DNA from: Cytophagales bacterium | Lineage (GTDB): Bacteria; Bacteroidota; Bacteroidia; Cytophagales; Thermoflexibacteraceae | Assembly (NCBI GenBank): GCA_013299115.1 | Contig: JAAFKA010000022.1 | Coordinates: forward strand, 1-64,000 | Direction: 5' to 3' | DNA: 64,000 nt | Shown: positions 1 through 64,000 of the stretch, piece by piece | How the letters are laid out: every line of letters begins with the position of its first letter | How positions within the stretch are numbered: position 1 is the stretch's first letter | Notes under the pieces: model-generated | The model's input: the letters and a program-made list of their open reading frames with translations, nothing else | What the model was told of the DNA's origin: nothing | The model's database searches: none | Position numbers and translations under genes: made by a program

Positions 1-805
1 ACTTACAAAACAATACAGCCCAGAGCAAATTGTAGGCGTATTGAAAAAAGAAAATAAGAAAACAATGAGTCATGAATGGATTTATCAACATATTTATAAA
101 GATAAGAAAAATGGTGGCAAATTGTAAGAAAATCTAAGACAAAAGAGGAAATATCGTAAAAAAAGGTTGCTAACAAAGGAAAAAAGAGGAGTTATCCCCA
201 ATAAAGTGATGATAGCTGGGGGATGCCTAATCATAGGCCGTCAGTCGTTGAAACAAAGGAAAGATACGGTGATTGGGAGGGTGATACAATTATTGACGGA
301 GTGCCGCCCAGAGCTAATCATCAGGGAGCAATTTTAACATTAGTTGATAGAAAATCAAAATTTACTTACATTGAAAAATTAGATGAAAAAACTGCAAAAA
401 GTGTTGAAAATGCAGTAATAAATTTCTTTAAAAGAACAGGTATGCCTTGTAAAACCATCACTTTTGACAATGGCAAAGACTGGGGTGGCACTCCACTTTA
501 CAAACCATCAAGAAGTTACTGGGCGGCATTCCGCAAAAGAAATTGGTGTCAAAATTTATTTTGCAAATCCGTATCATTTTTGGGAAAGAGGATTGAACGA
601 AAATACAAATGGTTTAATACGCCAATATATTCCAAAAAAATCAAATAGGGCTGCCACCAGCTTTAATGATTTTTCTGTTGAAAATATTGCCGAAATTCAG
701 CGGGGCTGCCTAAGCAAAAACTTAATAATAGACCAAGAAAAACATTAGAATTTGACAGTCCAATACAAAATTTAATCAAAAATAAAATTGCATTTCAAAG
801 TTGAA
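1..805 (+). pseudogene. IS30-family transposase, broken by a stop and frameshifts
   Basis: The reading frame that starts at the window edge (position 5 onward) encodes an IS30-type helical segment (SPEQIVGVLKKE, then SHEWIYQHIYKDKK) and meets a TAA stop at 125-127. The catalytic DDE core then appears in another frame from 223 (GDWEGDTIIDG, the first Asp region, and TFDNGK, the second). A further shift near 480-500 moves the C-terminal part (IYFANPYHFWERGLNENTNG, containing the third acidic residue) into the frame that ends at 748. The order and spacing match IS30 transposases, so at least one nonsense change and two frameshifts have inactivated it. The left end lies outside the window. The element probably ends near 805 in a sequence resembling an IS30 terminal repeat (ttgcatttcaaagttgaatc). 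Confidence 0.88.
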
Positions 806-850
806 TCTGCGTTATTAAAATAAAAAAAATATATTTTATTGCAATTAGTA

Positions 851-1039
851 TGTAGAACGGACTTTAGTCCGTTTATTGCACCTTTGCGATGAGGCTGTCC
901 GAAAAGGCAAAAAAATGAAAAAACTTAAAATGTAACTACTTAATTATCAATTAGTTACATTTTGTAATATTCCAAAATTTTGCCTTTTCGGACAGCCTCA
1001 TTGCACCTTTGCGATAAACGGACTAAAGTCCGTTCTACA
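851..1039. repeat. Palindromic repeat (gaacggac class) split by a MITE
   Basis: Two perfect 24-bp inverted arms, 851-874 and 1016-1039, carry the core gaacggactttagtccgtt. The loop between them is the 109-bp element at 891-999 plus two copies of a 16-bp sequence. Without the insertion the repeat would be a hairpin with a 16-nt loop. Related repeats lie at 40770-40984, and a half copy ends at about 4112. Confidence 0.85.
891..999. mobile_element. 109-bp MITE with 22-bp terminal inverted repeats
   Basis: The ends gaggctgtccgaaaaggcaa (891) and its complement (ending 999) form a 22-bp perfect inverted repeat. Inside, aaaatgtaact and agttacatttt form a second inverted repeat, so nearly the whole element can fold into one hairpin. 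It is flanked on both sides by the identical 16-mer attgcacctttgcgat (875-890 and 1000-1015), which looks like a target-site duplication. It encodes no protein. The same terminal sequence gaggctgtccgaaaag occurs at 18279 beside a possible transposase remnant, which suggests that a related IS could have mobilised it in trans. Confidence 0.75.
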
Positions 1040-3296
1040 GTTTTTCCACAATTTTCATTGTTTCCACACTCACCCAACACACTTTTTGCAATAATTCTAT
1101 TACTTCTTCCTTATAATCTGCAAAATCGTAATTGTTAAAATGCTCTTGAATGGTTTTGTCGTCAGATTTATAGGGCTTGTATTGGTCTAAAATCCACTCA
1201 ATAGCACTTCGGTTACCCAACTTATACGCCAAAGCCTGTGCAGGAACTCCCGATAGAGTAGTGAGTTCGTCTATAAAGATTATATCATCTTTTATTCGCA
1301 AAATGGGAGATATAAGCCCCCTACCCCCCGAAGGAGGAACTGACGTGAGTTCGTCAAAAACTCCCCCTTCGGGGGCTGGGGGGCTTACATTTGGGCTTTT
1401 CTTTTTCCCTTGCACTTTTTCCAAAAACTCTGCCAACTCAATATCTTTCCTTTCCAAAAGTGGCGAATATTTATCGGGTGGCTTCGAGCCACCCGATAAA
1501 TCGTAATTCGTAATTTCTAATTCGTAATTCAAATGCAACTCCATCAACCTTTTCCCTGCCACTGCATATTTCCAAAAATCTGCGTACAAAGGAATACGAG
1601 GAAATTCACGTTTTAAATCTAATTCGTAAGTCTTGCGATAGTCTGGCGAATGTAAAACAGCGTAGATATAATGAAAGATATCTAACTTACAAAGCCCCCC
1701 AGCCCCCGAAGGGGGATGGTTCGGCACTCCGATTTTTGACGAACTCACGTCAGTTCCCCCTTCGGGGGTTAGGGGGCTATACGTTTGCTGAAAAACCGCC
1801 AAACCCCAATCCGTAATATTCTCTACTCTTTCGCCATTTTCGTAACGGTAAAAAGGAATAGACTGAGAAGCATCTAAAACATAAAAAGAATAACTTGGAA
1901 TTTGACGAGTAACCAAAGCTGCTAACTTAAGCCTGCCCCCTTCGTTTATTGTTATTATCAGGTTATCTTGGTCTAAATCTTTGCCCGAAATTTTATAGTG
2001 ATTGTCAGTTAATCTATCACTTAACATTTTTTCGGTATGGTAAAAGCAATTTACAAAAGGTCGCAAGGGAACTTCTATGATTTTAGTTTTATCAAAATTT
2101 ATTTTTCGCCTTTTATACAAATACTCTTTTAATGTACTACTCCATTTTATAGAATAGTCTAATTCTTCGTTAGCTATTTTTCCACTATCTACTTGTGCGT
2201 TGTATTTTTCTATAAGATGTTGCACTTTTTTAGCCAAATTTTCTTTGTCAAAATCAAAAACCCATTCATCTCTGTTGGTTTTATAGCCTCCTGTATAGAG
2301 TTCAAAAATAGCTTCTTTGCTTCTGCCGAATTTCACGTCTTTTGAGCAGAGGGGAATGAGAGTTTGGAAGTCGTTGTCGGTTTGGTTTATCCAGTTTCCT
2401 TTTTCGTCAGGTGTTATTCTCTCAAAAGGAATGTCCTCAAATTTAGTATCTTTGATAAGTTGCAGTTTTTCTGCCTTGCTGGGCATGGTGGGAAAACGAA
2501 AGTAGTAGATTTTTGCTTTTTTGGACATATATTTTTTTTGCATTTTTTTTGCATATTCAATCCACTGTTCGGGAAAATAGGTTGCAAATTGCAAACTGCT
2601 CAATTCTTGTTTGAGTTGTGCTACTGCTTTTTGTGGCGAGGCACTTGTTAGCCATAAATCTATTGTTAGCTTATGAGTTGCCTGAGCCAAAAGAGTTTGT
2701 TCTTCGGCTATTTTTTGAACTTTTTTTAATCCATTAGCTGTGTCTAAGTTAATAAACCATATCACGTTTTTTGTGTTTGCCTCTCCTATTGCTCTGTCTG
2801 CTATTAGTGTAGTTCCTGCCAATGGTTCGTTGGTGCTAAGGAGGTGTTCGTTGCCATTTTGGATAAAGGGTTGCATTACCAATACCTCAAATTTATTTTT
2901 CATGGCATTGGTATCATGTTCGGTTAGCAAATACGTTTTTCGGTATTTTTCCCATTCTTTTGCACCACTTTGCGTAATTTTCCCCCAACGCAAAGCCCCA
3001 TCATCAGGTGTAAGAATATTAGTATCGAGATAATTTTTAAGATTTTCGGCTACCCAGTTTTTTTGGGCGGGGTGCTTGCTAAGTTTTTGCTGAATTAATG
3101 TAAAATAGGGGTCTAAAATTCTAAACTGCACATTTGGAAAATAAGACAATAATAGTTCATTTGCCTGCTTTTTGTCTATTTCCCACGTTATATTTCCTGT
3201 CATTGTGTCATAGCAAACCAATGCCAAAATCAGGGTTTTATCGTCTGCTTGCGAATGGTGATATTCCAATGGGCAATATAAAGCTGTTGTTTTCAT
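1035..3296 (-). CDS. Chimeric protein: unknown N-terminus fused to the C-terminal half of a type ISP-like restriction-modification enzyme
   Basis: This 753-residue protein has two parts. Residues 1 to about 255 are unrelated to the neighbouring full-length enzyme. They may be a divergent DUF3037-like region (inference only), a family often found next to HipA-like kinases, which would fit the kinase fragment directly upstream. From about residue 262 onward it aligns with residues of about 640-1128 of the enzyme encoded at 4106-7492, and the last 90 residues are nearly identical. It lacks the nuclease and the methyltransferase motifs (no NPPY, no GTGTF), keeping only the coupler and target-recognition region. 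Three palindromic inserts are translated in frame (residues about 506-535, 598-610 and 637-661). The TAG stop lies inside the palindrome at 1016-1039. It starts in the 3-bp junction with the upstream fragment gene. It may be a relic, or a reservoir of alternative recognition sequence. Confidence 0.7.
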   Translation of the reverse strand: MKTTALYCPLEYHHSQADDKTLILALVCYDTMTGNITWEIDKKQANELLLSYFPNVQFRILDPYFTLIQQKLSKHPAQKNWVAENLKNYLDTNILTPDDGALRWGKITQSGAKEWEKYRKTYLLTEHDTNAMKNKFEVLVMQPFIQNGNEHLLSTNEPLAGTTLIADRAIGEANTKNVIWFINLDTANGLKKVQKIAEEQTLLAQATHKLTIDLWLTSASPQKAVAQLKQELSSLQFATYFPEQWIEYAKKMQKKYMSKKAKIYYFRFPTMPSKAEKLQLIKDTKFEDIPFERITPDEKGNWINQTDNDFQTLIPLCSKDVKFGRSKEAIFELYTGGYKTNRDEWVFDFDKENLAKKVQHLIEKYNAQVDSGKIANEELDYSIKWSSTLKEYLYKRRKINFDKTKIIEVPLRPFVNCFYHTEKMLSDRLTDNHYKISGKDLDQDNLIITINEGGRLKLAALVTRQIPSYSFYVLDASQSIPFYRYENGERVENITDWGLAVFQQTYSPLTPEGGTDVSSSKIGVPNHPPSGAGGLCKLDIFHYIYAVLHSPDYRKTYELDLKREFPRIPLYADFWKYAVAGKRLMELHLNYELEITNYDLSGGSKPPDKYSPLLERKDIELAEFLEKVQGKKKSPNVSPPAPEGGVFDELTSVPPSGGRGLISPILRIKDDIIFIDELTTLSGVPAQALAYKLGNRSAIEWILDQYKPYKSDDKTIQEHFNNYDFADYKEEVIELLQKVCWVSVETMKIVEKL
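1314..1385. repeat. In-frame G/C-rich palindrome in coding sequence (copy A1)
   Basis: An inverted repeat built on ccccccgaagga and ctcccccttcggggg lies inside the chimeric gene at residues 637-661 and is read without stops as a PPAPEGG to PPSGGRG peptide. The homologous position of the full-length paralog has a Lys/Glu-rich linker instead, so this is an insertion. Confidence 0.85.
1470..1500. repeat. In-frame 31-bp palindrome (atcgggtggc class)
   Basis: Arms tttatcgggtggc and gccacccgataaa flank a 5-nt loop and are translated as LSGGSKPPDK. The paralog at 4106-7492 carries an unrelated palindrome (4523-4556) at the equivalent place, just before PLLERKDI. Confidence 0.8.
1692..1779. repeat. 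In-frame G/C-rich palindrome in coding sequence (copy A2)
   Basis: Arms agcccccgaaggggga and tcccccttcgggggtt are translated as LTPEGGTDVSSSK through PPSGAGGL, between AVFQQTY and CKLDIFHYIY. The paralog has a different palindrome (4737-4842) between exactly the same two conserved blocks. Confidence 0.88.
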
Positions 3297-3862
3297 CAGA
3301 TAGTCTTTTGTAGTAAGGCAATAAATTTAGCAATATTTTTTTTCATATAAAATAAATATTCTGTCAATAAATCTTCTTTTGTATCAAATCCCCATTGTTC
3401 TAATTGCCTAAAAATTGGCTCTAATTTTTTTAGGTTCAATGTATTTACATATTCTTCAAATTCATAAAAAGTTGGCGAGGGCTGTTGTTGCAAATAGTTA
3501 TACGCAAAATGATAAGTAGTAAACATCACTTCCCATTGTCCTTTTTCAAAATTTTGCGTAGTTTGTGGCGTAATGTCAAATGCCATTTCATGGTCTATCA
3601 AAAAGATTTCCGAATTTTCTGTATGCCTAATCATATTTGTTTTTCGTTCTCCTCTATCGCCATTTCTAATAAAATTATCAAAAGCATACAGATTTTCAAG
3701 ACTAATATTTTCTGCCAAATAATCAATCGGCAAACCCCACTCTACTTTTACTGTGGGAAATACATAGACAGAGGCAAATTTAAATCTTTCATCGGCTTGC
3801 AATAGCTGTTTTCTAACTATTTCGTCAGGGATAGTTTCAAAAAAAATTCCTGTCGTTTCCAC
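3296..3862 (-). CDS. HipA-like kinase, C-terminal fragment
   Basis: The 188-residue product contains NFIRNGDRGERKTNMI followed by FLIDHEMAFD. These match the catalytic-loop Asp and the metal-binding Asp of HipA-like (HipA_2 group) kinases. The glycine-rich ATP-binding N-terminal half is missing, so the kinase is 5'-truncated and probably inactive. The start used here is a GTG at 3862 and is not trustworthy, because the upstream DNA holds coding-like fragments in other frames. The stop codon abuts the ATG of the chimeric gene, as in a former operon. Function in the intact family is protein phosphorylation linked to persistence. The role here is unclear. Confidence 0.55.
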   Translation of the reverse strand: METTGIFFETIPDEIVRKQLLQADERFKFASVYVFPTVKVEWGLPIDYLAENISLENLYAFDNFIRNGDRGERKTNMIRHTENSEIFLIDHEMAFDITPQTTQNFEKGQWEVMFTTYHFAYNYLQQQPSPTFYEFEEYVNTLNLKKLEPIFRQLEQWGFDTKEDLLTEYLFYMKKNIAKFIALLQKTI

Positions 3863-4105
3863 TCTACATCCAAGTCTAAGTTTGTCATAATGGTTTCTAA
3901 ATAGTTTTGGTTGGTATATTCATTCTTGATGTCATAGAGAGAAAAGTTTTTGTTCCCTGCCAATTTACCTTTGCCTTCTGTGGTTTATGGAATAAATGAA
4001 ACAGATAAAACTTAACTTGGCTACCAATATGAAGTCCGCAATAGAATTGACCTAAAGGGACAAAAAACAATTTCTTAGCTTAATAGCATTGGACTAAATC
4101 CCGTT
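3863..4105 (-). pseudogene. Scrambled coding remnants upstream of the kinase fragment
   Basis: On the minus strand, two stretches look protein-like but lie in different frames. One reads PLGQFYCGLHIGSQ and KFYLFHLFHKPQ. The other reads KLAGNKNFSLYD, then YLETIMTNLDLDVEW. Neither has a start codon. I do not recognise the family. The segment ends at 4091-4112 in half of the gaacggac palindrome, which marks a likely rearrangement point. Confidence 0.4.
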
Positions 4106-7100
4106 CTACAGTTTTTCCACAATCTTCATTGTTTCTACACTCACCCAACAAACTTGTTGCAACAACTCAATCACTTGTTCTTTATAGTCTGCAAAATCGT
4201 AGTTGTTAAATTGTTCTTGTATCGTTTTGTCATCAGATTTATAGGGCTTGTATTGGTCTAAAATCCACTCAATAGCACTACGATTGCCTAACTTATATGC
4301 CACAGCCTGTGCAGGAACTCCCGATAAAGTAGTGAGTTCGTCTATCAAAATAGTGTCGTCTTTTATTCGCAAAATAGGATTTATTTTAATTTCGGGTTCT
4401 TTAGCTTCTTCCTCAAAAAGTGCCGTTTTTTCTTTGCTAAATAACTCTTTTTCCTTTTTCTTCCCACGCAGTTTTTCTAAGAACTTAGCTAAATCAATAT
4501 CTTTACGTTCTAAAAGTGGCGTAAAGATGTCATCTTTTTTTAAAGATGACATCTTTTGTGGGCTTTCATAATTCAAATGCAATTCCATCAACTTTTTCCC
4601 TGCCTCTGCATATTTCCAAAAATCTGCATACAAAGGAATACGAGGAAATTCACGTTTTAAATCTAATTCATATTTTTTGCGATAGTCTGGCGAATGTAAA
4701 ACGGCATAGATATAATGAAAAATATCAAGTTTACATAACCCCACCCCCTGCCCCTCCCCTTCTGGGAGGGGAGTTTCACTCCCAGACATCGAAGATGTCA
4801 AAAACTCCCCTCCCAATAGGGGAGGGGCAGGGGGTGGGGTAAGGCTTGCATAATGATTTTGAAAAACCGCCAACCCCCAATCCGTAATATTCTCCACTCT
4901 TTCGCCATTTGCAAGATAGGTGTAAAAAGGAATGGAAAAAGCCCCTGTTGCTGGACTTGTAAAGTGCAAATCCATAATTTTATCTACAACCAAAGCCATA
5001 AAGGATTTTTGAGAGTTTGGGCTTGTAAAACAAATTACTTTATTTTCTTTGTCTAAATTTTCCCCAAACATAGCATAATGATTTTGAGTAAAAACATCAC
5101 TCAAATTTTTCTCGGAATACCAAAATTGTTTAGTAAAAGGTCTGTAATTAGCTATTCTTATTAAATTTTCGTCAAAAACAATACTTTGATTTCGCATAAA
5201 TTTGGCTTTCAAATCTCTACTCCATTTGATTTCTTCCCCCCAAATTTCAGGTTCGTCGACAAGTTGCGGTTTTTGCGGTTTTTTTTCTTTTACTATGGCT
5301 TTTTTATATTTTTCTAAGGCAATTTGATATTCTTGCTGTAATTTGGCTGCATTAGGTTTAGTTTGTTTTTTTAGTAATTCATTGTAAAGTGTAGCAAATG
5401 TTTTTATTTTGTTCAATAAATTTTCTTTGCTAAAATCATAAACCCATTGGTCTCTGTTGGTGGCAACGCCAAGCGTAGAAAGATGAAATAATTTTTCATC
5501 TTCTTGCTTATTTTCGTTATCACTTTCTGCCAAAGGCAAAAGATTTTGAAAATCAGAAACAGAAAGATTTATCCAATTATGGTTTTTGTCGGGGTTAATT
5601 TTTTCTTGTGGCAAGTTTTTGAGTTTGGTATCTTTTAGAATCTCCAATTTTTCTGCCCCCGAAAGTCCATCGCCTACATTGTAATAATAAATTCGATGAC
5701 TGTCTAATTCCTGATTTTTCACCAAAAACATCATAGCCACACCTGTCATAATATTAAACACATTTCCGCCTTGTGTGGTGTCGCCTGATGCTCGTACATC
5801 ACCTTTTAAATCTATAATATGAATTTCGTTAAAATCTTCTTTCATACACTTGCGAAAACCGTCATACGTTGTGCTATTGATAAAACTGCGGTTCGTAATA
5901 AAAGCCACAATTCCTGCATTATTCATTCTGTCTGTTGCCCAACGATAAAAACGTGCATACATATCATAAACCTTTGTTTTAGTAGCGTTGCTTTCTTGCA
6001 CATAAGTTTCCTTTATTCTGCCATCAACGCCACCTTTTTTTTGGTCATAATGTGTGTAATATTCCCTATTTTTGTTATTATCATTTTCGTTTTGTTGGTT
6101 GGCATTATAAGGCGGATTGCCAATAATTACCGTTAAAGGTTTGCTATTTTGGTTAGCAATTCTTTTGTTATTTTCTGCCAAAATATCAGCCTCTTTAAAC
6201 ATATTCATAGCTTTTTTGCCATAATTTAAAGCTGCCAAACTATCCAAAGTGTCCACCCAACAAATATTTTTAAACTCTACATAATCTCCCATCTTTTGCT
6301 TATAAACATATTCTATGTTGAGATTTGCAATATAATAAGGCAAAATAGAAACTTCGTTTGCGTGTAATTCGTGTTCGTATTTATGTTTTAGCGAATGTGG
6401 ATTTAGTTTTTTTATGAGGTGCGTAATAAAAGTTCCTGTACCTGTGGCGGGGTCGAGAATATGCACATTTTTGTCGGAAAGTGTCTTTTCAAAATGTTTT
6501 TCGAGCAAATATTCCGTAGTGTCCAACATAAAATTGACAATTTCCGAAGGCGTATAGACTATGCCCAACTTGTCGGCAGCTTTGGGGTTGTAAGCCTGAT
6601 AAAAGTTTTCGTAAATGGTTTTCAAAAAATCTTGCTTTTCTTCGTGTGCCAACAAAGATTTAGCCTGTGCTTCAATTACTTTGTAATAGGGTTCAATCTC
6701 TTGGCGGGTGTTGCGTTTCAATTCGCCTGTAAAAAATGTTTTTTCTACTTTATTGAGTGCCATCGCAATATTATTTTCGTCTAAATATTGGTCTGCATCA
6801 AACACTTTACGGAAAATATCACCTGTCAAGATATGCTGCACAATAATCTCATTCACATCAGCTTTTGTAACATCAGGGTTAATGGAGTTTTTACAAATCT
6901 CAAAAAGCTCTTGGTGGGCTTTTACAAAATTTTGGTTAAAATCTTTGTCATTATCTATCAAGTTTTGTTCTGTTCCCACAAAACCATCAATCATTTTTTT
7001 AAGAATATTCGCCACTTTTCCCACTTCTTTTCTAAATAATTCAACGGCTATTTTAAAATCAGTTGCCTCTTTTCTCTCAAAACTTACAAATTTTTCAAGC

Positions 7101-7492
7101 AAGGCTTTCAGTGCTTTTGCATCAGTCATGTCGCAAGTTTCACGCACATCTCCACGAATAAGCATAGCTTTTTGTGAATTTTCAAAAAGCAAATTGTCCG
7201 TTGGGTAGCCAATTTTTATTTTTTGGTTCAGTTCTTTCTCAAAGTCATCTTTTAAATCCTTTGCCTCCCAATAGCCATACCGAAACCGAAACCTGTCTAT
7301 CAGCACGCCATCAGGTTGTTTAGGAGAATTTGGTATTTTCACTTCATCAACCAATCGCAAATTTCTATCTTTTGCAAAATAACTAAGCAACTCCGCAAAA
7401 GGTCTGCGGAGAGAAGTTTCTTTTACTTCGCCCGAAAATTGCTTGATTTCGTATAGTTCGTTATAATATTGGTGTATGCGGGCAATAGACAT
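4106..7492 (-). CDS. Type ISP-like single-chain restriction-modification enzyme
   Basis: The 1128-residue protein combines DNA cleavage and N6-adenine methylation. Residues 58-78 hold a PD-(D/E)XK-type nuclease signature (PDGVLIDRF, then YWEAKD). S-adenosylmethionine motif I is LDPATGTGTF at about residue 346 and catalytic motif IV is NPPY at about residue 457. The C-terminal 450 residues match the coupler and target-recognition region (type ISP C-terminal family). Unlike classical type ISP enzymes, no Walker-motif helicase is visible between nuclease and methylase, so a type IIG-like architecture is also possible. Two palindromic inserts are translated in frame at residues 883-918 and 977-989. 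The TAG stop and the bases after it are a half copy of the gaacggac palindrome, as in the chimeric copy. It probably acts as a stand-alone phage-defence enzyme. Confidence 0.85.
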   Translation of the reverse strand: MSIARIHQYYNELYEIKQFSGEVKETSLRRPFAELLSYFAKDRNLRLVDEVKIPNSPKQPDGVLIDRFRFRYGYWEAKDLKDDFEKELNQKIKIGYPTDNLLFENSQKAMLIRGDVRETCDMTDAKALKALLEKFVSFERKEATDFKIAVELFRKEVGKVANILKKMIDGFVGTEQNLIDNDKDFNQNFVKAHQELFEICKNSINPDVTKADVNEIIVQHILTGDIFRKVFDADQYLDENNIAMALNKVEKTFFTGELKRNTRQEIEPYYKVIEAQAKSLLAHEEKQDFLKTIYENFYQAYNPKAADKLGIVYTPSEIVNFMLDTTEYLLEKHFEKTLSDKNVHILDPATGTGTFITHLIKKLNPHSLKHKYEHELHANEVSILPYYIANLNIEYVYKQKMGDYVEFKNICWVDTLDSLAALNYGKKAMNMFKEADILAENNKRIANQNSKPLTVIIGNPPYNANQQNENDNNKNREYYTHYDQKKGGVDGRIKETYVQESNATKTKVYDMYARFYRWATDRMNNAGIVAFITNRSFINSTTYDGFRKCMKEDFNEIHIIDLKGDVRASGDTTQGGNVFNIMTGVAMMFLVKNQELDSHRIYYYNVGDGLSGAEKLEILKDTKLKNLPQEKINPDKNHNWINLSVSDFQNLLPLAESDNENKQEDEKLFHLSTLGVATNRDQWVYDFSKENLLNKIKTFATLYNELLKKQTKPNAAKLQQEYQIALEKYKKAIVKEKKPQKPQLVDEPEIWGEEIKWSRDLKAKFMRNQSIVFDENLIRIANYRPFTKQFWYSEKNLSDVFTQNHYAMFGENLDKENKVICFTSPNSQKSFMALVVDKIMDLHFTSPATGAFSIPFYTYLANGERVENITDWGLAVFQNHYASLTPPPAPPLLGGEFLTSSMSGSETPLPEGEGQGVGLCKLDIFHYIYAVLHSPDYRKKYELDLKREFPRIPLYADFWKYAEAGKKLMELHLNYESPQKMSSLKKDDIFTPLLERKDIDLAKFLEKLRGKKKEKELFSKEKTALFEEEAKEPEIKINPILRIKDDTILIDELTTLSGVPAQAVAYKLGNRSAIEWILDQYKPYKSDDKTIQEQFNNYDFADYKEQVIELLQQVCWVSVETMKIVEKL
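4523..4556. repeat. In-frame 15-bp-arm palindrome (aaagatgtc class)
   Basis: Perfect arms aaagatgtcatcttt and aaagatgacatcttt are translated as KMSSLKKDDIF. They sit just before PLLERKDI, the position that carries a different palindrome in the chimeric paralog. Confidence 0.8.
4737..4842. repeat. In-frame G/C-rich palindrome, class B, in coding sequence
   Basis: Long inverted arms (ccccaccccctgcccctccc and complement) flank a short spacer. They are translated as LTPPPAPPLLGGEFL through PLPEGEGQGVG without stops. A near-identical element lies between genes at 42250-42376, which shows that it is a dispersed repeat and not part of the enzyme family. Confidence 0.88.
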
Positions 7493-7542
7493 GATGAAAT
7501 TATTTTTTTGCCAAGATAAGAAAAAATCTTAAACAAAAAAAT

Positions 7543-7569
7543 CTTACCAAGTTTCAAAAACTTGGTAAG
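7543..7569 (-). terminator. Hairpin between the PD-(D/E)XK gene and the RM gene
   Basis: Stem cttaccaagtt/aacttggtaag with a 5-nt loop. On the minus strand it is followed by a T-rich stretch, so it can terminate the transcript of the 7624-8226 gene. The same class of hairpin recurs at 25835-25863. Confidence 0.6.
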
Positions 7570-7583
7570 GCTTATTGACTATT

Positions 7584-7622
7584 TCAACCCCTCCCACAAA
7601 ATCTCCACCAACTATTTTGCTA
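7584..7622 (-). repeat. Partial copy of the 3' end of the FAD-oxidase gene, part 1
   Basis: ttcaacccctcccacaaaat and the bases after it match 11187-11217, the last codons of the oxidase gene at 11183-14308 (VEILWEGLK and stop). The second half of the same duplicated segment lies at 8317-8354, on the other side of the 7624-8226 gene. Confidence 0.75.
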
Positions 7623-7623
7623 T

Positions 7624-8226
7624 TTACTCATTTTTATACAAAGACAAGATATGATGCCATACGCCCAAAATTTCTTTGAGGTCTGTATAAACCTTGCTAT
7701 CTATGTAAAACATATTATTATCAAAACGTATAAATTGCCATTCTATTCCATCTGTAGCACATCCGAATAAGACTGAGAAGTTTTTACCTTCCATCTCGTT
7801 ATACAGTTTAGTTCCATAGAGTTGTGCTGCACACTGGGCTCTACCATACTCCATATCTTCGTCTTTAGCTTCTACTATAGAAATAATAGGTGCTTCAAAA
7901 ACAGTAGAAGGTCTTTGTAATGTAATAAAAAAATCACACTCACCCGATAAGTTATCCTCCGAATTAACAGGTAGCTCCTCTCCAGAAAACAGCGTAAACC
8001 TATTTTCAAAATGCAGCACTGTTTCTAACAAAATGGGGGAAACAATCCGTTCTGATTTTGTTTTTTCGTTGGTTAGTGGCATCATACGAGCTAATTTGAG
8101 GGTTTGCACCAACCAATCAGAAGGCTGAACTTCCTTAATAGCAAACGGAAACAAATCTATCATTTCAGATTTAAGGGCAAATTTTTGTAAAACTTGCCTC
8201 AATTTCTTGTAATGGCTGTAGCCCAT
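7624..8226 (-). CDS. PD-(D/E)XK-like small protein, possible nuclease
   Basis: A 200-residue protein of unknown function. The segment GECDFFITLQ followed by SIVEAKDEDMEYGRAQCAAQ has the D...ExK arrangement of the PD-(D/E)XK nuclease fold. The same pattern, VVEAKKDDFSAGWGQCSAEM, occurs in the protein at 31659-32258, so both belong to one family. Its substrate is unknown, and a role in restriction or another defence activity is only inferred from its neighbours (the RM enzyme and the Roco protein). It is bracketed by the two halves of a duplicated oxidase 3' end, which indicates that it was inserted as a unit. Confidence 0.65.
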   Translation of the reverse strand: MGYSHYKKLRQVLQKFALKSEMIDLFPFAIKEVQPSDWLVQTLKLARMMPLTNEKTKSERIVSPILLETVLHFENRFTLFSGEELPVNSEDNLSGECDFFITLQRPSTVFEAPIISIVEAKDEDMEYGRAQCAAQLYGTKLYNEMEGKNFSVLFGCATDGIEWQFIRFDNNMFYIDSKVYTDLKEILGVWHHILSLYKNE

Positions 8227-8316
8227 AATTTTTTGATTTTATTTCATACAAAGATACAAAACTTTGGCAATAGTTGAAACTACTACAAAAGTTTTGTCTA
8301 TGTTTAGCTCGTTTAC

Positions 8317-8354
8317 TTTGGTGTCTGCAACTTGTGCCATTGGCTGCAATTACT
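8317..8354 (-). repeat. Partial copy of the 3' end of the FAD-oxidase gene, part 2
   Basis: tttggtgtctgcaacttgtg and the bases after it match 11249-11283 with few changes. This is the oxidase codon stretch for ANGTSCRHQIK. In the intact gene only about 32 bp separate this block from the block matching 7584-7622. Here the 0.6-kb gene sits between them. Confidence 0.75.
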
Positions 8355-8404
8355 TAGCAAACTTCTCTATTTCTGATTTGATAAAAACCCTATTCATATA
8401 AATT

Positions 8405-8454
8405 AGTAAGTCCAATAAATATAAATTTCTTGATTTATATTTATTGGACTTACT
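8405..8454 (-). terminator. 22-bp-stem hairpin after the Roco gene
   Basis: agtaagtccaataaatataa and its complement flank a 6-nt loop 19 bp past the Roco stop codon. The perfect stem can terminate transcription, though no long T run follows. The rest of 8227-8472 contains only the oxidase remnant. Confidence 0.6.
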
Positions 8455-8472
8455 CTAAATACGCAACAATAT

Positions 8473-11091
8473 TTATTCACTATCAGAAAAGTTTTTGTAA
8501 ACTTCTAAGAATAAATCAATAGTTGCTTTATCAATACCCATATTTTGCAAAACAAAATAAGCAGTCCAAGAGGCTGCTAAGGTAATCCCAGAAGAAGCTA
8601 ATTTTTCTACTATTTTACCCAAAATTGCTTTTGCTTTACTTGTATTTTCGCTGCCTTTAACTTCTTTAATTGTAGCAATGCTTTCTACAATTTCTTGCTT
8701 AGTTATAGTTGGCAATTTTTGTATATTTTCTTGTAATGTTGTTTCTACTTCTTCTTGTTGATTAAGATGTTTTAATAGTCTTTTGGCAAAGGTTTCAAGT
8801 TCCTCGTAAAATTCAAACCCTTTATCACCACTAATAAATCTTTTCTCAAATCTATTTAAAGATGTTTTGTCTTCCCTACGCACTTTTGGATTAGAAATAA
8901 CCTCATTCATTGCGTCAAAATAAACAGCAATAGAAGCATTTTCTATTGCGGTAAGTGCTTTCTTAATATGTTGCGAAAAGTGCATATTGGTAGTATTTTT
9001 TTGTTTACCAAATAAAAACCAAAAATCTTTCATTTGCAAAATTTCTCCTTGCAAAGATTTAATTTCCTTTGCTTTTCTTTCAAAATTATCTTTACACTCT
9101 GTATAAACAACAAAGTCTTTTTGATTTACAGAAATTTCTGTTTTTGCATTTTTGCCAAATTCTACAAAAGCATTACAAACTTCTTGTAATAACTTGTTAT
9201 TATCTTGATTTATAAATGCATAAACATATAAATCTGTTGCATTTTCACGAACTACAATACAATTACTATAATATTTAGTAAAGTAAATTCCATTTTTCCA
9301 ATATTCATCTTTGGCAAAAGAACCATAACGACTAAGAAAGTTAATCATTACATTGTCAGGCATAAAAGTAGCAAAACGAAATATTAATTTTAAACTTGCC
9401 ATATCAAACTGGCTTTGAAAAACTTTATTATTTTCTAAATTTTCGGGCAAATATTGTGGAGAAATCCAAAAAGTTTCATTTCTATCTTGTACTTCAAATA
9501 GCAATTCAAACTTTTTAAATAATTCTATTAACTCAAATTTTTCATAATTTGGTAAATTTTCTTTCAAATAATCAAGGCTAATTTTGCCTTTTATTTTATC
9601 ATCGTCTAACTTGTTGTTTATCAAGCTATAAACTTGTTTTGTTAGCCATTCTGGATTTATATAAATTTTGTCTTGTAATTTTTCGTATTTTTCATAATGT
9701 ACCACTAAACCCGTGCTATCCAAATAAGATAACAAACTATTTTCGCCTCCTTCGCTGATATTTGCATTGCGACAAATCGTATTTACAAATTCAGAATAAG
9801 AAATTACATTTTCATTTTTGCGATTTTCTATTTCTAAAATTACATTTTCGTAAGTTTTAGGAAATTCCTGACCATACATAGTTAAGCTATTCAAATGCTG
9901 CGTAATAGCATTTTTCAGTTCCTCCAAACCAAAACTTTTTGAAGCACTAAAATTTAAAAATTCGGTTACGTTGTAGTCTTTTTTTAACAAAGTTTCGTTA
10001 ATAGCTGTTTTAGTGCAATCTGTATGTGTTTGTACCATCAAAATAGGGCTATTTTTTGCATACCTGCGAATGGTATCTAACCAATATTCGCAAGACTGCC
10101 ATTTTTCGGGTTCGTTATTTGGCAAAACATCAGTATCTTTTTCTCTGTATACAAGCACATTTTTTTCGTCTGTCCACGCCAAAATATAAAGTACATCATC
10201 ACGCATAAAAAACTGGTGTGTAGCATAAAATACTTCTTGTCCGCCAAAATCCCAAACATTTAATTTTAGCTTTTCTGTTTTGGCTTCGGGCAAATTTTCT
10301 TTTTCTAAAATGCCTATGTTAATACCGTGTGTGTAATTTTCGTTTTCATCAAATGCTAATCCTTTCAGTTTTTTGAACATCGAAGTTTTGCCAACTCTGC
10401 CATTACCTACAATAATTAATTTTACGGTTTCGTTGATAATAGAACCTTTTTCGAGTTCTGTGAAGTAGTTTTTAAGGTCTTGAAGGCAATTTTCTTCTTT
10501 ATCAAAAACCTCTTTGGGTATGTTTTTTATTGGATTACCTCTTAAATTTAAAAATTCTAAGTAAAAAAAAGAGTTAAGAAAATTTTGTTGAATAATTGAA
10601 ATTTGATTGTGTTTTAAATCTAAACTTGTTAAATTTTTTAATCTTGTTAAAAATGATATATCAGAAATCTTATTATAACATAAATTTAAATCTTTCAAAT
10701 TAATCAAGTTTTGCAAAAAGGAAATATCAGAAATTTTATTTGACAATAAACGTAAATACTCCAAATTAAGTAAGTCTTGCAAAAAGGAAGTATCAGAAAT
10801 TTGATTACCACCTAAATGTAATGCTTTCAAATTAGTCAAGCCTTGCAAAAAGGAAATATCAGAAATTAAATGATTATTAAATAAATTTAAACTTATTAAA
10901 TCAGTAAAACCTCGTAAAAATGAAACATCTTCTATAATACAAAAATATAGATTTAATCCAATAATTTTTTTGTTTGTATCAAGTAGATAAACTCTTGGTG
11001 TTTTCCAACCCAAAATATCATCAGGATTTTTCGTTTCCACCAATTTAAACCACGATTTTTTTTCCAATTCTATAATCTCCTTTGGCTTCAT
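8473..11091 (-). CDS. Roco protein: leucine-rich repeats plus Roc GTPase and COR domain
   Basis: The 872-residue protein begins with about seven leucine-rich repeats of 21-22 residues (residues 45-205, recurring unit ISDISFLQ-NL-L-L--N). A Roc GTPase follows, with P-loop GNGRVGKTS (about 227), DFGGQE (about 280), THTD in the base-recognition position (about 355) and a SAS loop. A COR-like dimerisation region covers roughly 430-650. The C-terminal 200 residues are a mixed helical region ending in a hydrophobic stretch (SSGITLAASWTAYFVLQNMG). I do not recognise a kinase or protease. Bacterial Roco proteins act as nucleotide-dependent switches with poorly known outputs. Its place between an RM cassette and duplicated gene ends suggests an acquired gene, possibly defensive. 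Confidence 0.85.
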   Translation of the reverse strand: MKPKEIIELEKKSWFKLVETKNPDDILGWKTPRVYLLDTNKKIIGLNLYFCIIEDVSFLRGFTDLISLNLFNNHLISDISFLQGLTNLKALHLGGNQISDTSFLQDLLNLEYLRLLSNKISDISFLQNLINLKDLNLCYNKISDISFLTRLKNLTSLDLKHNQISIIQQNFLNSFFYLEFLNLRGNPIKNIPKEVFDKEENCLQDLKNYFTELEKGSIINETVKLIIVGNGRVGKTSMFKKLKGLAFDENENYTHGINIGILEKENLPEAKTEKLKLNVWDFGGQEVFYATHQFFMRDDVLYILAWTDEKNVLVYREKDTDVLPNNEPEKWQSCEYWLDTIRRYAKNSPILMVQTHTDCTKTAINETLLKKDYNVTEFLNFSASKSFGLEELKNAITQHLNSLTMYGQEFPKTYENVILEIENRKNENVISYSEFVNTICRNANISEGGENSLLSYLDSTGLVVHYEKYEKLQDKIYINPEWLTKQVYSLINNKLDDDKIKGKISLDYLKENLPNYEKFELIELFKKFELLFEVQDRNETFWISPQYLPENLENNKVFQSQFDMASLKLIFRFATFMPDNVMINFLSRYGSFAKDEYWKNGIYFTKYYSNCIVVRENATDLYVYAFINQDNNKLLQEVCNAFVEFGKNAKTEISVNQKDFVVYTECKDNFERKAKEIKSLQGEILQMKDFWFLFGKQKNTTNMHFSQHIKKALTAIENASIAVYFDAMNEVISNPKVRREDKTSLNRFEKRFISGDKGFEFYEELETFAKRLLKHLNQQEEVETTLQENIQKLPTITKQEIVESIATIKEVKGSENTSKAKAILGKIVEKLASSGITLAASWTAYFVLQNMGIDKATIDLFLEVYKNFSDSE

Positions 11092-11139
11092 CTTTTAATC
11101 TAATTTGTGTAATATTTTGAAAATTTTATCAAATGTAGT

Positions 11140-11172
11140 AAAGTTGTAATCTTTTCGCAAGATTACAACTTT
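11140..11172 (-). terminator. Hairpin after the FAD-oxidase gene
   Basis: Stem aaagttgtaatctt/aagattacaacttt with a 5-nt loop, 11 bp beyond the oxidase stop and just upstream of the Roco start. It may separate the two transcripts. Confidence 0.55.
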
Positions 11173-11182
11173 CAATATATTT

Positions 11183-14100
11183 TTACTTCAACCCCTCCCA
11201 CAAAATCTCCACCAAATGCTTTGCCACCCGACCAGTTCCGTCTTTAATTTGGTGTCTGCAACTTGTGCCGTTGGCTGCAATAATCACGTTTTCAGGTTGT
11301 TGCCTCACCGTTGGAAACAAGACTAATTCGCCGACTTGCATCGACACCTCATAATGTTCTTTTTCGTAGCCAAAACTTCCCGCCATTCCGCAGCAACCAG
11401 AACGGATAAGATGCACCTCATAATTTTGCGGAAATTCCAACACTTTTTTAGTGGGTGTCAAACTTGCTAAGGCTTTTTGGTGGCAATGTCCGTGCAGTTT
11501 TATCAACCTTTTTTCAGTCGTAAACTGTGCTTTTGTGATATTTCCTTTGTCAATTTCACGAGCCAAAAACTCATCAATCAGCAACGCATTTTTTGCAATT
11601 CGTTGAGCATCAGGCTTTTGATAATCATTCACCAAATCCAAATATTCATCTCTAAACGTCAAAATTGCCGAAGGTTCTAAACCAATCAAAGGAGTTTCCT
11701 CTGTAATTTTATCTTTCAATAACTCAACATTTTCTATCGCAAGTTTCTTTGCATCTTTCAATAAACCCTTAGACAAATAAGTACGCCCACTTTCCACGTG
11801 AGTAGGAATAATGACTTCATAACCCAATTTCTGCAATAGTTTCATGGCAGTAATTCCCATTTCCACATCATTGTAATTGGTAAATTCGTCTGCAAAAAGG
11901 TAAACAGTGCCAAGCCCCGAAGCCGAAGCCCCCCAACCCCCGAAGGGGGAGTTTGACGCATTTACGTCAGCACCCCCTTTGGGGGCGGGGGGGGCTACTT
12001 CGGGGGTTAGGTGGCTATTTTTTTCATACCACTTTTTCAAAGTCGTTTTATAGACTTTTGGCATACTTCTTTTGGCAGCAAAACCCGAAATTCCTTTAAT
12101 TAGAGTTGACGTGAAACTGTTGGTTATCAAGAAGTTATACAAACGTGGCGTAGTCATTGCCAATTCTTGTGAGGCTGTAAAATTCGCAATTAATTGGCTA
12201 CGCAAAGGCACGCCATTTTTTTCGTAATAATGGTGCATAAATTCGGCTTTCAATTTCGCCAAATCTACATTACTCGGACATTCAGATTTACAACCTTTGC
12301 AACTCAAACACAAATCCATAACTTCTTTTACTTCGTCTGCGGTTGTCCCTAACCCCGCAAGGGCTTCAAGCCCTTGCGGGGTTTCCTGTTGTTTAGTTAA
12401 ATATTCTCTTAAAATATTTGCCCTTGCCCGTGTGGTATCTTTTTCGTTGCGAGTTGCCATAAAACTTGGACACATTGTGCCACCCGATAATTCCGTTTTG
12501 CGACAATCTCCCGAACCATTACAAAGTTCAGTAGCACGCAAAATGCCATCGTCAAAATTGAAAACGGTAGCCCCAACGCCAAGCCCCGAAGCCCCCAAAC
12601 CCCCAAAGGGGGCTTTTGACGTAATTTCGTCAGCACCCCCTTCGGGGGCGGGGGGGGCTTGATACCTTAGGCTTTCATTCATTGGTGGCGTATCCACAAT
12701 TTTATTTGGGTTAAAAATATTGTCTTTATCCCAAGTTCGTTTGATTTCCTTAATCAGTTCATAATTTTTTGCACCAATCATTAGCGGAATAAACTCACCA
12801 CGCAACCGACCATCTCCATGCTCTCCACTCAAAGAACCCTTATATTTTTTGACCAAATGGGCAACTTCGGTAGCAATAGTTCTAAACTGTTGGTTGCCCT
12901 CTGCGGTTTTGAGGTTAATGATAGGTCGCAAATGCAATTCGCCACTTCCTGCGTGTGCATAGTGTACGGAATACATATCGTGCTTTTTCAAAATCTCGTT
13001 AAACTCTCTAATATATTCAGGCAAATCTTGCACATCTACCGCCGTATCTTCAACCACACAAACAGGTTTTGCATCACCTTTGATATTTGACAACAAACCC
13101 AAACCTGCCTTCCGCAAAGTCCACACTTTTTTGCAATCCTCACCCCACAAAATAGGATAATGAAACCCAAAATTATTCGTTTTAAGGTCTGCAATTAAGT
13201 CTGCCATAATTTTTTCTACTTCAACTTTGTCATCTTTTGCAATTTCTACCACCAACAAAGCCTGCGGGTCTCCTTCCACAAAGAACCTATTTTGCAACTG
13301 TTCACGATTGGTTTTGGTACATTCCAAAATATAATGGTCTATCAATTCGCAAGCCGAAGGATTATATTTCAAAGCCACCAAATTTGCCCTTAAACTTTCA
13401 TCTATCGAATGGCAATGAATACACAACAAGGCTGCATTTTTTGGTGGTTTTGGCACAATATTCAACTTAATTTCAGTCAAAAACATCAGTGTTCCCTCCG
13501 AGCCACAAACCAATTTTGCTAAATTAAATTCCTCTGTACTTTCAGGCGTAAAAGGTTTCGTTTCAAGCAATAAATCAATAGCATAACCCGTATTTCTACG
13601 AGGAATAGAAGATTTTGGAAACTCTTTGCGAATTTCAGCTTGGTTTTCAGGGTTTGAGAGAATGGAAAACATTTGTTGATAAATCTCAGACGTAAGCCCC
13701 GAACTAAGCCCCCCTACCCCCGAAGGGGGAGTTTTTGACGTAGAAATTCCCCCTTCGGGGGTTAGGGGGCTTGTTATTGCTTTGAATGTCGTTTTTGTTC
13801 CATCACTCAAAAAACCTGTAACCTCCAAAGTATGTTCCCTTGTGCTGCCATAAACCACAGAATTTGAGCCACAAGAATTATTGCCTACCATTCCGCCAAT
13901 CATTGCCCGATTTGCGGTTGAGGTTTCGGGTCCAAAATACTTGTCAAATTGCGATAAATACATATTCAATTCATCACGAATTACCCCAGGTTGCACCTTT
14001 ACCCAATTTTCTTTTTCGTTGATTTCCAATATTTTAGTGAAATATTTGGACACATCAACCACAATTCCTTTGCCTACAACCTGCCCAGCTAAGGAAGTTC

Positions 14101-14308
14101 CCGCAGTGCGAGGAATTAGCGAGGTTTTGTGTTCCCTTGCAAAGTTGATGAGTTTCAGAATATCGTCTTCCGTTTTTGGCAAAGCAACCGCCAAAGGCAT
14201 TTCTCTGTATGCAGACGCATCTGTTGCGTAAAGTGTACGCATTGTTTGGTCATAATAAAATTCGCCTTGTAGAGAATTGGCGAGGTTTTGTAAAAGTTGT
14301 GTGTTCAT
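11183..14308 (-). CDS. FAD-linked oxidase with Fe-S domain (D-2-hydroxyacid dehydrogenase type)
   Basis: A fused flavoprotein and iron-sulphur protein of the D-lactate/D-2-hydroxyglutarate dehydrogenase group (YdiJ/GlcD-GlpC type). The FAD-binding PCMH domain contains PRTAGTSLAGQVVGKG near residue 70. The oxidase C-domain includes HAGSGELHLRP and GEHGDGR. Cluster motifs follow, CNGSGDC...CP and CLSCKGCKSECP. The C-terminal CCG region has HGHCHQKAL and SGCCGMAGSFG. ATG at 14308 (MNTQLLQ) is preferred over a GTG nine codons upstream. Four palindromic inserts are translated in frame, near residues 179-206, 549-577, 641-653 and 763-799. All lie in loops or linkers, and one of them sits between the flavin and Fe-S parts. 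It probably oxidises a D-2-hydroxyacid and passes electrons to the respiratory chain. Confidence 0.92.
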   Translation of the reverse strand: MNTQLLQNLANSLQGEFYYDQTMRTLYATDASAYREMPLAVALPKTEDDILKLINFAREHKTSLIPRTAGTSLAGQVVGKGIVVDVSKYFTKILEINEKENWVKVQPGVIRDELNMYLSQFDKYFGPETSTANRAMIGGMVGNNSCGSNSVVYGSTREHTLEVTGFLSDGTKTTFKAITSPLTPEGGISTSKTPPSGVGGLSSGLTSEIYQQMFSILSNPENQAEIRKEFPKSSIPRRNTGYAIDLLLETKPFTPESTEEFNLAKLVCGSEGTLMFLTEIKLNIVPKPPKNAALLCIHCHSIDESLRANLVALKYNPSACELIDHYILECTKTNREQLQNRFFVEGDPQALLVVEIAKDDKVEVEKIMADLIADLKTNNFGFHYPILWGEDCKKVWTLRKAGLGLLSNIKGDAKPVCVVEDTAVDVQDLPEYIREFNEILKKHDMYSVHYAHAGSGELHLRPIINLKTAEGNQQFRTIATEVAHLVKKYKGSLSGEHGDGRLRGEFIPLMIGAKNYELIKEIKRTWDKDNIFNPNKIVDTPPMNESLRYQAPPAPEGGADEITSKAPFGGLGASGLGVGATVFNFDDGILRATELCNGSGDCRKTELSGGTMCPSFMATRNEKDTTRARANILREYLTKQQETPQGLEALAGLGTTADEVKEVMDLCLSCKGCKSECPSNVDLAKLKAEFMHHYYEKNGVPLRSQLIANFTASQELAMTTPRLYNFLITNSFTSTLIKGISGFAAKRSMPKVYKTTLKKWYEKNSHLTPEVAPPAPKGGADVNASNSPFGGWGASASGLGTVYLFADEFTNYNDVEMGITAMKLLQKLGYEVIIPTHVESGRTYLSKGLLKDAKKLAIENVELLKDKITEETPLIGLEPSAILTFRDEYLDLVNDYQKPDAQRIAKNALLIDEFLAREIDKGNITKAQFTTEKRLIKLHGHCHQKALASLTPTKKVLEFPQNYEVHLIRSGCCGMAGSFGYEKEHYEVSMQVGELVLFPTVRQQPENVIIAANGTSCRHQIKDGTGRVAKHLVEILWEGLK
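11911..12016. repeat. In-frame G/C-rich palindrome in coding sequence (copy A3)
   Basis: Core arms are agccccccaacccccgaagg and its partner near 11971-11998, followed by an extra half arm (acttcgggggttaggtgg). The frame reads through as PPAPKGGADV and SPFGGWGASASGLG. Confidence 0.85.
12351..12384. repeat. In-frame 15-bp-arm palindrome (ccgcaaggg class)
   Basis: aaccccgcaagggct and its complement, separated by four bases, are translated as TPQGLEALAGLGT between a helical segment of the oxidase and its second Fe-S motif. Its sequence is unlike the A-type inserts. Confidence 0.78.
12579..12660. repeat. In-frame G/C-rich palindrome in coding sequence (copy A4)
   Basis: The arms (aagcccccaaacccccaaag and the complement ending near 12660) are translated as PPAPEGGADEITSKAPFGG between the flavin half and the first Fe-S motif of the oxidase. 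Confidence 0.85.
13693..13772. repeat. In-frame G/C-rich palindrome in coding sequence (copy A5)
   Basis: Arms agcccccctacccccgaagg and complement are translated as SPLTPEGGISTSKTPPSG in a loop of the FAD-binding domain. Confidence 0.87.
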
Positions 14309-14398
14309 ATTTTTTAGCTTTAATTTCGTTACCACATAGAAACATAGCTTTTTTCTATGTGAACTATGTAGCTATGTGGTTATTTTTTTATTTGATAA

Positions 14399-15031
14399 TT
14401 ACACAGTAGCCTTTACCAACATAGATTTCCAAAGGTAAGGCAATCTTCCACAACCTTTAAACTCTTTAAATTGAAAATCAAACTCTTGTAAAACAGTAAT
14501 AAGGGTTTTTTTAGACCAGAATTTAATATGTCCACCGTCCCACAAAACCGAAAAATGAGCATCCATTTTGCCTGTAATTGCCATTATTAAATTTTTCAAA
14601 TAGCCATGATAAGGAGTAGAAACTATCAATTCTCCATGTTTGTTGCCTTGCATTAATATACCCTTACATAGTTGAAAGTAGCTACGTGGGTCATAAAGAT
14701 GCTCAATAACCTCTATGGACAAAATAGTATCAAAAGGTATATTTCTAAACTCACTAGGAAGTTCTGTAGCAGATGGGTCTAAAAGAAAGAAACGATTGGT
14801 GTGTTTCTGCTTTGCAAGTGCTATACCTGAGGGGGTAACATCTGTCCCATAGACATCGTAGCCTTCTTTGATTAAAAAATCTACCAACCAGCCATTGCCG
14901 CAGCCTAAATCTAATATTTTTTTATTTTTACTTTTAGAAAGCATTGCTAAAATTGGCGTAGTAAGATACTCCGTATGGGTTGAAAATGAAGCCTCACTTT
15001 CTGTGTAAGCATATTCAATAAATTGAGCCAT
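14399..15031 (-). CDS. Class I SAM-dependent methyltransferase
   Basis: The 210-residue protein has the motif I glycine-rich loop ILDLGCGNGWLVDFL near residue 40, the acidic end of strand 2 (VYGTDVTPSGIALA) and the motif VSTPYHGY further on, all typical of Rossmann-fold methyltransferases of the UbiG/Methyltransf_11 or _23 type. The substrate is not evident. ATG at 15031 follows an AT-rich leader. It stands alone between the oxidase gene and RNase III, and is transcribed away from rnc. Confidence 0.85.
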   Translation of the reverse strand: MAQFIEYAYTESEASFSTHTEYLTTPILAMLSKSKNKKILDLGCGNGWLVDFLIKEGYDVYGTDVTPSGIALAKQKHTNRFFLLDPSATELPSEFRNIPFDTILSIEVIEHLYDPRSYFQLCKGILMQGNKHGELIVSTPYHGYLKNLIMAITGKMDAHFSVLWDGGHIKFWSKKTLITVLQEFDFQFKEFKGCGRLPYLWKSMLVKATV

Positions 15032-15410
15032 AAATGTGATTGTTTTATATTTTTTTATATCTTTTTATTAGGTTTCTTGCGAAAGTAATTTTGAAACATA
15101 TTTTTCTAGGTCTTTAAGACTCCGAAAATATATCTTTTAGACCTTTGCAAAAAGTCTATTGAAAAATTGATTTTTCGCAACTGAAATTCTTTGACTAAGC
15201 ATTGGTAATAGACAATTTTTAACAAGCCAACACAAATTCTTTGTGAACTCTTAGTGGGCATTTTATTAACGAATTGTAATTCAAATTTTGCTTTCAAAAA
15301 ATAGCTAAATAATCTTGCAAAAAAACAAATTTTTCTATTAATTTTGCAACAAAACAGCAAAACATCTTAGTTATTGGCAGTTTTAGTATCAATTTTTTAT
15401 CTTTCTTAGC
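15032..15410. other. AT-rich region between divergent methyltransferase and rnc genes
   Basis: No convincing gene was found here. Two overlapping minus-strand frames (to 15548) have composition typical of chance frames and no recognisable motif. The segment should contain both promoters, but I could not identify a confident TAnnTTTG element. Confidence 0.4.
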
Positions 15411-15476
15411 ATTATCAATCCGATTCATTTCCTTCTTCGGCTTTTTAAGCCTGTTTCTGCCAAAGATAAACAACTC

Positions 15477-16154
15477 TTGGCGGCTATCAAAAACATTACA
15501 GGCTATATGCCTCGCAATTTGCATTTGTTCAAATTGGCTTTGCTGCATAGCTCCTTAGCAAAGGAAAATTCACAAGGTTTCAAGGAATCTAACGAAAGAT
15601 TAGAATATTTGGGCGACGCTATTTTGGGTGCTGTGGTGGCAGATTATCTTTTTCGCCGTTTCCCCTACAAAAACGAAGGGTTTATGACCGAAATTAGGTC
15701 GAGGTTAGTCAGCCGAGAAGCCTTAGACAAACTTTGTCGTAAAATGGGCTTAGACAAATTGGTGGAGTATGATGCCAAACGCAAAACGGCTTCCTCTTTC
15801 AAGTCTATTTATGGCGATGCAATGGAGGCTTTTGTTGGGGCTGTTTATTTGGACAGAGGTTTTGAGTTTTGCCAACAATTTATTATCAAAGAGATTTTGC
15901 AAAACCACATAGACGTGGAGGCAGTGATAGAAACAGATACCAATTACAAGTCGAAAATCATAGAATGGTCGCAAAAAAACAACAAATTAGTTCGTTTTGA
16001 AACTTTGGAGGAAAAAGCTGGTGGCTCAAACAAACAATTTAAAGTGCAAGTAATGATTAACGACAAGGTTATTTCGCAAGGTGCTGGTTATAGCAAAAAA
16101 CACGCAGAACAAGATGCAGCCCGCAGAGCCTGTGAGGAATTGGAGATTGATTAA
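15477..16154 (+). CDS. rnc: Ribonuclease III
   Basis: The enzyme cleaves double-stranded RNA in rRNA and mRNA processing. The signature NERLEYLGDAILGAVVADYL (about residue 40 here) carries the catalytic Glu/Asp residues, and the second acidic cluster is YGDAMEAFVGAVYLDRG. The C-terminal double-stranded RNA-binding domain includes KQFKVQV and YSKKHAEQDAARRA. The listed TTG start is conservative. The same frame stays open upstream to about 15390 and reads INPIHFLLRLFKPVSAKDKQ, like the N-termini of Bacteroidota homologs, but no ATG, GTG or TTG lies there. The nearest candidate is an ATT at 15411, so the true start is unresolved. Confidence 0.93.
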   Translation: MAAIKNITGYMPRNLHLFKLALLHSSLAKENSQGFKESNERLEYLGDAILGAVVADYLFRRFPYKNEGFMTEIRSRLVSREALDKLCRKMGLDKLVEYDAKRKTASSFKSIYGDAMEAFVGAVYLDRGFEFCQQFIIKEILQNHIDVEAVIETDTNYKSKIIEWSQKNNKLVRFETLEEKAGGSNKQFKVQVMINDKVISQGAGYSKKHAEQDAARRACEELEID

Positions 16155-16234
16155 AAAAACAGGCTACACAGATTTATCCATAAGTTCTATTGGATTTTTG
16201 TAATAAAACTTTATTTTTGTGTAATCAAGTATTA

Positions 16235-16333
16235 GAGGTTATCACGATTTGTATCGTACCCTTTAGGGTGCAGAGTCAATTAGTTGAAAATCAAGAAGTT
16301 ATTTTTCTATACAAAAATTATCGTAATAACCTC
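16235..16333. repeat. Dispersed repeat with inverted ends (ggttatnacgattt class), copy 1
   Basis: gaggttatcacgatttgta and the terminal tacaaaaattatcgtaataa form imperfect inverted ends. The whole unit, including cgtaccctttrgg and tcaattagytgaaaatcaa, recurs at 25649-25764. It lies between rnc and the histidine kinase gene. Confidence 0.8.
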
Positions 16334-16388
16334 TATTGTAGCATATTTTTTGCAAAATACCTCTCGTTTTTGTTACCAGCTATAGCAA

Positions 16389-18245
16389 ATGTTTGCACTT
16401 ACCACCACTTATTCTCGTTTTTATAGCCAATTATTTTTTTGTTGCTTATTCTCTTTGCTTACCTTTTTTGCTTATGGGCAGAAAGATGTGGTAGATGAAA
16501 CAGGCAAAAAAATGACTGTCGATGATTTTTTGGCTGCCTCTGAAAAGAAAAAACAAGCAGGAGATTACAAAGAGGCTTCGCGTTTTATGAACGAAGCAGC
16601 CACTTGGCATTGGGAAAGAAAAGAATATGAAAAAGCAGTTCAGTATTTTGAACAGTCTATCAAATTGAACGAAGTCATTGATAATCAGCAAGGTATCATT
16701 GGTATCAAAAACAATTTGGGCATGATTCACGCAGACCTCCGCCAATACGAAAAAGCCTACCAATATTTTGCTTTGGTCTTGGAGGAACGAAAAAAAGCAA
16801 AAGAGCCTGTAAGTATCATTGCCTCACTTATCAATATTTCGGTCATTACCAACAACTTGCAACGCTATGACCAATCTATTGCCTATATTCAAGAATCTCT
16901 AAATTTGGCTATCCAAATGAAAGACATAGAGCAGATGCGGAGTTGCTATGGTATGTTGGCAGAAACCTATGAAAAAAAAGGCGACCCTGTCAATACACTA
17001 AAATATTTTAATCTCTACCGCACCTTTCACGAGGAGTCGCAACGGACAAAATTGGAAAAAGTACAGATGACGGCACAAGAAGCAGAACTTCACGCCAAAT
17101 TATTAGAATTAGAAAATCGCAACAAAGCATTGTCTTTAAATCAAAAAGATGCTGTCATTGGTGAGCAAGAAAAAGAATTGGCAGGCCTAACAGCCGAACA
17201 ACAAACTTTGCTTGCGACCATGAGCAAAAAAGATATGCTACTGCTGATGGCAAACAATGAACTGAAAGTCAAGGAGTTGCAATTTAAAGAACAAGAAGCA
17301 AGAGAGGAGTTAGAAGATGTACGCCAATTTTGGCTGATTGCTGTTTTGGTTATCTGTTTGGTGGCAACAGTGCTTATTGTTGTTATTTTGGCACGCAGCA
17401 ATGCAGAAAAAAGAAAGACCAATTGGCTACTAACCCAACAAAAACACCAGCTACAAGAGCAAACTGAAGCCCTGCACCTCCAAGCCGAAGAACTGCAAAC
17501 ACAAGCCGAATCTATTTTGGCAAAAAATGATAAATTAGACAAACTCAATTCAGTAAAGGACAAAATGCTCTCTATCATAGCCCATGATGTGCGTAGCCCA
17601 TTGAGTATGATAGCTGGTTTTTTAGACCTTTTTGAAAGTGGAGATTTGAACAAAGCGGAGCAGCAAGAATTGTCCTCTCAACTCAAAGTTTCTACCCTCC
17701 ACACCCTCGATATGCTCGAAGACCTGCTCAACTGGGCAAGGTCGCAAATGGGAGGTATCAAAACGCAACCAACCTTGTTTAACTTGACCGAATTGGCACA
17801 AGAAAAAACTAACTTTTTGGGCGAATTGGCACAAAAGAAACAAGTAGAAATTATTAATTCTTTAGACAAAGAATATTTGGTTTGGGCAGACAAAAATCAA
17901 ATCAGCATTGTATTCCAAAATCTGTTGAGCAATGCCATTAAGTTTACCAATCCGCAAGGTTATGTTACGATTTTGCTACTCGACGAGCCAACCAATTACT
18001 TTACTGTGCAGGTGAGTGATACAGGTGTGGGCATAGGTGCAGACAAAATAGACCAACTTTTTAAGACCGACAGCCACTTTACAACCAAAGGAACTGCCAA
18101 CGAAAAAGGTACAGGCTTGGGTTTGTTGCTTTGCAAAGAATTTATAGAAAAAAATGGAGGAAAAATTGGAGTAACAAGCAAAAGAGGAGAAGGTACCACG
18201 TTTGGTTTCACATTGCCGAAAGGAGAAACAGTAACTACAATATAA
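16389..18245 (+). CDS. TPR-containing membrane sensor histidine kinase
   Basis: The 618-residue protein has an N-terminal signal sequence (residues 1-30), tetratricopeptide repeats over about 45-220 (for example KEYEKAVQYFEQSIKLNEV), a coiled coil, one membrane segment at about 318-340 (FWLIAVLVICLVATVLIVVI) and a second coil. The HisKA box IIAHDVRSPL has its phospho-acceptor His near residue 398. The HATPase domain shows FQNLLSNAIKFT, VSDTGVGIG and GTGLGLLLCKEF. The TPR domain is therefore periplasmic and the kinase cytoplasmic. No response regulator is adjacent, so the partner is encoded elsewhere. A hairpin begins about 34 bp after the stop. Confidence 0.92.
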   Translation: MFALTTTYSRFYSQLFFCCLFSLLTFFAYGQKDVVDETGKKMTVDDFLAASEKKKQAGDYKEASRFMNEAATWHWERKEYEKAVQYFEQSIKLNEVIDNQQGIIGIKNNLGMIHADLRQYEKAYQYFALVLEERKKAKEPVSIIASLINISVITNNLQRYDQSIAYIQESLNLAIQMKDIEQMRSCYGMLAETYEKKGDPVNTLKYFNLYRTFHEESQRTKLEKVQMTAQEAELHAKLLELENRNKALSLNQKDAVIGEQEKELAGLTAEQQTLLATMSKKDMLLLMANNELKVKELQFKEQEAREELEDVRQFWLIAVLVICLVATVLIVVILARSNAEKRKTNWLLTQQKHQLQEQTEALHLQAEELQTQAESILAKNDKLDKLNSVKDKMLSIIAHDVRSPLSMIAGFLDLFESGDLNKAEQQELSSQLKVSTLHTLDMLEDLLNWARSQMGGIKTQPTLFNLTELAQEKTNFLGELAQKKQVEIINSLDKEYLVWADKNQISIVFQNLLSNAIKFTNPQGYVTILLLDEPTNYFTVQVSDTGVGIGADKIDQLFKTDSHFTTKGTANEKGTGLGLLLCKEFIEKNGGKIGVTSKRGEGTTFGFTLPKGETVTTI

Positions 18246-18278
18246 AAAAGGTTGTCCGACAATTTTCGTGAAAACGTA

Positions 18279-18302
18279 GAGGCTGTCCGAAAAGACAGCC
18301 TC
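18279..18302. terminator. Hairpin after the histidine kinase, also an IS-end sequence
   Basis: gaggctgtccgaaaagacagcctc forms a 9-bp stem with a 6-nt loop. Its left part is identical to the first 16 bases of the MITE at 891-999. It probably derives from an insertion-sequence end and may now terminate the kinase transcript. Confidence 0.6.
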
Positions 18303-18500
18303 ATTAGTCATTAAATTTTTCAGGTTTACCCTTCTGTAGTTGTTGTTTAGCAACAATTTCCAGTTTATAGCCTTCTCTAAGTCGTTTTTGAAGTACAAAA
18401 AATAAAAAACAAGGTTTTTGGCTCCTTTCGCCACCATTTTTCTCAAATTTTGACAGGAAATAAGGCGAAATGTTTGCCCGATTCTTGTTTAAAGATTACT
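18303..18500 (-). pseudogene. 3' fragment of a gene beside an IS end, possibly a transposase tail
   Basis: The minus strand reads ISPYFLSKFEKNGGERSQ and then FVLQKRLREGYKLEIVAKQQ to a stop at 18304-18306, with no start codon inside the region. The fragment ends directly at the IS-type hairpin 18279-18302, as transposase genes do, but I cannot assign it to an IS family from the residues alone. Confidence 0.45.
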
Positions 18501-18541
18501 TTTGCCATTAAATAAAGTGCTTTTCCTTACAATTTATTTTC

Positions 18542-18695
18542 TAAGTCCGTTAGGACTTCAACCTTGGTAGAAAGTAGCAATCACGCCCAGCCAAAAAACT
18601 CCGTAGGAGTTTAACTAACTTCAAAAGTTAAACTCCTACGGAGTTTCTTGGCTGAGGTGTGCAGTTTCTACCAAGGTTACAGTCCTAACGGACTG
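18542..18695. repeat. 154-bp nested palindrome
   Basis: Three inverted pairs are nested: agtccgttaggact at each outer edge (itself self-complementary), then aaccttggtagaaa with tttctaccaaggtt, then aaactccgtaggagtttaac with its complement around the centre at about 18620. The region just before it, together with the outer arm, recurs at about 25775-25822. It lies in a long gene-free stretch full of remnants. Confidence 0.85.
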
Positions 18696-18718
18696 GAAAA
18701 AATAACCATCAGCAAAAA

Positions 18719-18751
18719 ACACCCAAAGGATTTTTAAAACTCTTCGGGTGT
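18719..18751 (-). terminator. Terminator-like hairpin (acacccgaag class)
   Basis: On the minus strand an acacccgaaga/tcctttgggtgt stem is followed by TTTTTTG. It is the same design as the clpB terminator at 22743-22776 and lies downstream of the ParE operon and the remnant at 18734-18952. Confidence 0.65.
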
Positions 18752-18952
18752 AAACCTACAAAACTCCTTTTCCAATTTCTCTTTCCAGCTTTGGGCAGCT
18801 TTGGTTAGGGTTTTGCCTGCCAAGAGAGCAAAAGTAGTTTGTTGGAGGGATTGGATTTGCTGTTTCTCTTTTTTGCCAAACCAACCACTTAGAAAACCTT
18901 TGGGAATGGTTTTGGATATTTCTTTGCAATGCTGTAATGGCAGTTGCTAAGA
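18734..18952 (-). pseudogene. 3' remnant of an unidentified gene
   Basis: An open minus-strand stretch without a start codon encodes TIPKGFLSGWFGKKEKQQ, then TFALLAGKTLTKAAQSW and KEKLEKEF before the stop at 18734. An in-frame stop closes it at the 5' end. The last third is repeated almost unchanged at 19605-19681, on the other side of the toxin-antitoxin pair. The family is unknown. Confidence 0.5.
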
Positions 18953-18979
18953 GAGTGCTTTTTTCTTTGAGAAAATAAA

Positions 18980-19276
18980 TCAAAATATACTTTTATCTGT
19001 ACTTTGCCTGACATCAAAAAAGTCAAGTAAAATAACATTCGGCTCTGCAACTTTGTAGAATAAAGTTATTTGCTTGCTTATCAATAACTTACGAACAGTT
19101 TTTTCTTTTTCTGAGGCAGTGCCAATAAAAGGTTGGGTTTCAAGCAAGCTAACTTTATGCAACGCTGTTTCTACAAATTTCTCAGCCACTGTATCAGACC
19201 AATTTGTTTTCAGGTAACTAACAATTTGCTGCAAATCCTCTCTGGCATTATCTGTCCAAACTATTGTGTAAGCCAT
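18980..19276 (-). CDS. ParE/RelE-superfamily toxin
   Basis: The 98-residue protein starts with YTIVWTDNAREDLQQIVSYL and continues with WSDTVAEKFVETALHKVSLL and KLLISKQITLFYKV, the usual order of ParE-type toxins (an N-terminal helical pair, then the sheet with the conserved Arg-Lys positions). Such toxins act on gyrase (ParE) or on ribosome-bound mRNA (RelE), and the sequence favours ParE. Its start overlaps the antitoxin gene by 16 bp, which indicates translational coupling. Confidence 0.85.
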   Translation of the reverse strand: MAYTIVWTDNAREDLQQIVSYLKTNWSDTVAEKFVETALHKVSLLETQPFIGTASEKEKTVRKLLISKQITLFYKVAEPNVILLDFFDVRQSTDKSIF

Positions 19277-19515
19277 TGCTGAATTTCGTGTTTTACGTTG
19301 TCGTGGGTGTGTAAGCTGGCAAGATTTTCACTTTGTTGTAAAGACTGTTGCAGTCTTTGCTGTTGTGGCAAAGTCAAGTCGTCAAGAATATCAGTTGCTT
19401 GCTCACGTTGAAAACTACTAACCAATTTATACAAAGTTTCTAACACTTGTATATCATTGAGGTTGTCTATCAACTGATGAAAATTATTTTTGAGTACAAC
19501 AAGGTCTGTTTGCAT
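19261..19515 (-). CDS. Antitoxin of the ParE-type pair
   Basis: An 84-residue protein from ATG at 19515 (MQTDLVV). A longer frame from 19575 is less likely because its extra 20 residues are basic and low in complexity. The C-terminal half is rich in Gln and Glu with helices (LPQQQRLQQSLQQSENL), as in antitoxins that wrap around ParE. No clear DNA-binding motif is visible. It precedes and overlaps the toxin gene. Confidence 0.75.
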   Translation of the reverse strand: MQTDLVVLKNNFHQLIDNLNDIQVLETLYKLVSSFQREQATDILDDLTLPQQQRLQQSLQQSENLASLHTHDNVKHEIQQWLTQ

Positions 19516-19604
19516 AAATTTTAGGCTATTGTTTAACAAACTTACAAATTTATTTCTCCTTTTCCAACACCGCAACCGTATTTTGCAATGCTTATGTCCC
19601 TCAA

Positions 19605-19681
19605 AACTCCTTTTCCAATTTCTCTTTCCAGTTTTGGGCAGCTTTGGTTAGGGTTTTGCCTGCCAAGAGGGCAAAAGTATA
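19605..19681 (-). repeat. Second copy of the 77-bp gene end found at 18761-18837
   Basis: aaaactccttttccaatttc and the next 57 bases match the end of the remnant at 18734-18952 with only a few changes, and encode ALLAGKTLTKAAQNWKEK to a stop. The two copies are direct repeats that flank the toxin-antitoxin pair. Confidence 0.8.
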
Positions 19682-19720
19682 AATTTTGAATTTAGGAAGT
19701 CATATTTCTTTTCTCCTCTT

Positions 19721-20425
19721 TTAATATCTCTTTTTGAGGTAATAAATTGCAACTTGACAATATTCCCGAAACACACCATCAGTTTTAGTTTCATAGATAG
19801 CAAGTTCTGCTTTTAAAACATCAAGTTTCTTTTTACTTTTAGATTTTATACTAATAGACATCACCACCGCTGCCCATTCATTTTTTCTGAAGTTTTTTAA
19901 AAGTCCAACATTCAAATTAAGAGTAGTTTTTAAGTCCTTATCAATGCTATCATCAAGGCAAGATATTACACCTGTTTCTGTAAAAATTAGTTGATTGATA
20001 ATATTTTCATTAGTTGGATTAACTGTAAGTAAAGTATTACCTCGTGGAGTTCCTTCACAAAAAGTTTCACTTTTTACAGCTTTACCATCTACTCCTTTAT
20101 CATAAATATACCCACTACAAACTCCTAAAAAATTCGCATACTCAATAGATAGTAATTTCCCTTTTATTGGGTCAATCTTACAATTTTGAGGATACCAATG
20201 CTCTATTCGTACTGCCTTTAATTTTCTCATACAATAGGCACAAATTCCTCCTTGCTCTCTATAAAGTGCATTTTCTATGATTTTTTTGGCTTTTTCACTC
20301 CCATTGAAAGAATAACTACCAAGTCCAGGGTATATTTTTTCATTTTCGCTAAGGTTTTTATCCTCCTTAAATTGCCTAAGAATAAGGGTTGCCTCGTTGT
20401 CTTTTTCTTTGTCTATAAATTTCAT
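19721..20425 (-). CDS. HNH endonuclease of a Septu-like module (PtuB-like), module 1
   Basis: The 234-residue protein contains CAYCMRKLKAVRIEHWYPQN near residue 62, the metal-binding Cys pair and the His of an HNH nuclease, followed by ANFLGVCSG. This arrangement is that of the TIGR02646-type HNH proteins that pair with ATPases in Septu and retron Ec78-type defence. It starts 4 bp after the ATPase stop, so the two are co-transcribed. The expected role is cleavage of DNA or another nucleic acid once the ATPase partner releases it. The protein at 52625-53413 has the same layout and a similar start (MKYIDK against MKFIDK). Confidence 0.82.
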   Translation of the reverse strand: MKFIDKEKDNEATLILRQFKEDKNLSENEKIYPGLGSYSFNGSEKAKKIIENALYREQGGICAYCMRKLKAVRIEHWYPQNCKIDPIKGKLLSIEYANFLGVCSGYIYDKGVDGKAVKSETFCEGTPRGNTLLTVNPTNENIINQLIFTETGVISCLDDSIDKDLKTTLNLNVGLLKNFRKNEWAAVVMSISIKSKSKKKLDVLKAELAIYETKTDGVFREYCQVAIYYLKKRY

Positions 20426-20429
20426 TGCT

Positions 20430-22649
20430 TTAACTTTTTAAGCTGAATAAAACTGTTTCTGCACGAAGGATATCAGGGTCTTCTTCAACTTGTGTTTTCA
20501 ACGAATTAAGCAATATTTCAGCTTTTTTTAACTGCTCTGTTTCTAAAAATACAAATAAATTGTCAAGTTGTTCTTGAATTTTATTGTTTCTTAGGTGCAT
20601 TAAACCAAATGCTTTTAATAATACAACACCTATTTCGTTGCCATATAATTTTAGATTGAGAGGTTGATAACTACCTCTTATCCAATAAACATTTGAAATA
20701 TCATTGGGAATGCCACTGACTACCAAAGGCGAATGTGTGGTAACTACCCAACGAATATTTGGAAAACGACTAACCAAAACTGATAAGATTTTTGTCTGCC
20801 AACTTGGGTGTAAATACGTGTCTATTTCGTCAATAAAAACGGTTGCAAAGTCATTAAAAAGTTCTTTTGTTTTGTTTTTTGTATCTTTTTCTAAGTTTTG
20901 AGTTTTATCTTTTTTATTCCCCCCAATAGGTAGTTCTATTTTTCCAATTACAGTCAATTTTCCCATAACCTTTGGTATAATAGTCAAATCATACACCCTT
21001 TTTACTAATTGTGCTACCCAACCAAAAACATTTTTATAACCTTGACTAATCAAATCTAAGGGAATTGGTGTAGTTTCACTGTCTATCAAAACCCGAACAC
21101 GGCTTTTCGGATTGTCCTCATTGATAAGGTCATAAAAAGTGATTTTCCTGCTCGTAACTTCCGAAATTATCTCAAAAACACTATCAATAATGGGTTGGTT
21201 TTGCATTGCTTCACCTTTTCTGTGTTTCACTGCATCACCTTTATACAAGTCAATTATCCAAGAATTTAAGGAATCTACCCAATCCGCAGGTTCATTATAA
21301 AGCAAATTTATTACATCTTTTGTGTGTGATTGCTTAATATCTTTGTGATTTGGTATCCATTCATTTAATTTTTCATTAGTTCCACCCTGCACTTGTGGAA
21401 ACCCCATTACTAAAGTTCTAAACTCATCTGCCTCAAAAACTCCAAAGCTATTGATAGTTGTGTCAAAACTTTCTTCTGAAATATCAACAGCTATATTTTT
21501 TTCATTGTGTTGCAATTTTATACGATTGATGTATGAAGTGTTATCATATTCATAAGTCAATTCAATTTTTCCTTGCATAGCATAACTTATTTTACTTAAC
21601 ATTGTGCCTTCCATTTGCAACAAATTTTGCAGACTTGGGTGCTGCAAATTCAATATTTTTGTTTCATTTGTTCCAACCAATGCCAACACAATAGCACGCA
21701 AAATAGTAGATTTTCCTGTACCATTTTCGCCTATCAAAATTGTAACTCTTTTACTTAAATCAAGTTCCAAATTTTCAAAATGACCAATATAAGTAAGTCG
21801 GAGATTTTTAAGAATTAAATGTTTCTCAACACCATATCTTCTAATTTTTCTGCCTTCTACTCTATTGTTTTGATAATCTAATATTTTTTCTAAATCAGTG
21901 TGAAAGGTGTTTTTGTCTAATTTGCCTATTTTATTATTACCAACACCTAACGAAATAGGTTGCATAGCTTCAGAAAAGCTAACTAACTTATCTATTTCTA
22001 CTTTATCTGTTTGTAAAAAATATTTTAAACTTGTGATGTAAACAGGTTCATTTTCTATTGGTGAAATTTGATATGATTTTTGCCAATGGTTAATCAGATT
22101 TCCATCTCTTTTGGTTTGTTTCATATTTAACACCTTAGCCAAACCATTTAAAAATTTAGCTTTATTTACTGCTTCCTCATCTGTTTTTAAACTTGAATTT
22201 GGTAATGCTGATAAATTTAAGGTAGTGCTACCATCTGTGGCTATGCTGAAATAAATATTAGGTGTTTTATTTATTACATCATTTCCATTCCAAAAAGAAA
22301 AAAACAAATTTTCACCATTACCAGTAAACCAATGCCCTGCTGATAGTTTACCCAATTTATCATTCTTACGAACTGTAAAAAAAAATGTATCAACCTTGAT
22401 AAGATATTCAGCATATAAAAAATTAAATAGAGTTTGATGAATTTCCTTCACAACCCGATAAGTTGATGCCTGCACATTGTTTGAAAAATATTGGATTGCT
22501 AACTCATATTGCTGGTCTGAAATCTGAAAGTTTGGATTATTTTGAACTATATAGCCCAAAGAATCAAGATAGTCTGCAAGAGTTTTGATGCTTACATTCA
22601 AATTTTTAGCTACTTGAAGTAGCCGCCACATTTTGGGTTCACTTTGCAT
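20430..22649 (-). CDS. AAA ATPase of a Septu-like module (PtuA-like) with IF2_N-like N-terminus, module 1
   Basis: The 739-residue protein carries an SMC/ABC-type ATPase: Walker A IGENGTGKST near residue 305, a variant signature SQGYKNVFGWV near 533 and Walker B VFIDEIDTYLHP near 601, followed by VVTTHSPLVVSG. The first 280 residues are an extension. Residues 8-57 (RLLQVAKNLNVSIKTLADYL, then PNFQISDQQYELAIQ) resemble the N-terminal domain of translation initiation factor IF2, which also occurs as an add-on in other proteins. Residues 60-270 match nothing I know. The ATPase presumably senses phage and licenses the adjacent HNH nuclease. The operon is transcribed from beyond 22650. Confidence 0.82.
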   Translation of the reverse strand: MQSEPKMWRLLQVAKNLNVSIKTLADYLDSLGYIVQNNPNFQISDQQYELAIQYFSNNVQASTYRVVKEIHQTLFNFLYAEYLIKVDTFFFTVRKNDKLGKLSAGHWFTGNGENLFFSFWNGNDVINKTPNIYFSIATDGSTTLNLSALPNSSLKTDEEAVNKAKFLNGLAKVLNMKQTKRDGNLINHWQKSYQISPIENEPVYITSLKYFLQTDKVEIDKLVSFSEAMQPISLGVGNNKIGKLDKNTFHTDLEKILDYQNNRVEGRKIRRYGVEKHLILKNLRLTYIGHFENLELDLSKRVTILIGENGTGKSTILRAIVLALVGTNETKILNLQHPSLQNLLQMEGTMLSKISYAMQGKIELTYEYDNTSYINRIKLQHNEKNIAVDISEESFDTTINSFGVFEADEFRTLVMGFPQVQGGTNEKLNEWIPNHKDIKQSHTKDVINLLYNEPADWVDSLNSWIIDLYKGDAVKHRKGEAMQNQPIIDSVFEIISEVTSRKITFYDLINEDNPKSRVRVLIDSETTPIPLDLISQGYKNVFGWVAQLVKRVYDLTIIPKVMGKLTVIGKIELPIGGNKKDKTQNLEKDTKNKTKELFNDFATVFIDEIDTYLHPSWQTKILSVLVSRFPNIRWVVTTHSPLVVSGIPNDISNVYWIRGSYQPLNLKLYGNEIGVVLLKAFGLMHLRNNKIQEQLDNLFVFLETEQLKKAEILLNSLKTQVEEDPDILRAETVLFSLKS

Positions 22650-22742
22650 AATCAGATTATATTTTTTTGCAATTTACAAAAAAAATATTTTTGAATACTT
22701 TATTCATTGTAAAATATATTTTGTAATAAATTACAACAAAAA

Positions 22743-22776
22743 ACACCCGAAGGATTTTTAAAAACCCTTCGGGTGT
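22743..22776 (-). terminator. Rho-independent terminator of clpB
   Basis: On the minus strand acacccgaaggg and tccttcgggtgt form a stem around an A/T loop, then TTTTTTG. It begins 6 bp after the clpB stop codon. Confidence 0.85.
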
Positions 22777-22781
22777 GTGGC

Positions 22782-25400
22782 TTACAAATCCAACTGTTGA
22801 TTTACAAAAACAATCTCCTCATTTTCGTCAAGCACAATACCCACAGGACTATCTTTGTTGATTTTGCCCGATAAGATTTGCTTAGACAATTCATTCATCA
22901 GGTGTTTTTGCATCATCCGTTTCAGAGGTCTTGCCCCAAACTGCACATCATAGCCCATTTCGGCTAATTTGTCCAGCACATCAGGCGTAGCATCTATCAA
23001 AATTTCGTTTTGCACCTCCAACTGTTTTTTCAACTGCTCAAATTGGATTTTCACAATCTTACGCATTTGCTTTTTGCCCAAAGGTTCAAACATCACAATT
23101 TCGTCTATGCGGTTCAAAAATTCTGGTCTTACCACAGATTTTAACAGACTGAAAACCAACGTCTTAGCCTCATCGCCTAATTGGGCAAGGGTTTTATGCC
23201 CTTGTTCGGCTTCGTTAAATTTTTGCATTATCAAATCCGAACCCAAGTTAGAAGTCATGATGATAATGGTATTTTTGAAATTCGCCACCCTGCCCTTGTT
23301 GTCCGTTAGTCTGCCCTCGTCAAGCACCTGCAAGAGAATGTTAAACGTATCGGGGTGTGCTTTTTCAATCTCGTCGAGCAAGACCACGCTGTATGGTTTT
23401 CGACGAACTGCCTCCGTTAATTGCCCACCTTCGTCATAACCCACATACCCAGGCGGTGCCCCAATCAACCGACTAACGGCGTGCCTTTCCTGAAACTCCG
23501 ACATATCTATCCGCACCAGTGCATTGTCGTCATTGAACAGAAACTCTGCCAATGCCTTAGCCAATTCGGTTTTTCCTACGCCTGTTGTGCCTAAGAAAAT
23601 GAAACTGCCAATAGGTTTTTTCGGGTCTTGCAAGCCTGCACGACTTCTACGCACTGCATCGGCAATGGCTATGATTGCCTCCTCTTGCCCTGCCACTCTT
23701 TTGCCCAATTCTGCCTCCAAATGCAACAACTTTTCTTTTTCCGATTGCAACATTTTGGAAACAGGAATACCTGTCCATCGTGCCACGACTTCGGCTATGT
23801 TTTCGGCTGTTACCACTTCTTTCAAAATAGAATTTTCGCCCGCCACCTCTGCAAATTGCTTTTGAAAAGCTGCCAATTTTTGTTGCGTTTCTATCAGTGT
23901 GCCATACCTAATTTCGGCAACTTTGCCATAATCTCCCTCTCTTTCTGCCTTTTCTGCCTGCATTTTCAGGTTTTCTATTTCGGCTTTTGCTTGCTGAACC
24001 TGCGTGATTACGTCTTTTTCTTGTTGCCATTTTGCCTTTTTGCTATCCCTCACACCGTATAAATCAGCCAATTCTCTGGACAAAATATTTTCTTTTTCCA
24101 CATCATTTTCTCGCCGAATTGCCTCACGTTCAATCTCCAACTGCATAATTTTGCGTTGAATTTCGTCCAATTCTTCGGGCAAACTATCAATTTCAATCCG
24201 CAATTTGGCTGCTGCTTCGTCCATCAAATCTATTGCCTTGTCGGGCAGATAACGGTCAGAAATATAGCGGTGCGACAGCGTAACGGCAGCAATCAAGGCA
24301 TCATCTTTTATCTGTATGCCGTGGTGCAACTCGTATTTTTCCTTAATCCCTCGCAAGATAGAAATTGCATCTTCGGGACTTGGCTCATCTACTGTAATTG
24401 CCTGAAAACGTCTTTCTAATGCTTTGTCTTTTTCTATGTATTTTTGGTATTCTTTCAAAGTTGTAGCCCCTATTGCGTGCAATTCGCCACGTGCCAAGGC
24501 AGGTTTTAGCAAATTGGCTGCGTCCATAGCACTTTCGCCACCCGAACCCGCACCAATTAAGGTGTGAATTTCGTCTATAAACAACACAATTTGCCCCTCC
24601 GAGTCCACCACTTCCTTGATAACAGCCTTTAATCTTTCCTCAAATTCACCTTTATATTTTGCCCCTGCCACCAACAGCCCCATATCTAAGGCAAACAGGG
24701 TTACGCCACGCAAATTTTCAGGCACATCACCCTCAATAATTCGCTGTGCCAATCCCTCCACAATGGCGGTTTTACCAACTCCAGGCTGTCCAATCAGCAT
24801 AGGGTTATTTTTAGTTCGGCGTGTCAAAATTTGCAATACTCTGCGAATTTCCTCATCACGACCAATTACAGGGTCAATTTTGCCTTTGCGAGCCAAATCA
24901 TTCAAGTTTTTTGCATAACGGTCAAGAGAACGGTATTTGTCCTCTGCGGTTTGGTCTTTCACTGTTTCGCCTTTTCGCAATTCTTTGATGGTGGCAGTCA
25001 ATATTTTTTCTGTAAAACCTGCATCTTTTAGCAAAGTTGTAACCTTGTCTTTGCCCGCCAACAAACCCAACAAAATGTGTTCTATGGTTACAAATTCGTC
25101 TTTGAAAGTCTGCAAAAACTGTTCGGCTTTGTTCAGGGCAGCGTGGGCATCGTTAGACAAATAAGGCGAAGTACCCGAAGATTTTGGGTAAGTATTCACA
25201 AATTCGTCTATTTTTTGGTTTACCAAGTTCAAATTTGCCCCTGCTTTTTTGAAAATATAGCTCGTGATGTTTTCGTCAGCCGTCAATACGCCTTTCAACA
25301 AATGCCCTGTTTCTACTATTTGTTGCTGCCTTGCAGTTGCCAAACTCGTTGCGGTTTGCACTGCCTCTTGTGCCTTGATGGTGTAGTTATCGAAGTTCAT
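22782..25400 (-). CDS. clpB: ATP-dependent disaggregase ClpB
   Basis: The 872-residue length and order are those of ClpB: N-terminal double-helix repeat, first AAA module with GQPGVGKTA near residue 206 and [13 protein letters not shown], the middle coiled-coil domain at about 400-530, and a second AAA module with [12 protein letters not shown] near 610 and [11 protein letters not shown], ending in a small C-domain. ClpB works with DnaK to extract proteins from aggregates after heat stress. The coiled-coil M domain separates it from ClpA and ClpC. It has its own terminator. The 487 bp beyond its start contain no gene. Confidence 0.97.
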
Positions 25401-25648
25401 GGTTTTTTCAGTTTTCAGTTATCAGTAAACTGTTTCGCAAACCTTAAACCATTGCCTTCTTTCTGTCATTTTGGCGTTTTTTGGTGAGGTTTTGAGGGGG
25501 AAACGGAAATTTTGGCAGGTTGAAACTTACAATAAAAGCTAATTTTTCAACAATTTAAATCCGTCTACTTCATACTTAATTATTTGTGTGTTTATTGCGG
25601 TAATTCTTCATTAAAATTTGCTGGCACACTAAAAGTGCCTTTTGCTAA

Positions 25649-25764
25649 GAAGTTATTACGATTTGTACCGTACCCTTTGGCGGGGGGTGCCTCCAACTGC
25701 AAAGTCAATTAGCTGAAAATCAACAAGTTAATTTTCTATACAAAAATTATCGTAATAACCTTTA
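25649..25764. repeat. Dispersed repeat (ggttatnacgattt class), copy 2
   Basis: gttattacgatttgtaccgt at the left and caaaaattatcgtaataacc at the right are inverted ends. The interior matches 16235-16333 apart from about 15 extra bases (ggcggggggtgcctcc region). Confidence 0.8.
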
Positions 25765-25774
25765 ATGATAGATA

Positions 25775-25822
25775 GATAAAGTGCCTTTTCTTAACATTCA
25801 TTTTCTAAGTCCGTTAGGACTT
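25775..25822. repeat. Copy of the left flank and outer arm of the 154-bp palindrome
   Basis: ataaagtgccttttcttaac followed by attttctaagtccgttagga and ctt matches 18513-18558 with few differences, so that flank is itself a dispersed repeat. Confidence 0.7.
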
Positions 25823-25834
25823 TAAAACAAAAAC

Positions 25835-25863
25835 ACTTTCCAAGTTTCAAAAACTTGGAAAGT
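25835..25863 (-). terminator. sucA terminator
   Basis: actttccaagtt and aacttggaaagt pair around 5 nt. On the minus strand GTTTTTGTTTT follows. It lies 25 bp past the sucA stop. Confidence 0.75.
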
Positions 25864-25887
25864 ATCACAAAATTCTCCTGCAATTTT

Positions 25888-28638
25888 TTACTCAAAAGCC
25901 TTACGCAAAATCACTTCTTGTTCGGCTGCGTGGATTTTGGCATAACCCGTAGCTGGCGAAGCCGAAGGTTTGCGAGCCACCACTTCTATATTCGTTTTGC
26001 GGAGATAACGCAAAATATAACTCCAATAACCCATATTTTCAGGTTCTTCTTGCACCCAAAGCAACTGAGGATTGTTGTATTTTTGAAGTTCTGCCTGTAA
26101 CTGTTCGGCAGGGTAGGGGTGAAGTTGCTCCATACGTATAATGGCAACGTCTTTGCGGTTGTCCGTTTGTTGTCTTTCTGCCAAGTCGTAATAAACTTTA
26201 CCACTACACAAAATTACCTTTTTCACTGCCTTGTCGTCTGCAAAAGCATCGCCTATCACTTCTCTGAAACCTCCTTTGGTAACTTCCTCCAATGGCGACA
26301 CGCATTTGGGGTGGCGGAGCAAAGACTTAGGCGACATCACTACGCAAGGTTTGCGAAACTCCCACGCCAACTGTCTTCGCAAGAGGTGGAAATAATTGGC
26401 AGGGCTGGTTACGTTGGCAACTACCATATTGTATTCTGCACAAAGTTGCAAAAATCTTTCTGGTCGGGCGTTGCTGTGTTCGGGTCCTTGTCCTTCGTAG
26501 CCATGAGGCAAAAGCATAACTAAGCCATTCATTCTGTTCCATTTGCTTTCGCAACTCGAAATAAATTGGTCTATCATGGTTTGGGCGCCGTTTGCAAAAT
26601 CTCCAAATTGAGCCTCCCAAATCACTAAGGCGTTGGGATTTGCCAAGGTATAGCCAAACTCAAAACCTAAAACGGCAAACTCAGACAACAAAGAGTTGTG
26701 AATGGACAAATATTTTTGCTTGTCGCTAATAAAATTCAAACTGTTGTAAGGCTCACTCGTAACACTATCACGCAAAACGGCGTGGCGGTGGCTAAAAGTA
26801 CCTCTTTGCACGTCTTGCCCCGAAATTCTCACCAATTTATTGTCTAACAAAATTGCACCATAAGCCAACAATTCGGCTGCTGCCCAGTTCAGTTCTTTGT
26901 CTTCGGTAAAGGCTTTTTTGCGGTCTTTCAACAGTTTTTCTATCTGTTTCAGTGGGCGGAAACCTTCGGGGACATTGGTTAGGGCATTAGCAACTTTGTC
27001 TATCACGTCTTGCAAAATATACGTGGCAGGAGATTTGTCAAAGTCTTCGGGCTTGCTTCTCCTCAACTCTTTCCAATCTTTTTCGAGTTTTTGTTGGGTG
27101 TAGGGCAATGGTTTTTGTTTCACTTGATTAAGCCTGTCCTGCAAAGTATTTCTGAACTCTGCGTCCATCGACTCTGCCAAATGCGAATCTACGTCCCCTC
27201 TTTCTATCAGTTTTTTGTTGTAAACTTCTCTTGGGTTGGGGTGTTTTGCAATGATGTTATACAAAGTCGGTTGCGTAAATTTAGGCTCATCACTTTCGTT
27301 GTGTCCATGTCTTCGATAGCAAACCATGTCGATAAACACATCTTTTCCAAATTTTTGGCGGTATTCTACTGCCAATTTTACAGAAAAAACTACGGCTTCG
27401 GGGTCATCGCCGTTTACGTGCAAAACAGGTGCGTCAACCAATTTGGCAACGTCTGTGCAGTAAATGGCAGTTCGAGCATCTTCAAAATCTGTTGTAAAAC
27501 CGACTTGGTTGTTGATAACAAAGTGAATAGTACCGCCGACTCTGTAACCCGCCAATCCGCACATTTGCGTAGTTTCATAGACAATTCCCTGTCCTGCAAC
27601 GGCTGCATCACCATGAATCAAAATAGGTATCATCGATTGAAAATTGTTGCCATACAAGGCATCAATTTTTGCTCTGGTGTAGCCAATGACTACAGGATTT
27701 ACGGCTTCTAAGTGCGAAGGATTGGGCAACAATCGCAAAAAAGCACTGCCATCAGACGTTGGCACTTCGGAGGAGTAACCCATGTGGTATTTCACGTCGC
27801 CATCTCCCATTGTAGTATCAGGCAATACATTGCCTTCGAACTCATTGAAAATGTGTTCGTAAGTTTTGCCCATGATATTTGCCAATACATTTAACCGACC
27901 TCTGTGTGCCATACCAATCACAAATTCCTTAGCACCCAAAGCTGCCCCGTGTTGAATAATGGCATCGAGGGCAGGAATGGTGGACTCACCGCCTTCTAAG
28001 GAAAATCTTTTTTGCCCCAAATATTTGGTGTGCAAAAAGTTTTCGAAAACTACAGCCTCGTTGAGTTTAGTCAAAATACGTTTTTTCTCCGCTATGCTGG
28101 GTACAGTGTTTGGGTATTCTTTCTCTACTTTCTGAATAAACCAATCCTGTACTTCGGGTTCTCTGATGTATTGAAACTCAAAACCAATGCTACCTTCATA
28201 GATTTTTTGCAAGGTTTCGATAATTTTTCGCAACGAGGCAGCCCCTATGCCCAGTGTATTGCCTGTTTGGAAAACTGTATCCAAATCTTGGTCATTCAAA
28301 CCAAAATCGGCTACATCGAGCCTTGCTTTGCGGTCTTTGCGTGGGCGGACAGGATTGGTCTTAGACCTTAAATGCCCCCGTGAACGGTAAGCCCTGATGA
28401 GTTGATATACTTTCAACTCTTTTTCCACATTCAGGTCGGCAGAGCTGTGAGCAACCGCATGGGCTACTGCACCATTGCCATTTCCGTTTGCGTGTTCGCC
28501 ATAAGCCAGCGAAAACTCAAAGCCATGAAAAAACTGTTGCCAAGTCGCATCGACAGATGCAGGGCTGGCTTTGTACGCCTGATACATTTCGTCTATCACG
28601 ACTGTATCCGCATTGGCGATATAGGTGAATTTGTCCAT
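25888..28638 (-). CDS. sucA: 2-oxoglutarate dehydrogenase E1 component
   Basis: The thiamine-diphosphate enzyme of the TCA cycle decarboxylates 2-oxoglutarate and hands the succinyl group to the E2 lipoyl domain. The 916-residue length is normal. Visible blocks are the N-terminal YQAYKASPASVDATWQQFF, the active-site regions FVIGMAHRGRLN, MGDGDVKYHMG and IHGDAAVAGQG, CYRRHGHNESDEP, and the C-terminal LLPHGYEGQGPEHSN. The E2 and E3 genes are not next to it. It has its own terminator. Confidence 0.97.
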   Translation of the reverse strand: MDKFTYIANADTVVIDEMYQAYKASPASVDATWQQFFHGFEFSLAYGEHANGNGNGAVAHAVAHSSADLNVEKELKVYQLIRAYRSRGHLRSKTNPVRPRKDRKARLDVADFGLNDQDLDTVFQTGNTLGIGAASLRKIIETLQKIYEGSIGFEFQYIREPEVQDWFIQKVEKEYPNTVPSIAEKKRILTKLNEAVVFENFLHTKYLGQKRFSLEGGESTIPALDAIIQHGAALGAKEFVIGMAHRGRLNVLANIMGKTYEHIFNEFEGNVLPDTTMGDGDVKYHMGYSSEVPTSDGSAFLRLLPNPSHLEAVNPVVIGYTRAKIDALYGNNFQSMIPILIHGDAAVAGQGIVYETTQMCGLAGYRVGGTIHFVINNQVGFTTDFEDARTAIYCTDVAKLVDAPVLHVNGDDPEAVVFSVKLAVEYRQKFGKDVFIDMVCYRRHGHNESDEPKFTQPTLYNIIAKHPNPREVYNKKLIERGDVDSHLAESMDAEFRNTLQDRLNQVKQKPLPYTQQKLEKDWKELRRSKPEDFDKSPATYILQDVIDKVANALTNVPEGFRPLKQIEKLLKDRKKAFTEDKELNWAAAELLAYGAILLDNKLVRISGQDVQRGTFSHRHAVLRDSVTSEPYNSLNFISDKQKYLSIHNSLLSEFAVLGFEFGYTLANPNALVIWEAQFGDFANGAQTMIDQFISSCESKWNRMNGLVMLLPHGYEGQGPEHSNARPERFLQLCAEYNMVVANVTSPANYFHLLRRQLAWEFRKPCVVMSPKSLLRHPKCVSPLEEVTKGGFREVIGDAFADDKAVKKVILCSGKVYYDLAERQQTDNRKDVAIIRMEQLHPYPAEQLQAELQKYNNPQLLWVQEEPENMGYWSYILRYLRKTNIEVVARKPSASPATGYAKIHAAEQEVILRKAFE

Positions 28639-28679
28639 TGAGGAGTAGATATATTTAAGATTTTATTTTTTTGTTAAAC

Positions 28680-28706
28680 CTTGCAAGGTCTTAAAGACCT
28701 TGTAAG
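28680..28706. repeat. Hairpin upstream of sucA (cttgcaaggtc class)
   Basis: cttgcaaggtc and gaccttgtaag pair around ttaaa, then a T-run on the plus strand. It lies between the 91-residue gene and sucA and could attenuate or separate their transcripts. Confidence 0.6.
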
Positions 28707-28725
28707 ATTTTTTTAGTTTAAATTT

Positions 28726-29001
28726 TTAAAAATCAAACGGATTTTCAGATAATAAATCCCAGAGCCATTTTCCAGCCATTTTTATATAATCAAATAGCAA
28801 TTCTTTTAAAAAGTCTATTGTAAACCACTTTGCTATTTTCTTTAATGTTAAGTTCTTTATTTTAGAAATAACAAATTGTTTAATTTTGCAGTATTGCAAT
28901 TTTATACTTTTTGCTATTGCTTTTACCTTTGTGGCAATTTTTTGGGAGTTGCTATTAAATCTCGAAACAAGCTTCCTGCTATATGACTTTATACTTTTCA
29001 T
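28726..29001 (-). CDS. Small basic hypothetical protein
   Basis: A 91-residue, Lys-rich protein (MKSIKSYSRKLVSRFNSNSQ at the start, and an amphipathic C-terminus ending KWLWDLLSENPFDF). No family is recognised and no catalytic motif is visible. The composition is similar to that of membrane-surface or nucleic-acid-binding peptides. It is upstream of sucA but separated by a hairpin. Being a true gene is likely but not certain. Confidence 0.45.
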   Translation of the reverse strand: MKSIKSYSRKLVSRFNSNSQKIATKVKAIAKSIKLQYCKIKQFVISKIKNLTLKKIAKWFTIDFLKELLFDYIKMAGKWLWDLLSENPFDF

Positions 29002-29182
29002 AATTTTGAAGTGAGTTTTTTAATTTCTCACAACAAAATTGCACAGAAATAAACATTAGGCATAGGACAAAAAAGTATTGTATTTTTTATCTAATTATTA
29101 TAAATTAATTATGTTTTAAATTTAATAATATTTTTAGTTTTAAAACAACTAATAAAATGCTTTAAAATAACTAAAAGCTATA

Positions 29183-29211
29183 TTTTTTTGTCCTTTGGTA
29201 AGGACAAAAAA
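29183..29211. terminator. Hairpin in an AT-rich gap
   Basis: ttttttgtcc and ggacaaaaaa flank 8 nt. No gene ends close by, so its role is unknown. The surrounding 29002-29250 region is AT-rich without a gene. Confidence 0.4.
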
Positions 29212-29255
29212 GGGTAAACATTTTTTATGGCTAATTTCAAAATCTGTAATTAAAA

Positions 29256-29287
29256 TTTGTACCTCATAACCTATTGCCTTAACTTTG
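29256..29287 (+). promoter_or_regulatory. Bacteroidota-type promoter for a candidate RNA
   Basis: TTTG at 29256-29259, a 20-bp spacer and TAACTTTG at 29280-29287 match the Bacteroidota vegetative promoter pattern (TTTG, 19-21 bp, TAnnTTTG). It is the best promoter seen in the window, and no protein starts behind it on this strand. Confidence 0.65.
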
Positions 29288-29291
29288 TACT

Positions 29292-29400
29292 ATGAGCATT
29301 TGAAACAACTATTAAACAAGTAGGCTAAAAACCCAATACAGCCCAAGTGTGGTTTTAGAGATGTTACCTCGTTTGTTAGTTGTTTCTTTAATAAAATCAT
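29292..29400 (+). ncRNA. Candidate structured small RNA (6S-Flavo-like size and shape)
   Basis: Just downstream of the promoter, gaaacaactattaaacaag (29302-29320) pairs with ctcgtttgttagttgtttc (29368-29386) as an outer stem. Inside it, ctaaaaacc (29325-29333) pairs with ggttttag (29351-29358) as an inner stem, leaving asymmetric internal bulges and a 17-nt loop. No open frame with a start is present. A roughly 100-nt rod with a large internal loop fits the Bacteroidota 6S-type RNA (Flavo-1/6S-Flavo) in size and shape, but I cannot confirm the family by sequence. The palindromic repeat at 29406 may end the transcript. Confidence 0.5.
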
Positions 29401-29405
29401 AACGT

Positions 29406-29502
29406 CTTAGCACGCAGATAACACTGATTTTACAGATAAAAACGCAGATTTTTTAATTTTTTTATCCGCAAAAATCTGCCTAATCTGCGTTATCTGTGTG
29501 CT
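29406..29502. repeat. Dispersed palindrome (gcacgcagataacactg class), copy 1
   Basis: cttagcacgcagataacact and the closing taatctgcgttatctgtgtg are complementary ends of a roughly 97-bp element containing two internal arms (tttacagat / atccgcaaa). It directly abuts the stop of the Fic gene. Other copies are at 30340, 35941, 38650 and 45586. Confidence 0.9.
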
Positions 29503-29506
29503 TAAT

Positions 29507-30337
29507 TTATTGCAACAATACTGAATTGTATTTTTTCAAACAATTACCCAACATCACCAAAAAATCCAATGCTTTGCTGTAATCCAACTGTTCATAAAAT
29601 ACGCCTAATTTGTTGAGATTTTTGTAATATTCATTCACTCGTTGATAATAATTTAGTTCACTTTCAATAAACCATGCCTTTTCGCCTAATTTTTCGGCAA
29701 TAAACCACTTTTCTAATAGCCTGCCTGCTCTGCCGTTGCCGTCTTCAAAAGGGTGAATATTGACAAAAACTAAGTGAATAAAAGAGGCAAAATAAAAAAC
29801 TTCTGCATAAGTTAGCTTGCGTTTTTTCAAAATTCCAATATCTGCCCAGAGCAAATTAAATAAATTTTGCACTTCATTGGCAGGTGCAGCTTCATATTGT
29901 ATGCGAAAAGTTTTGTGTTCCATCACCACCATATTGCCTGTTCTGCAAATTCCTTGTTTTGCTTTTGGCAACAAATGAACAGCCAATAATTTGTGTGCTT
30001 TCAAAAAATTTTGTTTCGTCAATTTGTTTTGTTGAGCATACAAATACGCATCATATAAATCATTTGGTTTTTGCACCAATTCCTCTAAATAATTGGTTTT
30101 CAACAATTTATGTTTCACATAACTATCAATTTCCATTGCCGCACCCTCTATGCGTGAAGAAGCCATAGCAGCCACCGAAGTATAAAAACTAAAAGTTTCT
30201 GACGATATTTCAGCATCTTTCAAAGCAGTAAAAGCTAATTCTAATTTGTCATTAGCAAACAAGTTTTGATAAGTTGCCAATAAATCTGTTTTGACAAGTT
30301 GCAAAGGCATTGTGTAATTTTTAATTGAGAAAGTCAT
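29507..30337 (-). CDS. Fic-domain protein
   Basis: The catalytic motif HPFEDGNGRAGR (near residue 195) identifies a Fic enzyme, which usually transfers AMP to a Ser, Thr or Tyr of a target protein. An inhibitory-type helix SSRIEGAAME sits near residue 60, the N-terminal arrangement of self-inhibited (class II) Fic proteins. Length is about 276 residues, with ATG at 30337 following a GTG that lies in the repeat. The gene is framed by direct copies of the gcacgcagata palindrome (29406-29502 and 30340-30440), and its stop is five bases from the left copy, so it looks like an inserted cassette. Confidence 0.9.
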   Translation of the reverse strand: MTFSIKNYTMPLQLVKTDLLATYQNLFANDKLELAFTALKDAEISSETFSFYTSVAAMASSRIEGAAMEIDSYVKHKLLKTNYLEELVQKPNDLYDAYLYAQQNKLTKQNFLKAHKLLAVHLLPKAKQGICRTGNMVVMEHKTFRIQYEAAPANEVQNLFNLLWADIGILKKRKLTYAEVFYFASFIHLVFVNIHPFEDGNGRAGRLLEKWFIAEKLGEKAWFIESELNYYQRVNEYYKNLNKLGVFYEQLDYSKALDFLVMLGNCLKKYNSVLLQ

Positions 30338-30339
30338 CA

Positions 30340-30440
30340 CGTCTTAGCACGCAGATAACACTGATTTTACGGATAGAAACGCAGATTTTTTAATTTTTTT
30401 TATCCGCAAAATCTGCCTAATCTGTGTTATCTGTGTGCTT
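30340..30440. repeat. Dispersed palindrome (gcacgcagataacactg class), copy 2
   Basis: Same orientation and almost the same sequence as the copy at 29406, including the leading cgtcttagcacgcagataac. The two therefore form direct repeats around the Fic gene. Confidence 0.9.
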
Positions 30441-30510
30441 ACTTAATTTAAACTTTGCTTGCTATCAGCACATGATTACTACTTCTGCACCTATTTTTTG
30501 GTTTATTTTT

Positions 30511-31152
30511 TCACTCCCACACATTTGCATACACCTCAGCCACATTCAAGCTAATATTGATAGCCCGAATATTTATCATTTCATTTGCTGCCATAAAAAC
30601 CTCTTCTGTCCATTCGTTTTCGTTTAGTCTATCATATTGCACTATTTTCATTTCCTTTTGCTCTACCACCAAATAACTTTGCAGCGTAGCCACCGTTTTA
30701 TACTCTTTCAATTTGTCTATGTAGTCTGTTTTGGTAGAACTTGGCGACACGACTTCAAAAACCACAACAGGATTTAGTGCTTCGCCCAATTCATTAAACT
30801 CTGTTTTTTGGGGCGTAACAGTTGCATCAGGTATTCGGGCTTTTAGTCTTTTGCCATTTATCATAATGCAAATGCAAGGGTCTTGAATAAAGAGTCTAAA
30901 CTGAGATTTATCCAAACCTCTCAAATCTTGGTTGAGATTAGAAATTATCAATGCGTGTTCTTTGGTTGTCATATATGCTATGGTTACTTCTTGGTGATTG
31001 AAAATAGCCTCCAAAATTTCTTCTTCCACCGCCTGTCCTGTTTGTCGCCATACGATTTGCCCTTCGATTTGCTCGAAGAAATTGCCCGCTAAGTCCCTTA
31101 CCAAATGAAACTGCTCGGCTGTATAAATAGGAGATTTGTCTGTATTTTGCAT
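30511..31152 (-). CDS. Uma2-family (DUF820) protein, paralog 1
   Basis: The 213-residue protein shows the Uma2 pattern ARIPDATVTP, VVVFEVVSPSSTKTDY and QSYLVVEQ, a PD-(D/E)XK-type fold with a putative endonuclease core. Function in cells is unproven and these proteins often occur in multiple copies. It is closely related to the protein at 35305-35934 over its whole length, and both are followed by a gcacgcagata repeat. It starts 4 bp after the stop of the DUF1493-like gene, so 32258 to 30511 reads as one operon. Confidence 0.85.
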   Translation of the reverse strand: MQNTDKSPIYTAEQFHLVRDLAGNFFEQIEGQIVWRQTGQAVEEEILEAIFNHQEVTIAYMTTKEHALIISNLNQDLRGLDKSQFRLFIQDPCICIMINGKRLKARIPDATVTPQKTEFNELGEALNPVVVFEVVSPSSTKTDYIDKLKEYKTVATLQSYLVVEQKEMKIVQYDRLNENEWTEEVFMAANEMINIRAINISLNVAEVYANVWE

Positions 31153-31156
31153 GGTT

Positions 31157-31654
31157 TTATTCTTTACGTTTCAACACATAAGTTACCTCATTTTTATGCA
31201 CAAACTCTTTTGCTATCAAGCTACTAACCAAATCTGCTACCGTTAATTTGTCTTGTTGCCAATCTTTTTTAGCAACCAATGTTATTTGTTTTGGTAACGA
31301 AAAATAATCTACAACAGCCAAAATAGCCATTAAACCCAATATTGCTAAACAGATTGCTAAAAACTTCAAAAATTCAGTAACAATACAGTAAGCCAAACCA
31401 ACCAAAAAGAAGCAAGCAAAGACTTTAAAAGACCATTCTGCCCATTTAGATTGTTTTTCGGTTGCAAAACCAAATTTTTTAGCAAAATCTTCAAAAAAGA
31501 ATCCTAAATCTTCTCCAAATATTTCTAAATCTTCCTCTATCGTAGAATAAAGCCCAATTTCTTTATCCTCACAACCCGTTTTTTCTTTCACAAACTCCCG
31601 CACCTGCACATAAGCCCTGCGAAGTTCGCCAAAACCAATTTCCTGTGTTTGCAT
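31157..31654 (-). CDS. DUF1493-like membrane protein
   Basis: The 165-residue protein begins with REFVKEKTG...LYSTIEEDLEIFGEDL, an acyl-carrier-like pattern of the DUF1493 family. It is followed by two adjacent hydrophobic helices (residues about 80-118, VFACFFLVGLAYCIV and FLAICLAILGLMAILAVV) and a soluble tail. The biochemical role is unknown. It sits 4 bp from both flanking genes (Uma2 and the PD-(D/E)XK-like gene), which suggests a shared transcript. Confidence 0.65.
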   Translation of the reverse strand: MQTQEIGFGELRRAYVQVREFVKEKTGCEDKEIGLYSTIEEDLEIFGEDLGFFFEDFAKKFGFATEKQSKWAEWSFKVFACFFLVGLAYCIVTEFLKFLAICLAILGLMAILAVVDYFSLPKQITLVAKKDWQQDKLTVADLVSSLIAKEFVHKNEVTYVLKRKE

Positions 31655-31658
31655 CGTC

Positions 31659-32258
31659 TTACCTATTTATAATTTCTACCAAATAACTTGTCATAAAATT
31701 GAAAATCAAATCTAATTGCTGTATCGTATAAGTGTTGCTACATTGCAAAAAAACTTGCCCCTCCAAAAATGCAAATTGCCACACATCACCATTAGACACA
31801 ACGCCCATAATTTTCATAACTTTGTCATCATTAAGTTGTTGCAAAGCATACATTTCCGCACTGCACTGCCCCCAACCTGCCGAAAAATCATCTTTTTTGG
31901 CTTCCACAACTGCCAAGTAAGGCTGTTCCAAAAATATTTTCCCTCTTGCAGATTTCTTAGCCAACACATAATCGGGATAACCTGTAAGAACTTCGTCAAA
32001 TTCGAGCATCGGATGGCTGAAAATAGCAAAAACATCTTTGTATTGTAGCCAAACTGCTTTCAAAATCGGGAACAAAATACTTTCACCAATAGCATTTTCA
32101 GAAACTTTGTAGTGAATTTCGGCAGTATTAAAATTTATCTCCTCGTGCAAACTTTTTGGGGCTGCATACTGCAAAGCATAACCACAAACTTGTTCTGCAT
32201 AAGACAAATTGTAAGCTGTCAATACTTGTTCTAAGTTCTTAAATGTTGTAAAAGCCAT
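31659..32258 (-). CDS. PD-(D/E)XK-like protein, second family member
   Basis: About 199 residues from ATG at 32258 (MAFTTFKNLEQVL). A longer frame to 32303 adds only a hydrophobic leader and is less likely. YPDYVLAKKS and VVEAKKDDFSAGWGQCSAEM give the D...ExK pair of nuclease-fold proteins and match the protein at 7624-8226. No methylase or helicase partner is adjacent. It leads a compact operon with DUF1493 and Uma2. Confidence 0.7.
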   Translation of the reverse strand: MAFTTFKNLEQVLTAYNLSYAEQVCGYALQYAAPKSLHEEINFNTAEIHYKVSENAIGESILFPILKAVWLQYKDVFAIFSHPMLEFDEVLTGYPDYVLAKKSARGKIFLEQPYLAVVEAKKDDFSAGWGQCSAEMYALQQLNDDKVMKIMGVVSNGDVWQFAFLEGQVFLQCSNTYTIQQLDLIFNFMTSYLVEIINR

Positions 32259-32534
32259 AAGAATAAAGTGAAATATGAACTGAATAAATTTAAAACACCA
32301 CAACGTAAAGTATTTGCCACAAAACTAAAAGTATTTTTTACATTTCAAAATTGCGTAAGCAATTAAGCAAATAAAATTGATTAATAAGCCAATAGAAAAC
32401 TCTTGCAGCTATTTGGAAATTTACAGTTTTTTATTTGTATTTTTGGCACAAAATTGTTAGGTTTAAGTTGATTACAGTTTTATAAAGTAAAAAGTGAGAG
32501 TGTAAGCGTAATTTGTATTTTCTGATAAATTACT

Positions 32535-33359
32535 ATGAAATTCGCAGACATAAAAAATGACATTGCTTTTCGCAAAATTTTTGGTAATGAAAACAAAACA
32601 GAAATTTTGATTTCATTTCTAAATGCTGTTTTAAAATTGGAAAATCATCGAAAAATTACTTGGGTTGAAATTCTCAATCCTTACCAATTACCTATTGTAT
32701 TGGGTGCAAAATCTACCATTTTAGATGTGAAAGCAAAAGACAAGGCAGGCCATGAGTACATTGTAGAAATGCAGGTTACAGACAAGATTGGTTTTGCTAA
32801 AAGAGTAGTGTATTACAGTGCCAAAAGTTACTCTGCACAACTCAATGTAGGTGAGGATTATTATAAACTCAAACCGACTATTTTTATTGGTATCTTAAAC
32901 TTTGAGTTTTTAGACACCCCGCACTACTTATCAAGGCACTTGATTTTAGATGCAGAAACCAAAGAACACAAACTAAAAGATTTGGAATTCAATTTTATAG
33001 AATTACCTAAGTTTGATAAAACAGAAGAAGAATTACAAAATTTAGTAGAAAAATGGGTGTATTTTATCAAAAATGCAGAAAATTTAACTGTAATTCCTGC
33101 TGGTTTAGGTGATGAGGGCTTACAGTCAGCTTATACAGAAGCAAACCGCCATAATTGGAAAAAAGAGGATTTAGATGCTTATGAGTATGCACGTATGCGT
33201 GAAACAGATGACAAAGCAGAAAAAATGCTTGTTATTGAGAAACGAAATATAGAAATTGCTAGAAAGATGCTCAAACGTGGAATCTCGATAGACATCATAG
33301 CAGAAGATACAGATTTAACTGTTGAACAAATTGAAATACTGCATAACGACACAAAATAA
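32535..33359 (+). CDS. Rpn-family PD-(D/E)XK nuclease / putative transposase
   Basis: The 274-residue protein starts with MKFADIKNDIAFRKIFGNE and contains ILDVKAKDKAGHEYIVEMQV, the catalytic D-ExQ segment of the Rpn (PDDEXK_2) family. This family promotes recA-independent recombination in E. coli and can move horizontally. The C-terminal part has RKMLKRGISIDIIAEDTDLT, the usual helical tail. The gene stands alone and is divergent from the PD-(D/E)XK operon. Confidence 0.85.
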   Translation: MKFADIKNDIAFRKIFGNENKTEILISFLNAVLKLENHRKITWVEILNPYQLPIVLGAKSTILDVKAKDKAGHEYIVEMQVTDKIGFAKRVVYYSAKSYSAQLNVGEDYYKLKPTIFIGILNFEFLDTPHYLSRHLILDAETKEHKLKDLEFNFIELPKFDKTEEELQNLVEKWVYFIKNAENLTVIPAGLGDEGLQSAYTEANRHNWKKEDLDAYEYARMRETDDKAEKMLVIEKRNIEIARKMLKRGISIDIIAEDTDLTVEQIEILHNDTK

Positions 33360-33386
33360 TAATTGTGCCTAAATGCTTTTGGGTAG

Positions 33387-33409
33387 CATAGGTTTACCTA
33401 TGTTTTTTT
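33387..33409 (+). terminator. Terminator of the Rpn gene
   Basis: cataggt and acctatg form a short stem followed by seven T residues, 27 bp after the stop codon. Confidence 0.75.
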
Positions 33410-33428
33410 GAACTAAAACACTTGTTTT

Positions 33429-35291
33429 ATGAGTAGTGCTAACATAATAAAAAAATCATTTCTTGTTGCCTTGTTCTCTGTAGGTTGTTGGTTGCCCTTG
33501 CAAGCCCAAACTTCGCAAGAAACCTCTACGGCAGAAACCAATGCTACCAAACAGGCAGCCAAAGACAGCACTGAAAAGGTCTATCAAAATGCAAAAATTT
33601 CGTTAGATTCTTTGCTGATAGAAAAAAACTACCAACAGGCGTTGAACTTGTTTTTAGACTATTGCGACTACCTACACCCCCTCCAATTTGACCAACTCCA
33701 AGAAATTGCCGTTGCAGAAGCACAAGAGGAATTGCTCAAAGACAGCCACCTCTACACACCCGACTCTACTTCGCTGCTGCTCAACGACCACGACATCGCC
33801 TACGATTTTGCACCTTACGTAACAGATGAGGTGATTGCAGAAAGATTGGCAGCCATGAACACCACCATTCCCATGACTTTTAACCGTGATATTCGCGGGT
33901 TTATAGACTATTTTACAGTACGGAGGCGGAGTTATACACAAACCATGTTGGCTCGCAAAAACTTGTATTTTCCTATTTTTGAGAAATATTTAACCGAATT
34001 TAATCTGCCCGACGAACTAAAATATTTGTCTATTGTAGAGTCTGCCCTCAAACCTACTGCCGTTTCACGTGCAGGGGCTTGCGGTCTGTGGCAATTTATG
34101 CCCGCCACAGGCAAACATTTGGGCTTGCGACAAGACCAATACATAGACGAAAGAATGAACCCTGAAAAAGCTACCATTGCAGCCTGCAAATACCTTACTT
34201 GGCTTTATAATTTCTTTGGGCAAGACTGGGAATTGGCTTTGGCTGCTTACAACTGCGGCCCTGGCACCGTGCAACGTGCCATTCGCAAGGCTGGAGGTAG
34301 AACCAATTTTTGGGAAATTTATAGATTTTTGCCTGCCGAAACAAGGGCTTATGTGCCTATGTTTGTGGCGGTTACGTATAGCATGACCCATGCAGAAGAA
34401 CATAATATTATTCAAAATCAACCCAACTACCCAATAGAATACGAAACAGTCATCATAAACAAGTACGTCAATTTGAAAGAGTTGGCAGACAAACTGCAAG
34501 TGTGCTTAGACGATTTGATGGAACTCAACCCTGAGTTTAAAAAGAAAATAATTCCCTCAAATTATAAAAGTTATGCCCTGAAAATTCCTGCTGAAAGAAG
34601 TCAATATTTTTGGGAAAATCAAGAATATGTCTTGGCGTCCTCCAAAAATGATTGGAAGTATGAGGCAAAAATGGTCTTGAAAGAAAAAAACAGGAAAGAC
34701 CGTTATGCTAAAATGAAGGCACTGAAAGAGAAGAAAGAAAAATTGCAGGCACAAGAGGAAAATAACAAAATAGCCAAACGCCACACCATTCAAAGAGGAG
34801 AATCGTTGAGTGAAATAGCCGACCAATATAGCGTATCTGTAGCCCAATTGATGGCTTGGAACAAACTAAAAAGCCACCAAATCAAGAGTGGAAAGGCGTT
34901 GGTAGTGAAACCCGCAGGGCATCACAAACCTGTAACTGTTTTGCATGGCGATGGGCAAATAGCTGGCAAAGAAAAAATAAACTTGCACCCCGAAACGTCT
35001 GGCAAAAGCAAAAAAGAAGCAATGACCGACGAAGTTGCTACAACCAAAAGCAAAAAAGGCAAGCAAAAAAATAGGCGAAACGCAGAAAATCAAACCTCTG
35101 CACAAACCACAACACAAACGACTGTACCGACTGTGCAGCCCACCGCAACAGGTACTACGCACACGATTAAGTCGGGTGAGTCGTTGTGGATAATTGCAAA
35201 TAAATACAAGACAACCATTGCCACTATTCGCCAACTCAACGGACTGAAATCAGATAAATTGAGTGTGGGGCAAAGATTAGTGGTAAAATAA
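33429..35291 (+). CDS. Lytic murein transglycosylase with two LysM repeats (MltD type)
   Basis: This periplasmic enzyme cleaves peptidoglycan glycan strands. Signal peptide residues 1-27 (VALFSVGCWLPLQAQ) are followed by an SLT domain with catalytic Glu in SIVESALKPTAVSRAGACGL, GLWQFMPATGK and LAAYNCGPGTV. LysM repeats occur near residue 455 (HTIQRGESLSEIADQYSVSV) and at the C-terminus (HTIKSGESLWIIANKYKTTI), separated by a basic, Thr/Gln-rich linker. Domain order and length fit MltD. The second Uma2 gene starts 13 bp downstream. Confidence 0.93.
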   Translation: MSSANIIKKSFLVALFSVGCWLPLQAQTSQETSTAETNATKQAAKDSTEKVYQNAKISLDSLLIEKNYQQALNLFLDYCDYLHPLQFDQLQEIAVAEAQEELLKDSHLYTPDSTSLLLNDHDIAYDFAPYVTDEVIAERLAAMNTTIPMTFNRDIRGFIDYFTVRRRSYTQTMLARKNLYFPIFEKYLTEFNLPDELKYLSIVESALKPTAVSRAGACGLWQFMPATGKHLGLRQDQYIDERMNPEKATIAACKYLTWLYNFFGQDWELALAAYNCGPGTVQRAIRKAGGRTNFWEIYRFLPAETRAYVPMFVAVTYSMTHAEEHNIIQNQPNYPIEYETVIINKYVNLKELADKLQVCLDDLMELNPEFKKKIIPSNYKSYALKIPAERSQYFWENQEYVLASSKNDWKYEAKMVLKEKNRKDRYAKMKALKEKKEKLQAQEENNKIAKRHTIQRGESLSEIADQYSVSVAQLMAWNKLKSHQIKSGKALVVKPAGHHKPVTVLHGDGQIAGKEKINLHPETSGKSKKEAMTDEVATTKSKKGKQKNRRNAENQTSAQTTTQTTVPTVQPTATGTTHTIKSGESLWIIANKYKTTIATIRQLNGLKSDKLSVGQRLVVK

Positions 35292-35304
35292 AAACCAAAA
35301 ATTT

Positions 35305-35934
35305 ATGCAAGCAACCAAAATCTATACAGCCGAACAGTTCCACTTTGCGAGAGAAGTGGCAGGCAACTTCTTTGAGCAAAACGAGGGTTATATTGTGTGG
35401 AGGCAAACAGGGCAAGCAGTGGAGGAGGAAATTTTGGAAGCAATTTTTAACAACAAAGAAGTAAACATAGCCTACATGACAACCAAAGAACACGCAGATA
35501 TTATTTTGAACCTTAATGACAATTTATCAAGCATCGATAAAAAACAGTTTTGCGTTTATATACAAGACCCTTGCATCTGTATTATGATTGATGGCATGAG
35601 GTTGCGAGCAAGAATACCAGACGTAACAGTTACGCCACGCCAGAGGTTGCGAAACGACTTTGGAGAAGTGCTTAATCCTTTGGTAATTTTTGAAGTTATT
35701 TCGCCAACTTCGGTAAAAACAGATTATGTAGAAAAATTAACGGAATACAAATATTTGGAAAGTTTACAAGATTATATAGTAGTGGAGCAAAAAGAAGTAA
35801 AGGTTACGCACCACCAACGCCTAACCGCAAACGAATGGATAGCAAAAACTTATACCAATAGGAATGACGTAATGAGTATTGCAACAGTGCAGGCTACTTT
35901 GCATCTGGCTGCAATTTATGAAAATGTGCTGTAA
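35305..35934 (+). CDS. Uma2-family protein, paralog 2
   Basis: The 209-residue protein matches the 30511-31152 product over its full length, with ARIPDVTVTP, LVIFEVISPTSVKTDYVEKL and QDYIVVEQKEVKV. The paralog pair differs most in the N-terminal third and at the C-terminus. A gcacgcagata palindrome copy begins 6 bp after its stop, as is seen near the other paralog. Nuclease activity is assumed from the fold only. Confidence 0.85.
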   Translation: MQATKIYTAEQFHFAREVAGNFFEQNEGYIVWRQTGQAVEEEILEAIFNNKEVNIAYMTTKEHADIILNLNDNLSSIDKKQFCVYIQDPCICIMIDGMRLRARIPDVTVTPRQRLRNDFGEVLNPLVIFEVISPTSVKTDYVEKLTEYKYLESLQDYIVVEQKEVKVTHHQRLTANEWIAKTYTNRNDVMSIATVQATLHLAAIYENVL

Positions 35935-35940
35935 TTTAGA

Positions 35941-36033
35941 CTTAGCACACAGATAATACTGATTAAGCTGATTTTACGGATAGAAAATTTAAAAATCAGT
36001 GTTTTATCTATAAAATCTGCGTTAGCTGCGTGC
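35941..36033. repeat. Dispersed palindrome (gcacgcagataacactg class), copy 3
   Basis: cttagcacacagataatact and the closing ctgcgttagctgcgtgc are degenerate arms. It lies between Uma2 paralog 2 and kdsA. Confidence 0.75.
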
Positions 36034-36102
36034 ATTCTACATATAGTTTTCTAATTAAATAAGACAATTCAAAACTAAACATTCAAAATTCAAAATTAAA
36101 CT

Positions 36103-36945
36103 GTGTCAATAACAAAAAAAATTGTCCACGTAGGCAATATTCCTTGCGGGGCAGATAAACTGTTTTTAATTTCAGGTCCCTGCGTAATAGAGGACGAAAC
36201 GACGATGATGAAAACTGCCGAAATGCTAAAAGAAATTTCGCAGCGAATGAAAATAGATATTATTTTCAAATCATCTTTTCAGAAAGACAACCGCAGCACC
36301 TTGCAATTTTATCAAGGACCTGGCTTAGAAGAAGGTTTGAAACTATTGCAAAAGATAAAAAAAGACTTTGGTTTCACTATTTTGTCCGACATTCACTATC
36401 CTGAACAGGCAAAACCTGCTGCCGAAGTGCTTGACGTGATACAAATTCCTGCCTACCTCTGTATGCAAACCGTCTTGGTAACAGAAGCAGCCAAAACGGG
36501 CAAAGTTATCAATATCAAACATGGTCAGTTTCTTGCTCCTGAAAATATGGCAAAACCAGCCCAGAAATGCAAAGATGTGGGCAATGACCAAATTATTTTG
36601 ACCGAAAGAGGTTATACAATGGGGTACAACGACCTTATAGTCGACCCTCGCAGTTTTTATCACCTCAACCAAACAGGCTACCCTGTTGTGTTTGACGTTA
36701 CGCACTCCATTCGCAAGTATGGTATTCCCAGTGCTGACCCCAATGGCGGGGCAAGGCAATTTTTGCCTGTGCTTTCGCGTGCAGGTGTGGCAGCAGGTGT
36801 AGATGGTTTGTTTGTAGAAACTCACCCCGAACCTGCCAGAGCTTTGTGTGATGCAGCCAGCCAACTTTGTGTCTATGATTTGGAGGAGTTTTTGAAACCT
36901 CTGTTAGAGTTGCACGCAGTAGAGGTAAAGTATAGACAAAAGTAA
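36103..36945 (+). CDS. kdsA: 3-deoxy-8-phosphooctulonate synthase
   Basis: KdsA condenses arabinose 5-phosphate with phosphoenolpyruvate for Kdo and lipopolysaccharide synthesis. The 280-residue sequence shows FLISGPCVIEDE, SSFQKDNRSTLQFYQGPG, the block TERGYTMGYNDLIVDPRSF and the C-terminal RAGVAAGVDGLFVETHPEP. The start is a GTG at 36103, chosen because the following residues fit the family. No other Kdo gene is adjacent. Confidence 0.95.
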   Translation: MSITKKIVHVGNIPCGADKLFLISGPCVIEDETTMMKTAEMLKEISQRMKIDIIFKSSFQKDNRSTLQFYQGPGLEEGLKLLQKIKKDFGFTILSDIHYPEQAKPAAEVLDVIQIPAYLCMQTVLVTEAAKTGKVINIKHGQFLAPENMAKPAQKCKDVGNDQIILTERGYTMGYNDLIVDPRSFYHLNQTGYPVVFDVTHSIRKYGIPSADPNGGARQFLPVLSRAGVAAGVDGLFVETHPEPARALCDAASQLCVYDLEEFLKPLLELHAVEVKYRQK

Positions 36946-37062
36946 ATTATTGGTAGGGTAGGAGAGGGGAGGTATGAGATATAAAATTAAGTAATTGACT
37001 ACCAGTTATTTAATTTTGTATTTTAAACATAATCTTTCCTATCTTACACTTACAACAGTGGG

Positions 37063-37581
37063 TTAAAATTTTATATAAGTTTTTAACCAATCGCCAGCCC
37101 AATAGACAGTTAGGGTAAGTACAAAACCCCATAAGCAAGCACTAAGTAGCATAAAAAGCAAAATTCGTTTGGTTTTTTCGCCTATACTTACTGTAATCAA
37201 ACTACCACCTATTGGTGTGAGAATCAGGGGTGTAAGGAAAGCAATGCCTGCCAAGCCATATTTTTTCCAAACCCGTACTATCATACGTTTGCGAGGAGTA
37301 AATCTTTTTTGGTCTTTGCCAAAAGTTTCAATTAGAAAATTTCGCATGGGTGTACCTAAACCCAATACAATGCTTACTGACAACATCATGCCTACCACTG
37401 TGCAGCCAAAAGTTTCCCATACCGCTAGTCCTTGCAAAAAACCAGTAGTAGGTCCCAGAATAAACTTTACCATTGCACCTCCCACTACTGCAAGGTATTT
37501 GAAAAAAATATGAGCTAGCATAGGCAAATTATTTTTGAGTCGTTGTATATTCGCAAACCCTACCACTTGCAAAGTAAACAT
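37063..37581 (-). CDS. Small multidrug-export-like membrane protein
   Basis: The 172-residue protein has three or four hydrophobic helices (for example FGCTVVGMMLSVSIVLGLG and ILLFMLLSACLWGFVLTLTV) and the conserved-looking LTPLILTPIGGSLI. It resembles the poorly characterised small multi-drug export family (PF06695), but this is a pattern judgement. It overlaps no neighbour and runs convergent with kdsA. Confidence 0.6.
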   Translation of the reverse strand: MFTLQVVGFANIQRLKNNLPMLAHIFFKYLAVVGGAMVKFILGPTTGFLQGLAVWETFGCTVVGMMLSVSIVLGLGTPMRNFLIETFGKDQKRFTPRKRMIVRVWKKYGLAGIAFLTPLILTPIGGSLITVSIGEKTKRILLFMLLSACLWGFVLTLTVYWAGDWLKTYIKF

Positions 37582-37619
37582 TTATAATTTTACCAAATAC
37601 TTTTTAATCAATAATTTTG

Positions 37620-38348
37620 ATGAAAATAGCTCTCATTGGTTATGGCAAAATGGGCAAAGCCATAGAAACCATAGCCCTTAGTCGCCAGCACAGCATCAGT
37701 AACCGTATTAGCCAAGCCAATTTGCCTGAAATGGAAGGATTGAATCCGCAAAATACAGATGTAGCTATAGAGTTTACTCAACCTGAAGCTGCTTTTTACA
37801 ATAGTAAAGTTTTGATTGCTAATAAAGTACCTGTGGTTTGTGGTACAACAGGCTGGTTAGACAATTTGCCTACTATCGAGCAGTTGTGCTTGCAACAGCA
37901 AACGGCTTTTCTCCATGCCTCTAATTTTAGTATTGGGGTCAATATTTTGTTTAAAGTCAATCAAATATTAGCAAAACTGATGGCTAACCAACCGCAATAT
38001 GCTGTAACAATGGAGGAAATTCATCATACACAAAAGAAAGACGCCCCAAGTGGCACAGCCTTAGTGCTTGCCCAAAGTATTTTGGCAGAATTACCACACA
38101 AAAAAAATTGGATTTTAGCAACCGACCAAGCAGCAAAACCAGAAGACCTGCCGATAACTGCCTTGCGTCTGCCCGATGTACCAGGTACACATACCATTAG
38201 CTACACTTCACCCCAAGATACTATCATTCTGACTCACGAGGCACATAACCGAATAGGTTTTGCATTGGGGGCTGTGTTAGCAGCTGAATGGTTGGCTACC
38301 AAAAAGGGCGTATTTACTATGGCAGATGTATTGGGGTTAGGTAAGTAG
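37620..38348 (+). CDS. dapB: 4-hydroxy-tetrahydrodipicolinate reductase
   Basis: DapB reduces the dihydrodipicolinate precursor in lysine and meso-diaminopimelate synthesis. The 242-residue protein has the Rossmann loop IALIGYGKMGKAIE, the VEFTQPE and VVCGTTGW segments and EIHHTQKKDAPSGTALVLAQ, the conserved catalytic HH...KKDAPSGT block. ATG at 37620 follows a possible TTG. The downstream strand carries only gene remnants. Confidence 0.95.
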   Translation: MKIALIGYGKMGKAIETIALSRQHSISNRISQANLPEMEGLNPQNTDVAIEFTQPEAAFYNSKVLIANKVPVVCGTTGWLDNLPTIEQLCLQQQTAFLHASNFSIGVNILFKVNQILAKLMANQPQYAVTMEEIHHTQKKDAPSGTALVLAQSILAELPHKKNWILATDQAAKPEDLPITALRLPDVPGTHTISYTSPQDTIILTHEAHNRIGFALGAVLAAEWLATKKGVFTMADVLGLGK

Positions 38349-38357
38349 TAGTATTAC

Positions 38358-38540
38358 TTATAGTTGTGTTTTGAGCCAATTTGCAACAGCTTGGTTAAAT
38401 AATATAAAACCATTGTCCCATAAATGACAATCATCACCAAAAGCATTGCTTGCATTAAGTTCGTTGCCTATGGCAGCCGAAACATCGTAAGAAGGCATTT
38501 GTGGAGTTTTCCATTGAGCCAATAAAGTACGTTTTTCCTA
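38358..38540 (-). pseudogene. 3' remnant of an SGNH-hydrolase-like gene
   Basis: The minus strand reads LAQWKTPQMPSYDVSAAIGN, then DDCHLWDNGFILFNQAVANW and a stop at 38358. A Cys-His-Leu element followed by a helix is typical of the C-terminal Asp-His region of SGNH/GDSL hydrolases. No start exists. Further upstream (to about 38640) is another open piece in a different frame (LTLEQIEKLRAETNLGIKFE) of unknown origin. Confidence 0.5.
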
Positions 38541-38649
38541 AATTTCGTTTCAAACTTGATTCCAAGGTTTGTTTCGGCTCTTAGTTTTTCAATTTGTTCA
38601 AGAGTTAGACTTGTGTATTTTGCTATTTTTTATAGAAAATAATATAAAT

Positions 38650-38733
38650 TGCACACAGATAACGCAGATGATACGGATTTTATACAGATTTTTTATCCGT
38701 TTTTTATCTGCAAAATCAGTGTTATCTGTATGC
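38650..38733. repeat. Dispersed palindrome (gcacgcagataacactg class), copy 4
   Basis: gcacacagataacgcagatg and the closing gtgttatctgtatgc are the arms. It lies 14 bp before the pyruvate dehydrogenase E2 stop codon, between convergent units. Confidence 0.8.
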
Positions 38734-38746
38734 CAAAAAGTTTTTT

Positions 38747-40411
38747 TTACACCAAAATCCTAATAGGGTCTTCGAGCAAAGATTTGAGGGTTTGCAAGAA
38801 AGCTGCCCCTGTTGCCCCGTCCACCACGCGGTGGTCGCAAGAGAGGGTTACTTTCATCACATTGCCCACTACAATTTGTCCGTTTTTGACGATTGGCGTT
38901 TCTTTTATTGCCCCTACTGCCAAAATACAAGCATCAGGTGGATTGATAATTGCCGTAAATTCTTCTATGCCGAACATACCTAAGTTGCTGATAGAGAAGG
39001 TATTACCTTCCCAGTCAGAAGGTTGCAATTTTTTGGATTTTGCCTTGCCTCCCAATTCTTTTACTTCGGCTGCTATCTGCGACAGAGATTTGGTATCTGC
39101 AAAACGAACAACAGGCACTAACAAACCTTCTTCTACGGCTACGGCTACGCCTATGTGTACGTGGTCGTTGTAACGGATTTTGTCGCCCAACCAAGACGAA
39201 TTAACAGCAGGGTGTTTACGCAAAGCTACGGCAGATGCCTTTAATACCATGTCGTTGAAAGACAATTTGACAGGCGAAATTTCGTTCATACTTGTTCGGG
39301 CTGCTATTGCCTTGTCCATGTTTATCTCCATAGTCAAGAAAAAGTGCGGTGCCGTAAACAAACTTTCGCTAAGTCTGCGGGCTATCACTTTACGCATCTG
39401 CGAAACAGGCACTTCTGTATAGTGTTCTTTGCCCACTTGTGGTGCAGCAACCGAAACAGTCGGGCTTGTTGTGCTTGTTTTGGCTGTTTCTTTTGCAGGT
39501 TGGTAGGTTTCTATATCTCTTTTCACTATTCTACCAGCCTCGCCTGACCCTGCTATTTGGCTGATGTCTAAGCCTTTTGCCTTTGCCAAACTTTTGGCAA
39601 GGGGAGAGGCTTTTACTCTGCCCTCATGCGTGGTAGTAGGCGTATGGGTGCTGGCGTGAGTAGTAGCAGCCGTTGTTGCGGTAACGGGGGCTGAGGTTTG
39701 GTTAGTAGCTTTTTGCTCTGGTGTGGGAGTCTGTACTGTGGGGGCAGCAACTTGTGTAGTCGGTGCTTTGAGCAACTGCTGATAGTCTGCTCCTGCCTCG
39801 CCTATGATAGCAATGATGCCATCGATGGCTACGGCTTTGCCTGCCTCCGCACCTATGTATAACAAAACGCCATTTTCATAACTTTCGAGTTCCATAGTGG
39901 CTTTGTCCGTTTCCACCTCTGCCAATACATCGCCACTTTTTACTTTGTCGCCCACTTTTTTTAGCCATTTGGCTATAACCCCTTCGGTCATGGTATCACT
40001 CATTTTGGGCATCAAAACGGTGGTAGCTTTCACGTTGGGCAGGGCTGCAACAGGCGAAGTGCTACCAACCACCGCAGGAGTTTCTACTTTGGGGGTAGGA
40101 GATTCTACTGTGGGGGTAGCTACCGCAGCACCGCCACCATTGATAGTAGCCAATAAACTTTCTATATTTTCGCCAGCTTTGCCTATAATAGCCATTACGC
40201 CATCTACGGGTACGGCTTGTTTTTCGGCAACGCCTATGTGTAGCAATACGCCGTCTTGGTAAGACTCCAACTCCATAGTGGCTTTGTCGGTTTCGACCTC
40301 TGCCAATACATCTCCACTTTTTACTTTGTCGCCCACTTTTTTGAGCCATTTGGCAATGACACCTTCGGTCATGGTATCACTCATTTTGGGCATTCTGATG
40401 ATTTCTGCCAT
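38747..40411 (-). CDS. pdhC: Pyruvate dehydrogenase E2 (dihydrolipoamide acetyltransferase)
   Basis: The 554-residue protein has two tandem lipoyl domains (residues about 3-78 and 132-207, each with ETDKATMELESY around the lipoyl Lys), Ala/Thr/Pro-rich linkers, an E1/E3-binding domain (VKASPLAKSLAKAKGLDI, GSGEAGRIVKRDI) and a catalytic core ending LSCDHRVVDGATGAAF, where His and Asp act in acetyl transfer. The two lipoyl domains are also near-identical in DNA, a recent duplication or gene conversion. Assignment to pyruvate rather than another 2-oxoacid rests on the linker and core style. Confidence 0.92.
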   Translation of the reverse strand: MAEIIRMPKMSDTMTEGVIAKWLKKVGDKVKSGDVLAEVETDKATMELESYQDGVLLHIGVAEKQAVPVDGVMAIIGKAGENIESLLATINGGGAAVATPTVESPTPKVETPAVVGSTSPVAALPNVKATTVLMPKMSDTMTEGVIAKWLKKVGDKVKSGDVLAEVETDKATMELESYENGVLLYIGAEAGKAVAIDGIIAIIGEAGADYQQLLKAPTTQVAAPTVQTPTPEQKATNQTSAPVTATTAATTHASTHTPTTTHEGRVKASPLAKSLAKAKGLDISQIAGSGEAGRIVKRDIETYQPAKETAKTSTTSPTVSVAAPQVGKEHYTEVPVSQMRKVIARRLSESLFTAPHFFLTMEINMDKAIAARTSMNEISPVKLSFNDMVLKASAVALRKHPAVNSSWLGDKIRYNDHVHIGVAVAVEEGLLVPVVRFADTKSLSQIAAEVKELGGKAKSKKLQPSDWEGNTFSISNLGMFGIEEFTAIINPPDACILAVGAIKETPIVKNGQIVVGNVMKVTLSCDHRVVDGATGAAFLQTLKSLLEDPIRILV

Positions 40412-40531
40412 TCTTCTATCTTATTTGTGTGGTTATGATTGTTCGCAACTGAAAATTTTGATTCTACCAAAGTAAAGAAATTATTGCTATAAAATCCTAA
40501 TTTCTGAATAAATTCTTTTTTAAAGTCATTA

Positions 40532-40621
40532 CGATTGTCAAGCTACAAAAGTACAGGGTTGCCTGAACCATTGCCAAAGAGTACGATTGTCAAGGTGAGA
40601 AAAAGTACCATTGCCAACGTA
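40532..40621. repeat. Dispersed palindrome (gacaatcgta / accattgcca class), copy 1
   Basis: cgattgtcaag and its second occurrence at 40583, plus accattgcca motifs, are separated by short spacers. It matches the arms of the perfect copy at 61833-61922. Confidence 0.65.
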
Positions 40622-40769
40622 ATAATCACAAAAAGAATGACCTTAATTAAATCTTAGAAACTCCAAAAACAACCTAATCACAATCTAAGTGCAAAAATTC
40701 AACTTTTGTTTTTTATCACGTTACCTTTGTAAAGTATTAGTACGGAATACAAGTTGTGTACTACTTACC

Positions 40770-40984
40770 GTAGAACGGACTTCAGTCCGTTTTTTGGGAG
40801 TTTGCAACAAAAAATACGTTTTTAGTTCAAACCTGATTTTGAGGCATAAAAAAACGGACTAAAGTCCGTACTTGCTGTAGAACAGACTTCAGTCCGTTTT
40901 TTGGGAGTTTGCAACAAAAAATACGTTTTTAGTTCAAACCTGATTGTGAGGCACAAAAAAAACGGACTAAAGTCCGTTCTACAG
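40770..40984. repeat. Two tandem gaacggac palindromes
   Basis: Two units (40770-40871 and 40876-40984), about 90% alike, each start with gtagaac(g/a)gacttcagtc and end with acggactaaagtccgt. Between the arms both hold ttgggagtttgcaacaaaaa and a further 35 bases in common. The tandem arrangement points to local duplication of one element. Confidence 0.88.
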
Positions 40985-41028
40985 ATAATATTTGTTCATT
41001 CTTAAAAACTTTAAATATAAAAATCGTC

Positions 41029-42111
41029 ATGAAAACATTTGCTTTACTTTTCGCCTTCTGCCTTGCCCTTGGTTTCACAAGCTGCAAACACCACGAAGAA
41101 GAAAAAACAGTGAAAAATAATTTTTTGGCTACCAGCCCTGTAAAAATGGATACAGCCTTGATAAAAAATTATGTGTGTCAAATCCGTTCTATCAACCACA
41201 TAGAAGTTAGGGCTCTGGAAAAAGGTTATTTGCAAGAATTTTTTGTGGACGAAGGACAACCTGTAAAAAAAGGACAAGTGTTGTTTCAAATTGTGCCTTT
41301 GTTGTACCAAGCCGAAGCAAACAAAGCAGCAGCCGAAGCCAAATTTGCCGAAATTGAGTACCGTAACACCAAAAGATTGGCAGACAGCGGCATTGTAGCC
41401 CCTAACGAATTGGCTTTGTCAAGTGCAAAACTCGAAAAAGCAAAAGCTGAATTACAACTTATGCAAGTGCATTTGGGTTTTACCAAAATTGTTGCACCTT
41501 TTGACGGCATCATGGGACGTTTGCACGTGAGAAAAGGTAGTTTGTTAGACGAGGGTGATTTATTGACTACCTTGTCGGACAACAGCACCATGTGGGTTTA
41601 CTTCAATATGCCTGAACACGAATACATCACCTACCAAACCAACGCCAAAGGCACGAACCGCAGTACAGTGGGTTTGAGAATGGCAAACAACCAAATTTTT
41701 GACAACCCAGGCAAAATCGAGGTCATTGAGGCAGATTTTAACAACGAAACAGGTAACATTGCTTTCAGGGCTGCGTTTCCAAATCCCGACAGATTGCTTA
41801 GACACGGGGCAACAGGCAATATTATTATGACTGTTCCTGTTCCAAATGCTTTGCTTATTCCTCAAAAAGCTACTTTCGAAATCTTAGACAAAAAATTTGT
41901 GTTTGTGATAGACAAAAACAATGCAATCAAAACAAGAGAAATTACGATTGGTGCGGAGTTGGAAGACCTCTATGTAGTCAGTGAAGGATTGCAAAGCACC
42001 GACAACATTCTGCTCGAAGGATTGCGTAAAGTGAAAGAAAATGATGTGATAGCCTACACTCACGAAAAATCAAAAGACGTGATAGCCAACCTAAAAGTGT
42101 ATGTAGAGTAA
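41029..42111 (+). CDS. RND efflux membrane-fusion protein (AcrA/MexA type)
   Basis: The 360-residue lipoprotein (lipobox LALGFTSC, Cys19) has the barrel-sandwich halves EVRALEKGYLQEFFVDEGQP and APFDGIMGRLHVRKGSLLDE on either side of a helical hairpin, then a beta-barrel domain and a membrane-proximal segment ending near VENDVIAY. It links the inner-membrane pump (42407-45577) to the outer-membrane channel (45743-47182). The three genes are in order on one strand but are separated by palindromic repeats that may lower read-through. Confidence 0.93.
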   Translation: MKTFALLFAFCLALGFTSCKHHEEEKTVKNNFLATSPVKMDTALIKNYVCQIRSINHIEVRALEKGYLQEFFVDEGQPVKKGQVLFQIVPLLYQAEANKAAAEAKFAEIEYRNTKRLADSGIVAPNELALSSAKLEKAKAELQLMQVHLGFTKIVAPFDGIMGRLHVRKGSLLDEGDLLTTLSDNSTMWVYFNMPEHEYITYQTNAKGTNRSTVGLRMANNQIFDNPGKIEVIEADFNNETGNIAFRAAFPNPDRLLRHGATGNIIMTVPVPNALLIPQKATFEILDKKFVFVIDKNNAIKTREITIGAELEDLYVVSEGLQSTDNILLEGLRKVKENDVIAYTHEKSKDVIANLKVYVE

Positions 42112-42118
42112 CTTCTTG

Positions 42119-42160
42119 CTACGTTGTCAATGGTGCTTTTCGCACCTTGACAATCGTAGT
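42119..42160. repeat. Dispersed palindrome (gacaatcgta class), copy 2
   Basis: acgttgtcaatggtgctttt, then cgcaccttgacaatcgt, is a shorter copy of the family seen at 61833-61922. Confidence 0.65.
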
Positions 42161-42249
42161 TTTTTGCCTAATTCAATAAAGAAACATTCTAACCATTGCC
42201 ATTTTCTCCCCAAAAAAGAGAAGTTGGCGGTGCTTTGCCAAAAAATATT

Positions 42250-42376
42250 ACCCCACCCCCTGCCCCTCCCCTTCTGGGAGGGGAGTAAAAAACTCTCAAA
42301 GAGAGTTTTTTACGAAAGTTACCTGCGAAGCAAGTAAAAAAACTCCCCTCCCAGAAGGGGAGGGGCAGGGGGTGGG
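42250..42376. repeat. Intergenic class B G/C-rich palindrome
   Basis: ccccaccccctgcccctccc and complement form long arms around a loop with a secondary palindrome (aactctcaaagagagttt). The arms equal those of the in-frame element at 4737-4842. This copy lies 31 bp before the pump start. Confidence 0.88.
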
Positions 42377-42406
42377 TTACAAATTCAAAATTAAAAAACT
42401 AACAAA

Positions 42407-45400
42407 ATGCTAACTTTATTCATCAACAGACCTGTTTTTGCTATTGTCTTATCTCTGGTCATTATTTTTACAGGGGTGTTGGCAATCAATAGCTTGCCCA
42501 TTTCGCAGTTCCCCGAAATATCGCCACCAATGGTTATTGTTCGGGCATCTTATCCTGGGGCAAGTGCAGTGGTTTTGACAGAGTCGGTGCTAATTCCCTT
42601 AGAACAGGCTATCAATGGCGTGCAGGGCGTAAAATATATGACCTCCGCAGCCACCAGTGCAGGCGAGGCAAACATACAAATTGTGTTTCACTTAGGCACA
42701 AATCCCGACCAAGCCGTGGTAAACGTAAACACCAGAATTGCCCAAGTGCTAAACAGATTACCTGTTTTGGTGCAACGAGAGGGGATTATTGTGAATAGAG
42801 TAGTGCCAAATATGCTGATGTATGTCAATTTGTATAGCAAAGACAGCAAGGCAGATATGAAATTTCTGTTCAACTTTGCAGGGGTGAATATGTTGCCCGA
42901 ACTGCAAAGGATTACAGGCATTGGGCAGGCTACTATTTTGGGTAGTCGCCAATATGCGATGCGGATTTGGCTAAAACCCGACAGAATGAGGGCATACAAT
43001 GTTTCTACCGAAGACGTAATGAAAGCCTTGTCCACCCAAAGTGTGATTGGTTCGCCAGGTCGTATTGGCAGGGGTGATGGCAAAACTTCGCAATCTTTGG
43101 AATATGTTTTGACTTATGAAGGTCGTTACAATGACGTAAAGCAATATGAAAAAGTGATTATCAAGGCAAATTCCGAAGGCGAAATTTTGTATTTACGAGA
43201 TATTGCCAATGTGGAATTGGGCAGCGAATATTACGATATTTATTCTAACCTTAATGAATATCCATCGGCAGCTATTATGTTGAAACAGACTTATGGCAGC
43301 AATGCAAGTGATGTGATTAAGGCTGTAAAAGCAAAATTAGACGAGGTAAAGGCAAGTTCTTTTCCGCCCGGTATGGATTATGAAATTAGCTATGACGTTT
43401 CCAACTTCCTCGATGCCTCAACTGAAAATGTCATTCACACCTTGCGAGATGCCTTTTTCTTGGTTGCTTTGGTTGTGTTCCTGTTTTTGGGAGATTGGAG
43501 GTCGACTTTAATTCCTATTTTGGCTGTGCCTATTTCCTTAGTTGGTGCTTTTGCTTTTATGCAAATGTTTGGGCTTACGATAAATATGATTACGCTGTTT
43601 GCTTTGGTGTTGGCTATCGGGATTGTGGTCGATGATGCTATTGTGGTAGTGGAGGCTGTTCACGCCAAAATGGAAGAAGAACCGCAGCTGTCGCCTTACA
43701 ATGCAGTGAAAAAAGTGCTTAACGAAATTAGCGGGGCTGTGATTGCCATTACCTTGCTGATGACTGCGGTGTTTATTCCTGTGGCTTTTATGACGGGTCC
43801 TGTGGGTATATTTTTTAGGCAATTTTCTATTACCATGACCTCCTCCATTATCATTTCGGGGTTCATTGCCCTTACGCTTACGCCTGTGTTGTGTGCCATG
43901 ATTTTGCGAAATCACCACCACGGTGAACACAAACGGACTATGGTTGAGAGGTTTATTGGTGGTTTCAATAGATTGTTTGAAAAATTGACTAATGTATATG
44001 TAAAACTGTTGCAACTGATTGTAAAACGCAGATTGGTTACGTTTTTGTTTTTGGTAACTTTTGGTGTAGGTATTTTCTTTATCACCAAATCTTTGCCTTC
44101 GGGCTTTATTCCCAGCGAAGACCAAGGTATGATTTACGCCATTATTCAAACGCCGCCAGGTTCTACGTTAGAAAGAACCAATGACATCACTCGCAAATTG
44201 CAAAAACTTTCCGAAAAAGTGGAGGGTATTCAGTCCATTTCTGCCTTAGCGGGCTATGAAGTTTTGACCGAAGGCAGAGGGTCAAATGCAGGAACTTGCT
44301 TGATTAACCTCAAACCTTGGTCTGAACGTAAACAGTCTGTAACCGAAATTATCCACGAATTGGAAAAATTAGCCCACGAAAATATTGCGGGTGCAGTGAT
44401 TGAGTTTTTTGACCCACCAGCAGTGCCTGGTTATGGGGCAGCAGGTGGTTTCTCTTTGCAACTTTTGGACAAAACCAATACAGGAGATTACAATGAATTG
44501 GACAGAGTAAGCACCGAATTTATGACACAACTGCACAAACGCAAAGAATTGACAGGTTTGTTTAGTTTTTACAGTGCCAATTATCCGCAATATGAATTGC
44601 AGATAGACAACCAATTAGCTATGCAAAAAGGTGTATCTATTGACAATGCCATGAGTACCTTGTCCATTTTCATTGGTAGTACTTATGAATTAGGGTTTAT
44701 CAAATTTCAACGATTTTTCAAGGTTTTTGTGCAAGCCTCACCCGAATACCGAAAATTGCCCGAAGACCTGCTAAATATGTGGGTGAAAAACGACAAAGGA
44801 GAAATGGTGCCTTTCTCTGCCTTTATGAAAATTAAAAAATCGCAAGGGGCAAACGAAATTAACCGTTATAATATGTACACAACCTCGTCAATTCGCGGAA
44901 GTTCTGCCAAAGGTTACAGCAGTGGCGAGGCAATCAAGGCAGTGCAAGAAACTGCCAAAACCCTGCCCAAAGGCTTTGACATAGACTGGGCGGGGCTTTC
45001 CTTAGACGAAGTGGCAAGAGGAAACGAGGCTTTGTATATCTTTTTAATTGTATTGGCATTTGTTTATTTGGTTTTGGCAGCACAATACGAAAGTTTTATT
45101 ATTCCTTTGGCTGTTATTTTCTCCTTACCTGCGGGTATTTTTGGCTCTTTTGCCCTCCTCAAAATGATGGGCTTGGCAAACGACATTTACGCACAAGTAG
45201 GCTTGGTGATGTTAGTAGGTTTGCTGGGCAAAAATGCGGTGTTGATAGTAGAGTTTGCAGTCCAGAAACAACAGCAAGGAGCAACCGTATTTGAGGCTGC
45301 GGTGGAGGGTGCAAAAGTCCGTTTCCGCCCCATCTTGATGACTTCCTTTGCTTTTATGGCAGGACTTATTCCGTTGGTATTGGCTACGGGACCTGGTGCT

Positions 45401-45577
45401 ATTGGCAACCGTACCATCGGTGCATCTTCGCTGGGTGGTATGCTTTTCGGTACTGTTTTCGGCGTGATTATCGTACCTGGATTGTATTATATTTTTGGGA
45501 AAATAGCCGAAGGAAAAGAGTTGATAAAACACGAAGATGAAACACCGCTAACAGAAAACGAACATCATCACCATTAA
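42407..45577 (+). CDS. RND-family inner-membrane efflux pump (AcrB/MexB type)
   Basis: The 1056-residue hydrophobic protein has the duplicated six-helix halves of the hydrophobe-amphiphile RND transporters: first helix FINRPVFAIVLSLVIIFTGV, the periplasmic porter motifs (SYPGASAVVLTESV), the transmembrane proton relay LVLAIGIVVDDAIVVVEAVH with two Asp residues in helix 4, and in the second half YLVLAAQYESFIIPLAVI, GLLGKNAVLIVEFA and GVIIVPGLYY. The C-terminal His cluster is native. It exports drugs or metabolites with proton antiport. Confidence 0.96.
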   Translation: MLTLFINRPVFAIVLSLVIIFTGVLAINSLPISQFPEISPPMVIVRASYPGASAVVLTESVLIPLEQAINGVQGVKYMTSAATSAGEANIQIVFHLGTNPDQAVVNVNTRIAQVLNRLPVLVQREGIIVNRVVPNMLMYVNLYSKDSKADMKFLFNFAGVNMLPELQRITGIGQATILGSRQYAMRIWLKPDRMRAYNVSTEDVMKALSTQSVIGSPGRIGRGDGKTSQSLEYVLTYEGRYNDVKQYEKVIIKANSEGEILYLRDIANVELGSEYYDIYSNLNEYPSAAIMLKQTYGSNASDVIKAVKAKLDEVKASSFPPGMDYEISYDVSNFLDASTENVIHTLRDAFFLVALVVFLFLGDWRSTLIPILAVPISLVGAFAFMQMFGLTINMITLFALVLAIGIVVDDAIVVVEAVHAKMEEEPQLSPYNAVKKVLNEISGAVIAITLLMTAVFIPVAFMTGPVGIFFRQFSITMTSSIIISGFIALTLTPVLCAMILRNHHHGEHKRTMVERFIGGFNRLFEKLTNVYVKLLQLIVKRRLVTFLFLVTFGVGIFFITKSLPSGFIPSEDQGMIYAIIQTPPGSTLERTNDITRKLQKLSEKVEGIQSISALAGYEVLTEGRGSNAGTCLINLKPWSERKQSVTEIIHELEKLAHENIAGAVIEFFDPPAVPGYGAAGGFSLQLLDKTNTGDYNELDRVSTEFMTQLHKRKELTGLFSFYSANYPQYELQIDNQLAMQKGVSIDNAMSTLSIFIGSTYELGFIKFQRFFKVFVQASPEYRKLPEDLLNMWVKNDKGEMVPFSAFMKIKKSQGANEINRYNMYTTSSIRGSSAKGYSSGEAIKAVQETAKTLPKGFDIDWAGLSLDEVARGNEALYIFLIVLAFVYLVLAAQYESFIIPLAVIFSLPAGIFGSFALLKMMGLANDIYAQVGLVMLVGLLGKNAVLIVEFAVQKQQQGATVFEAAVEGAKVRFRPILMTSFAFMAGLIPLVLATGPGAIGNRTIGASSLGGMLFGTVFGVIIVPGLYYIFGKIAEGKELIKHEDETPLTENEHHHH

Positions 45578-45585
45578 TAATTTTA

Positions 45586-45674
45586 GCACACAGATAACAC
45601 AGATTGAACGGATAAAACACTGATTTTAAAAATTTTATCCGTAAAAATCTGCTAAATCTGCGTTATCTGTGTGC
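45586..45674. repeat. Dispersed palindrome (gcacgcagataacactg class), copy 5
   Basis: gcacacagataacacagatt and the closing tctgcgttatctgtgtgc are the arms, placed between the pump and the outer-membrane factor genes. Confidence 0.88.
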
Positions 45675-45688
45675 CAAAAATTTACAAA

Positions 45689-45719
45689 TTGTCTGACACT
45701 TTTAAAGTGTCAGACAAAT
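45689..45719. repeat. Short perfect palindrome (tctgacac class), before the TolC-like gene
   Basis: ttgtctgacacttt and aaagtgtcagacaa face each other around three bases, 24 bp before the ATG. Relatives occur at 56431-56459 and 57702-57730. Confidence 0.75.
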
Positions 45720-45742
45720 ACAATTACTAACAAAAAAATGAT

Positions 45743-47182
45743 ATGAAACTCAAAAAAACCTTCTATAAAATCATTGGCATTTTTGCCCTTGTTTCAGCTT
45801 TTATGTCCTGTTCCATTCCTGCCTTAATCACGAGAAAGGAAAACACCAAAACGCCGAACAGCTACCAAATTGCTGCCGACTCTGCCAAAAACATAGCCAA
45901 AATAAAGTGGAGAGAATATTTTACAGACCACAATCTGGTTGCTTTGATAGACACTGCACTCAAAAATAACCAAGAGTTGAATATTGTTTTGCAAGAAATA
46001 ATGATAGCCAACAACGAAGTGCGGGCAAGAAAAGGGGACTATTTGCCTTTTGTGGATATAGGCGTGGGCTATGGCGTAAACAGGCAAGGGAGATACACCG
46101 CAGGCGGGGCTGCTGACGAAAACGTACCTATCATAGAGGGACAAAAAAATCCTGCCCCTTTGCAAAACTACAACTTAGGCTTGTATGCAACGTGGGAGGT
46201 GGATATTTGGAAAAAACTTCGCAATGCCAAAAAATCTGCCTATTTGAAATATTTGTCCAGCGTGGAAGGTAGAAATTTTATGGTTACAAATTTGGTAGCC
46301 GAAATTGCCAATAGCTACTATGAATTGGTAGCCTTAGACAATGAATTGGGCGTATTGAACCAAAACATAGAAATTCAGAGCAATGCCTTGCGGACAGTGA
46401 AACTGCAAAAAGAATCTGCCAAAGTTACCGAATTGGCTGTTCGTAGATTTGAGGCACAGGTGCTGCACATCAGAAGCCTTGCTTTCAAAATATCGCAAAA
46501 AATCATAGAAACCGAAAACAGAATTAACTTTTTGTTGGGTAGATATGCCCAGCCCATTCCGCGTGATTCGCAAAGTTTCAACACTTTTGTTCCTCCGACT
46601 ATTCTTGACGGTATTCCAGCCCAATTATTGGCAAACAGACCCGACATTAAACAAGCCGAATTGGAGTTGGCAGCCACCAAACTCAATGTGCAGATAGCAA
46701 GGGCAAATTTTTATCCTTCCTTGCGATTGACCGCAGGCTTAGGTTTAGAGGCTTTTCAGGCAGATTATTTGATAAAAGCCCCCGAATCCATTTTGTATGG
46801 CATAGCAGGAGGGTTGGCAAGTCCGTTTGTGAACAGAAATGCTATCAAAGCCATGTATCTTAACGCCAATTCCAAACAAATACAGGCAGTTTACAACTAT
46901 GAAAGGCGGATTTTAAATGCTTATTTTGAGGTGTTGAACCAACTCAACAACAGCAAAAACCTGAAAAGTAGCTACGATTTGCAAGCAAAGCAGGTGGAAG
47001 AACTCAACAGGTCTGTCAATATCTCCAATGATTTGTTTTTGGCTGCTCGTGCAGATTATATGGAGGTGCTGCTCACGCAAAGAGATGCCTTAGACTCCAA
47101 ATTTGACCTCATAGAAACCAAAGCCCAGCAGTTGCACGTCTTTGTGAATGTGTATCGGGCATTGGGCGGTGGGTGGAATTAA
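45743..47182 (+). CDS. Outer-membrane efflux channel (TolC/OprM type, lipoprotein)
   Basis: The 479-residue protein with lipobox SAFMSC (Cys23) has the two repeats of outer-membrane factor domains (IPAQLLANRPDIKQAELELA and LTLVLTQ-type helices, e.g. YMEVLLTQRDALDSKFDL). It completes the tripartite pump with the two genes upstream. The C-terminus overlaps the stop of the convergent peroxidase gene by 4 bp. Confidence 0.93.
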   Translation: MKLKKTFYKIIGIFALVSAFMSCSIPALITRKENTKTPNSYQIAADSAKNIAKIKWREYFTDHNLVALIDTALKNNQELNIVLQEIMIANNEVRARKGDYLPFVDIGVGYGVNRQGRYTAGGAADENVPIIEGQKNPAPLQNYNLGLYATWEVDIWKKLRNAKKSAYLKYLSSVEGRNFMVTNLVAEIANSYYELVALDNELGVLNQNIEIQSNALRTVKLQKESAKVTELAVRRFEAQVLHIRSLAFKISQKIIETENRINFLLGRYAQPIPRDSQSFNTFVPPTILDGIPAQLLANRPDIKQAELELAATKLNVQIARANFYPSLRLTAGLGLEAFQADYLIKAPESILYGIAGGLASPFVNRNAIKAMYLNANSKQIQAVYNYERRILNAYFEVLNQLNNSKNLKSSYDLQAKQVEELNRSVNISNDLFLAARADYMEVLLTQRDALDSKFDLIETKAQQLHVFVNVYRALGGGWN

Positions 47183-48225
47183 GGTGTAAGGCTATTTAAG
47201 GTCTTTAAAAATTCAATAATTGCTTTTTTTTCATGTATTGTCAAAGCTATACCCAGCTGCCCATTTCGTTTTTTTAAGAATGGAGATAAAGTTTTTGACA
47301 ATTTCACACCTTCTTGGTAGTGTTGCAAAACCTCTTCGATAGACTGAAAACGACCGTCATGCATATAAGGTGGGGTTTTCAATACATTTCTCAAGGTAGG
47401 GGTGCGAAACTTGCCGTAATCTTGCAGTTGATTGGTAACTCTCCCACGACCTTGATAAATGCCTTCGTATATGGTAAGTTGGTTTATAGAGTCCGTATTT
47501 AAGCCGTTGTTATGAAAACTGTGGTCTGTAAACAAGACCGAAGCATGGCAGGGCGTACATTTGGTTTGCACAATCTCCAACCCTTGCAAAGCTAAAGTAG
47601 GCAAAGAATTTCTGGTAGAATCTTGTAAATAAAGGTCGTAAGCTGTTTCGGTAGCAAATAAAGTTCGTTGAAATTGAGCTAAGGCACGCAAAATATTTTG
47701 GGAGTTGATAACAGGTTGCTGGGGAAAAGCAGTCTGAAACAAAGGCAAATAGGCTGGGTCATCAGCCAATTCTTGGGGCAATTCTTTCAGATTTTGATTC
47801 ATTTCATCTACGTTTGTTAGTGGAGCAACCGATAAAGATTCTAAGTTAGTTGCCCCTCCATCCCAAAATAAATTGGTTGCCCACGCCACATAAAACAAGG
47901 AAGGTGTATGTCTAAACAACGTTTTGCCTGAATGACCAGCAGCAGTAAGAGCCAAGCCATCAGTAAAAGCACGCTGGGGTTGGTGGCAGGAGGCACAAGC
48001 TAATTGGTTATTTCCTGATAGTTTAGTATCGAAAAACAACTTTTTTCCTAATACAATACCTTCCACTGTAGTTGGATTGGCTGAGTTGACAGGCAAAGGC
48101 GGAAAATGAGAGGGTAGGGTAGGGGGGGAGTAGGGGGTGGGAGAGTATTGGCAACTACCCAAATACAAGGCAAAAAGAATGTAAGAAGAAGATTTGGAGA
48201 TTTGCATTTGTTTTTGTTTGGTCAT
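47179..48225 (-). CDS. Di-haem cytochrome c peroxidase (MauG/CcpA type) lipoprotein
   Basis: The 348-residue protein has a lipobox-like start (LYLGSCQ), the first haem motif CASCH in LACASCHQPQRAFTDG and a second, CTPCH, in QTKCTPCHASVLFTD. Downstream are FRTPTLRNVLKTPPYMHDG and EEVLQHY, all characteristic of bacterial cytochrome c peroxidases. It reduces hydrogen peroxide in the periplasm or oxidises a partner protein. The gene is convergent with the efflux operon. Confidence 0.92.
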   Translation of the reverse strand: MTKQKQMQISKSSSYILFALYLGSCQYSPTPYSPPTLPSHFPPLPVNSANPTTVEGIVLGKKLFFDTKLSGNNQLACASCHQPQRAFTDGLALTAAGHSGKTLFRHTPSLFYVAWATNLFWDGGATNLESLSVAPLTNVDEMNQNLKELPQELADDPAYLPLFQTAFPQQPVINSQNILRALAQFQRTLFATETAYDLYLQDSTRNSLPTLALQGLEIVQTKCTPCHASVLFTDHSFHNNGLNTDSINQLTIYEGIYQGRGRVTNQLQDYGKFRTPTLRNVLKTPPYMHDGRFQSIEEVLQHYQEGVKLSKTLSPFLKKRNGQLGIALTIHEKKAIIEFLKTLNSLTP

Positions 48226-48495
48226 TTTCTTATTTTTTTAGCTTTTACTCTTTAAACAAAGCTGTCTTACAAAAGTACATAAAGAATCGGAGGCTTTGGC
48301 ATAATAATGTAGTTTATGGTTTAATTTTTGCAAGGTAATTTTGGCAAAGAAATTTGCAAATAGTGAAAAAATAATTAGCCAAATACTTTTTTTTAAAAAA
48401 AAAATTCTATCTTAACGGCACGAAAGCAAGGAAGTATCAAAAACTTTCTTAGCTTTGCAACTCAAAATGATTTTAAAATATCTTTTTTCATCACG
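48226..48495. other. Gap between peroxidase and SiaB-like genes
   Basis: AT-rich divergent-promoter region of 270 bp. Only the promoter element at 48450 is clear. Confidence 0.5.
48450..48457 (+). promoter_or_regulatory. -7 element (TAGCTTTG) of the SiaB-like gene
   Basis: TAGCTTTG fits TAnnTTTG exactly, 38 bp before the ATG. No convincing TTTG lies 19-21 bp further upstream, so the -33 contact may be weak. Confidence 0.5.
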
Positions 48496-49056
48496 ATGAA
48501 GTACATCTATGATTTGCACAAGACCATGCTACGGCAGAGCTTAATATTGGTTTACGAAGGTGAATTTAACCAAGAAGTAACCAAATCTGTCCTTGCTATG
48601 GTTGAGCGGAATATGGATTCCTTTGGAGAGGAAGCTTCCATTAAACGCAAAGTTTTCAACGTGATGGTGGAGTGTCTTCAAAACATCTGCAAACACGCCG
48701 AAAGTTTTGATGTAGAAACCTACGGAAAAAATAATGCTATTTTTCTTATTGGTAAACACGAAGACGAATACATTATCACTTCTGGCAATGCAGTGCCTAA
48801 TGACAAAGTACCCAGTATTTCAAAAAAATTGGAAAACATCAACGCCTTAGATAAAGAAGGGTTAAAAGAACTCTACAAAAGCATTATTAAAGGTAGTCCG
48901 GGCTTATCAGAAAAAGGCGGTGCAGGCTTAGGTTTTGTGGATATGGCACGAAAGTCAGGACAAAAACTCCGTTTCGACTTCGAACCCATAGACGAACACC
49001 TCACTTTCTTTTCTTTGAAAAGCACAATCTCCCGTACTGCAAAAGGCGGAGATTAA
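48496..49056 (+). CDS. SiaB-family protein kinase (DUF6272)
   Basis: The 186-residue protein has the GHKL-like architecture of SiaB: VFNVMVECLQNICKHAESFD in the N-box position and KGGAGLGFVDMARKSG as a glycine-rich ATP lid. In Pseudomonas, SiaB phosphorylates the small protein SiaC and so controls aggregation and a diguanylate cyclase. The SiaC-like gene lies 143 bp downstream on the same strand, which supports the pairing. Confidence 0.85.
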   Translation: MKYIYDLHKTMLRQSLILVYEGEFNQEVTKSVLAMVERNMDSFGEEASIKRKVFNVMVECLQNICKHAESFDVETYGKNNAIFLIGKHEDEYIITSGNAVPNDKVPSISKKLENINALDKEGLKELYKSIIKGSPGLSEKGGAGLGFVDMARKSGQKLRFDFEPIDEHLTFFSLKSTISRTAKGGD

Positions 49057-49198
49057 AACGGAATTTGTATCAGGATTTATCCCACAGGACAAGAGGCACA
49101 CACAAAGCACCTCAAAATCCAATGTGATTGTAAATAGAGCTTTGTATTTATTGTAAACACTTAATTTTGCTTGGTCTTTAAATTATACAGTATAGACA

Positions 49199-49561
49199 AT
49201 GGAAATCATCAACAACGGTGGAACTGAGGATACCCCCAAAGTAGTATTAGATAAAGGTAACAGTATTTTTGAAATTTCTGGTCGTTCTTTACCCGAAGAC
49301 GCTGCCGAGTTTTATGAGCCTATTATCAATTGGATTGAGCAATATCAAAAACAGCCTAATCCTGCTACCAATTTCATGTTCAAACTCGAATACTTCAACA
49401 CAGCTTCGTCTAAGTTGATACTCGATGTATTGTCTTCTTTGGAGGCTATTGATGGTATCAAAGTAATATGGTATTATCACGAAGATGACGAGGACATGGA
49501 AGAGGCTGGACAAGAATTTTCTGAATTAGTAGATGTTCCTTTTGAGTTCAAAACCTACTAA
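49199..49561 (+). CDS. SiaC-family regulatory phosphoprotein (DUF1987)
   Basis: The 120-residue protein contains FKLEYFNTASSKLILDVL. The Thr in NTASS corresponds to the residue phosphorylated by SiaB in the known system (inference from the aligned position). It also has PKVVLDKGNSIFEISGRS and DMEEAGQEFSEL, typical of DUF1987. It probably acts as the SiaB substrate that binds a cyclase or another effector. No cyclase gene is adjacent. Confidence 0.88.
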   Translation: MEIINNGGTEDTPKVVLDKGNSIFEISGRSLPEDAAEFYEPIINWIEQYQKQPNPATNFMFKLEYFNTASSKLILDVLSSLEAIDGIKVIWYYHEDDEDMEEAGQEFSELVDVPFEFKTY

Positions 49562-49608
49562 CTCATTGCACTTACCAAAAAAGTAAGGTCAATCCTCTAA
49601 AAATATAC

Positions 49609-49632
49609 AGCCTTGCAGTTAAACTGTAAGGC
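49609..49632 (+). terminator. Hairpin between SiaC-like and AhpD-like genes
   Basis: agccttgcagtt and actgtaaggct form a near-perfect stem, followed by a T-rich stretch, so the two downstream genes probably have their own promoter. Confidence 0.65.
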
Positions 49633-49656
49633 TATTTGTGTTTAAAAAATATTAAA

Positions 49657-49992
49657 ATGAACAAAATAGAAGAATTTAACGAATATAGAGCCAAAATGAA
49701 TGAACAAATTTTAGGCGCTGATAACTTAGTTATCAAAAGATTTTTTAACCTCGATACGCACACCTACTCCGAAGGAAAATTGGATACCCGTACCAAAGAA
49801 ATGATTGGGCTGGCTTGTTCTATGGTCTTGCGGTGTGATGATTGTATCAAATACCACGTGGGCAAGTGCCACGACTTAGGGCTGTCAAAAGAGGAAATTC
49901 GCGAGGTATTTTCTATTGCCTTAGTGATTGGGGGCAGCATAGTCATTCCACACCTCCGCAGGGCTTGGGAGTATTTGGAGGAACATGGATAA
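49657..49992 (+). CDS. AhpD/carboxymuconolactone-decarboxylase-family protein
   Basis: The 111-residue protein from ATG at 49657 has CDDCIKYHVGKCHDLGLSKE, the CxxCxxxH motif of the AhpD-like redox group. Proteins with this motif usually act as disulphide-linked peroxidase partners. A longer frame starting at 49636 adds seven residues without a better start. Confidence 0.85.
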   Translation: MNKIEEFNEYRAKMNEQILGADNLVIKRFFNLDTHTYSEGKLDTRTKEMIGLACSMVLRCDDCIKYHVGKCHDLGLSKEEIREVFSIALVIGGSIVIPHLRRAWEYLEEHG

Positions 49993-50074
49993 TTACATTT
50001 TTTAGCTAATAGAAGTTGTTTTTCACTTTCAACTATCAAATTTTCTATTACCTTCGTTTTCTGCTATTTGTTTC

Positions 50075-51841
50075 ATGAACAAAAAAATTTGCTTACTTCT
50101 ACTCTTGCTGTTCAAAACCTGTTTGCTTTTTGCCCAAAATTTATATCCTCTCACCAATAAAGATTTTAACTATTTAGAAAACTTTGAGGTGTTGCCAGAC
50201 AAAAACTACACTTTTGAGCAAATTCTCAACGATACTTCTCTTGTTTTCAAAAAATATGACGATAGCAAATACAATTTTCAAGCTACAAACTATTATTGGT
50301 TGAGATTTTCGGTCAAAAATACTTCTGTTGATACAGAAAAAGCCTATTTGTTGCCTTCGCCTAACTTCCACAATGTTTTATACAGCTATAACGCAACAAA
50401 AAGGCAATGGACAACGGCAGCTGCAGGACTGGAAATTGACAATGGGCAACGGAGAAACCAGCTGATTCCTTGTCGGTTTGGGGCAAACAAAACAGACACT
50501 TTTTTCCTGAAAATAAAAGTTAGCCCTTTAGCCCAACAACCTCATAAAGTTGGATTTAGTATCAAAGTGGAGAAAGAAAGTTATGCTTTGGAAAGAGAAC
50601 AATTTATGTTGGTTTTGTGGGTGGCAACTTTGCTAACAATGACTACTTTTTTTCTCTATAATTTGTATATCTACTTCATTTTCAAAGACTTAACTTATCT
50701 CTATTATTTGCTAATTGTCTTTGGTGGTATGCTTTACATCACAGCACAGAACTTCTATTTCAATGTTTTGCTGCCTTTGCGGTTGTTCAGTATAGACGTA
50801 AAAGACAATGGAAATATCTATTGGTTTGACATCAATCAAGCAATTTCGTATATAGGTGTCGTTTTGGTCATGATAGGATTTGTTCAGTTTGCCCGAATTT
50901 ATCTACAACTTTCTTGGCATTTTCCGTTTTGGGACAAGGTTTTACGTGGTTTGCTTGCTATTTTTTGTGTGGTCGCATTGGTAAATATAGTGCTAACTTT
51001 AGGTGGCATTTATTACACCAATAACTTCGTTGCTTTGCCAAATAATCTACTCATTATTGGTATGGTTGTTTTGCTGTTTGGGCTGGGTTTTGCCAGTTGG
51101 CGAAGGGGCTACACACCTGCTCGTTATTTTTTGTTGGCAAACTCTGCTCCACTGCTCGCAATACTTTGTTTGGCTACTTACTTTGCGGTTTATAAATTTT
51201 ATGGAAATGGGGCTGTTTTGCTACCTAACTTGGGTATGCTTGCACAAACTCTCACGTTTGCGGTGGCATTGGTGGCTCGTGTCAATGTGTTGAAAGAGGA
51301 GTTGCAGCAAAAAGAAATGGAAGCCCAGCTATTGAGAGGAGCAAATGAACAAATAGTTTCACGCAATCAGTTTATAGAACTTGAAAATGAGTATATTATG
51401 GCTGAAATTTTGCTGGAAAAGAACCAAAAAGAGGAGTTGCAGGCAAAATTGGAGGCAAACCAAAGAGAATTGGCTTCGAATACGCTGTATTTGTACCAAA
51501 AAAATGAGTTGCTTAGTAGCCTACAAAAGCAAATAGAAAATTTATCTCAAAAAAATCTGCCTCAACACAAAGAAGAATTGAAAGAAATTAAGGCAAGTAT
51601 CAAAAATAGTCTGCAATTTGAAACAGATTGGGATAAATTTAAGCTGCATTTTGAGCAAGTTCACCCCGATTTTTTCAAAGACTTGCTGGAAAAACACCCC
51701 AACCTGACTAATAACGAAATTCGGCTCTGTGCTTATTTTCACCTGAATTTGTCGCCCAAAGAAATTGCAACTATGCTCAACATCAATCCCGAAAGTGTGC
51801 ATAGGGCAAAGACAAGGCTGAATAAAAAATTGAATAATTAA
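50075..51841 (+). CDS. 7TM-DISM receptor with coiled coil and LuxR-type HTH
   Basis: The 588-residue protein has a signal sequence, a periplasmic ligand-binding 7TMR-DISMED2 domain (residues about 25-180), seven hydrophobic helices at about 190-395 and a long coiled coil at about 405-505. The C-terminus HPNLTNNEIRLCAYFHLNLS and KEIATMLNINPESVHRAKTR is a LuxR/GerE-type helix-turn-helix. A membrane receptor that ends in its own DNA-binding domain suggests a one-component transmembrane regulator. The ligand is unknown, though DISMED2 domains often bind carbohydrates. Confidence 0.85.
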   Translation: MNKKICLLLLLLFKTCLLFAQNLYPLTNKDFNYLENFEVLPDKNYTFEQILNDTSLVFKKYDDSKYNFQATNYYWLRFSVKNTSVDTEKAYLLPSPNFHNVLYSYNATKRQWTTAAAGLEIDNGQRRNQLIPCRFGANKTDTFFLKIKVSPLAQQPHKVGFSIKVEKESYALEREQFMLVLWVATLLTMTTFFLYNLYIYFIFKDLTYLYYLLIVFGGMLYITAQNFYFNVLLPLRLFSIDVKDNGNIYWFDINQAISYIGVVLVMIGFVQFARIYLQLSWHFPFWDKVLRGLLAIFCVVALVNIVLTLGGIYYTNNFVALPNNLLIIGMVVLLFGLGFASWRRGYTPARYFLLANSAPLLAILCLATYFAVYKFYGNGAVLLPNLGMLAQTLTFAVALVARVNVLKEELQQKEMEAQLLRGANEQIVSRNQFIELENEYIMAEILLEKNQKEELQAKLEANQRELASNTLYLYQKNELLSSLQKQIENLSQKNLPQHKEELKEIKASIKNSLQFETDWDKFKLHFEQVHPDFFKDLLEKHPNLTNNEIRLCAYFHLNLSPKEIATMLNINPESVHRAKTRLNKKLNN

Positions 51842-51878
51842 ATTCTTTCTATACAAACAGGCTGTAAAAGTGTTGCAT

Positions 51879-52295
51879 TTAAGATAGTAATTGTTTAAAC
51901 TCCTCAACGGTTAAAATATTGACTTTTGGAAATTCTATTCCTTTGAGAATTTGAAAATGTTTGTCGTTTGTAACAATATAATCTGCATTGGCAGCAATAG
52001 CACAATCTACAAATTTGTCATCATCGTGGTCGTGCAAGATGAGTTGCCATTTGTAATGTGGCGTTATCAAATGAACAGATGGAAAAAGCAACAGAAAATC
52101 AAGAGAACTATCAGCAGCTAACAAGCCAAACTTTTTTGTTATTTGTTCTTGATATTCTGTTAAAATTTCATTACTTACATACAATTCATATTCTCCTTGT
52201 TGCAACTTTTCATACACCCAAAAATATTTGAAATGCGAAGCAATCGACACCAAAAATACATTGGTATCCAAAACTATTTTGAGTTTATTGTTCAT
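51879..52295 (-). CDS. PIN-domain toxin
   Basis: The 138-residue protein has the acidic PIN residues in KIVLDTNVFLVSIASHF (Asp near 10), the Glu in ILTEYQ and the Asp cluster DHDDDKFVDCAIAANADYIV, followed by TNDKHF. PIN toxins are RNases. It is encoded directly after its probable antitoxin, with an 11-bp overlap. Confidence 0.87.
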   Translation of the reverse strand: MNNKLKIVLDTNVFLVSIASHFKYFWVYEKLQQGEYELYVSNEILTEYQEQITKKFGLLAADSSLDFLLLFPSVHLITPHYKWQLILHDHDDDKFVDCAIAANADYIVTNDKHFQILKGIEFPKVNILTVEEFKQLLS

Positions 52296-52506
52296 CAGTA
52301 TTGAGCCAATTATCTAAGTCTTGTTCTGTAATTCCTTGTGTTGCAATAGCTTGATTAACAAGATTACTAAGCCTTTGGGCAAAAAAACTAGCTAATAATT
52401 GCTTGATTTGTAGTAATTCTTCTTCACTTGGCGTAAATGAATAAATTTTTAGTAACTCTAATTGCAGAGGACTAAAACGGTTATATGGCTGTGCTACGGT
52501 TTGCAT
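52285..52506 (-). CDS. Antitoxin of the PIN toxin
   Basis: The 73-residue protein has an N-terminal segment SPLQLELLKIYSF and an acidic C-terminus DLDNWLNTDEQ. It is short, acidic and overlaps the toxin start, as antitoxins of PIN pairs do. The precise family is not clear. Confidence 0.7.
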   Translation of the reverse strand: MQTVAQPYNRFSPLQLELLKIYSFTPSEEELLQIKQLLASFFAQRLSNLVNQAIATQGITEQDLDNWLNTDEQ

Positions 52507-52624
52507 AATTTCCTACGGTTTTATAAGAACAAAGATAGGGAAAAGAAATGAAAATCGTCTTAATTTTTTTGGAAATTAAGACGAAGAAACTAATATGAGA
52601 TATGGCAAAAGTGTTGCATAGTCG

Positions 52625-53413
52625 TTACGGATAAATAACAGAAATGAGTTCTTTAATAGCCTGATAACTTATTTGGCAATAGGGCAAAAAATTATTATTA
52701 TTATTATGTCGTCTGAATGTTTGGCTGGTTTGGTCAAAAAGGCTGTTAAGTTCTGCCTCCAACTCTGTTTTACTTTTCAAATTAGCATAATTTGGTTCTA
52801 AATCTGCATCTAAGGGGTTTTTGAGTATCAAAGTTAGTAATGCTTGATACCTATTAGCTTTTAGTTTGTCGATATTCAAATTTAGAATAGATAAAACATT
52901 AGCGGCATCATTTCCTATTGGACTAATTGAAATAGTTGTGGCAGTTGGATTAATAACAAAATCTAATTGATATTGAAAATAGCTATCACAATTTACTTGT
53001 AAAGGAGTTATATTTAACTCATTACTGCCTTTATTTTTACCACAATATTCTGGAAATGAAGGAGAGGAAGATTTATCTCTATTGGTATTGTCTATTTGTC
53101 CACCATCACAAGTTGCTAAAAAATTATCATAATCAAGTGTGTTAATAGGGTAATTTTCTCTTGATTTTAAATGTTCAATCTGTGATGAATCATCATTTGC
53201 TATTCTTTTTTGACAATAACAACAAATATAGCCTTGTTCTTTTAGCAAGGATATTTTTATAGCTTCTTTCTCAGGTGTTCCATTAAGTTTTTTCCACAAC
53301 CTTTTAGCTTCACTGGAAAGATTTTGTGTATTTCTACTTCTTAAATCAGCATTGTTACGACCTTTCCACGTTAAAAAACTTTGTGGTTCTTGCTGTTTAT
53401 CAATATATTTCAT
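52625..53413 (-). CDS. HNH endonuclease of a Septu-like module (PtuB-like), module 2
   Basis: The 262-residue protein has CCYCQKRIAND and SQIEHLKSRENYP (Cys near 64-67), the HNH metal-binding and catalytic positions, and YDNFLATCDGGQ. The layout matches the TIGR02646-type HNH and the module 1 protein at 19721-20425, but overall identity appears low, so the pair is not a recent duplicate. It begins 5 bp after the stop of the ATPase gene (53419-55269). Confidence 0.82.
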   Translation of the reverse strand: MKYIDKQQEPQSFLTWKGRNNADLRSRNTQNLSSEAKRLWKKLNGTPEKEAIKISLLKEQGYICCYCQKRIANDDSSQIEHLKSRENYPINTLDYDNFLATCDGGQIDNTNRDKSSSPSFPEYCGKNKGSNELNITPLQVNCDSYFQYQLDFVINPTATTISISPIGNDAANVLSILNLNIDKLKANRYQALLTLILKNPLDADLEPNYANLKSKTELEAELNSLFDQTSQTFRRHNNNNNFLPYCQISYQAIKELISVIYP

Positions 53414-53418
53414 AGGTT

Positions 53419-55269
53419 TTATATTGCAATTTTATTCAACAAAGTATTGATACGTATCCAAATAGGGTGGTCAAGGGTGGTGTATTGCAAAAGTTCTTGT
53501 TTCTTATTTTCCAATAAGTCAAAATCTTTTTTAGTAAGAGCCTCTACGATTTGATTGGCTATTTGCTGAATGGCTAATTCATTTTTGCTTGCATTTAGTC
53601 CCATAACTTCTTTCTTTACAGAATTAGCATCACGACCAATAGGATTAGTAGAAGGAATAAAAGCCAAAGCATCTTTAATAAGATAGATACTTATTTCAGA
53701 AAAATTAAATGTATCTGTAACTTCCCAATTTCGCAATACTTCATCAGAATGTGTCGTAACTACAAACTGCAACTTCGGAAACTCCTCTACCAAGACTTTC
53801 AAAATATTGCGTTGCCATTTTGGGTGCAAATACGTATCTATTTCGTCTATAAGCACAATGCCCGAAATTTCTGCTAAGTTTTTTTCGGGAAAAAAGTTTT
53901 GTTGATAATCATAGACTTTCATCAAAATACCACTCACCCAACGAAAAATATTTTTATAACCTTGACTAACTAAGGACAAGTTGATGCCATCAGGCATATC
54001 GGGCGTACATACAATAATATCTTTTTTGCCCGAAGGAGAACCAATTACACCCTCCGTTTTATAAGGTTTTTTGAGTGTAACAGCTTCATTATCATTATTA
54101 TCTGCAACAATTTTTGAGAAAATAACAAATAATTTATCAATAGGCTCGGTGTTTTCGCTGTCGTGAACATAATAATAAATCCACTCTACCAAATCATTCA
54201 TTCCATCTTTTCCTGCATTGCTGATTAGCGGAAATAAATCTATTACGCTGGGTTTGGTTTCTCCTTTTACATAAAAATCTTTGCTAACTATTTTTGCTTC
54301 GCTTTGTGAAAAACCTAATACTAATGTTTTTATATATTTGCCTTCGTGCAAAATAATTTCTCTATTCGTTTTAATTTCTTCTATTTCTACTTTTGTTGCA
54401 ATGAGTTTTGAAGGACTTAATTGTAAGGTTAATTCCTTATCATTTATTGACAAAACAATGCTACCTTCTTGGGCATATTTAGGAATAGCTTTTTGATATT
54501 CATAGATTTTTAAAAAACCATTAAATATTTCACTTTTTTCTCTCTGTAAATCTTTGTCTAAGTCGAAAAAATCTGTTCCTGTAATGCCCAAAGCAATAGC
54601 ACGCAAAACAGTAGATTTTCCGCTACCATTTTCGCCAATTAAAACCGTAACTTGTTTGCTTAAATCTAAACTGATGTTTTCAAAATGACCTATGTTGTTT
54701 AAAGTTAAATTTTGCAGACAAAGCAAAGGATTGGGAACATAATAAGATTTGCCTGTTTGGTTTTTAATTGGGTTGTATTGGGTGTTTAAATAAGGCAAAT
54801 ATATTTTTGCTTGGGCTATTTGGTAATCAAAACTACTTTTAGGTAATAGTTTTATATCTCTTTTAAGACATTCAGTGATAATATCAAAATCACTCATAAA
54901 AAAGAAATTTAACCCTTTTGTCCATTCTTTATAATTTTTAGTGTAAACAGGAAAATCTCCTTCATATCGAAATTTAATAGAGCTATTCAGTTGCTCTTCA
55001 AGTTTACTTGCAATAACAACAGCAATGTTATTGAAACTTAAAACTAACTCTTGAGTATTTTTATTGATAGAAAAGTGGCAAATATTTAGAGGTTGCCAAA
55101 AAGTAAATTCAATAATAGCTGTACCTCCCTCAAAGATAAATCCTTTTTCCAAATCAACAGGGTTTGTATTCATAGAAAAATACAAATCAGGCATAGTTTT
55201 CCTTTTCTCCATTAGATACTCAAAAACCTCTTCGTGCAGTTGTGTTATTGGCGTTGTATCTTGAATCAT
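53419..55269 (-). CDS. AAA ATPase of a Septu-like module (PtuA-like), module 2
   Basis: The 616-residue protein has Walker A IGENGSGKST near residue 210, the same unusual signature SQGYKNIFRWV near 433 and Walker B VLIDEIDTYLHPKW near 470, then FVVTTHSDEVL. About 190 residues precede the ATPase domain and resemble neither the module 1 extension nor a domain I recognise. The ATPase is expected to hold the HNH partner inactive until phage triggers it, as in Septu. A PIN toxin pair lies next to it downstream, perhaps by chance. Confidence 0.82.
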   Translation of the reverse strand: MIQDTTPITQLHEEVFEYLMEKRKTMPDLYFSMNTNPVDLEKGFIFEGGTAIIEFTFWQPLNICHFSINKNTQELVLSFNNIAVVIASKLEEQLNSSIKFRYEGDFPVYTKNYKEWTKGLNFFFMSDFDIITECLKRDIKLLPKSSFDYQIAQAKIYLPYLNTQYNPIKNQTGKSYYVPNPLLCLQNLTLNNIGHFENISLDLSKQVTVLIGENGSGKSTVLRAIALGITGTDFFDLDKDLQREKSEIFNGFLKIYEYQKAIPKYAQEGSIVLSINDKELTLQLSPSKLIATKVEIEEIKTNREIILHEGKYIKTLVLGFSQSEAKIVSKDFYVKGETKPSVIDLFPLISNAGKDGMNDLVEWIYYYVHDSENTEPIDKLFVIFSKIVADNNDNEAVTLKKPYKTEGVIGSPSGKKDIIVCTPDMPDGINLSLVSQGYKNIFRWVSGILMKVYDYQQNFFPEKNLAEISGIVLIDEIDTYLHPKWQRNILKVLVEEFPKLQFVVTTHSDEVLRNWEVTDTFNFSEISIYLIKDALAFIPSTNPIGRDANSVKKEVMGLNASKNELAIQQIANQIVEALTKKDFDLLENKKQELLQYTTLDHPIWIRINTLLNKIAI

Positions 55270-55489
55270 TTTTATTTTTCAAATTTTGGGAATGGACAAA
55301 CAAAGATAGAAAAGAAAATGCAAAACATCTTATTTTTTTCTGAAAAACAGCCTTTTTTTACCTTGTCTATATTTTGTCTATATGCTTTTTTAGGAAAATA
55401 AGGGCTATTGAAACACTTTTGTATAGTTGTTTCGGCACAAGAGCAAGAAACAATAGCAGAAAATAACTCAAACTTTAAAAAACTAAAAA

Positions 55490-56407
55490 ATGGATCATTT
55501 ATCAAACAAAAGTCTATTTGCAGGCTTGTTCTTTGTCCTCGTTGCCTTGTCATGTTCAGAAAGTCCTAAGCCAGCCGCCGCCATTACTGTATTGCATACA
55601 GATTTTGCAGCTACACAAAAACCTAATACCTCCTCAAAATATATAGGTTTTGAGAAAGGTAAATTTGCTACTGCACCCACAGAGGGAGAAAACCAAACAT
55701 GGGATTTTAGTGCTTATAAATCAAGCACTGCTACGGCAAGTACCACCAACTACTTAGTTCCCGAAGCCAATACCATGTTCAAAACGGCTACCTACGGACT
55801 AAAATATGTGTCGAGAGTATTGGGTTTAAATCTCAATATTACAAATCATTATGAGATTTCCAGTACAGGTTATTACAATTTAGGTGCGCAAATTCAACAA
55901 TCTTCCTCTTCGCTGGGCAATGGTATTGTCTTATCAACGGTTGGTAACGAAACTGAATGGACACCGAAAGCCTTACTTTGGAAATTTCCAATAGTTTATA
56001 AGGATAATTATACAAGTGAAAGTGCTATAAAAGAAAGTTTTAGGCTCACTGCCCCACCTTTTGGGCTTACTAATGCACCAACAGATAGGATTAATACTAT
56101 AAAGCAACAAGTGCAGGTAGTAGGTTGGGGCAAATTGATTTTGCCTACTGATGGCAAAATGGTTACAAGTGAGGTGCTATTGCTCAAATATACAAGCACT
56201 TCTACACTTACCTATCTTTTAAACAACAATCCTGCACCTGCTGCCTTGTTGGGTGGTTTGGGCTTGACGCAAGGGTCATCAACAACAAGTGTTTCCTATT
56301 ATTTTATTTCAAAAAATGGTGGAGATATTGCTACTGTAATTTTTGATACAGATGCAACAGGAAATCTAAAATTCCCTGCTGTAGGTTCGTATTACTCGAC
56401 AAACTAA
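55490..56407 (+). CDS. Lipoprotein of unknown function
   Basis: The 305-residue protein starts with a lipoprotein signal (FVLVALSCSES) and continues with a Ser/Thr-rich, mainly beta sequence (GENQTWDFSAYK, then VGNETEWTPKALLWKFP) typical of Bacteroidota surface proteins. No domain family is recognised. The next gene is a serine hydrolase lipoprotein, so both may be exported. Start chosen at the ATG that gives the signal. Confidence 0.75.
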   Translation: MDHLSNKSLFAGLFFVLVALSCSESPKPAAAITVLHTDFAATQKPNTSSKYIGFEKGKFATAPTEGENQTWDFSAYKSSTATASTTNYLVPEANTMFKTATYGLKYVSRVLGLNLNITNHYEISSTGYYNLGAQIQQSSSSLGNGIVLSTVGNETEWTPKALLWKFPIVYKDNYTSESAIKESFRLTAPPFGLTNAPTDRINTIKQQVQVVGWGKLILPTDGKMVTSEVLLLKYTSTSTLTYLLNNNPAPAALLGGLGLTQGSSTTSVSYYFISKNGGDIATVIFDTDATGNLKFPAVGSYYSTN

Positions 56408-56430
56408 TTTTTTTTGTTAAGTGAACCCAT

Positions 56431-56459
56431 TTATCCGACACCTTTGAGGTGTCGGATAA
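56431..56459. repeat. Short palindrome (tccgacac class) before the serine hydrolase gene
   Basis: ttatccgacacc and ggtgtcggataa around tttga, 40 bp before the ATG. Related to 45689-45719 and 57702-57730. Confidence 0.75.
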
Positions 56460-56498
56460 ATATATCTATAATTTGTAAACAACTAAATTTAAAAAATT

Positions 56499-57647
56499 AT
56501 GAAAACTAAATTTTTGACAATCCTCATCAGCACTTTGCTTTTTGGCTCTTTGTCTTGCAAAAAAGACTCGGTTGGCACAGACCCACAAGATGAAACATTT
56601 AAGATAAATGCCAAAAAAGAACTCGACGACAAAATTCGAGCAGAAGTAACAAGCAAAAATCTGCCTTCTGTTTCCTATTGTGTTGTAAAAAACGACAAAA
56701 TATTACATAGCAACGGACAAGGTTTTGCAGACAAAGCCAATAATAGATTAGCCACCGACTCCACACGATATTTGGTAGCCTCTGTTTCTAAACCAGTTAC
56801 GGCTGTTGCAGCGATGAAATTGGTAGAGCAAAATCTAATCAAATTAGATGACGATATTAACCAATATTTGCCATTTTCAGTCAAAAATCCAAATTTCGCA
56901 AATGACAAAATAACACTAAGAATGTTATTGGCTCATACGTCCAGTATTTCAGACGACCCCGTAGAACTATTAGATTTGAATTGTTATGGGACAGACTGTG
57001 CCATGTCTTTGGAGGAATATTTACGAGAGGTTCTTTTAAGTACAGGCAAATATTTCTCTGCGGGTATGTTTCTAAACAAAAAACCGGGTACAGTTAGGGA
57101 ATATAGCAATGTAGGTTCAGCATTAGTAGGTTATTTGGTAGAAAGAGTAGCCAAAACTCCTTTTGATGTCTATTGCAAGAACAATATATTTATACCATTG
57201 AATATGAAAAAAACAGAATGGCGACTTGCTAATATTCCTGTTGCTGAATTAGCAATTCCTTATTCTAAAAAAATCACAAATACCAGCCCTCACTATACTG
57301 CCCCAGATTATCCAAATGGAGGATTGCGAACTACGGTCTTGGATTTGTCTATTTTTCTGAGAATGATTATGCAAAAAGGCACTTTTAATGGCAAACAAAT
57401 ATTGTCGCAGGCAACAATAGCTGAAATGGAAACTTTGCAATTTGGAACTCCTACACAAGGTTTATCTTTCTTCTATGAAACAGGCAGTGGCAGAAAATTG
57501 TTGGGTCATACGGGCGGCGAACAAGGTGTTACTACCGAAATGTTCTATGATGTAAATACCAGAGTGGGCGTAATGATTTTTAGCAATGAAGAAGATGCAA
57601 GATTAGGCACAATTTCTTCACTTTTGTATGAGTATGGTGAAAAATAG
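56499..57647 (+). CDS. Beta-lactamase-fold serine hydrolase, lipoprotein
   Basis: The 382-residue protein has a lipobox near residue 20 (LLFGSLSC), the SxxK motif SVSK near residue 94 (VASVSKPVTAVAAM), the Tyr motif YSNVG near 205 and HTGGEQG near 338, which replaces the KTG triad. This is the class C beta-lactamase/esterase fold (PF00144). The family includes peptidases, esterases and penicillin-binding-protein-like enzymes, and no substrate can be named. Confidence 0.9.
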   Translation: MKTKFLTILISTLLFGSLSCKKDSVGTDPQDETFKINAKKELDDKIRAEVTSKNLPSVSYCVVKNDKILHSNGQGFADKANNRLATDSTRYLVASVSKPVTAVAAMKLVEQNLIKLDDDINQYLPFSVKNPNFANDKITLRMLLAHTSSISDDPVELLDLNCYGTDCAMSLEEYLREVLLSTGKYFSAGMFLNKKPGTVREYSNVGSALVGYLVERVAKTPFDVYCKNNIFIPLNMKKTEWRLANIPVAELAIPYSKKITNTSPHYTAPDYPNGGLRTTVLDLSIFLRMIMQKGTFNGKQILSQATIAEMETLQFGTPTQGLSFFYETGSGRKLLGHTGGEQGVTTEMFYDVNTRVGVMIFSNEEDARLGTISSLLYEYGEK

Positions 57648-57701
57648 GTAAAGAGATAAAATAAAAGTAAGTTTTTATTTTTGTAACTCCTTGAAAACCA
57701 A

Positions 57702-57730
57702 TTATCGGACACTTTGAAAGTGTCCGATAA
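57702..57730. terminator. Bidirectional hairpin between convergent genes
   Basis: ttatcggacacttt and aaagtgtccgataa form a stem with a one-base loop between the serine hydrolase and homogentisate dioxygenase stops. It is the same palindrome class as 45689 and 56431. Confidence 0.7.
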
Positions 57731-57796
57731 ATTTGTCCACTTACTAATCAATAACCTACAAAAAATAATACTTAACAACTTAAACCTCACCACTTC

Positions 57797-58960
57797 CTAC
57801 TCCCCCCAGCTATACGGATAATTTTTGTCTAAAAACCGCAAAGCCTCCTCCGTTACGGACAAAGGTCTGAAAGTATCTATCATTACCGCATATTCGTGGG
57901 TTTCTTTAGCCCCCAAACTTGCCTCTACTGTACCTGGGTGGGGGCCATGAGGCAAACCGCCAGGGTGCAGCGTAAACGAACCTTTGTCTATGCCTCGTCT
58001 GCTCATAAAATTGCCCGCCACATAAAATAAAACTTCGTCGGAGTCTATATTCGAGTGGTTGTAAGGGGCAGGAACAGCCAAGGGGTGGTAGTCAAACAAA
58101 CGAGGCACAAAAGAGCAAATGACAAAGGCGTGTTGTGCCTGAAAAGTTTGGTGTACGGGTGGTGGCAAATGTATTCTGCCCGTAACAGGCTCAAAATCGT
58201 AGATAGAAAACGTATAAGGATACAAAAATCCGTCCCAACCTACTACATTCAGGGGGCTGAAAGCATACAAATATTCGTGCAGCAAGCCCTGTTTGCGTAT
58301 TTTGACTATGGTTTCTTTTTCTCCCAACTCGTGGACAAGCTCCACAGGTGGGTGTATATCTCTTTCGCAATACGGAGAATGTTCGAGCAACTGTCCCAAA
58401 TCATTTCGATAATAATCTACAGTTTCTATGGGTGCTTTCGATTCTATTATCAGCAGCCGAACTTCGCCACTATCAAAAACAGGTTTGAAAATAGTGGTAC
58501 GTGGAATGACTACATAGTCTCCTTTTTTGAAGGGTAATCTACCAAATTGGGTGAGCAAATTGCCACTGCCCTCATGCACAAACATCACTTCATCTGCCTC
58601 ACCATTTTTGTAGAAATAGTCGGTGGTGCTGCCCGAAGGATTGCAGATAGAAATAGTAACATCTGAATTGGTGAGCATGGGAATACGAGCCTCCAAAAAG
58701 TCCTCGCCTGTGATAGTAGCTTCGCAGGTTTTGAGGTGGGTCATCTGTAGGTGGTGATTGTGGGCTATATTGACCACAGCAGGCTTGGGTGCAAGCACTT
58801 TTTTCACCTTCGTAGGCTGATAGGTATGGTACAAATTGGAGTAAATACCCGAAAATCCTCTCGAACTTACCAACTCCTCCTTATACAAAGTGCCATCAGG
58901 CTGTCTAAATTGCGTATGTCTTTTGGGCGGAATATTGCCCAGACGATAATAATAAGTCAT
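57797..58960 (-). CDS. hmgA: Homogentisate 1,2-dioxygenase
   Basis: HmgA opens the aromatic ring of homogentisate in tyrosine catabolism. The 387-residue length and the C-terminal iron-binding block (FSIYDFEPVTGR, HSNIDSDEVLFYVAGNFMSR, GSFTLHPGGLPHGPHPG with His and Glu iron ligands) match the family. Other steps (fumarylacetoacetase, HppD) are not adjacent. The promoter is in the gap before 59061. Confidence 0.93.
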   Translation of the reverse strand: MTYYYRLGNIPPKRHTQFRQPDGTLYKEELVSSRGFSGIYSNLYHTYQPTKVKKVLAPKPAVVNIAHNHHLQMTHLKTCEATITGEDFLEARIPMLTNSDVTISICNPSGSTTDYFYKNGEADEVMFVHEGSGNLLTQFGRLPFKKGDYVVIPRTTIFKPVFDSGEVRLLIIESKAPIETVDYYRNDLGQLLEHSPYCERDIHPPVELVHELGEKETIVKIRKQGLLHEYLYAFSPLNVVGWDGFLYPYTFSIYDFEPVTGRIHLPPPVHQTFQAQHAFVICSFVPRLFDYHPLAVPAPYNHSNIDSDEVLFYVAGNFMSRRGIDKGSFTLHPGGLPHGPHPGTVEASLGAKETHEYAVMIDTFRPLSVTEEALRFLDKNYPYSWGE

Positions 58961-59134
58961 GTTTGTTGTTCAAATTGGTGTGAAACAAAGATAATAAATA
59001 AGTTGGTAAAATAGACAAAGAGAAAGTTTTTTTAATTTTTCTACTCTCACAAAGGAAATAATGATAGAAAACAAGTTTGCTATTTCTTTTAATACTTTGC
59101 AACCATTTAATTTTTTATTTTTTGATAAATTCTT

Positions 59135-59142
59135 TACCTTTG
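59135..59142 (+). promoter_or_regulatory. -7 element supporting the 59199 start
   Basis: TACCTTTG matches TAnnTTTG and lies downstream of the in-frame ATG at 59061. A transcript from here can only use the ATG at 59199. Confidence 0.55.
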
Positions 59143-59198
59143 TTCTAATCTTTTATTTAATTCTATTACAGGGTATTAATTATTATTTTAACAAAAAA

Positions 59199-60380
59199 AT
59201 GAAAAAGGATAACAATTTAATAAGTATTTCCAAAGTCAAAATTGAGCTAACAAAACAACAGAGATTGTTTAATAGCAGGATAGAAAAAATTGATATATTG
59301 GAAAAAAAATTGAAACTTACCCAAGAACTGGTGCATTTTGCTCATACGGAATTAGCAAGGGTCATGCCACCTATAGAAGCTGAAGATGCAAGGCTGGAAG
59401 AAGGCTTGGTTCTGTTACTCGACAGTCGGTACAATGACAAAGGGTTTACCAAGAAGGAAAAAGAAAAAATGGCTTTCATCATAGAGAATACTGTTTTACA
59501 TCTGATAGAAACCCAGAGTAGAGAAGACCTGATACCTCTCCATAATCGGTATGCAACAGAAACTTATGGTGAAAAACAAGAGAAAGATATGCGAAACAGT
59601 ATGGATTTTTTCAAAAATATGTTTGGCTTAGACTTAGATAAAGACGATTTAGATTTTTCGTCAGAGGAAAACACTGCCAGATTTTATGAAAAGATGAGCA
59701 ACCAATTAGACGAAAAAATACAGCAAAAGCAGGAGGAACTTGCTAAGGAAACTACGCAACGTAGGAAAACCAAAAAACAGATAGAAAAAGAGGAAATAGA
59801 AAAGTTTGAGAAGGCAAGTATTCGCAAAATCAGTCGAACTATTTACCTTAATTTAGTAAAACACCTGCACCCCGACAAAGAACAAGACGAGGCACAAAAA
59901 GCATGGAAAACTGCAATGATGGCACAAGTTACGACTGCTTACGAGGGGAACAATTTTTTTGAGCTATTGAAACTACAATCTCAATTTTTGCATACAGAAC
60001 AAGACCATTATGCCCAACTAAAAGAGGAGGACTTGGTCTATTACAACCAAATTTTGCAGGAGCAAATCAAGGAAATAGAAAGGCAAATAGAGGTAATTAA
60101 AATGAGAGACCCTTTTAGTGATGGAGCAAACAATGTAACCGAGTACATTAATCAAGCTCCTAATATCCAAAAGGTGGCTCAGCGTATCAAAAAAGAAGCT
60201 AAGGAAAGGATAAGAATAAATGAAGAGAAGGCAGAAGAATTGGAAATGTTTACAAAAGACAATAAGACTCTTAAATATTTTCTCAAAAATTTCCAAATGC
60301 CTTCTAATAATCCTTTGGATATGATAGATGACAACTTATTAGCAATGTTGCAAAATATTGCTTTTAAGGATAAAAGATAA
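59199..60380 (+). CDS. Coiled-coil protein with degenerate J-domain-like motif
   Basis: A 393-residue protein from ATG at 59199. The longer frame from 59061 adds 46 residues with a hydrophobic stretch but lacks a promoter. It is highly charged and mostly helical, with coiled coil at about 1-60 and 150-200. YLNLVKHLHPDKEQDEAQKA carries the HPD tripeptide of DnaJ-type co-chaperones at about residue 225 with a following helix, but no glycine/zinc regions. It may recruit a Hsp70. No family name can be given. Confidence 0.6.
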   Translation: MKKDNNLISISKVKIELTKQQRLFNSRIEKIDILEKKLKLTQELVHFAHTELARVMPPIEAEDARLEEGLVLLLDSRYNDKGFTKKEKEKMAFIIENTVLHLIETQSREDLIPLHNRYATETYGEKQEKDMRNSMDFFKNMFGLDLDKDDLDFSSEENTARFYEKMSNQLDEKIQQKQEELAKETTQRRKTKKQIEKEEIEKFEKASIRKISRTIYLNLVKHLHPDKEQDEAQKAWKTAMMAQVTTAYEGNNFFELLKLQSQFLHTEQDHYAQLKEEDLVYYNQILQEQIKEIERQIEVIKMRDPFSDGANNVTEYINQAPNIQKVAQRIKKEAKERIRINEEKAEELEMFTKDNKTLKYFLKNFQMPSNNPLDMIDDNLLAMLQNIAFKDKR

Positions 60381-60440
60381 TTGTAAATTGTAGGCTTCAA
60401 ATGCTGTGAGTTGTAACATTTTTAGAACATTTTCTTTTCT

Positions 60441-60545
60441 TACAAAGACAAAACCACCTTACTGGGGCAACCCCATTTAAAAGAAAAAAAGGTATTGACC
60501 CAACTCAAACAAAAATTGGGCTTGGTAAATTTGGAGATTGAGTAA
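60441..60545 (+). pseudogene. 3' remnant of an unidentified gene
   Basis: An open stretch reads LLGQPHLKEKKVLTQLKQKL and ends at a stop at 60543-60545, with no start codon before it. I do not recognise the family. It shows that a gene end was left behind between the J-like gene and the beta-barrel gene. Confidence 0.4.
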
Positions 60546-60616
60546 GTTGTTTTCAGTTGCCAAAAATAGAAAATAAGGTTGTTTTTGTTAAAAAGCACCA
60601 ACCTTATTTTTCCTTG

Positions 60617-61792
60617 CTACCGCACATAATCATAAAACAATTTCTTTTTTGTTCGCAACCGCCAAGTCAAACCCAAACTAAGACTAAAATTGTTGATAGT
60701 TGGTAGCTTGTATTCGTCTAAAATATTGGTGTCTATGTTGTATTTTACATTGCCAACTAAATTTATTTTTTCGCCTAATTCATAGACAAAGCCTGCGGTG
60801 GGTACAAAACTTACCAAAGTGTTGATTTTGGGTGCATTTGCTCCGCTTAGTGCTGCGGGTGGTGTGCCGCCACCAAAACCACCTTGCATATTGGCAGAGG
60901 AAATGGTCATGGTCGTGTCTATGGTCATACGCATACCCATAAGCATACTACCCGATAAGCCCAACCCCACGTAGGGTCGAAAAGTGCTTTGTGGTTGCCA
61001 AAAACGTATAATTTCTGTTCCTAACCGAAGAAAGACATGGCTACTTAAAGTGGTTTTTACGTGGATTTTTTGACTTTCACCACTCATTATTTTAGTTATA
61101 TCTAACTTCGATTGCATTTCTTTTTGCATTCCTTCACGGTCGGGGGTGCTGTAACCAAAACTTAGTTCTCCTTGTGCCTGCCATTGTTTGTCTATTCGAT
61201 AATAACCCAACAAACTGTAAGAGGAGAAAAAATCTGGCACATAGTCTTTGCTGTTTGCTTGTTGGGTAAGGTGCAAGTTGTAAGTTAGCCCAACGCCACC
61301 TTCTTGTTTGTTTCGTGCAATGTCGCTGGCGTGATTTTGCTCTATGTTTTCAATCGCAATTTTCCACGTGTAATGGCGAGAATAACTTGTCAAAAGGTCT
61401 GTTAAGTCTATCTTCTGCCATTCAATCAGTGTAAAATTTTCGTGTTGGGCTATAAAATCTTTGCCCAATTTTGCAAACTTTTCATCTGTTTCGCCTACTG
61501 TTACCAAATATACTTTTTGCAAAAGAATAGTAGGTTTTTCGTTTAGCACTTGATTAAGGCTGTCTTTTGCCGCCGCCACGTGCATAGACGACTGGATAAG
61601 CAAGCCATAGGCTTGGCTAACATAAGCCGAAGTTTGCATTTTTTGGGCGGTGGTAGCCCATGCTTCTTGGGGCAAAACCACTACCAACAAAGGTTTGTGC
61701 TGGTCGGTTGCATCGCCAATCCATTGGGTTTGTTGGGCAAAACTATTGGCACACCAAACGAATAAGAAACAGAAAAAGATAAAGTTTTTCAT
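60617..61792 (-). CDS. Outer-membrane beta-barrel-like protein of unknown function
   Basis: About 391 residues from ATG at 61792 (MKNFIFFCFLFVWCANSFAQ, a signal peptide), preceded by a less likely start at 61843. The N-terminal 150 residues are a globular domain (LLVVVLPQEAWATTAQKM). The rest has alternating aromatic and polar strands (GYYRIDKQWQAQGELSFGYS, YVGLGLSGSMLMGM, FSLSLGLTWRLRTKKK) that fit an outer-membrane barrel. It is not identified further. Confidence 0.7.
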   Translation of the reverse strand: MKNFIFFCFLFVWCANSFAQQTQWIGDATDQHKPLLVVVLPQEAWATTAQKMQTSAYVSQAYGLLIQSSMHVAAAKDSLNQVLNEKPTILLQKVYLVTVGETDEKFAKLGKDFIAQHENFTLIEWQKIDLTDLLTSYSRHYTWKIAIENIEQNHASDIARNKQEGGVGLTYNLHLTQQANSKDYVPDFFSSYSLLGYYRIDKQWQAQGELSFGYSTPDREGMQKEMQSKLDITKIMSGESQKIHVKTTLSSHVFLRLGTEIIRFWQPQSTFRPYVGLGLSGSMLMGMRMTIDTTMTISSANMQGGFGGGTPPAALSGANAPKINTLVSFVPTAGFVYELGEKINLVGNVKYNIDTNILDEYKLPTINNFSLSLGLTWRLRTKKKLFYDYVR

Positions 61793-61832
61793 TGGATAAA
61801 TGATGATTTTAAGGTGGCAACTATTTAGGCAG

Positions 61833-61922
61833 TACGTTAGCAATGGTCGAAGACCTTGACAATCGTACTATCGTACCACGTTTTTTATACGATTGTCAAG
61901 GTCTGCGACCATTGCCAACGTA
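61833..61922. repeat. Dispersed palindrome (gacaatcgta class), best-preserved copy 3
   Basis: Arms acgttagcaatggtcgaaga ccttgacaatcgta and tacgattgtcaaggtctgcg accattgccaacgta are nearly perfectly complementary. The copies at 40532 and 42119 share the motifs but are shorter or interrupted. Confidence 0.85.
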
Positions 61923-62016
61923 TAAAAAGTAGAGTACCTAAATAGTTTCACAAAGAAGTTTAAAATTGTATCTAATAATTGGTCTTTATTGTGGGTTAAA
62001 ACCCGCAGTTATAGTT

Positions 62017-62814
62017 TTACTCTTTTACAATTACCTCTCTCCGTTGCACCGAATAAGCACTGAAATAGCCCAATGCTTTGGGACTACCTTTGATATTGCT
62101 TACAGGATTGGCGGGGCTGGCACTTTGGTTGGGTCCCGAATCTAATTGGTTAAGGCTGAAAAAGTAGAGATAAGATGCAGCATCTATACATTGCATTTCT
62201 ACTTTTACTGTATCATTTACTTCCATTTTGGTGTTGTCATTGACAAATAAAGACCTCGACAAGGTTTGCCCATTGCTAATGTTGTCGTTAAAGAGAAAAA
62301 GGTTTGAAAATCTGCCTTGATTTAGTCCCAATTTGAAACGGTAATTATTTCCTATTTCTATGGGGTCTTTCAATTTAACGGAAGCAACTTTTGTTTTGCC
62401 TATAAAAGTATTTTGCTCTGTTATCCAAAGGCTGTCAAAGTTCACTTTTTTGGGTAGTTGGCTTACTGCGGTGTAGTTGTTGCCCTCTGCCAAAATAGTC
62501 AAAGTGTAGGTATTGCCTTGCACCCCTTTGATTTGGGTACTTTCGTACAAGCCTTTGCCTTTGTGCTGCAAAACAGTGCTGTTGCCCTTGTCATCGGCTA
62601 AGGTGATGGTGGCATTTTCGACTGCGGGGTAGTTGTTTGGCTCACTGAAATTGACTGTTTTGGTCAATCTCACTTGGGCTGGTTCTCCACTGTCGTTTAG
62701 CGTAGCCTCTACCACTAAGGCGGGGCTGCTACTGTTCAGGTCTATTTCTATCACTCTTTCGCAAGCTGTAAAAAGTAGCAAGGCGGAGGAAATGGCTAAT
62801 AATTTCAATTTCAT
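62017..62814 (-). CDS. DUF4249 lipoprotein
   Basis: About 265 residues from ATG at 62814, with lipobox LLLFTAC near residue 20. ERVIEIDLNSSSPALVVEAT and the series of beta segments (VQGNTYTLTILAEG) match the DUF4249 family, which sits next to TonB-dependent receptors in Bacteroidota and probably helps a surface uptake system. Its neighbour upstream is the TonB receptor fragment, 80 bp away, and a G/C-rich palindrome separates them. Confidence 0.85.
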   Translation of the reverse strand: MKLKLLAISSALLLFTACERVIEIDLNSSSPALVVEATLNDSGEPAQVRLTKTVNFSEPNNYPAVENATITLADDKGNSTVLQHKGKGLYESTQIKGVQGNTYTLTILAEGNNYTAVSQLPKKVNFDSLWITEQNTFIGKTKVASVKLKDPIEIGNNYRFKLGLNQGRFSNLFLFNDNISNGQTLSRSLFVNDNTKMEVNDTVKVEMQCIDAASYLYFFSLNQLDSGPNQSASPANPVSNIKGSPKALGYFSAYSVQRREVIVKE

Positions 62815-62821
62815 AAGATTT

Positions 62822-62885
62822 AAGCCCCCCACCCCAAAGGGGAGTAAAGTAATAGTGTGAAGTTCCCCTTTGGGGCAGGGGCTTT
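62822..62885. repeat. Intergenic palindrome (ccccaaagggga class)
   Basis: aagccccccaccccaaaggg and ttcccctttggggcagggg are complementary around about 20 bases. It belongs to the same G/C-rich style as the in-frame elements. Confidence 0.75.
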
Positions 62886-62893
62886 TTTAAAAT

Positions 62894-64000
62894 TTAAAAT
62901 TTAAAATTATAGGTAACAGCAGGCACAAACCGAAATAGTGCAGTGCGTACAGCTTCGGTTTTGGTTCTGTCATCTTTGTTTTCTCTGAATGTGATGGTGT
63001 AAGCATTTTCACGACCGTAGGCATTGTAGATGGAGAAATTCCAACTTGATTCAAATTTTGCGGTCTTTTTGCGTATCCACGTTAGCCCGATGTCCAAACG
63101 GTGGTAGTCGGGCATTCGGTAGCCGTTTCTTTCGGTGTAAACGAAGGTGGTTTTGTCTGCCACTGTATATTTGCCACTTGGAAACGTAACGGCATTGCCT
63201 GTGTTGAAGACCCACGCTGCTGAAAGGCTGACTTTTTTGCTCAAATCGTACATTGCCACCACCGAAATATCGTGTGTACGGTCTTGGCGTGCTGCATACC
63301 AATTTCCTCCGTTTATTCCTTCAATTTGTCTTTCGGTGCGTGATAAGGTATAGCCTACCCAACCTGTTAGTCTGCCCTGTTTTTTGCGGAATAAAAACTC
63401 TATGCCATAAGCCCTGCCAATGCCTGTTAGCAATTCGCCTTCAATTTTATCATTTGCTCTGGTATTTGCCCCATCTTTGTAGTCTATTTGGTTGCTCATT
63501 GTTTTGTAATAAGCCTCCACATTAAACTCAAATTGGTTATCTTTTATGTTTTTAAACAAGCCTAATGCCCATTGGTCTGCGGTTTCAGGTTTGATATTTT
63601 TGCTGCTTGGTATCCACAAATCCGTTGGTGTGCCTGCATTAGAGTTAGAAATGAGGTGCAAATTCTGCACATTGCGTGTGTAAGAGGCTTTGACCGAAGT
63701 GTTTAGATTGACCGTATAGCTCAATCCCAAACGAGGTTCAGGGTTGATATAGGTCTGTACAAATTCACCACTTCCGTAGTTGGTGGTATTGGTAACTTTT
63801 CCTTCACTGTTGTAACTATAAAATTTGCCTTCGCCTAACAAGCTAAACGTGGTCAAACGCAAGCCATAATTGAGGTTTAAGCGGGGGCTAATTTTCCATT
63901 CGTCATTGACAAACAAAGCATTTTCCCATGCATAACGGTCTTGCAGTTCTACGTTAATCACATTGCTGCCGCGAGATTCTACCTGTCCTGGCACAATGTT
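62894..64000 (-). CDS. TonB-dependent receptor, C-terminal part (continues beyond the window)
   Basis: The frame is open through the window edge, so the first part of the gene is missing here. The visible 368 residues are beta-barrel strands of a TonB-dependent outer-membrane receptor (LNLNYGLRLTTFSLLGEG, NPEPRLGLSYTVNLNTSVKA, WVGYTLSRTERQIEG, YRMPDYHRLDIGLTW) and end in the barrel signature VTYNFKF with C-terminal Phe. It pairs with the DUF4249 lipoprotein. The transported ligand is unknown. Confidence 0.9.
   Translation of the reverse strand, partial: NIVPGQVESRGSNVINVELQDRYAWENALFVNDEWKISPRLNLNYGLRLTTFSLLGEGKFYSYNSEGKVTNTTNYGSGEFVQTYINPEPRLGLSYTVNLNTSVKASYTRNVQNLHLISNSNAGTPTDLWIPSSKNIKPETADQWALGLFKNIKDNQFEFNVEAYYKTMSNQIDYKDGANTRANDKIEGELLTGIGRAYGIEFLFRKKQGRLTGWVGYTLSRTERQIEGINGGNWYAARQDRTHDISVVAMYDLSKKVSLSAAWVFNTGNAVTFPSGKYTVADKTTFVYTERNGYRMPDYHRLDIGLTWIRKKTAKFESSWNFSIYNAYGRENAYTITFRENKDDRTKTEAVRTALFRFVPAVTYNFKF

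What the first reader, a model, noticed from the sequence alone, without database searches (positions are those of the whole stretch)
11911..13772. Dispersed palindromes translated in frame inside an oxidase gene
The FAD/Fe-S oxidase gene contains four palindromic segments (12351-12384 and three of the cccccgaagg type), all read through without stops in one fixed frame as PEGG/PPSG-type peptides. The same type occurs twice in the chimeric RM gene (1314-1385 and 1692-1779), and class B is in frame at 4737-4842 and intergenic at 42250-42376. This resembles Rickettsia palindromic elements but has different sequence. What spreads them, and why the frame is kept, is unknown.
Basis: partly seen in the sequence, partly recalled or inferred. 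Interest (0 to 1): 0.78.

Follow-up and report, generated by a model that had tools for sequence, protein, structure and literature searches.

The report
Translated palindromes tied to homing nuclease
Short palindromic DNA pieces sit in frame inside dozens of ordinary genes of this bacterium; at several of the same spots other bacteria carry a nuclease gene, often wrapped in the same kind of palindrome, which points to a mobile element that lives inside essential proteins without being spliced out.

Summary
The oxidase gene (window 11186-14335, minus) carries three head-to-head palindromes of one family and one 34-nt palindrome of another, all in frame and missing from nearly all homologues. 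The genome has about 240 half-units of this family; 84 of 129 distinct insertions are in frame inside coding sequence (54 ORFs, among them leuS, valS, uvrA, smc, mfd) against 7 that break a frame. New result: half-units of the same architecture flank genes of the DUF559 (Vsr/EDxHD-like) nuclease family: in this genome's metH, in 32 of 53 loci scored in Bacteroidota relatives and phylum (HNH control 0 of 29), and in 8 of 14 plasmid regions of other phyla. At six fixed sites (LeuS 2, MetH 2, IcmF, and the Type ISP gene of this window) some genomes have the short palindrome and others an in-frame nuclease; for LeuS and MetH further genomes are empty. Best reading: the palindromes are short, nuclease-less forms of a splicing-free, homing-type element; the frame is kept because only frame-preserving, stop-free copies survive in needed genes. 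The association is shown; movement by the nuclease is inferred. Searches listed no paper that, by title and abstract start, links DUF559 with palindromes.

The parts
11186..14335 (-). Host gene: FAD/Fe-S oxidase, 1050 aa, with four translated palindromic inserts
   Evidence: AlphaFold2 segments under pLDDT 50 are 1-9, 195-211, 559-588, 608-620, 652-664, 776-805, 952-956; four of them fall on the inserts
11911..12018 (-). Type A head-to-head dimer (11926-11996) with GACG/CGTC tags plus a truncated half-unit at 11998-12018; about aa 773-808
   Evidence: among homologues covering the site only G046 (L104) has type A half-units there
12351..12384 (-). 34-nt palindrome of another family, in frame, about aa 651-661
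   Evidence: G006, G009 and G011 have other palindromes in the same region
12586..12659 (-). Type A dimer in frame (APPAPEGGADEITSKAPFGGLGA)
   Evidence: not seen in the homologues covering this site
13697..13772 (-). Type A dimer in frame (SPLTPEGGISTSKTPPSGVGGL); the same region holds type B-like palindromes in G001, G006, G009 and G011
1035..3296 (-). Type ISP restriction-modification gene copy 1 (RM1), host of two type A dimers
1314..1385 (-). Type A dimer in RM1, in frame
1692..1779 (-). Type A dimer in RM1 just before IFHYIYAVLHSPDYR, the site where G016, G192 and G245 carry DUF559 with arms
4106..7492 (-). Type ISP gene copy 2 (RM2)
4737..4842 (-). Type B dimer in RM2 at the same codon site as 1692-1779 in RM1
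42250..42376 (.). Type B dimer with a longer loop, between ORFs 41029-42111 and 42407-45577

Best explanation
The palindromes are short, nuclease-less members of a mobile element family whose full form is: half-unit palindrome, DUF559 (Vsr/EDxHD-like PD-(D/E)XK) nuclease domain, inverted half-unit palindrome. The full form lies in frame in conserved genes with no intein or intron found and stays as an internal domain of the host protein, so that translation of the host gene makes the nuclease. Short forms lie at the same sites and at many others. Likely mechanism (inferred): the nuclease cuts an unoccupied allele, or a hairpin formed by the arms, and repair copies the element in, as in homing; short forms arise by loss of the nuclease or move in trans. 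The frame is kept because insertions in needed genes survive only if length and stops allow read-through, and because they sit in tolerant linkers. Shown: shared architecture, shared sites, frame preservation. Not shown: cleavage, movement, persistence of the peptides in the mature protein.
For: (1) DUF559 (E 2.3e-34) lies inside the metH ORF of this genome, bounded by type A half-units. (2) G046 has type A half-units at C49:23187 and 23634 around DUF559 at 23286-23606, also in metH. (3) Inverted repeats (score 14 or more) within 300 nt on both sides: 17 of 28 DUF559 loci of relatives (2 edge loci not scored) and 15 of 25 new loci of the phylum (4 edge loci not scored); random placements 1.8% of 3000 and 1.1% of 1309; HNH loci 0 of 29; Fisher p 5e-9. 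In 20 further fused regions 10 reach 14 (L426 was measured at a wrong stretch). (4) Plasmids: 8 of 14 regions fetched (of 40 records) exceed the 99% quantile of 626 random placements; the S. meliloti arm is a dispersed repeat with at least 40 places on its plasmid. (5) Six sites with a short palindrome in some genomes and DUF559 in others, each with at least one DUF559 copy whose arms score 14 or more: LeuS 1 and 2, MetH 1 and 2, Type ISP, IcmF; arm scores. (6) DUF559 in open frames of 600 aa or more: 16 of 36 matches, 35 of 150 listed (a few in both). (7) Nucleases of HsdR form one clade (4 of 4, support 99) and three of four of MetH group across bacterial families (support 94); all labels, free ones included, need 15 changes against 22.5 shuffled, 0 of 200 as low. 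(8) The DUF559 profile matches PDB 3r3p, 'Mobile intron protein' (E 6e-6); a DUF559 protein of Caulobacter causes an SOS response in cells without a cytosine methyltransferase (PMC12907096, passages). (9) 84 in frame against 7 breaking, binomial p 4e-32 for one third. (10) No intein family in the Pfam tables of 20 fused ORFs at the limits used, no Rfam match in 10 fused loci.
Against: One DUF559 against about 240 half-units in this genome. G041, G037 and G054 are rich in the tail motif but have no DUF559. 21 of 53 scored loci lack arms at the threshold; of the 11 fused ones in the phylum sample only 5 reach it, and at shared sites some copies do not: LeuS in G110, G158 and G046, MetH in G289, G319 and G130, and four RecG-like hosts. 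Nucleases of LeuS (6 changes, shuffled 6.8) and of restriction genes (6, shuffled 5.9) do not group by host, and 38 of 70 inner branches of the tree are open. Shared sites may reflect how few linkers tolerate insertions. No target-site duplication or exact empty site was defined. In G031 and G041 most copies are not in frame inside genes (8 of 42 and 7 of 32); there, among copies with coding on both sides, 8 of 10 (p 0.003) and 7 of 12 (p 0.07) keep the frame. Type A count of 10 or more against DUF559: 4 of 22 and 1 of 37, p 0.06.
Confidence: 0.6

Rival explanations
1. The palindromes are REP-like repeats spread by another enzyme (RAYT-type or other transposase, or replication slippage at hairpins), and DUF559 genes are homing passengers that use dispersed palindromes as safe landing sites.
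For: REPs elsewhere are tied to RAYT transposases (PMC3733652, passages). Y1_Tnp matches occur in 38 of 59 genomes, with two listed in open frames in this one. Three palindrome-rich genomes lack DUF559. Half-units vastly outnumber nucleases. Three of 12 Y1_Tnp loci have flanking inverted repeats of their own.
Against: In 15 loci fetched around Y1_Tnp genes (L120-L134) the nearest type A unit is about 1.8 kb away (L129) and the nearest type B unit about 1.3 kb (L124); only these two arm types were sought. The nuclease sits between the arms. Motif richness goes with DUF559: 19 of 22 against 8 of 37 genomes with 5 or more tail motifs, or 14 of 22 against 4 of 37 after subtracting the control.
Confidence: 0.26
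2. Neutral hairpin-forming DNA that arises by template switching or recombination without a dedicated enzyme, filtered by selection for open frames.
For: High G/C and strong hairpins; inserts lie in linkers; compound and nested copies occur.
Against: About 240 similar half-units (218 distinct copies with conserved core, though the search pattern itself favours this) and CGTC tags, outside the search pattern, in 36 of 48 spacers against 2.3 in shuffles; several genomes of the same family have none.
Confidence: 0.07
3. The peptides or mRNA hairpins have a host function and are kept by positive selection.
For: Frame 2 was never used by the 19 copies with more than one stop-free frame (open in 9 of them), so more than stop codons shapes the frame.
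Against: They are missing from most homologues and occur in unrelated proteins.
Confidence: 0.04

Closest known systems
Rickettsia palindromic elements (RPE), especially RPE-4/RPE-6
   Same: Palindromic repeats inserted in unrelated genes and translated; R. conorii RPE end in CGTC and are counted among CGTC REPs (PMC3733652, passages)
   Different: Different stem, loop and tail from the CGTC class; other phylum; here a nuclease-bearing form is found at the same sites
CGTC-tagged REPs (Di Nocera 2013)
   Same: CGTC tag in the middle of head-to-head dimers (36 of 48 spacers with a tag); some copies inside genes
   Different: Their stems are 8-9 bp starting with A and T, loops 4-5, tail mostly CCA; here stem CCCCC/GGGGG, loop 3, tail TTAGGGGGCT. 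That paper found no dedicated transposase for them
REPIN/RAYT systems
   Same: Short paired palindromes with a nuclease-type partner
   Different: Partner here is a PD-(D/E)XK-type DUF559 domain inside the element, not a flanking Y1 transposase; copies are largely intragenic in this genome
EDxHD/Vsr-like homing endonucleases (I-Bth0305I; DUF559)
   Same: Homologous nuclease domain; a DUF559 gene has been assigned to the EDxHD homing family (PMC9403480, passages; family described in PMC3943268, passages)
   Different: No intron or intein found; nuclease stays as an internal domain of LeuS, MetH, MutS, HsdR and others, often between translated palindromes
Rhizobial RIME elements (recalled, not checked)
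   Same: The arm flanking DUF559 on S. meliloti pSymB is a dispersed repeat in rhizobia
   Different: Identity with RIME was not tested here

Membership tests
Rickettsia palindromic elements | In-frame translated palindromes in unrelated genes | tested here: met
   84 of 129 distinct insertions in frame, 54 ORFs, about a dozen of them in similar gene copies
Rickettsia palindromic elements | Membership in the known RPE sequence families | not tested
   No RPE sequence was fetched; stem, loop and tail differ from the CGTC class to which RPE-4/6 were assigned
CGTC-tagged REPs | CGTC tag at the head | tested here: met
   36 of 48 short spacers with at least one tag, 18 with both; shuffles 2.3
CGTC-tagged REPs | Head-to-head dimers predominate | tested here: met
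   75 -+ pairs against 20 ++, 11 -- and 2 +- among neighbours closer than 150 nt
CGTC-tagged REPs | Stem 8-9 bp beginning with A/T pairs, loop 4-5, tail CCA | tested here: not met
   Definition, composition
REPIN/RAYT | RAYT gene flanked by the repeats | tested here: not met
   Nearest type A unit about 1.8 kb, type B about 1.3 kb in L120-L134; other Y1 genes of these genomes not examined
Intein | Protein-splicing (Hint) domain around the nuclease | tested here: not met
   Pfam scans of 20 fused ORFs list no intein family at E 1e-5 or 1e-8
Group I/II intron | Intron RNA around the nuclease | tested here: not met
   Rfam gathering scan of 10 fused loci: none
Homing endonuclease element (EDxHD/Vsr-like) | Homologous nuclease domain with conserved acidic residues | tested here: met
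   PF04480; D46, E57, D59 and H63 invariant in 18 sequences; 3r3p E 6e-6
Homing endonuclease element (EDxHD/Vsr-like) | Same insertion site in homologous genes of distant taxa | tested here: met
   MetH site 2, LeuS sites 1 and 2, Type ISP and IcmF sites
Homing endonuclease element (EDxHD/Vsr-like) | Cuts the empty allele and is copied in | not testable with these tools
   needs biochemistry
MITE | Target-site duplication at clean insertions | tested here: inconclusive
   Sites lie in variable linkers; no exact empty site

The most novel reading that the evidence does not exclude
DUF559 nucleases are the missing mobility enzyme of a large, cross-phylum class of G/C-rich REP-like palindromes. 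Their full form is a splicing-free homing element that inserts in frame into essential genes and is translated as an internal domain of the host protein, and the in-frame palindromes of this genome (and perhaps other enzyme-less CGTC repeats and Rickettsia elements) are its nuclease-less descendants.
Probability: 0.4. Interest if true: 0.93.

Novelty: new variant of a known kind. Interest (0 to 1): 0.84.

Why it matters
Translated palindromes have, as far as I recall, lacked a known mover, and CGTC repeats were reported to have no dedicated transposase (PMC3733652, passages). The link to DUF559 gives a candidate that can be purified and tested. It also shows what looks like selfish DNA living inside essential proteins (LeuS, MetH, MutS) without splicing, which bears on how proteins gain insertions and on how such genes are annotated and modelled.

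Tried and rejected
RAYT/Y1 transposases as the mover: no adjacent type A or B unit in the loci examined; one weak hit beside an IS200-like gene (L110) was read and judged its own terminal structure. Chance: rejected by counts and controls. RNA family: no Rfam match at the gathering threshold in the window or in 10 fused loci. Translational bypass: unlikely, since the frame would then not need to be kept (84 to 7). Plasmid searches with the oxidase DNA and with the element at 13697-13780: no match. DUF559 in phages: 3 of 50,697 records, so no phage link was pursued. In one search four hosts matched the Mfd reference weakly; the motif PPHILVMTATPIPRTLAMS suggests RecG (recalled), so Mfd was not counted as a shared host. 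PurL in G040 has the nuclease at the end of its ORF rather than inside.

Full report
What is in the window. The oxidase gene (11183-14335, minus, 1050 aa) has Pfam matches to FAD_binding_4, FAD-oxidase_C and 4Fe-4S domains. It contains four palindromic inserts, at 11911-12018, 12351-12384, 12586-12659 and 13697-13772, all open in the gene frame. Three are of one family (type A). The consensus of 218 distinct half-units is T-CCCCC-TT(T/C)-GGGGG-(T/C)T(G/A)-GGGGG-CT (the search pattern allowed 3 substitutions, so the core looks more conserved than it may be). Two half-units stand head to head around a spacer that often reads GACG-N6-CGTC: of 48 distinct short spacers, 36 hold at least one CGTC/GACG tag (2.3 expected by shuffling) and 18 hold both. 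A longer relative (type B) is at 4737-4842 and 42250-42376.

How many and where. The half-unit pattern has 242 matches in the 5.5-Mb genome (18 for the reversed control). In 69 stretches read (68 fetched plus the window) there are 240 half-units and 132 insertions, 129 after removing duplicates. By a dicodon coding score of both flanks: 84 in frame, 31 with coding on one side only, 5 with a frame difference, 3 non-coding, 2 same frame but a stop, 1 opposite strands, 3 at edges. Among the 91 with coding on both sides of one strand 84 are in frame (binomial p 4e-32 against one third). The 54 host ORFs, some of them similar copies, include LeuS, UvrA, SMC, methylmalonyl-CoA mutase, IcmF, pyruvate carboxylase, ValS, Mfd and acetate-CoA ligase; of 17 hosts scanned 4 gave no family at E 1e-20. 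In G031 and G041 (20 regions each, not all listed places) the share in frame is lower, 8 of 42 and 7 of 32.

Why the frame. Of 40 distinct simple dimers in frame 21 have a single stop-free frame on the used strand. Where there was a choice, frame 0 was used 15 times, frame 1 four times, frame 2 never, although frame 2 was open in 9 of the 19. Stops and length explain much; some further selection on the peptide or the phase remains. In an AlphaFold2 model from 25 sequences the segments 195-211, 559-588, 652-664 and 776-805 have pLDDT under 50 inside a well-predicted fold (mean 81) and fall on the four inserts; three other short segments are also low, and since the homologues lack the inserts, low confidence there is expected in any case.

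Comparison of the oxidase. Thirty homologues from the order were aligned, some partial. Type A elements near aa 559-583 are missing from those that cover the site. Near aa 780 one, G046 of another family, has type A half-units in the same linker, set apart by about 30 aa; it has a second pair near aa 267 where the window has none. Near aa 188 the relatives G001, G006, G009 and G011 carry type B-like palindromes in frame; G006, G009 and G011 have yet other palindromes near aa 650.

The nuclease. In metH of this genome half-units enclose a domain that matches PF04480, DUF559. Of 59 genomes, own included, 22 have DUF559, and 16 of the 36 matches lie in open frames of 600 aa or more. Hosts identified: LeuS 4, MetH 3, MutS 1, PurL 1 (nuclease at the end of the ORF), Type ISP 1, other DNA methyltransferase genes 3. 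In a phylum sample 170 of 296 genomes have DUF559, 35 of 150 listed matches in frames of 600 aa or more; further hosts are LeuS, MetH, HsdR, IcmF, Type ISP and a RecG-like helicase. One HsdR holds both a GIY-YIG and a DUF559 domain in frame.

Flanking palindromes. An inverted repeat between the 300 nt on either side of the domain (score 14 or more) was found in 17 of 28 loci of relatives and 15 of 25 new loci of the phylum, against 1.8% of 3000 and 1.1% of 1309 random placements and 0 of 29 HNH loci, for which wider windows were used. Of the fused ones in the phylum sample 5 of 11 reach it, and 10 of 20 in further fused regions. Y1_Tnp loci gave 3 of 12. On plasmids the domain was found in 40 records; of 14 regions fetched, 8 (seven alphaproteobacterial, one Deinococcus; neither of the two cyanobacterial) exceed the 99% null quantile, and some others show a half-unit on one side by eye. 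Free-standing genes sit in operons such as sufB-DUF559-sufC and paaD-DUF559-paaZ. The S. meliloti arm is itself dispersed: at least 40 places on its plasmid, 901 places in 285 records.

Co-occurrence. The tail motif GGGGYTRGGGG, minus the reversed control, has median 11.5 in the 22 genomes with DUF559 and 0 in the 37 without (p 1.4e-4). The genomes are related and differ in base composition, so the p value is indicative only. G041, G037 and G054 are exceptions; the type A pattern alone gives p 0.06.

Same sites, three states. LeuS site 1 (between NWIGKS and VFTTR): type A palindromes in G000 and G031, other hairpin inserts in G001 and G046; DUF559 in G009, G035, G110, G158; short linkers, or a few longer ones not examined, elsewhere. 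LeuS site 2 (between GEPPLGRAKDW and LSTMPGWAGSSWY): type A in G000, a long palindrome in G028; DUF559 in G030, G031, G046; most others empty (33 rows, G035, G110 and G158 added because they carry DUF559, hairpins checked). MetH site 1: DUF559 in G000, type B in G001 and a type B-like insert in G006. MetH site 2: DUF559 in G046 and G289 and three more genomes, type A in G000, no palindrome in G001, G006, G035. Type ISP, just before the motif HY.YAVLH.P.YR (DYIYAVLHSP in two): type A in window RM1, type B in window RM2, one half-unit in G041, DUF559 in G016, G192 and G245. IcmF: a compound type A in G000, DUF559 in G267 and G313. Arms of 14 or more are seen at each site in at least one nuclease copy (LeuS 1: G035, G255, G087; LeuS 2: G031, G193, G135; MetH 1: G000; MetH 2: G046, G093; Type ISP: G016, G192, G245; IcmF: G267) but not in all (G110, G158, G289, G319, G130, and G046 in LeuS). 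In these four gene families, chosen because they host DUF559, six of eight short sites of this genome match a nuclease site elsewhere; part of this could reflect how few linkers tolerate insertions.

What the nuclease is. A profile of 18 domains finds the PDB chains 3hrl (Endonuclease-Like Protein, E 1e-35) and 3r3p (Mobile intron protein, E 6e-6; recalled to be I-Bth0305I). PMC9403480 (passages) assigns a DUF559 gene to the EDxHD homing family; [quoted passage not shown] Nucleases of HsdR and of MetH group by host gene across bacterial families, those of LeuS and of restriction genes do not, and the tree is weak.

Judgement. That the in-frame palindromes and DUF559 elements belong together is well supported. 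That the nuclease moves them, by homing-type repair or in trans, is inference. The alternative that nucleases home into pre-existing repeats is the main rival. Literature searches were made, seen as listings; passages of four papers were read. The library lacks most subscription journals, so a report elsewhere cannot be excluded.

Noticed in passing
window 1035-3296 and 4106-7492: Two Type ISP restriction genes share C-terminal stretches at 88-90% DNA identity; the first matches only the C-terminal specificity domain. They carry type A and type B palindromes at the same codon site.
   Followed up: partly
window 29407-29501, 30344-30438, 35942-36033, 38648-38733, 45583-45674: Another dispersed repeat with the core ATCTGCGTTATCTGTGTGC (families D4, D9, D12).
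   Followed up: no
window 1016-1040, 4087-4111, 40762-40984: Dispersed palindrome with the core ACGGACTAAAGTCCGT, partly in tandem (D13, D14).
   Followed up: no
window 8473-11091, minus: Large protein with leucine-rich repeats and a ROCO-like GTPase part (by eye from the translation).
   Followed up: no
L344:175-3315: HsdR-like protein with both a GIY-YIG and a DUF559 nuclease domain in frame.
   Followed up: partly
G000 contigs C41 and C47 (L054, L055, L059): Arrays of similar ORFs, most with one half-unit read as PEMGVTPPSGAGGLLLFNG or TSKTPPSGAGGL.
   Followed up: no
L283, L284, L285, L292: Free-standing DUF559 genes lodged inside suf, transhydrogenase and paa gene clusters and beside dnaG on plasmids.
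   Followed up: partly
LeuS of G015 and G035 (columns 1221-1336): A further, diverged insert at a third LeuS site, DUF559-like in G015 (PF04480 E 8.7e-10).
   Followed up: no
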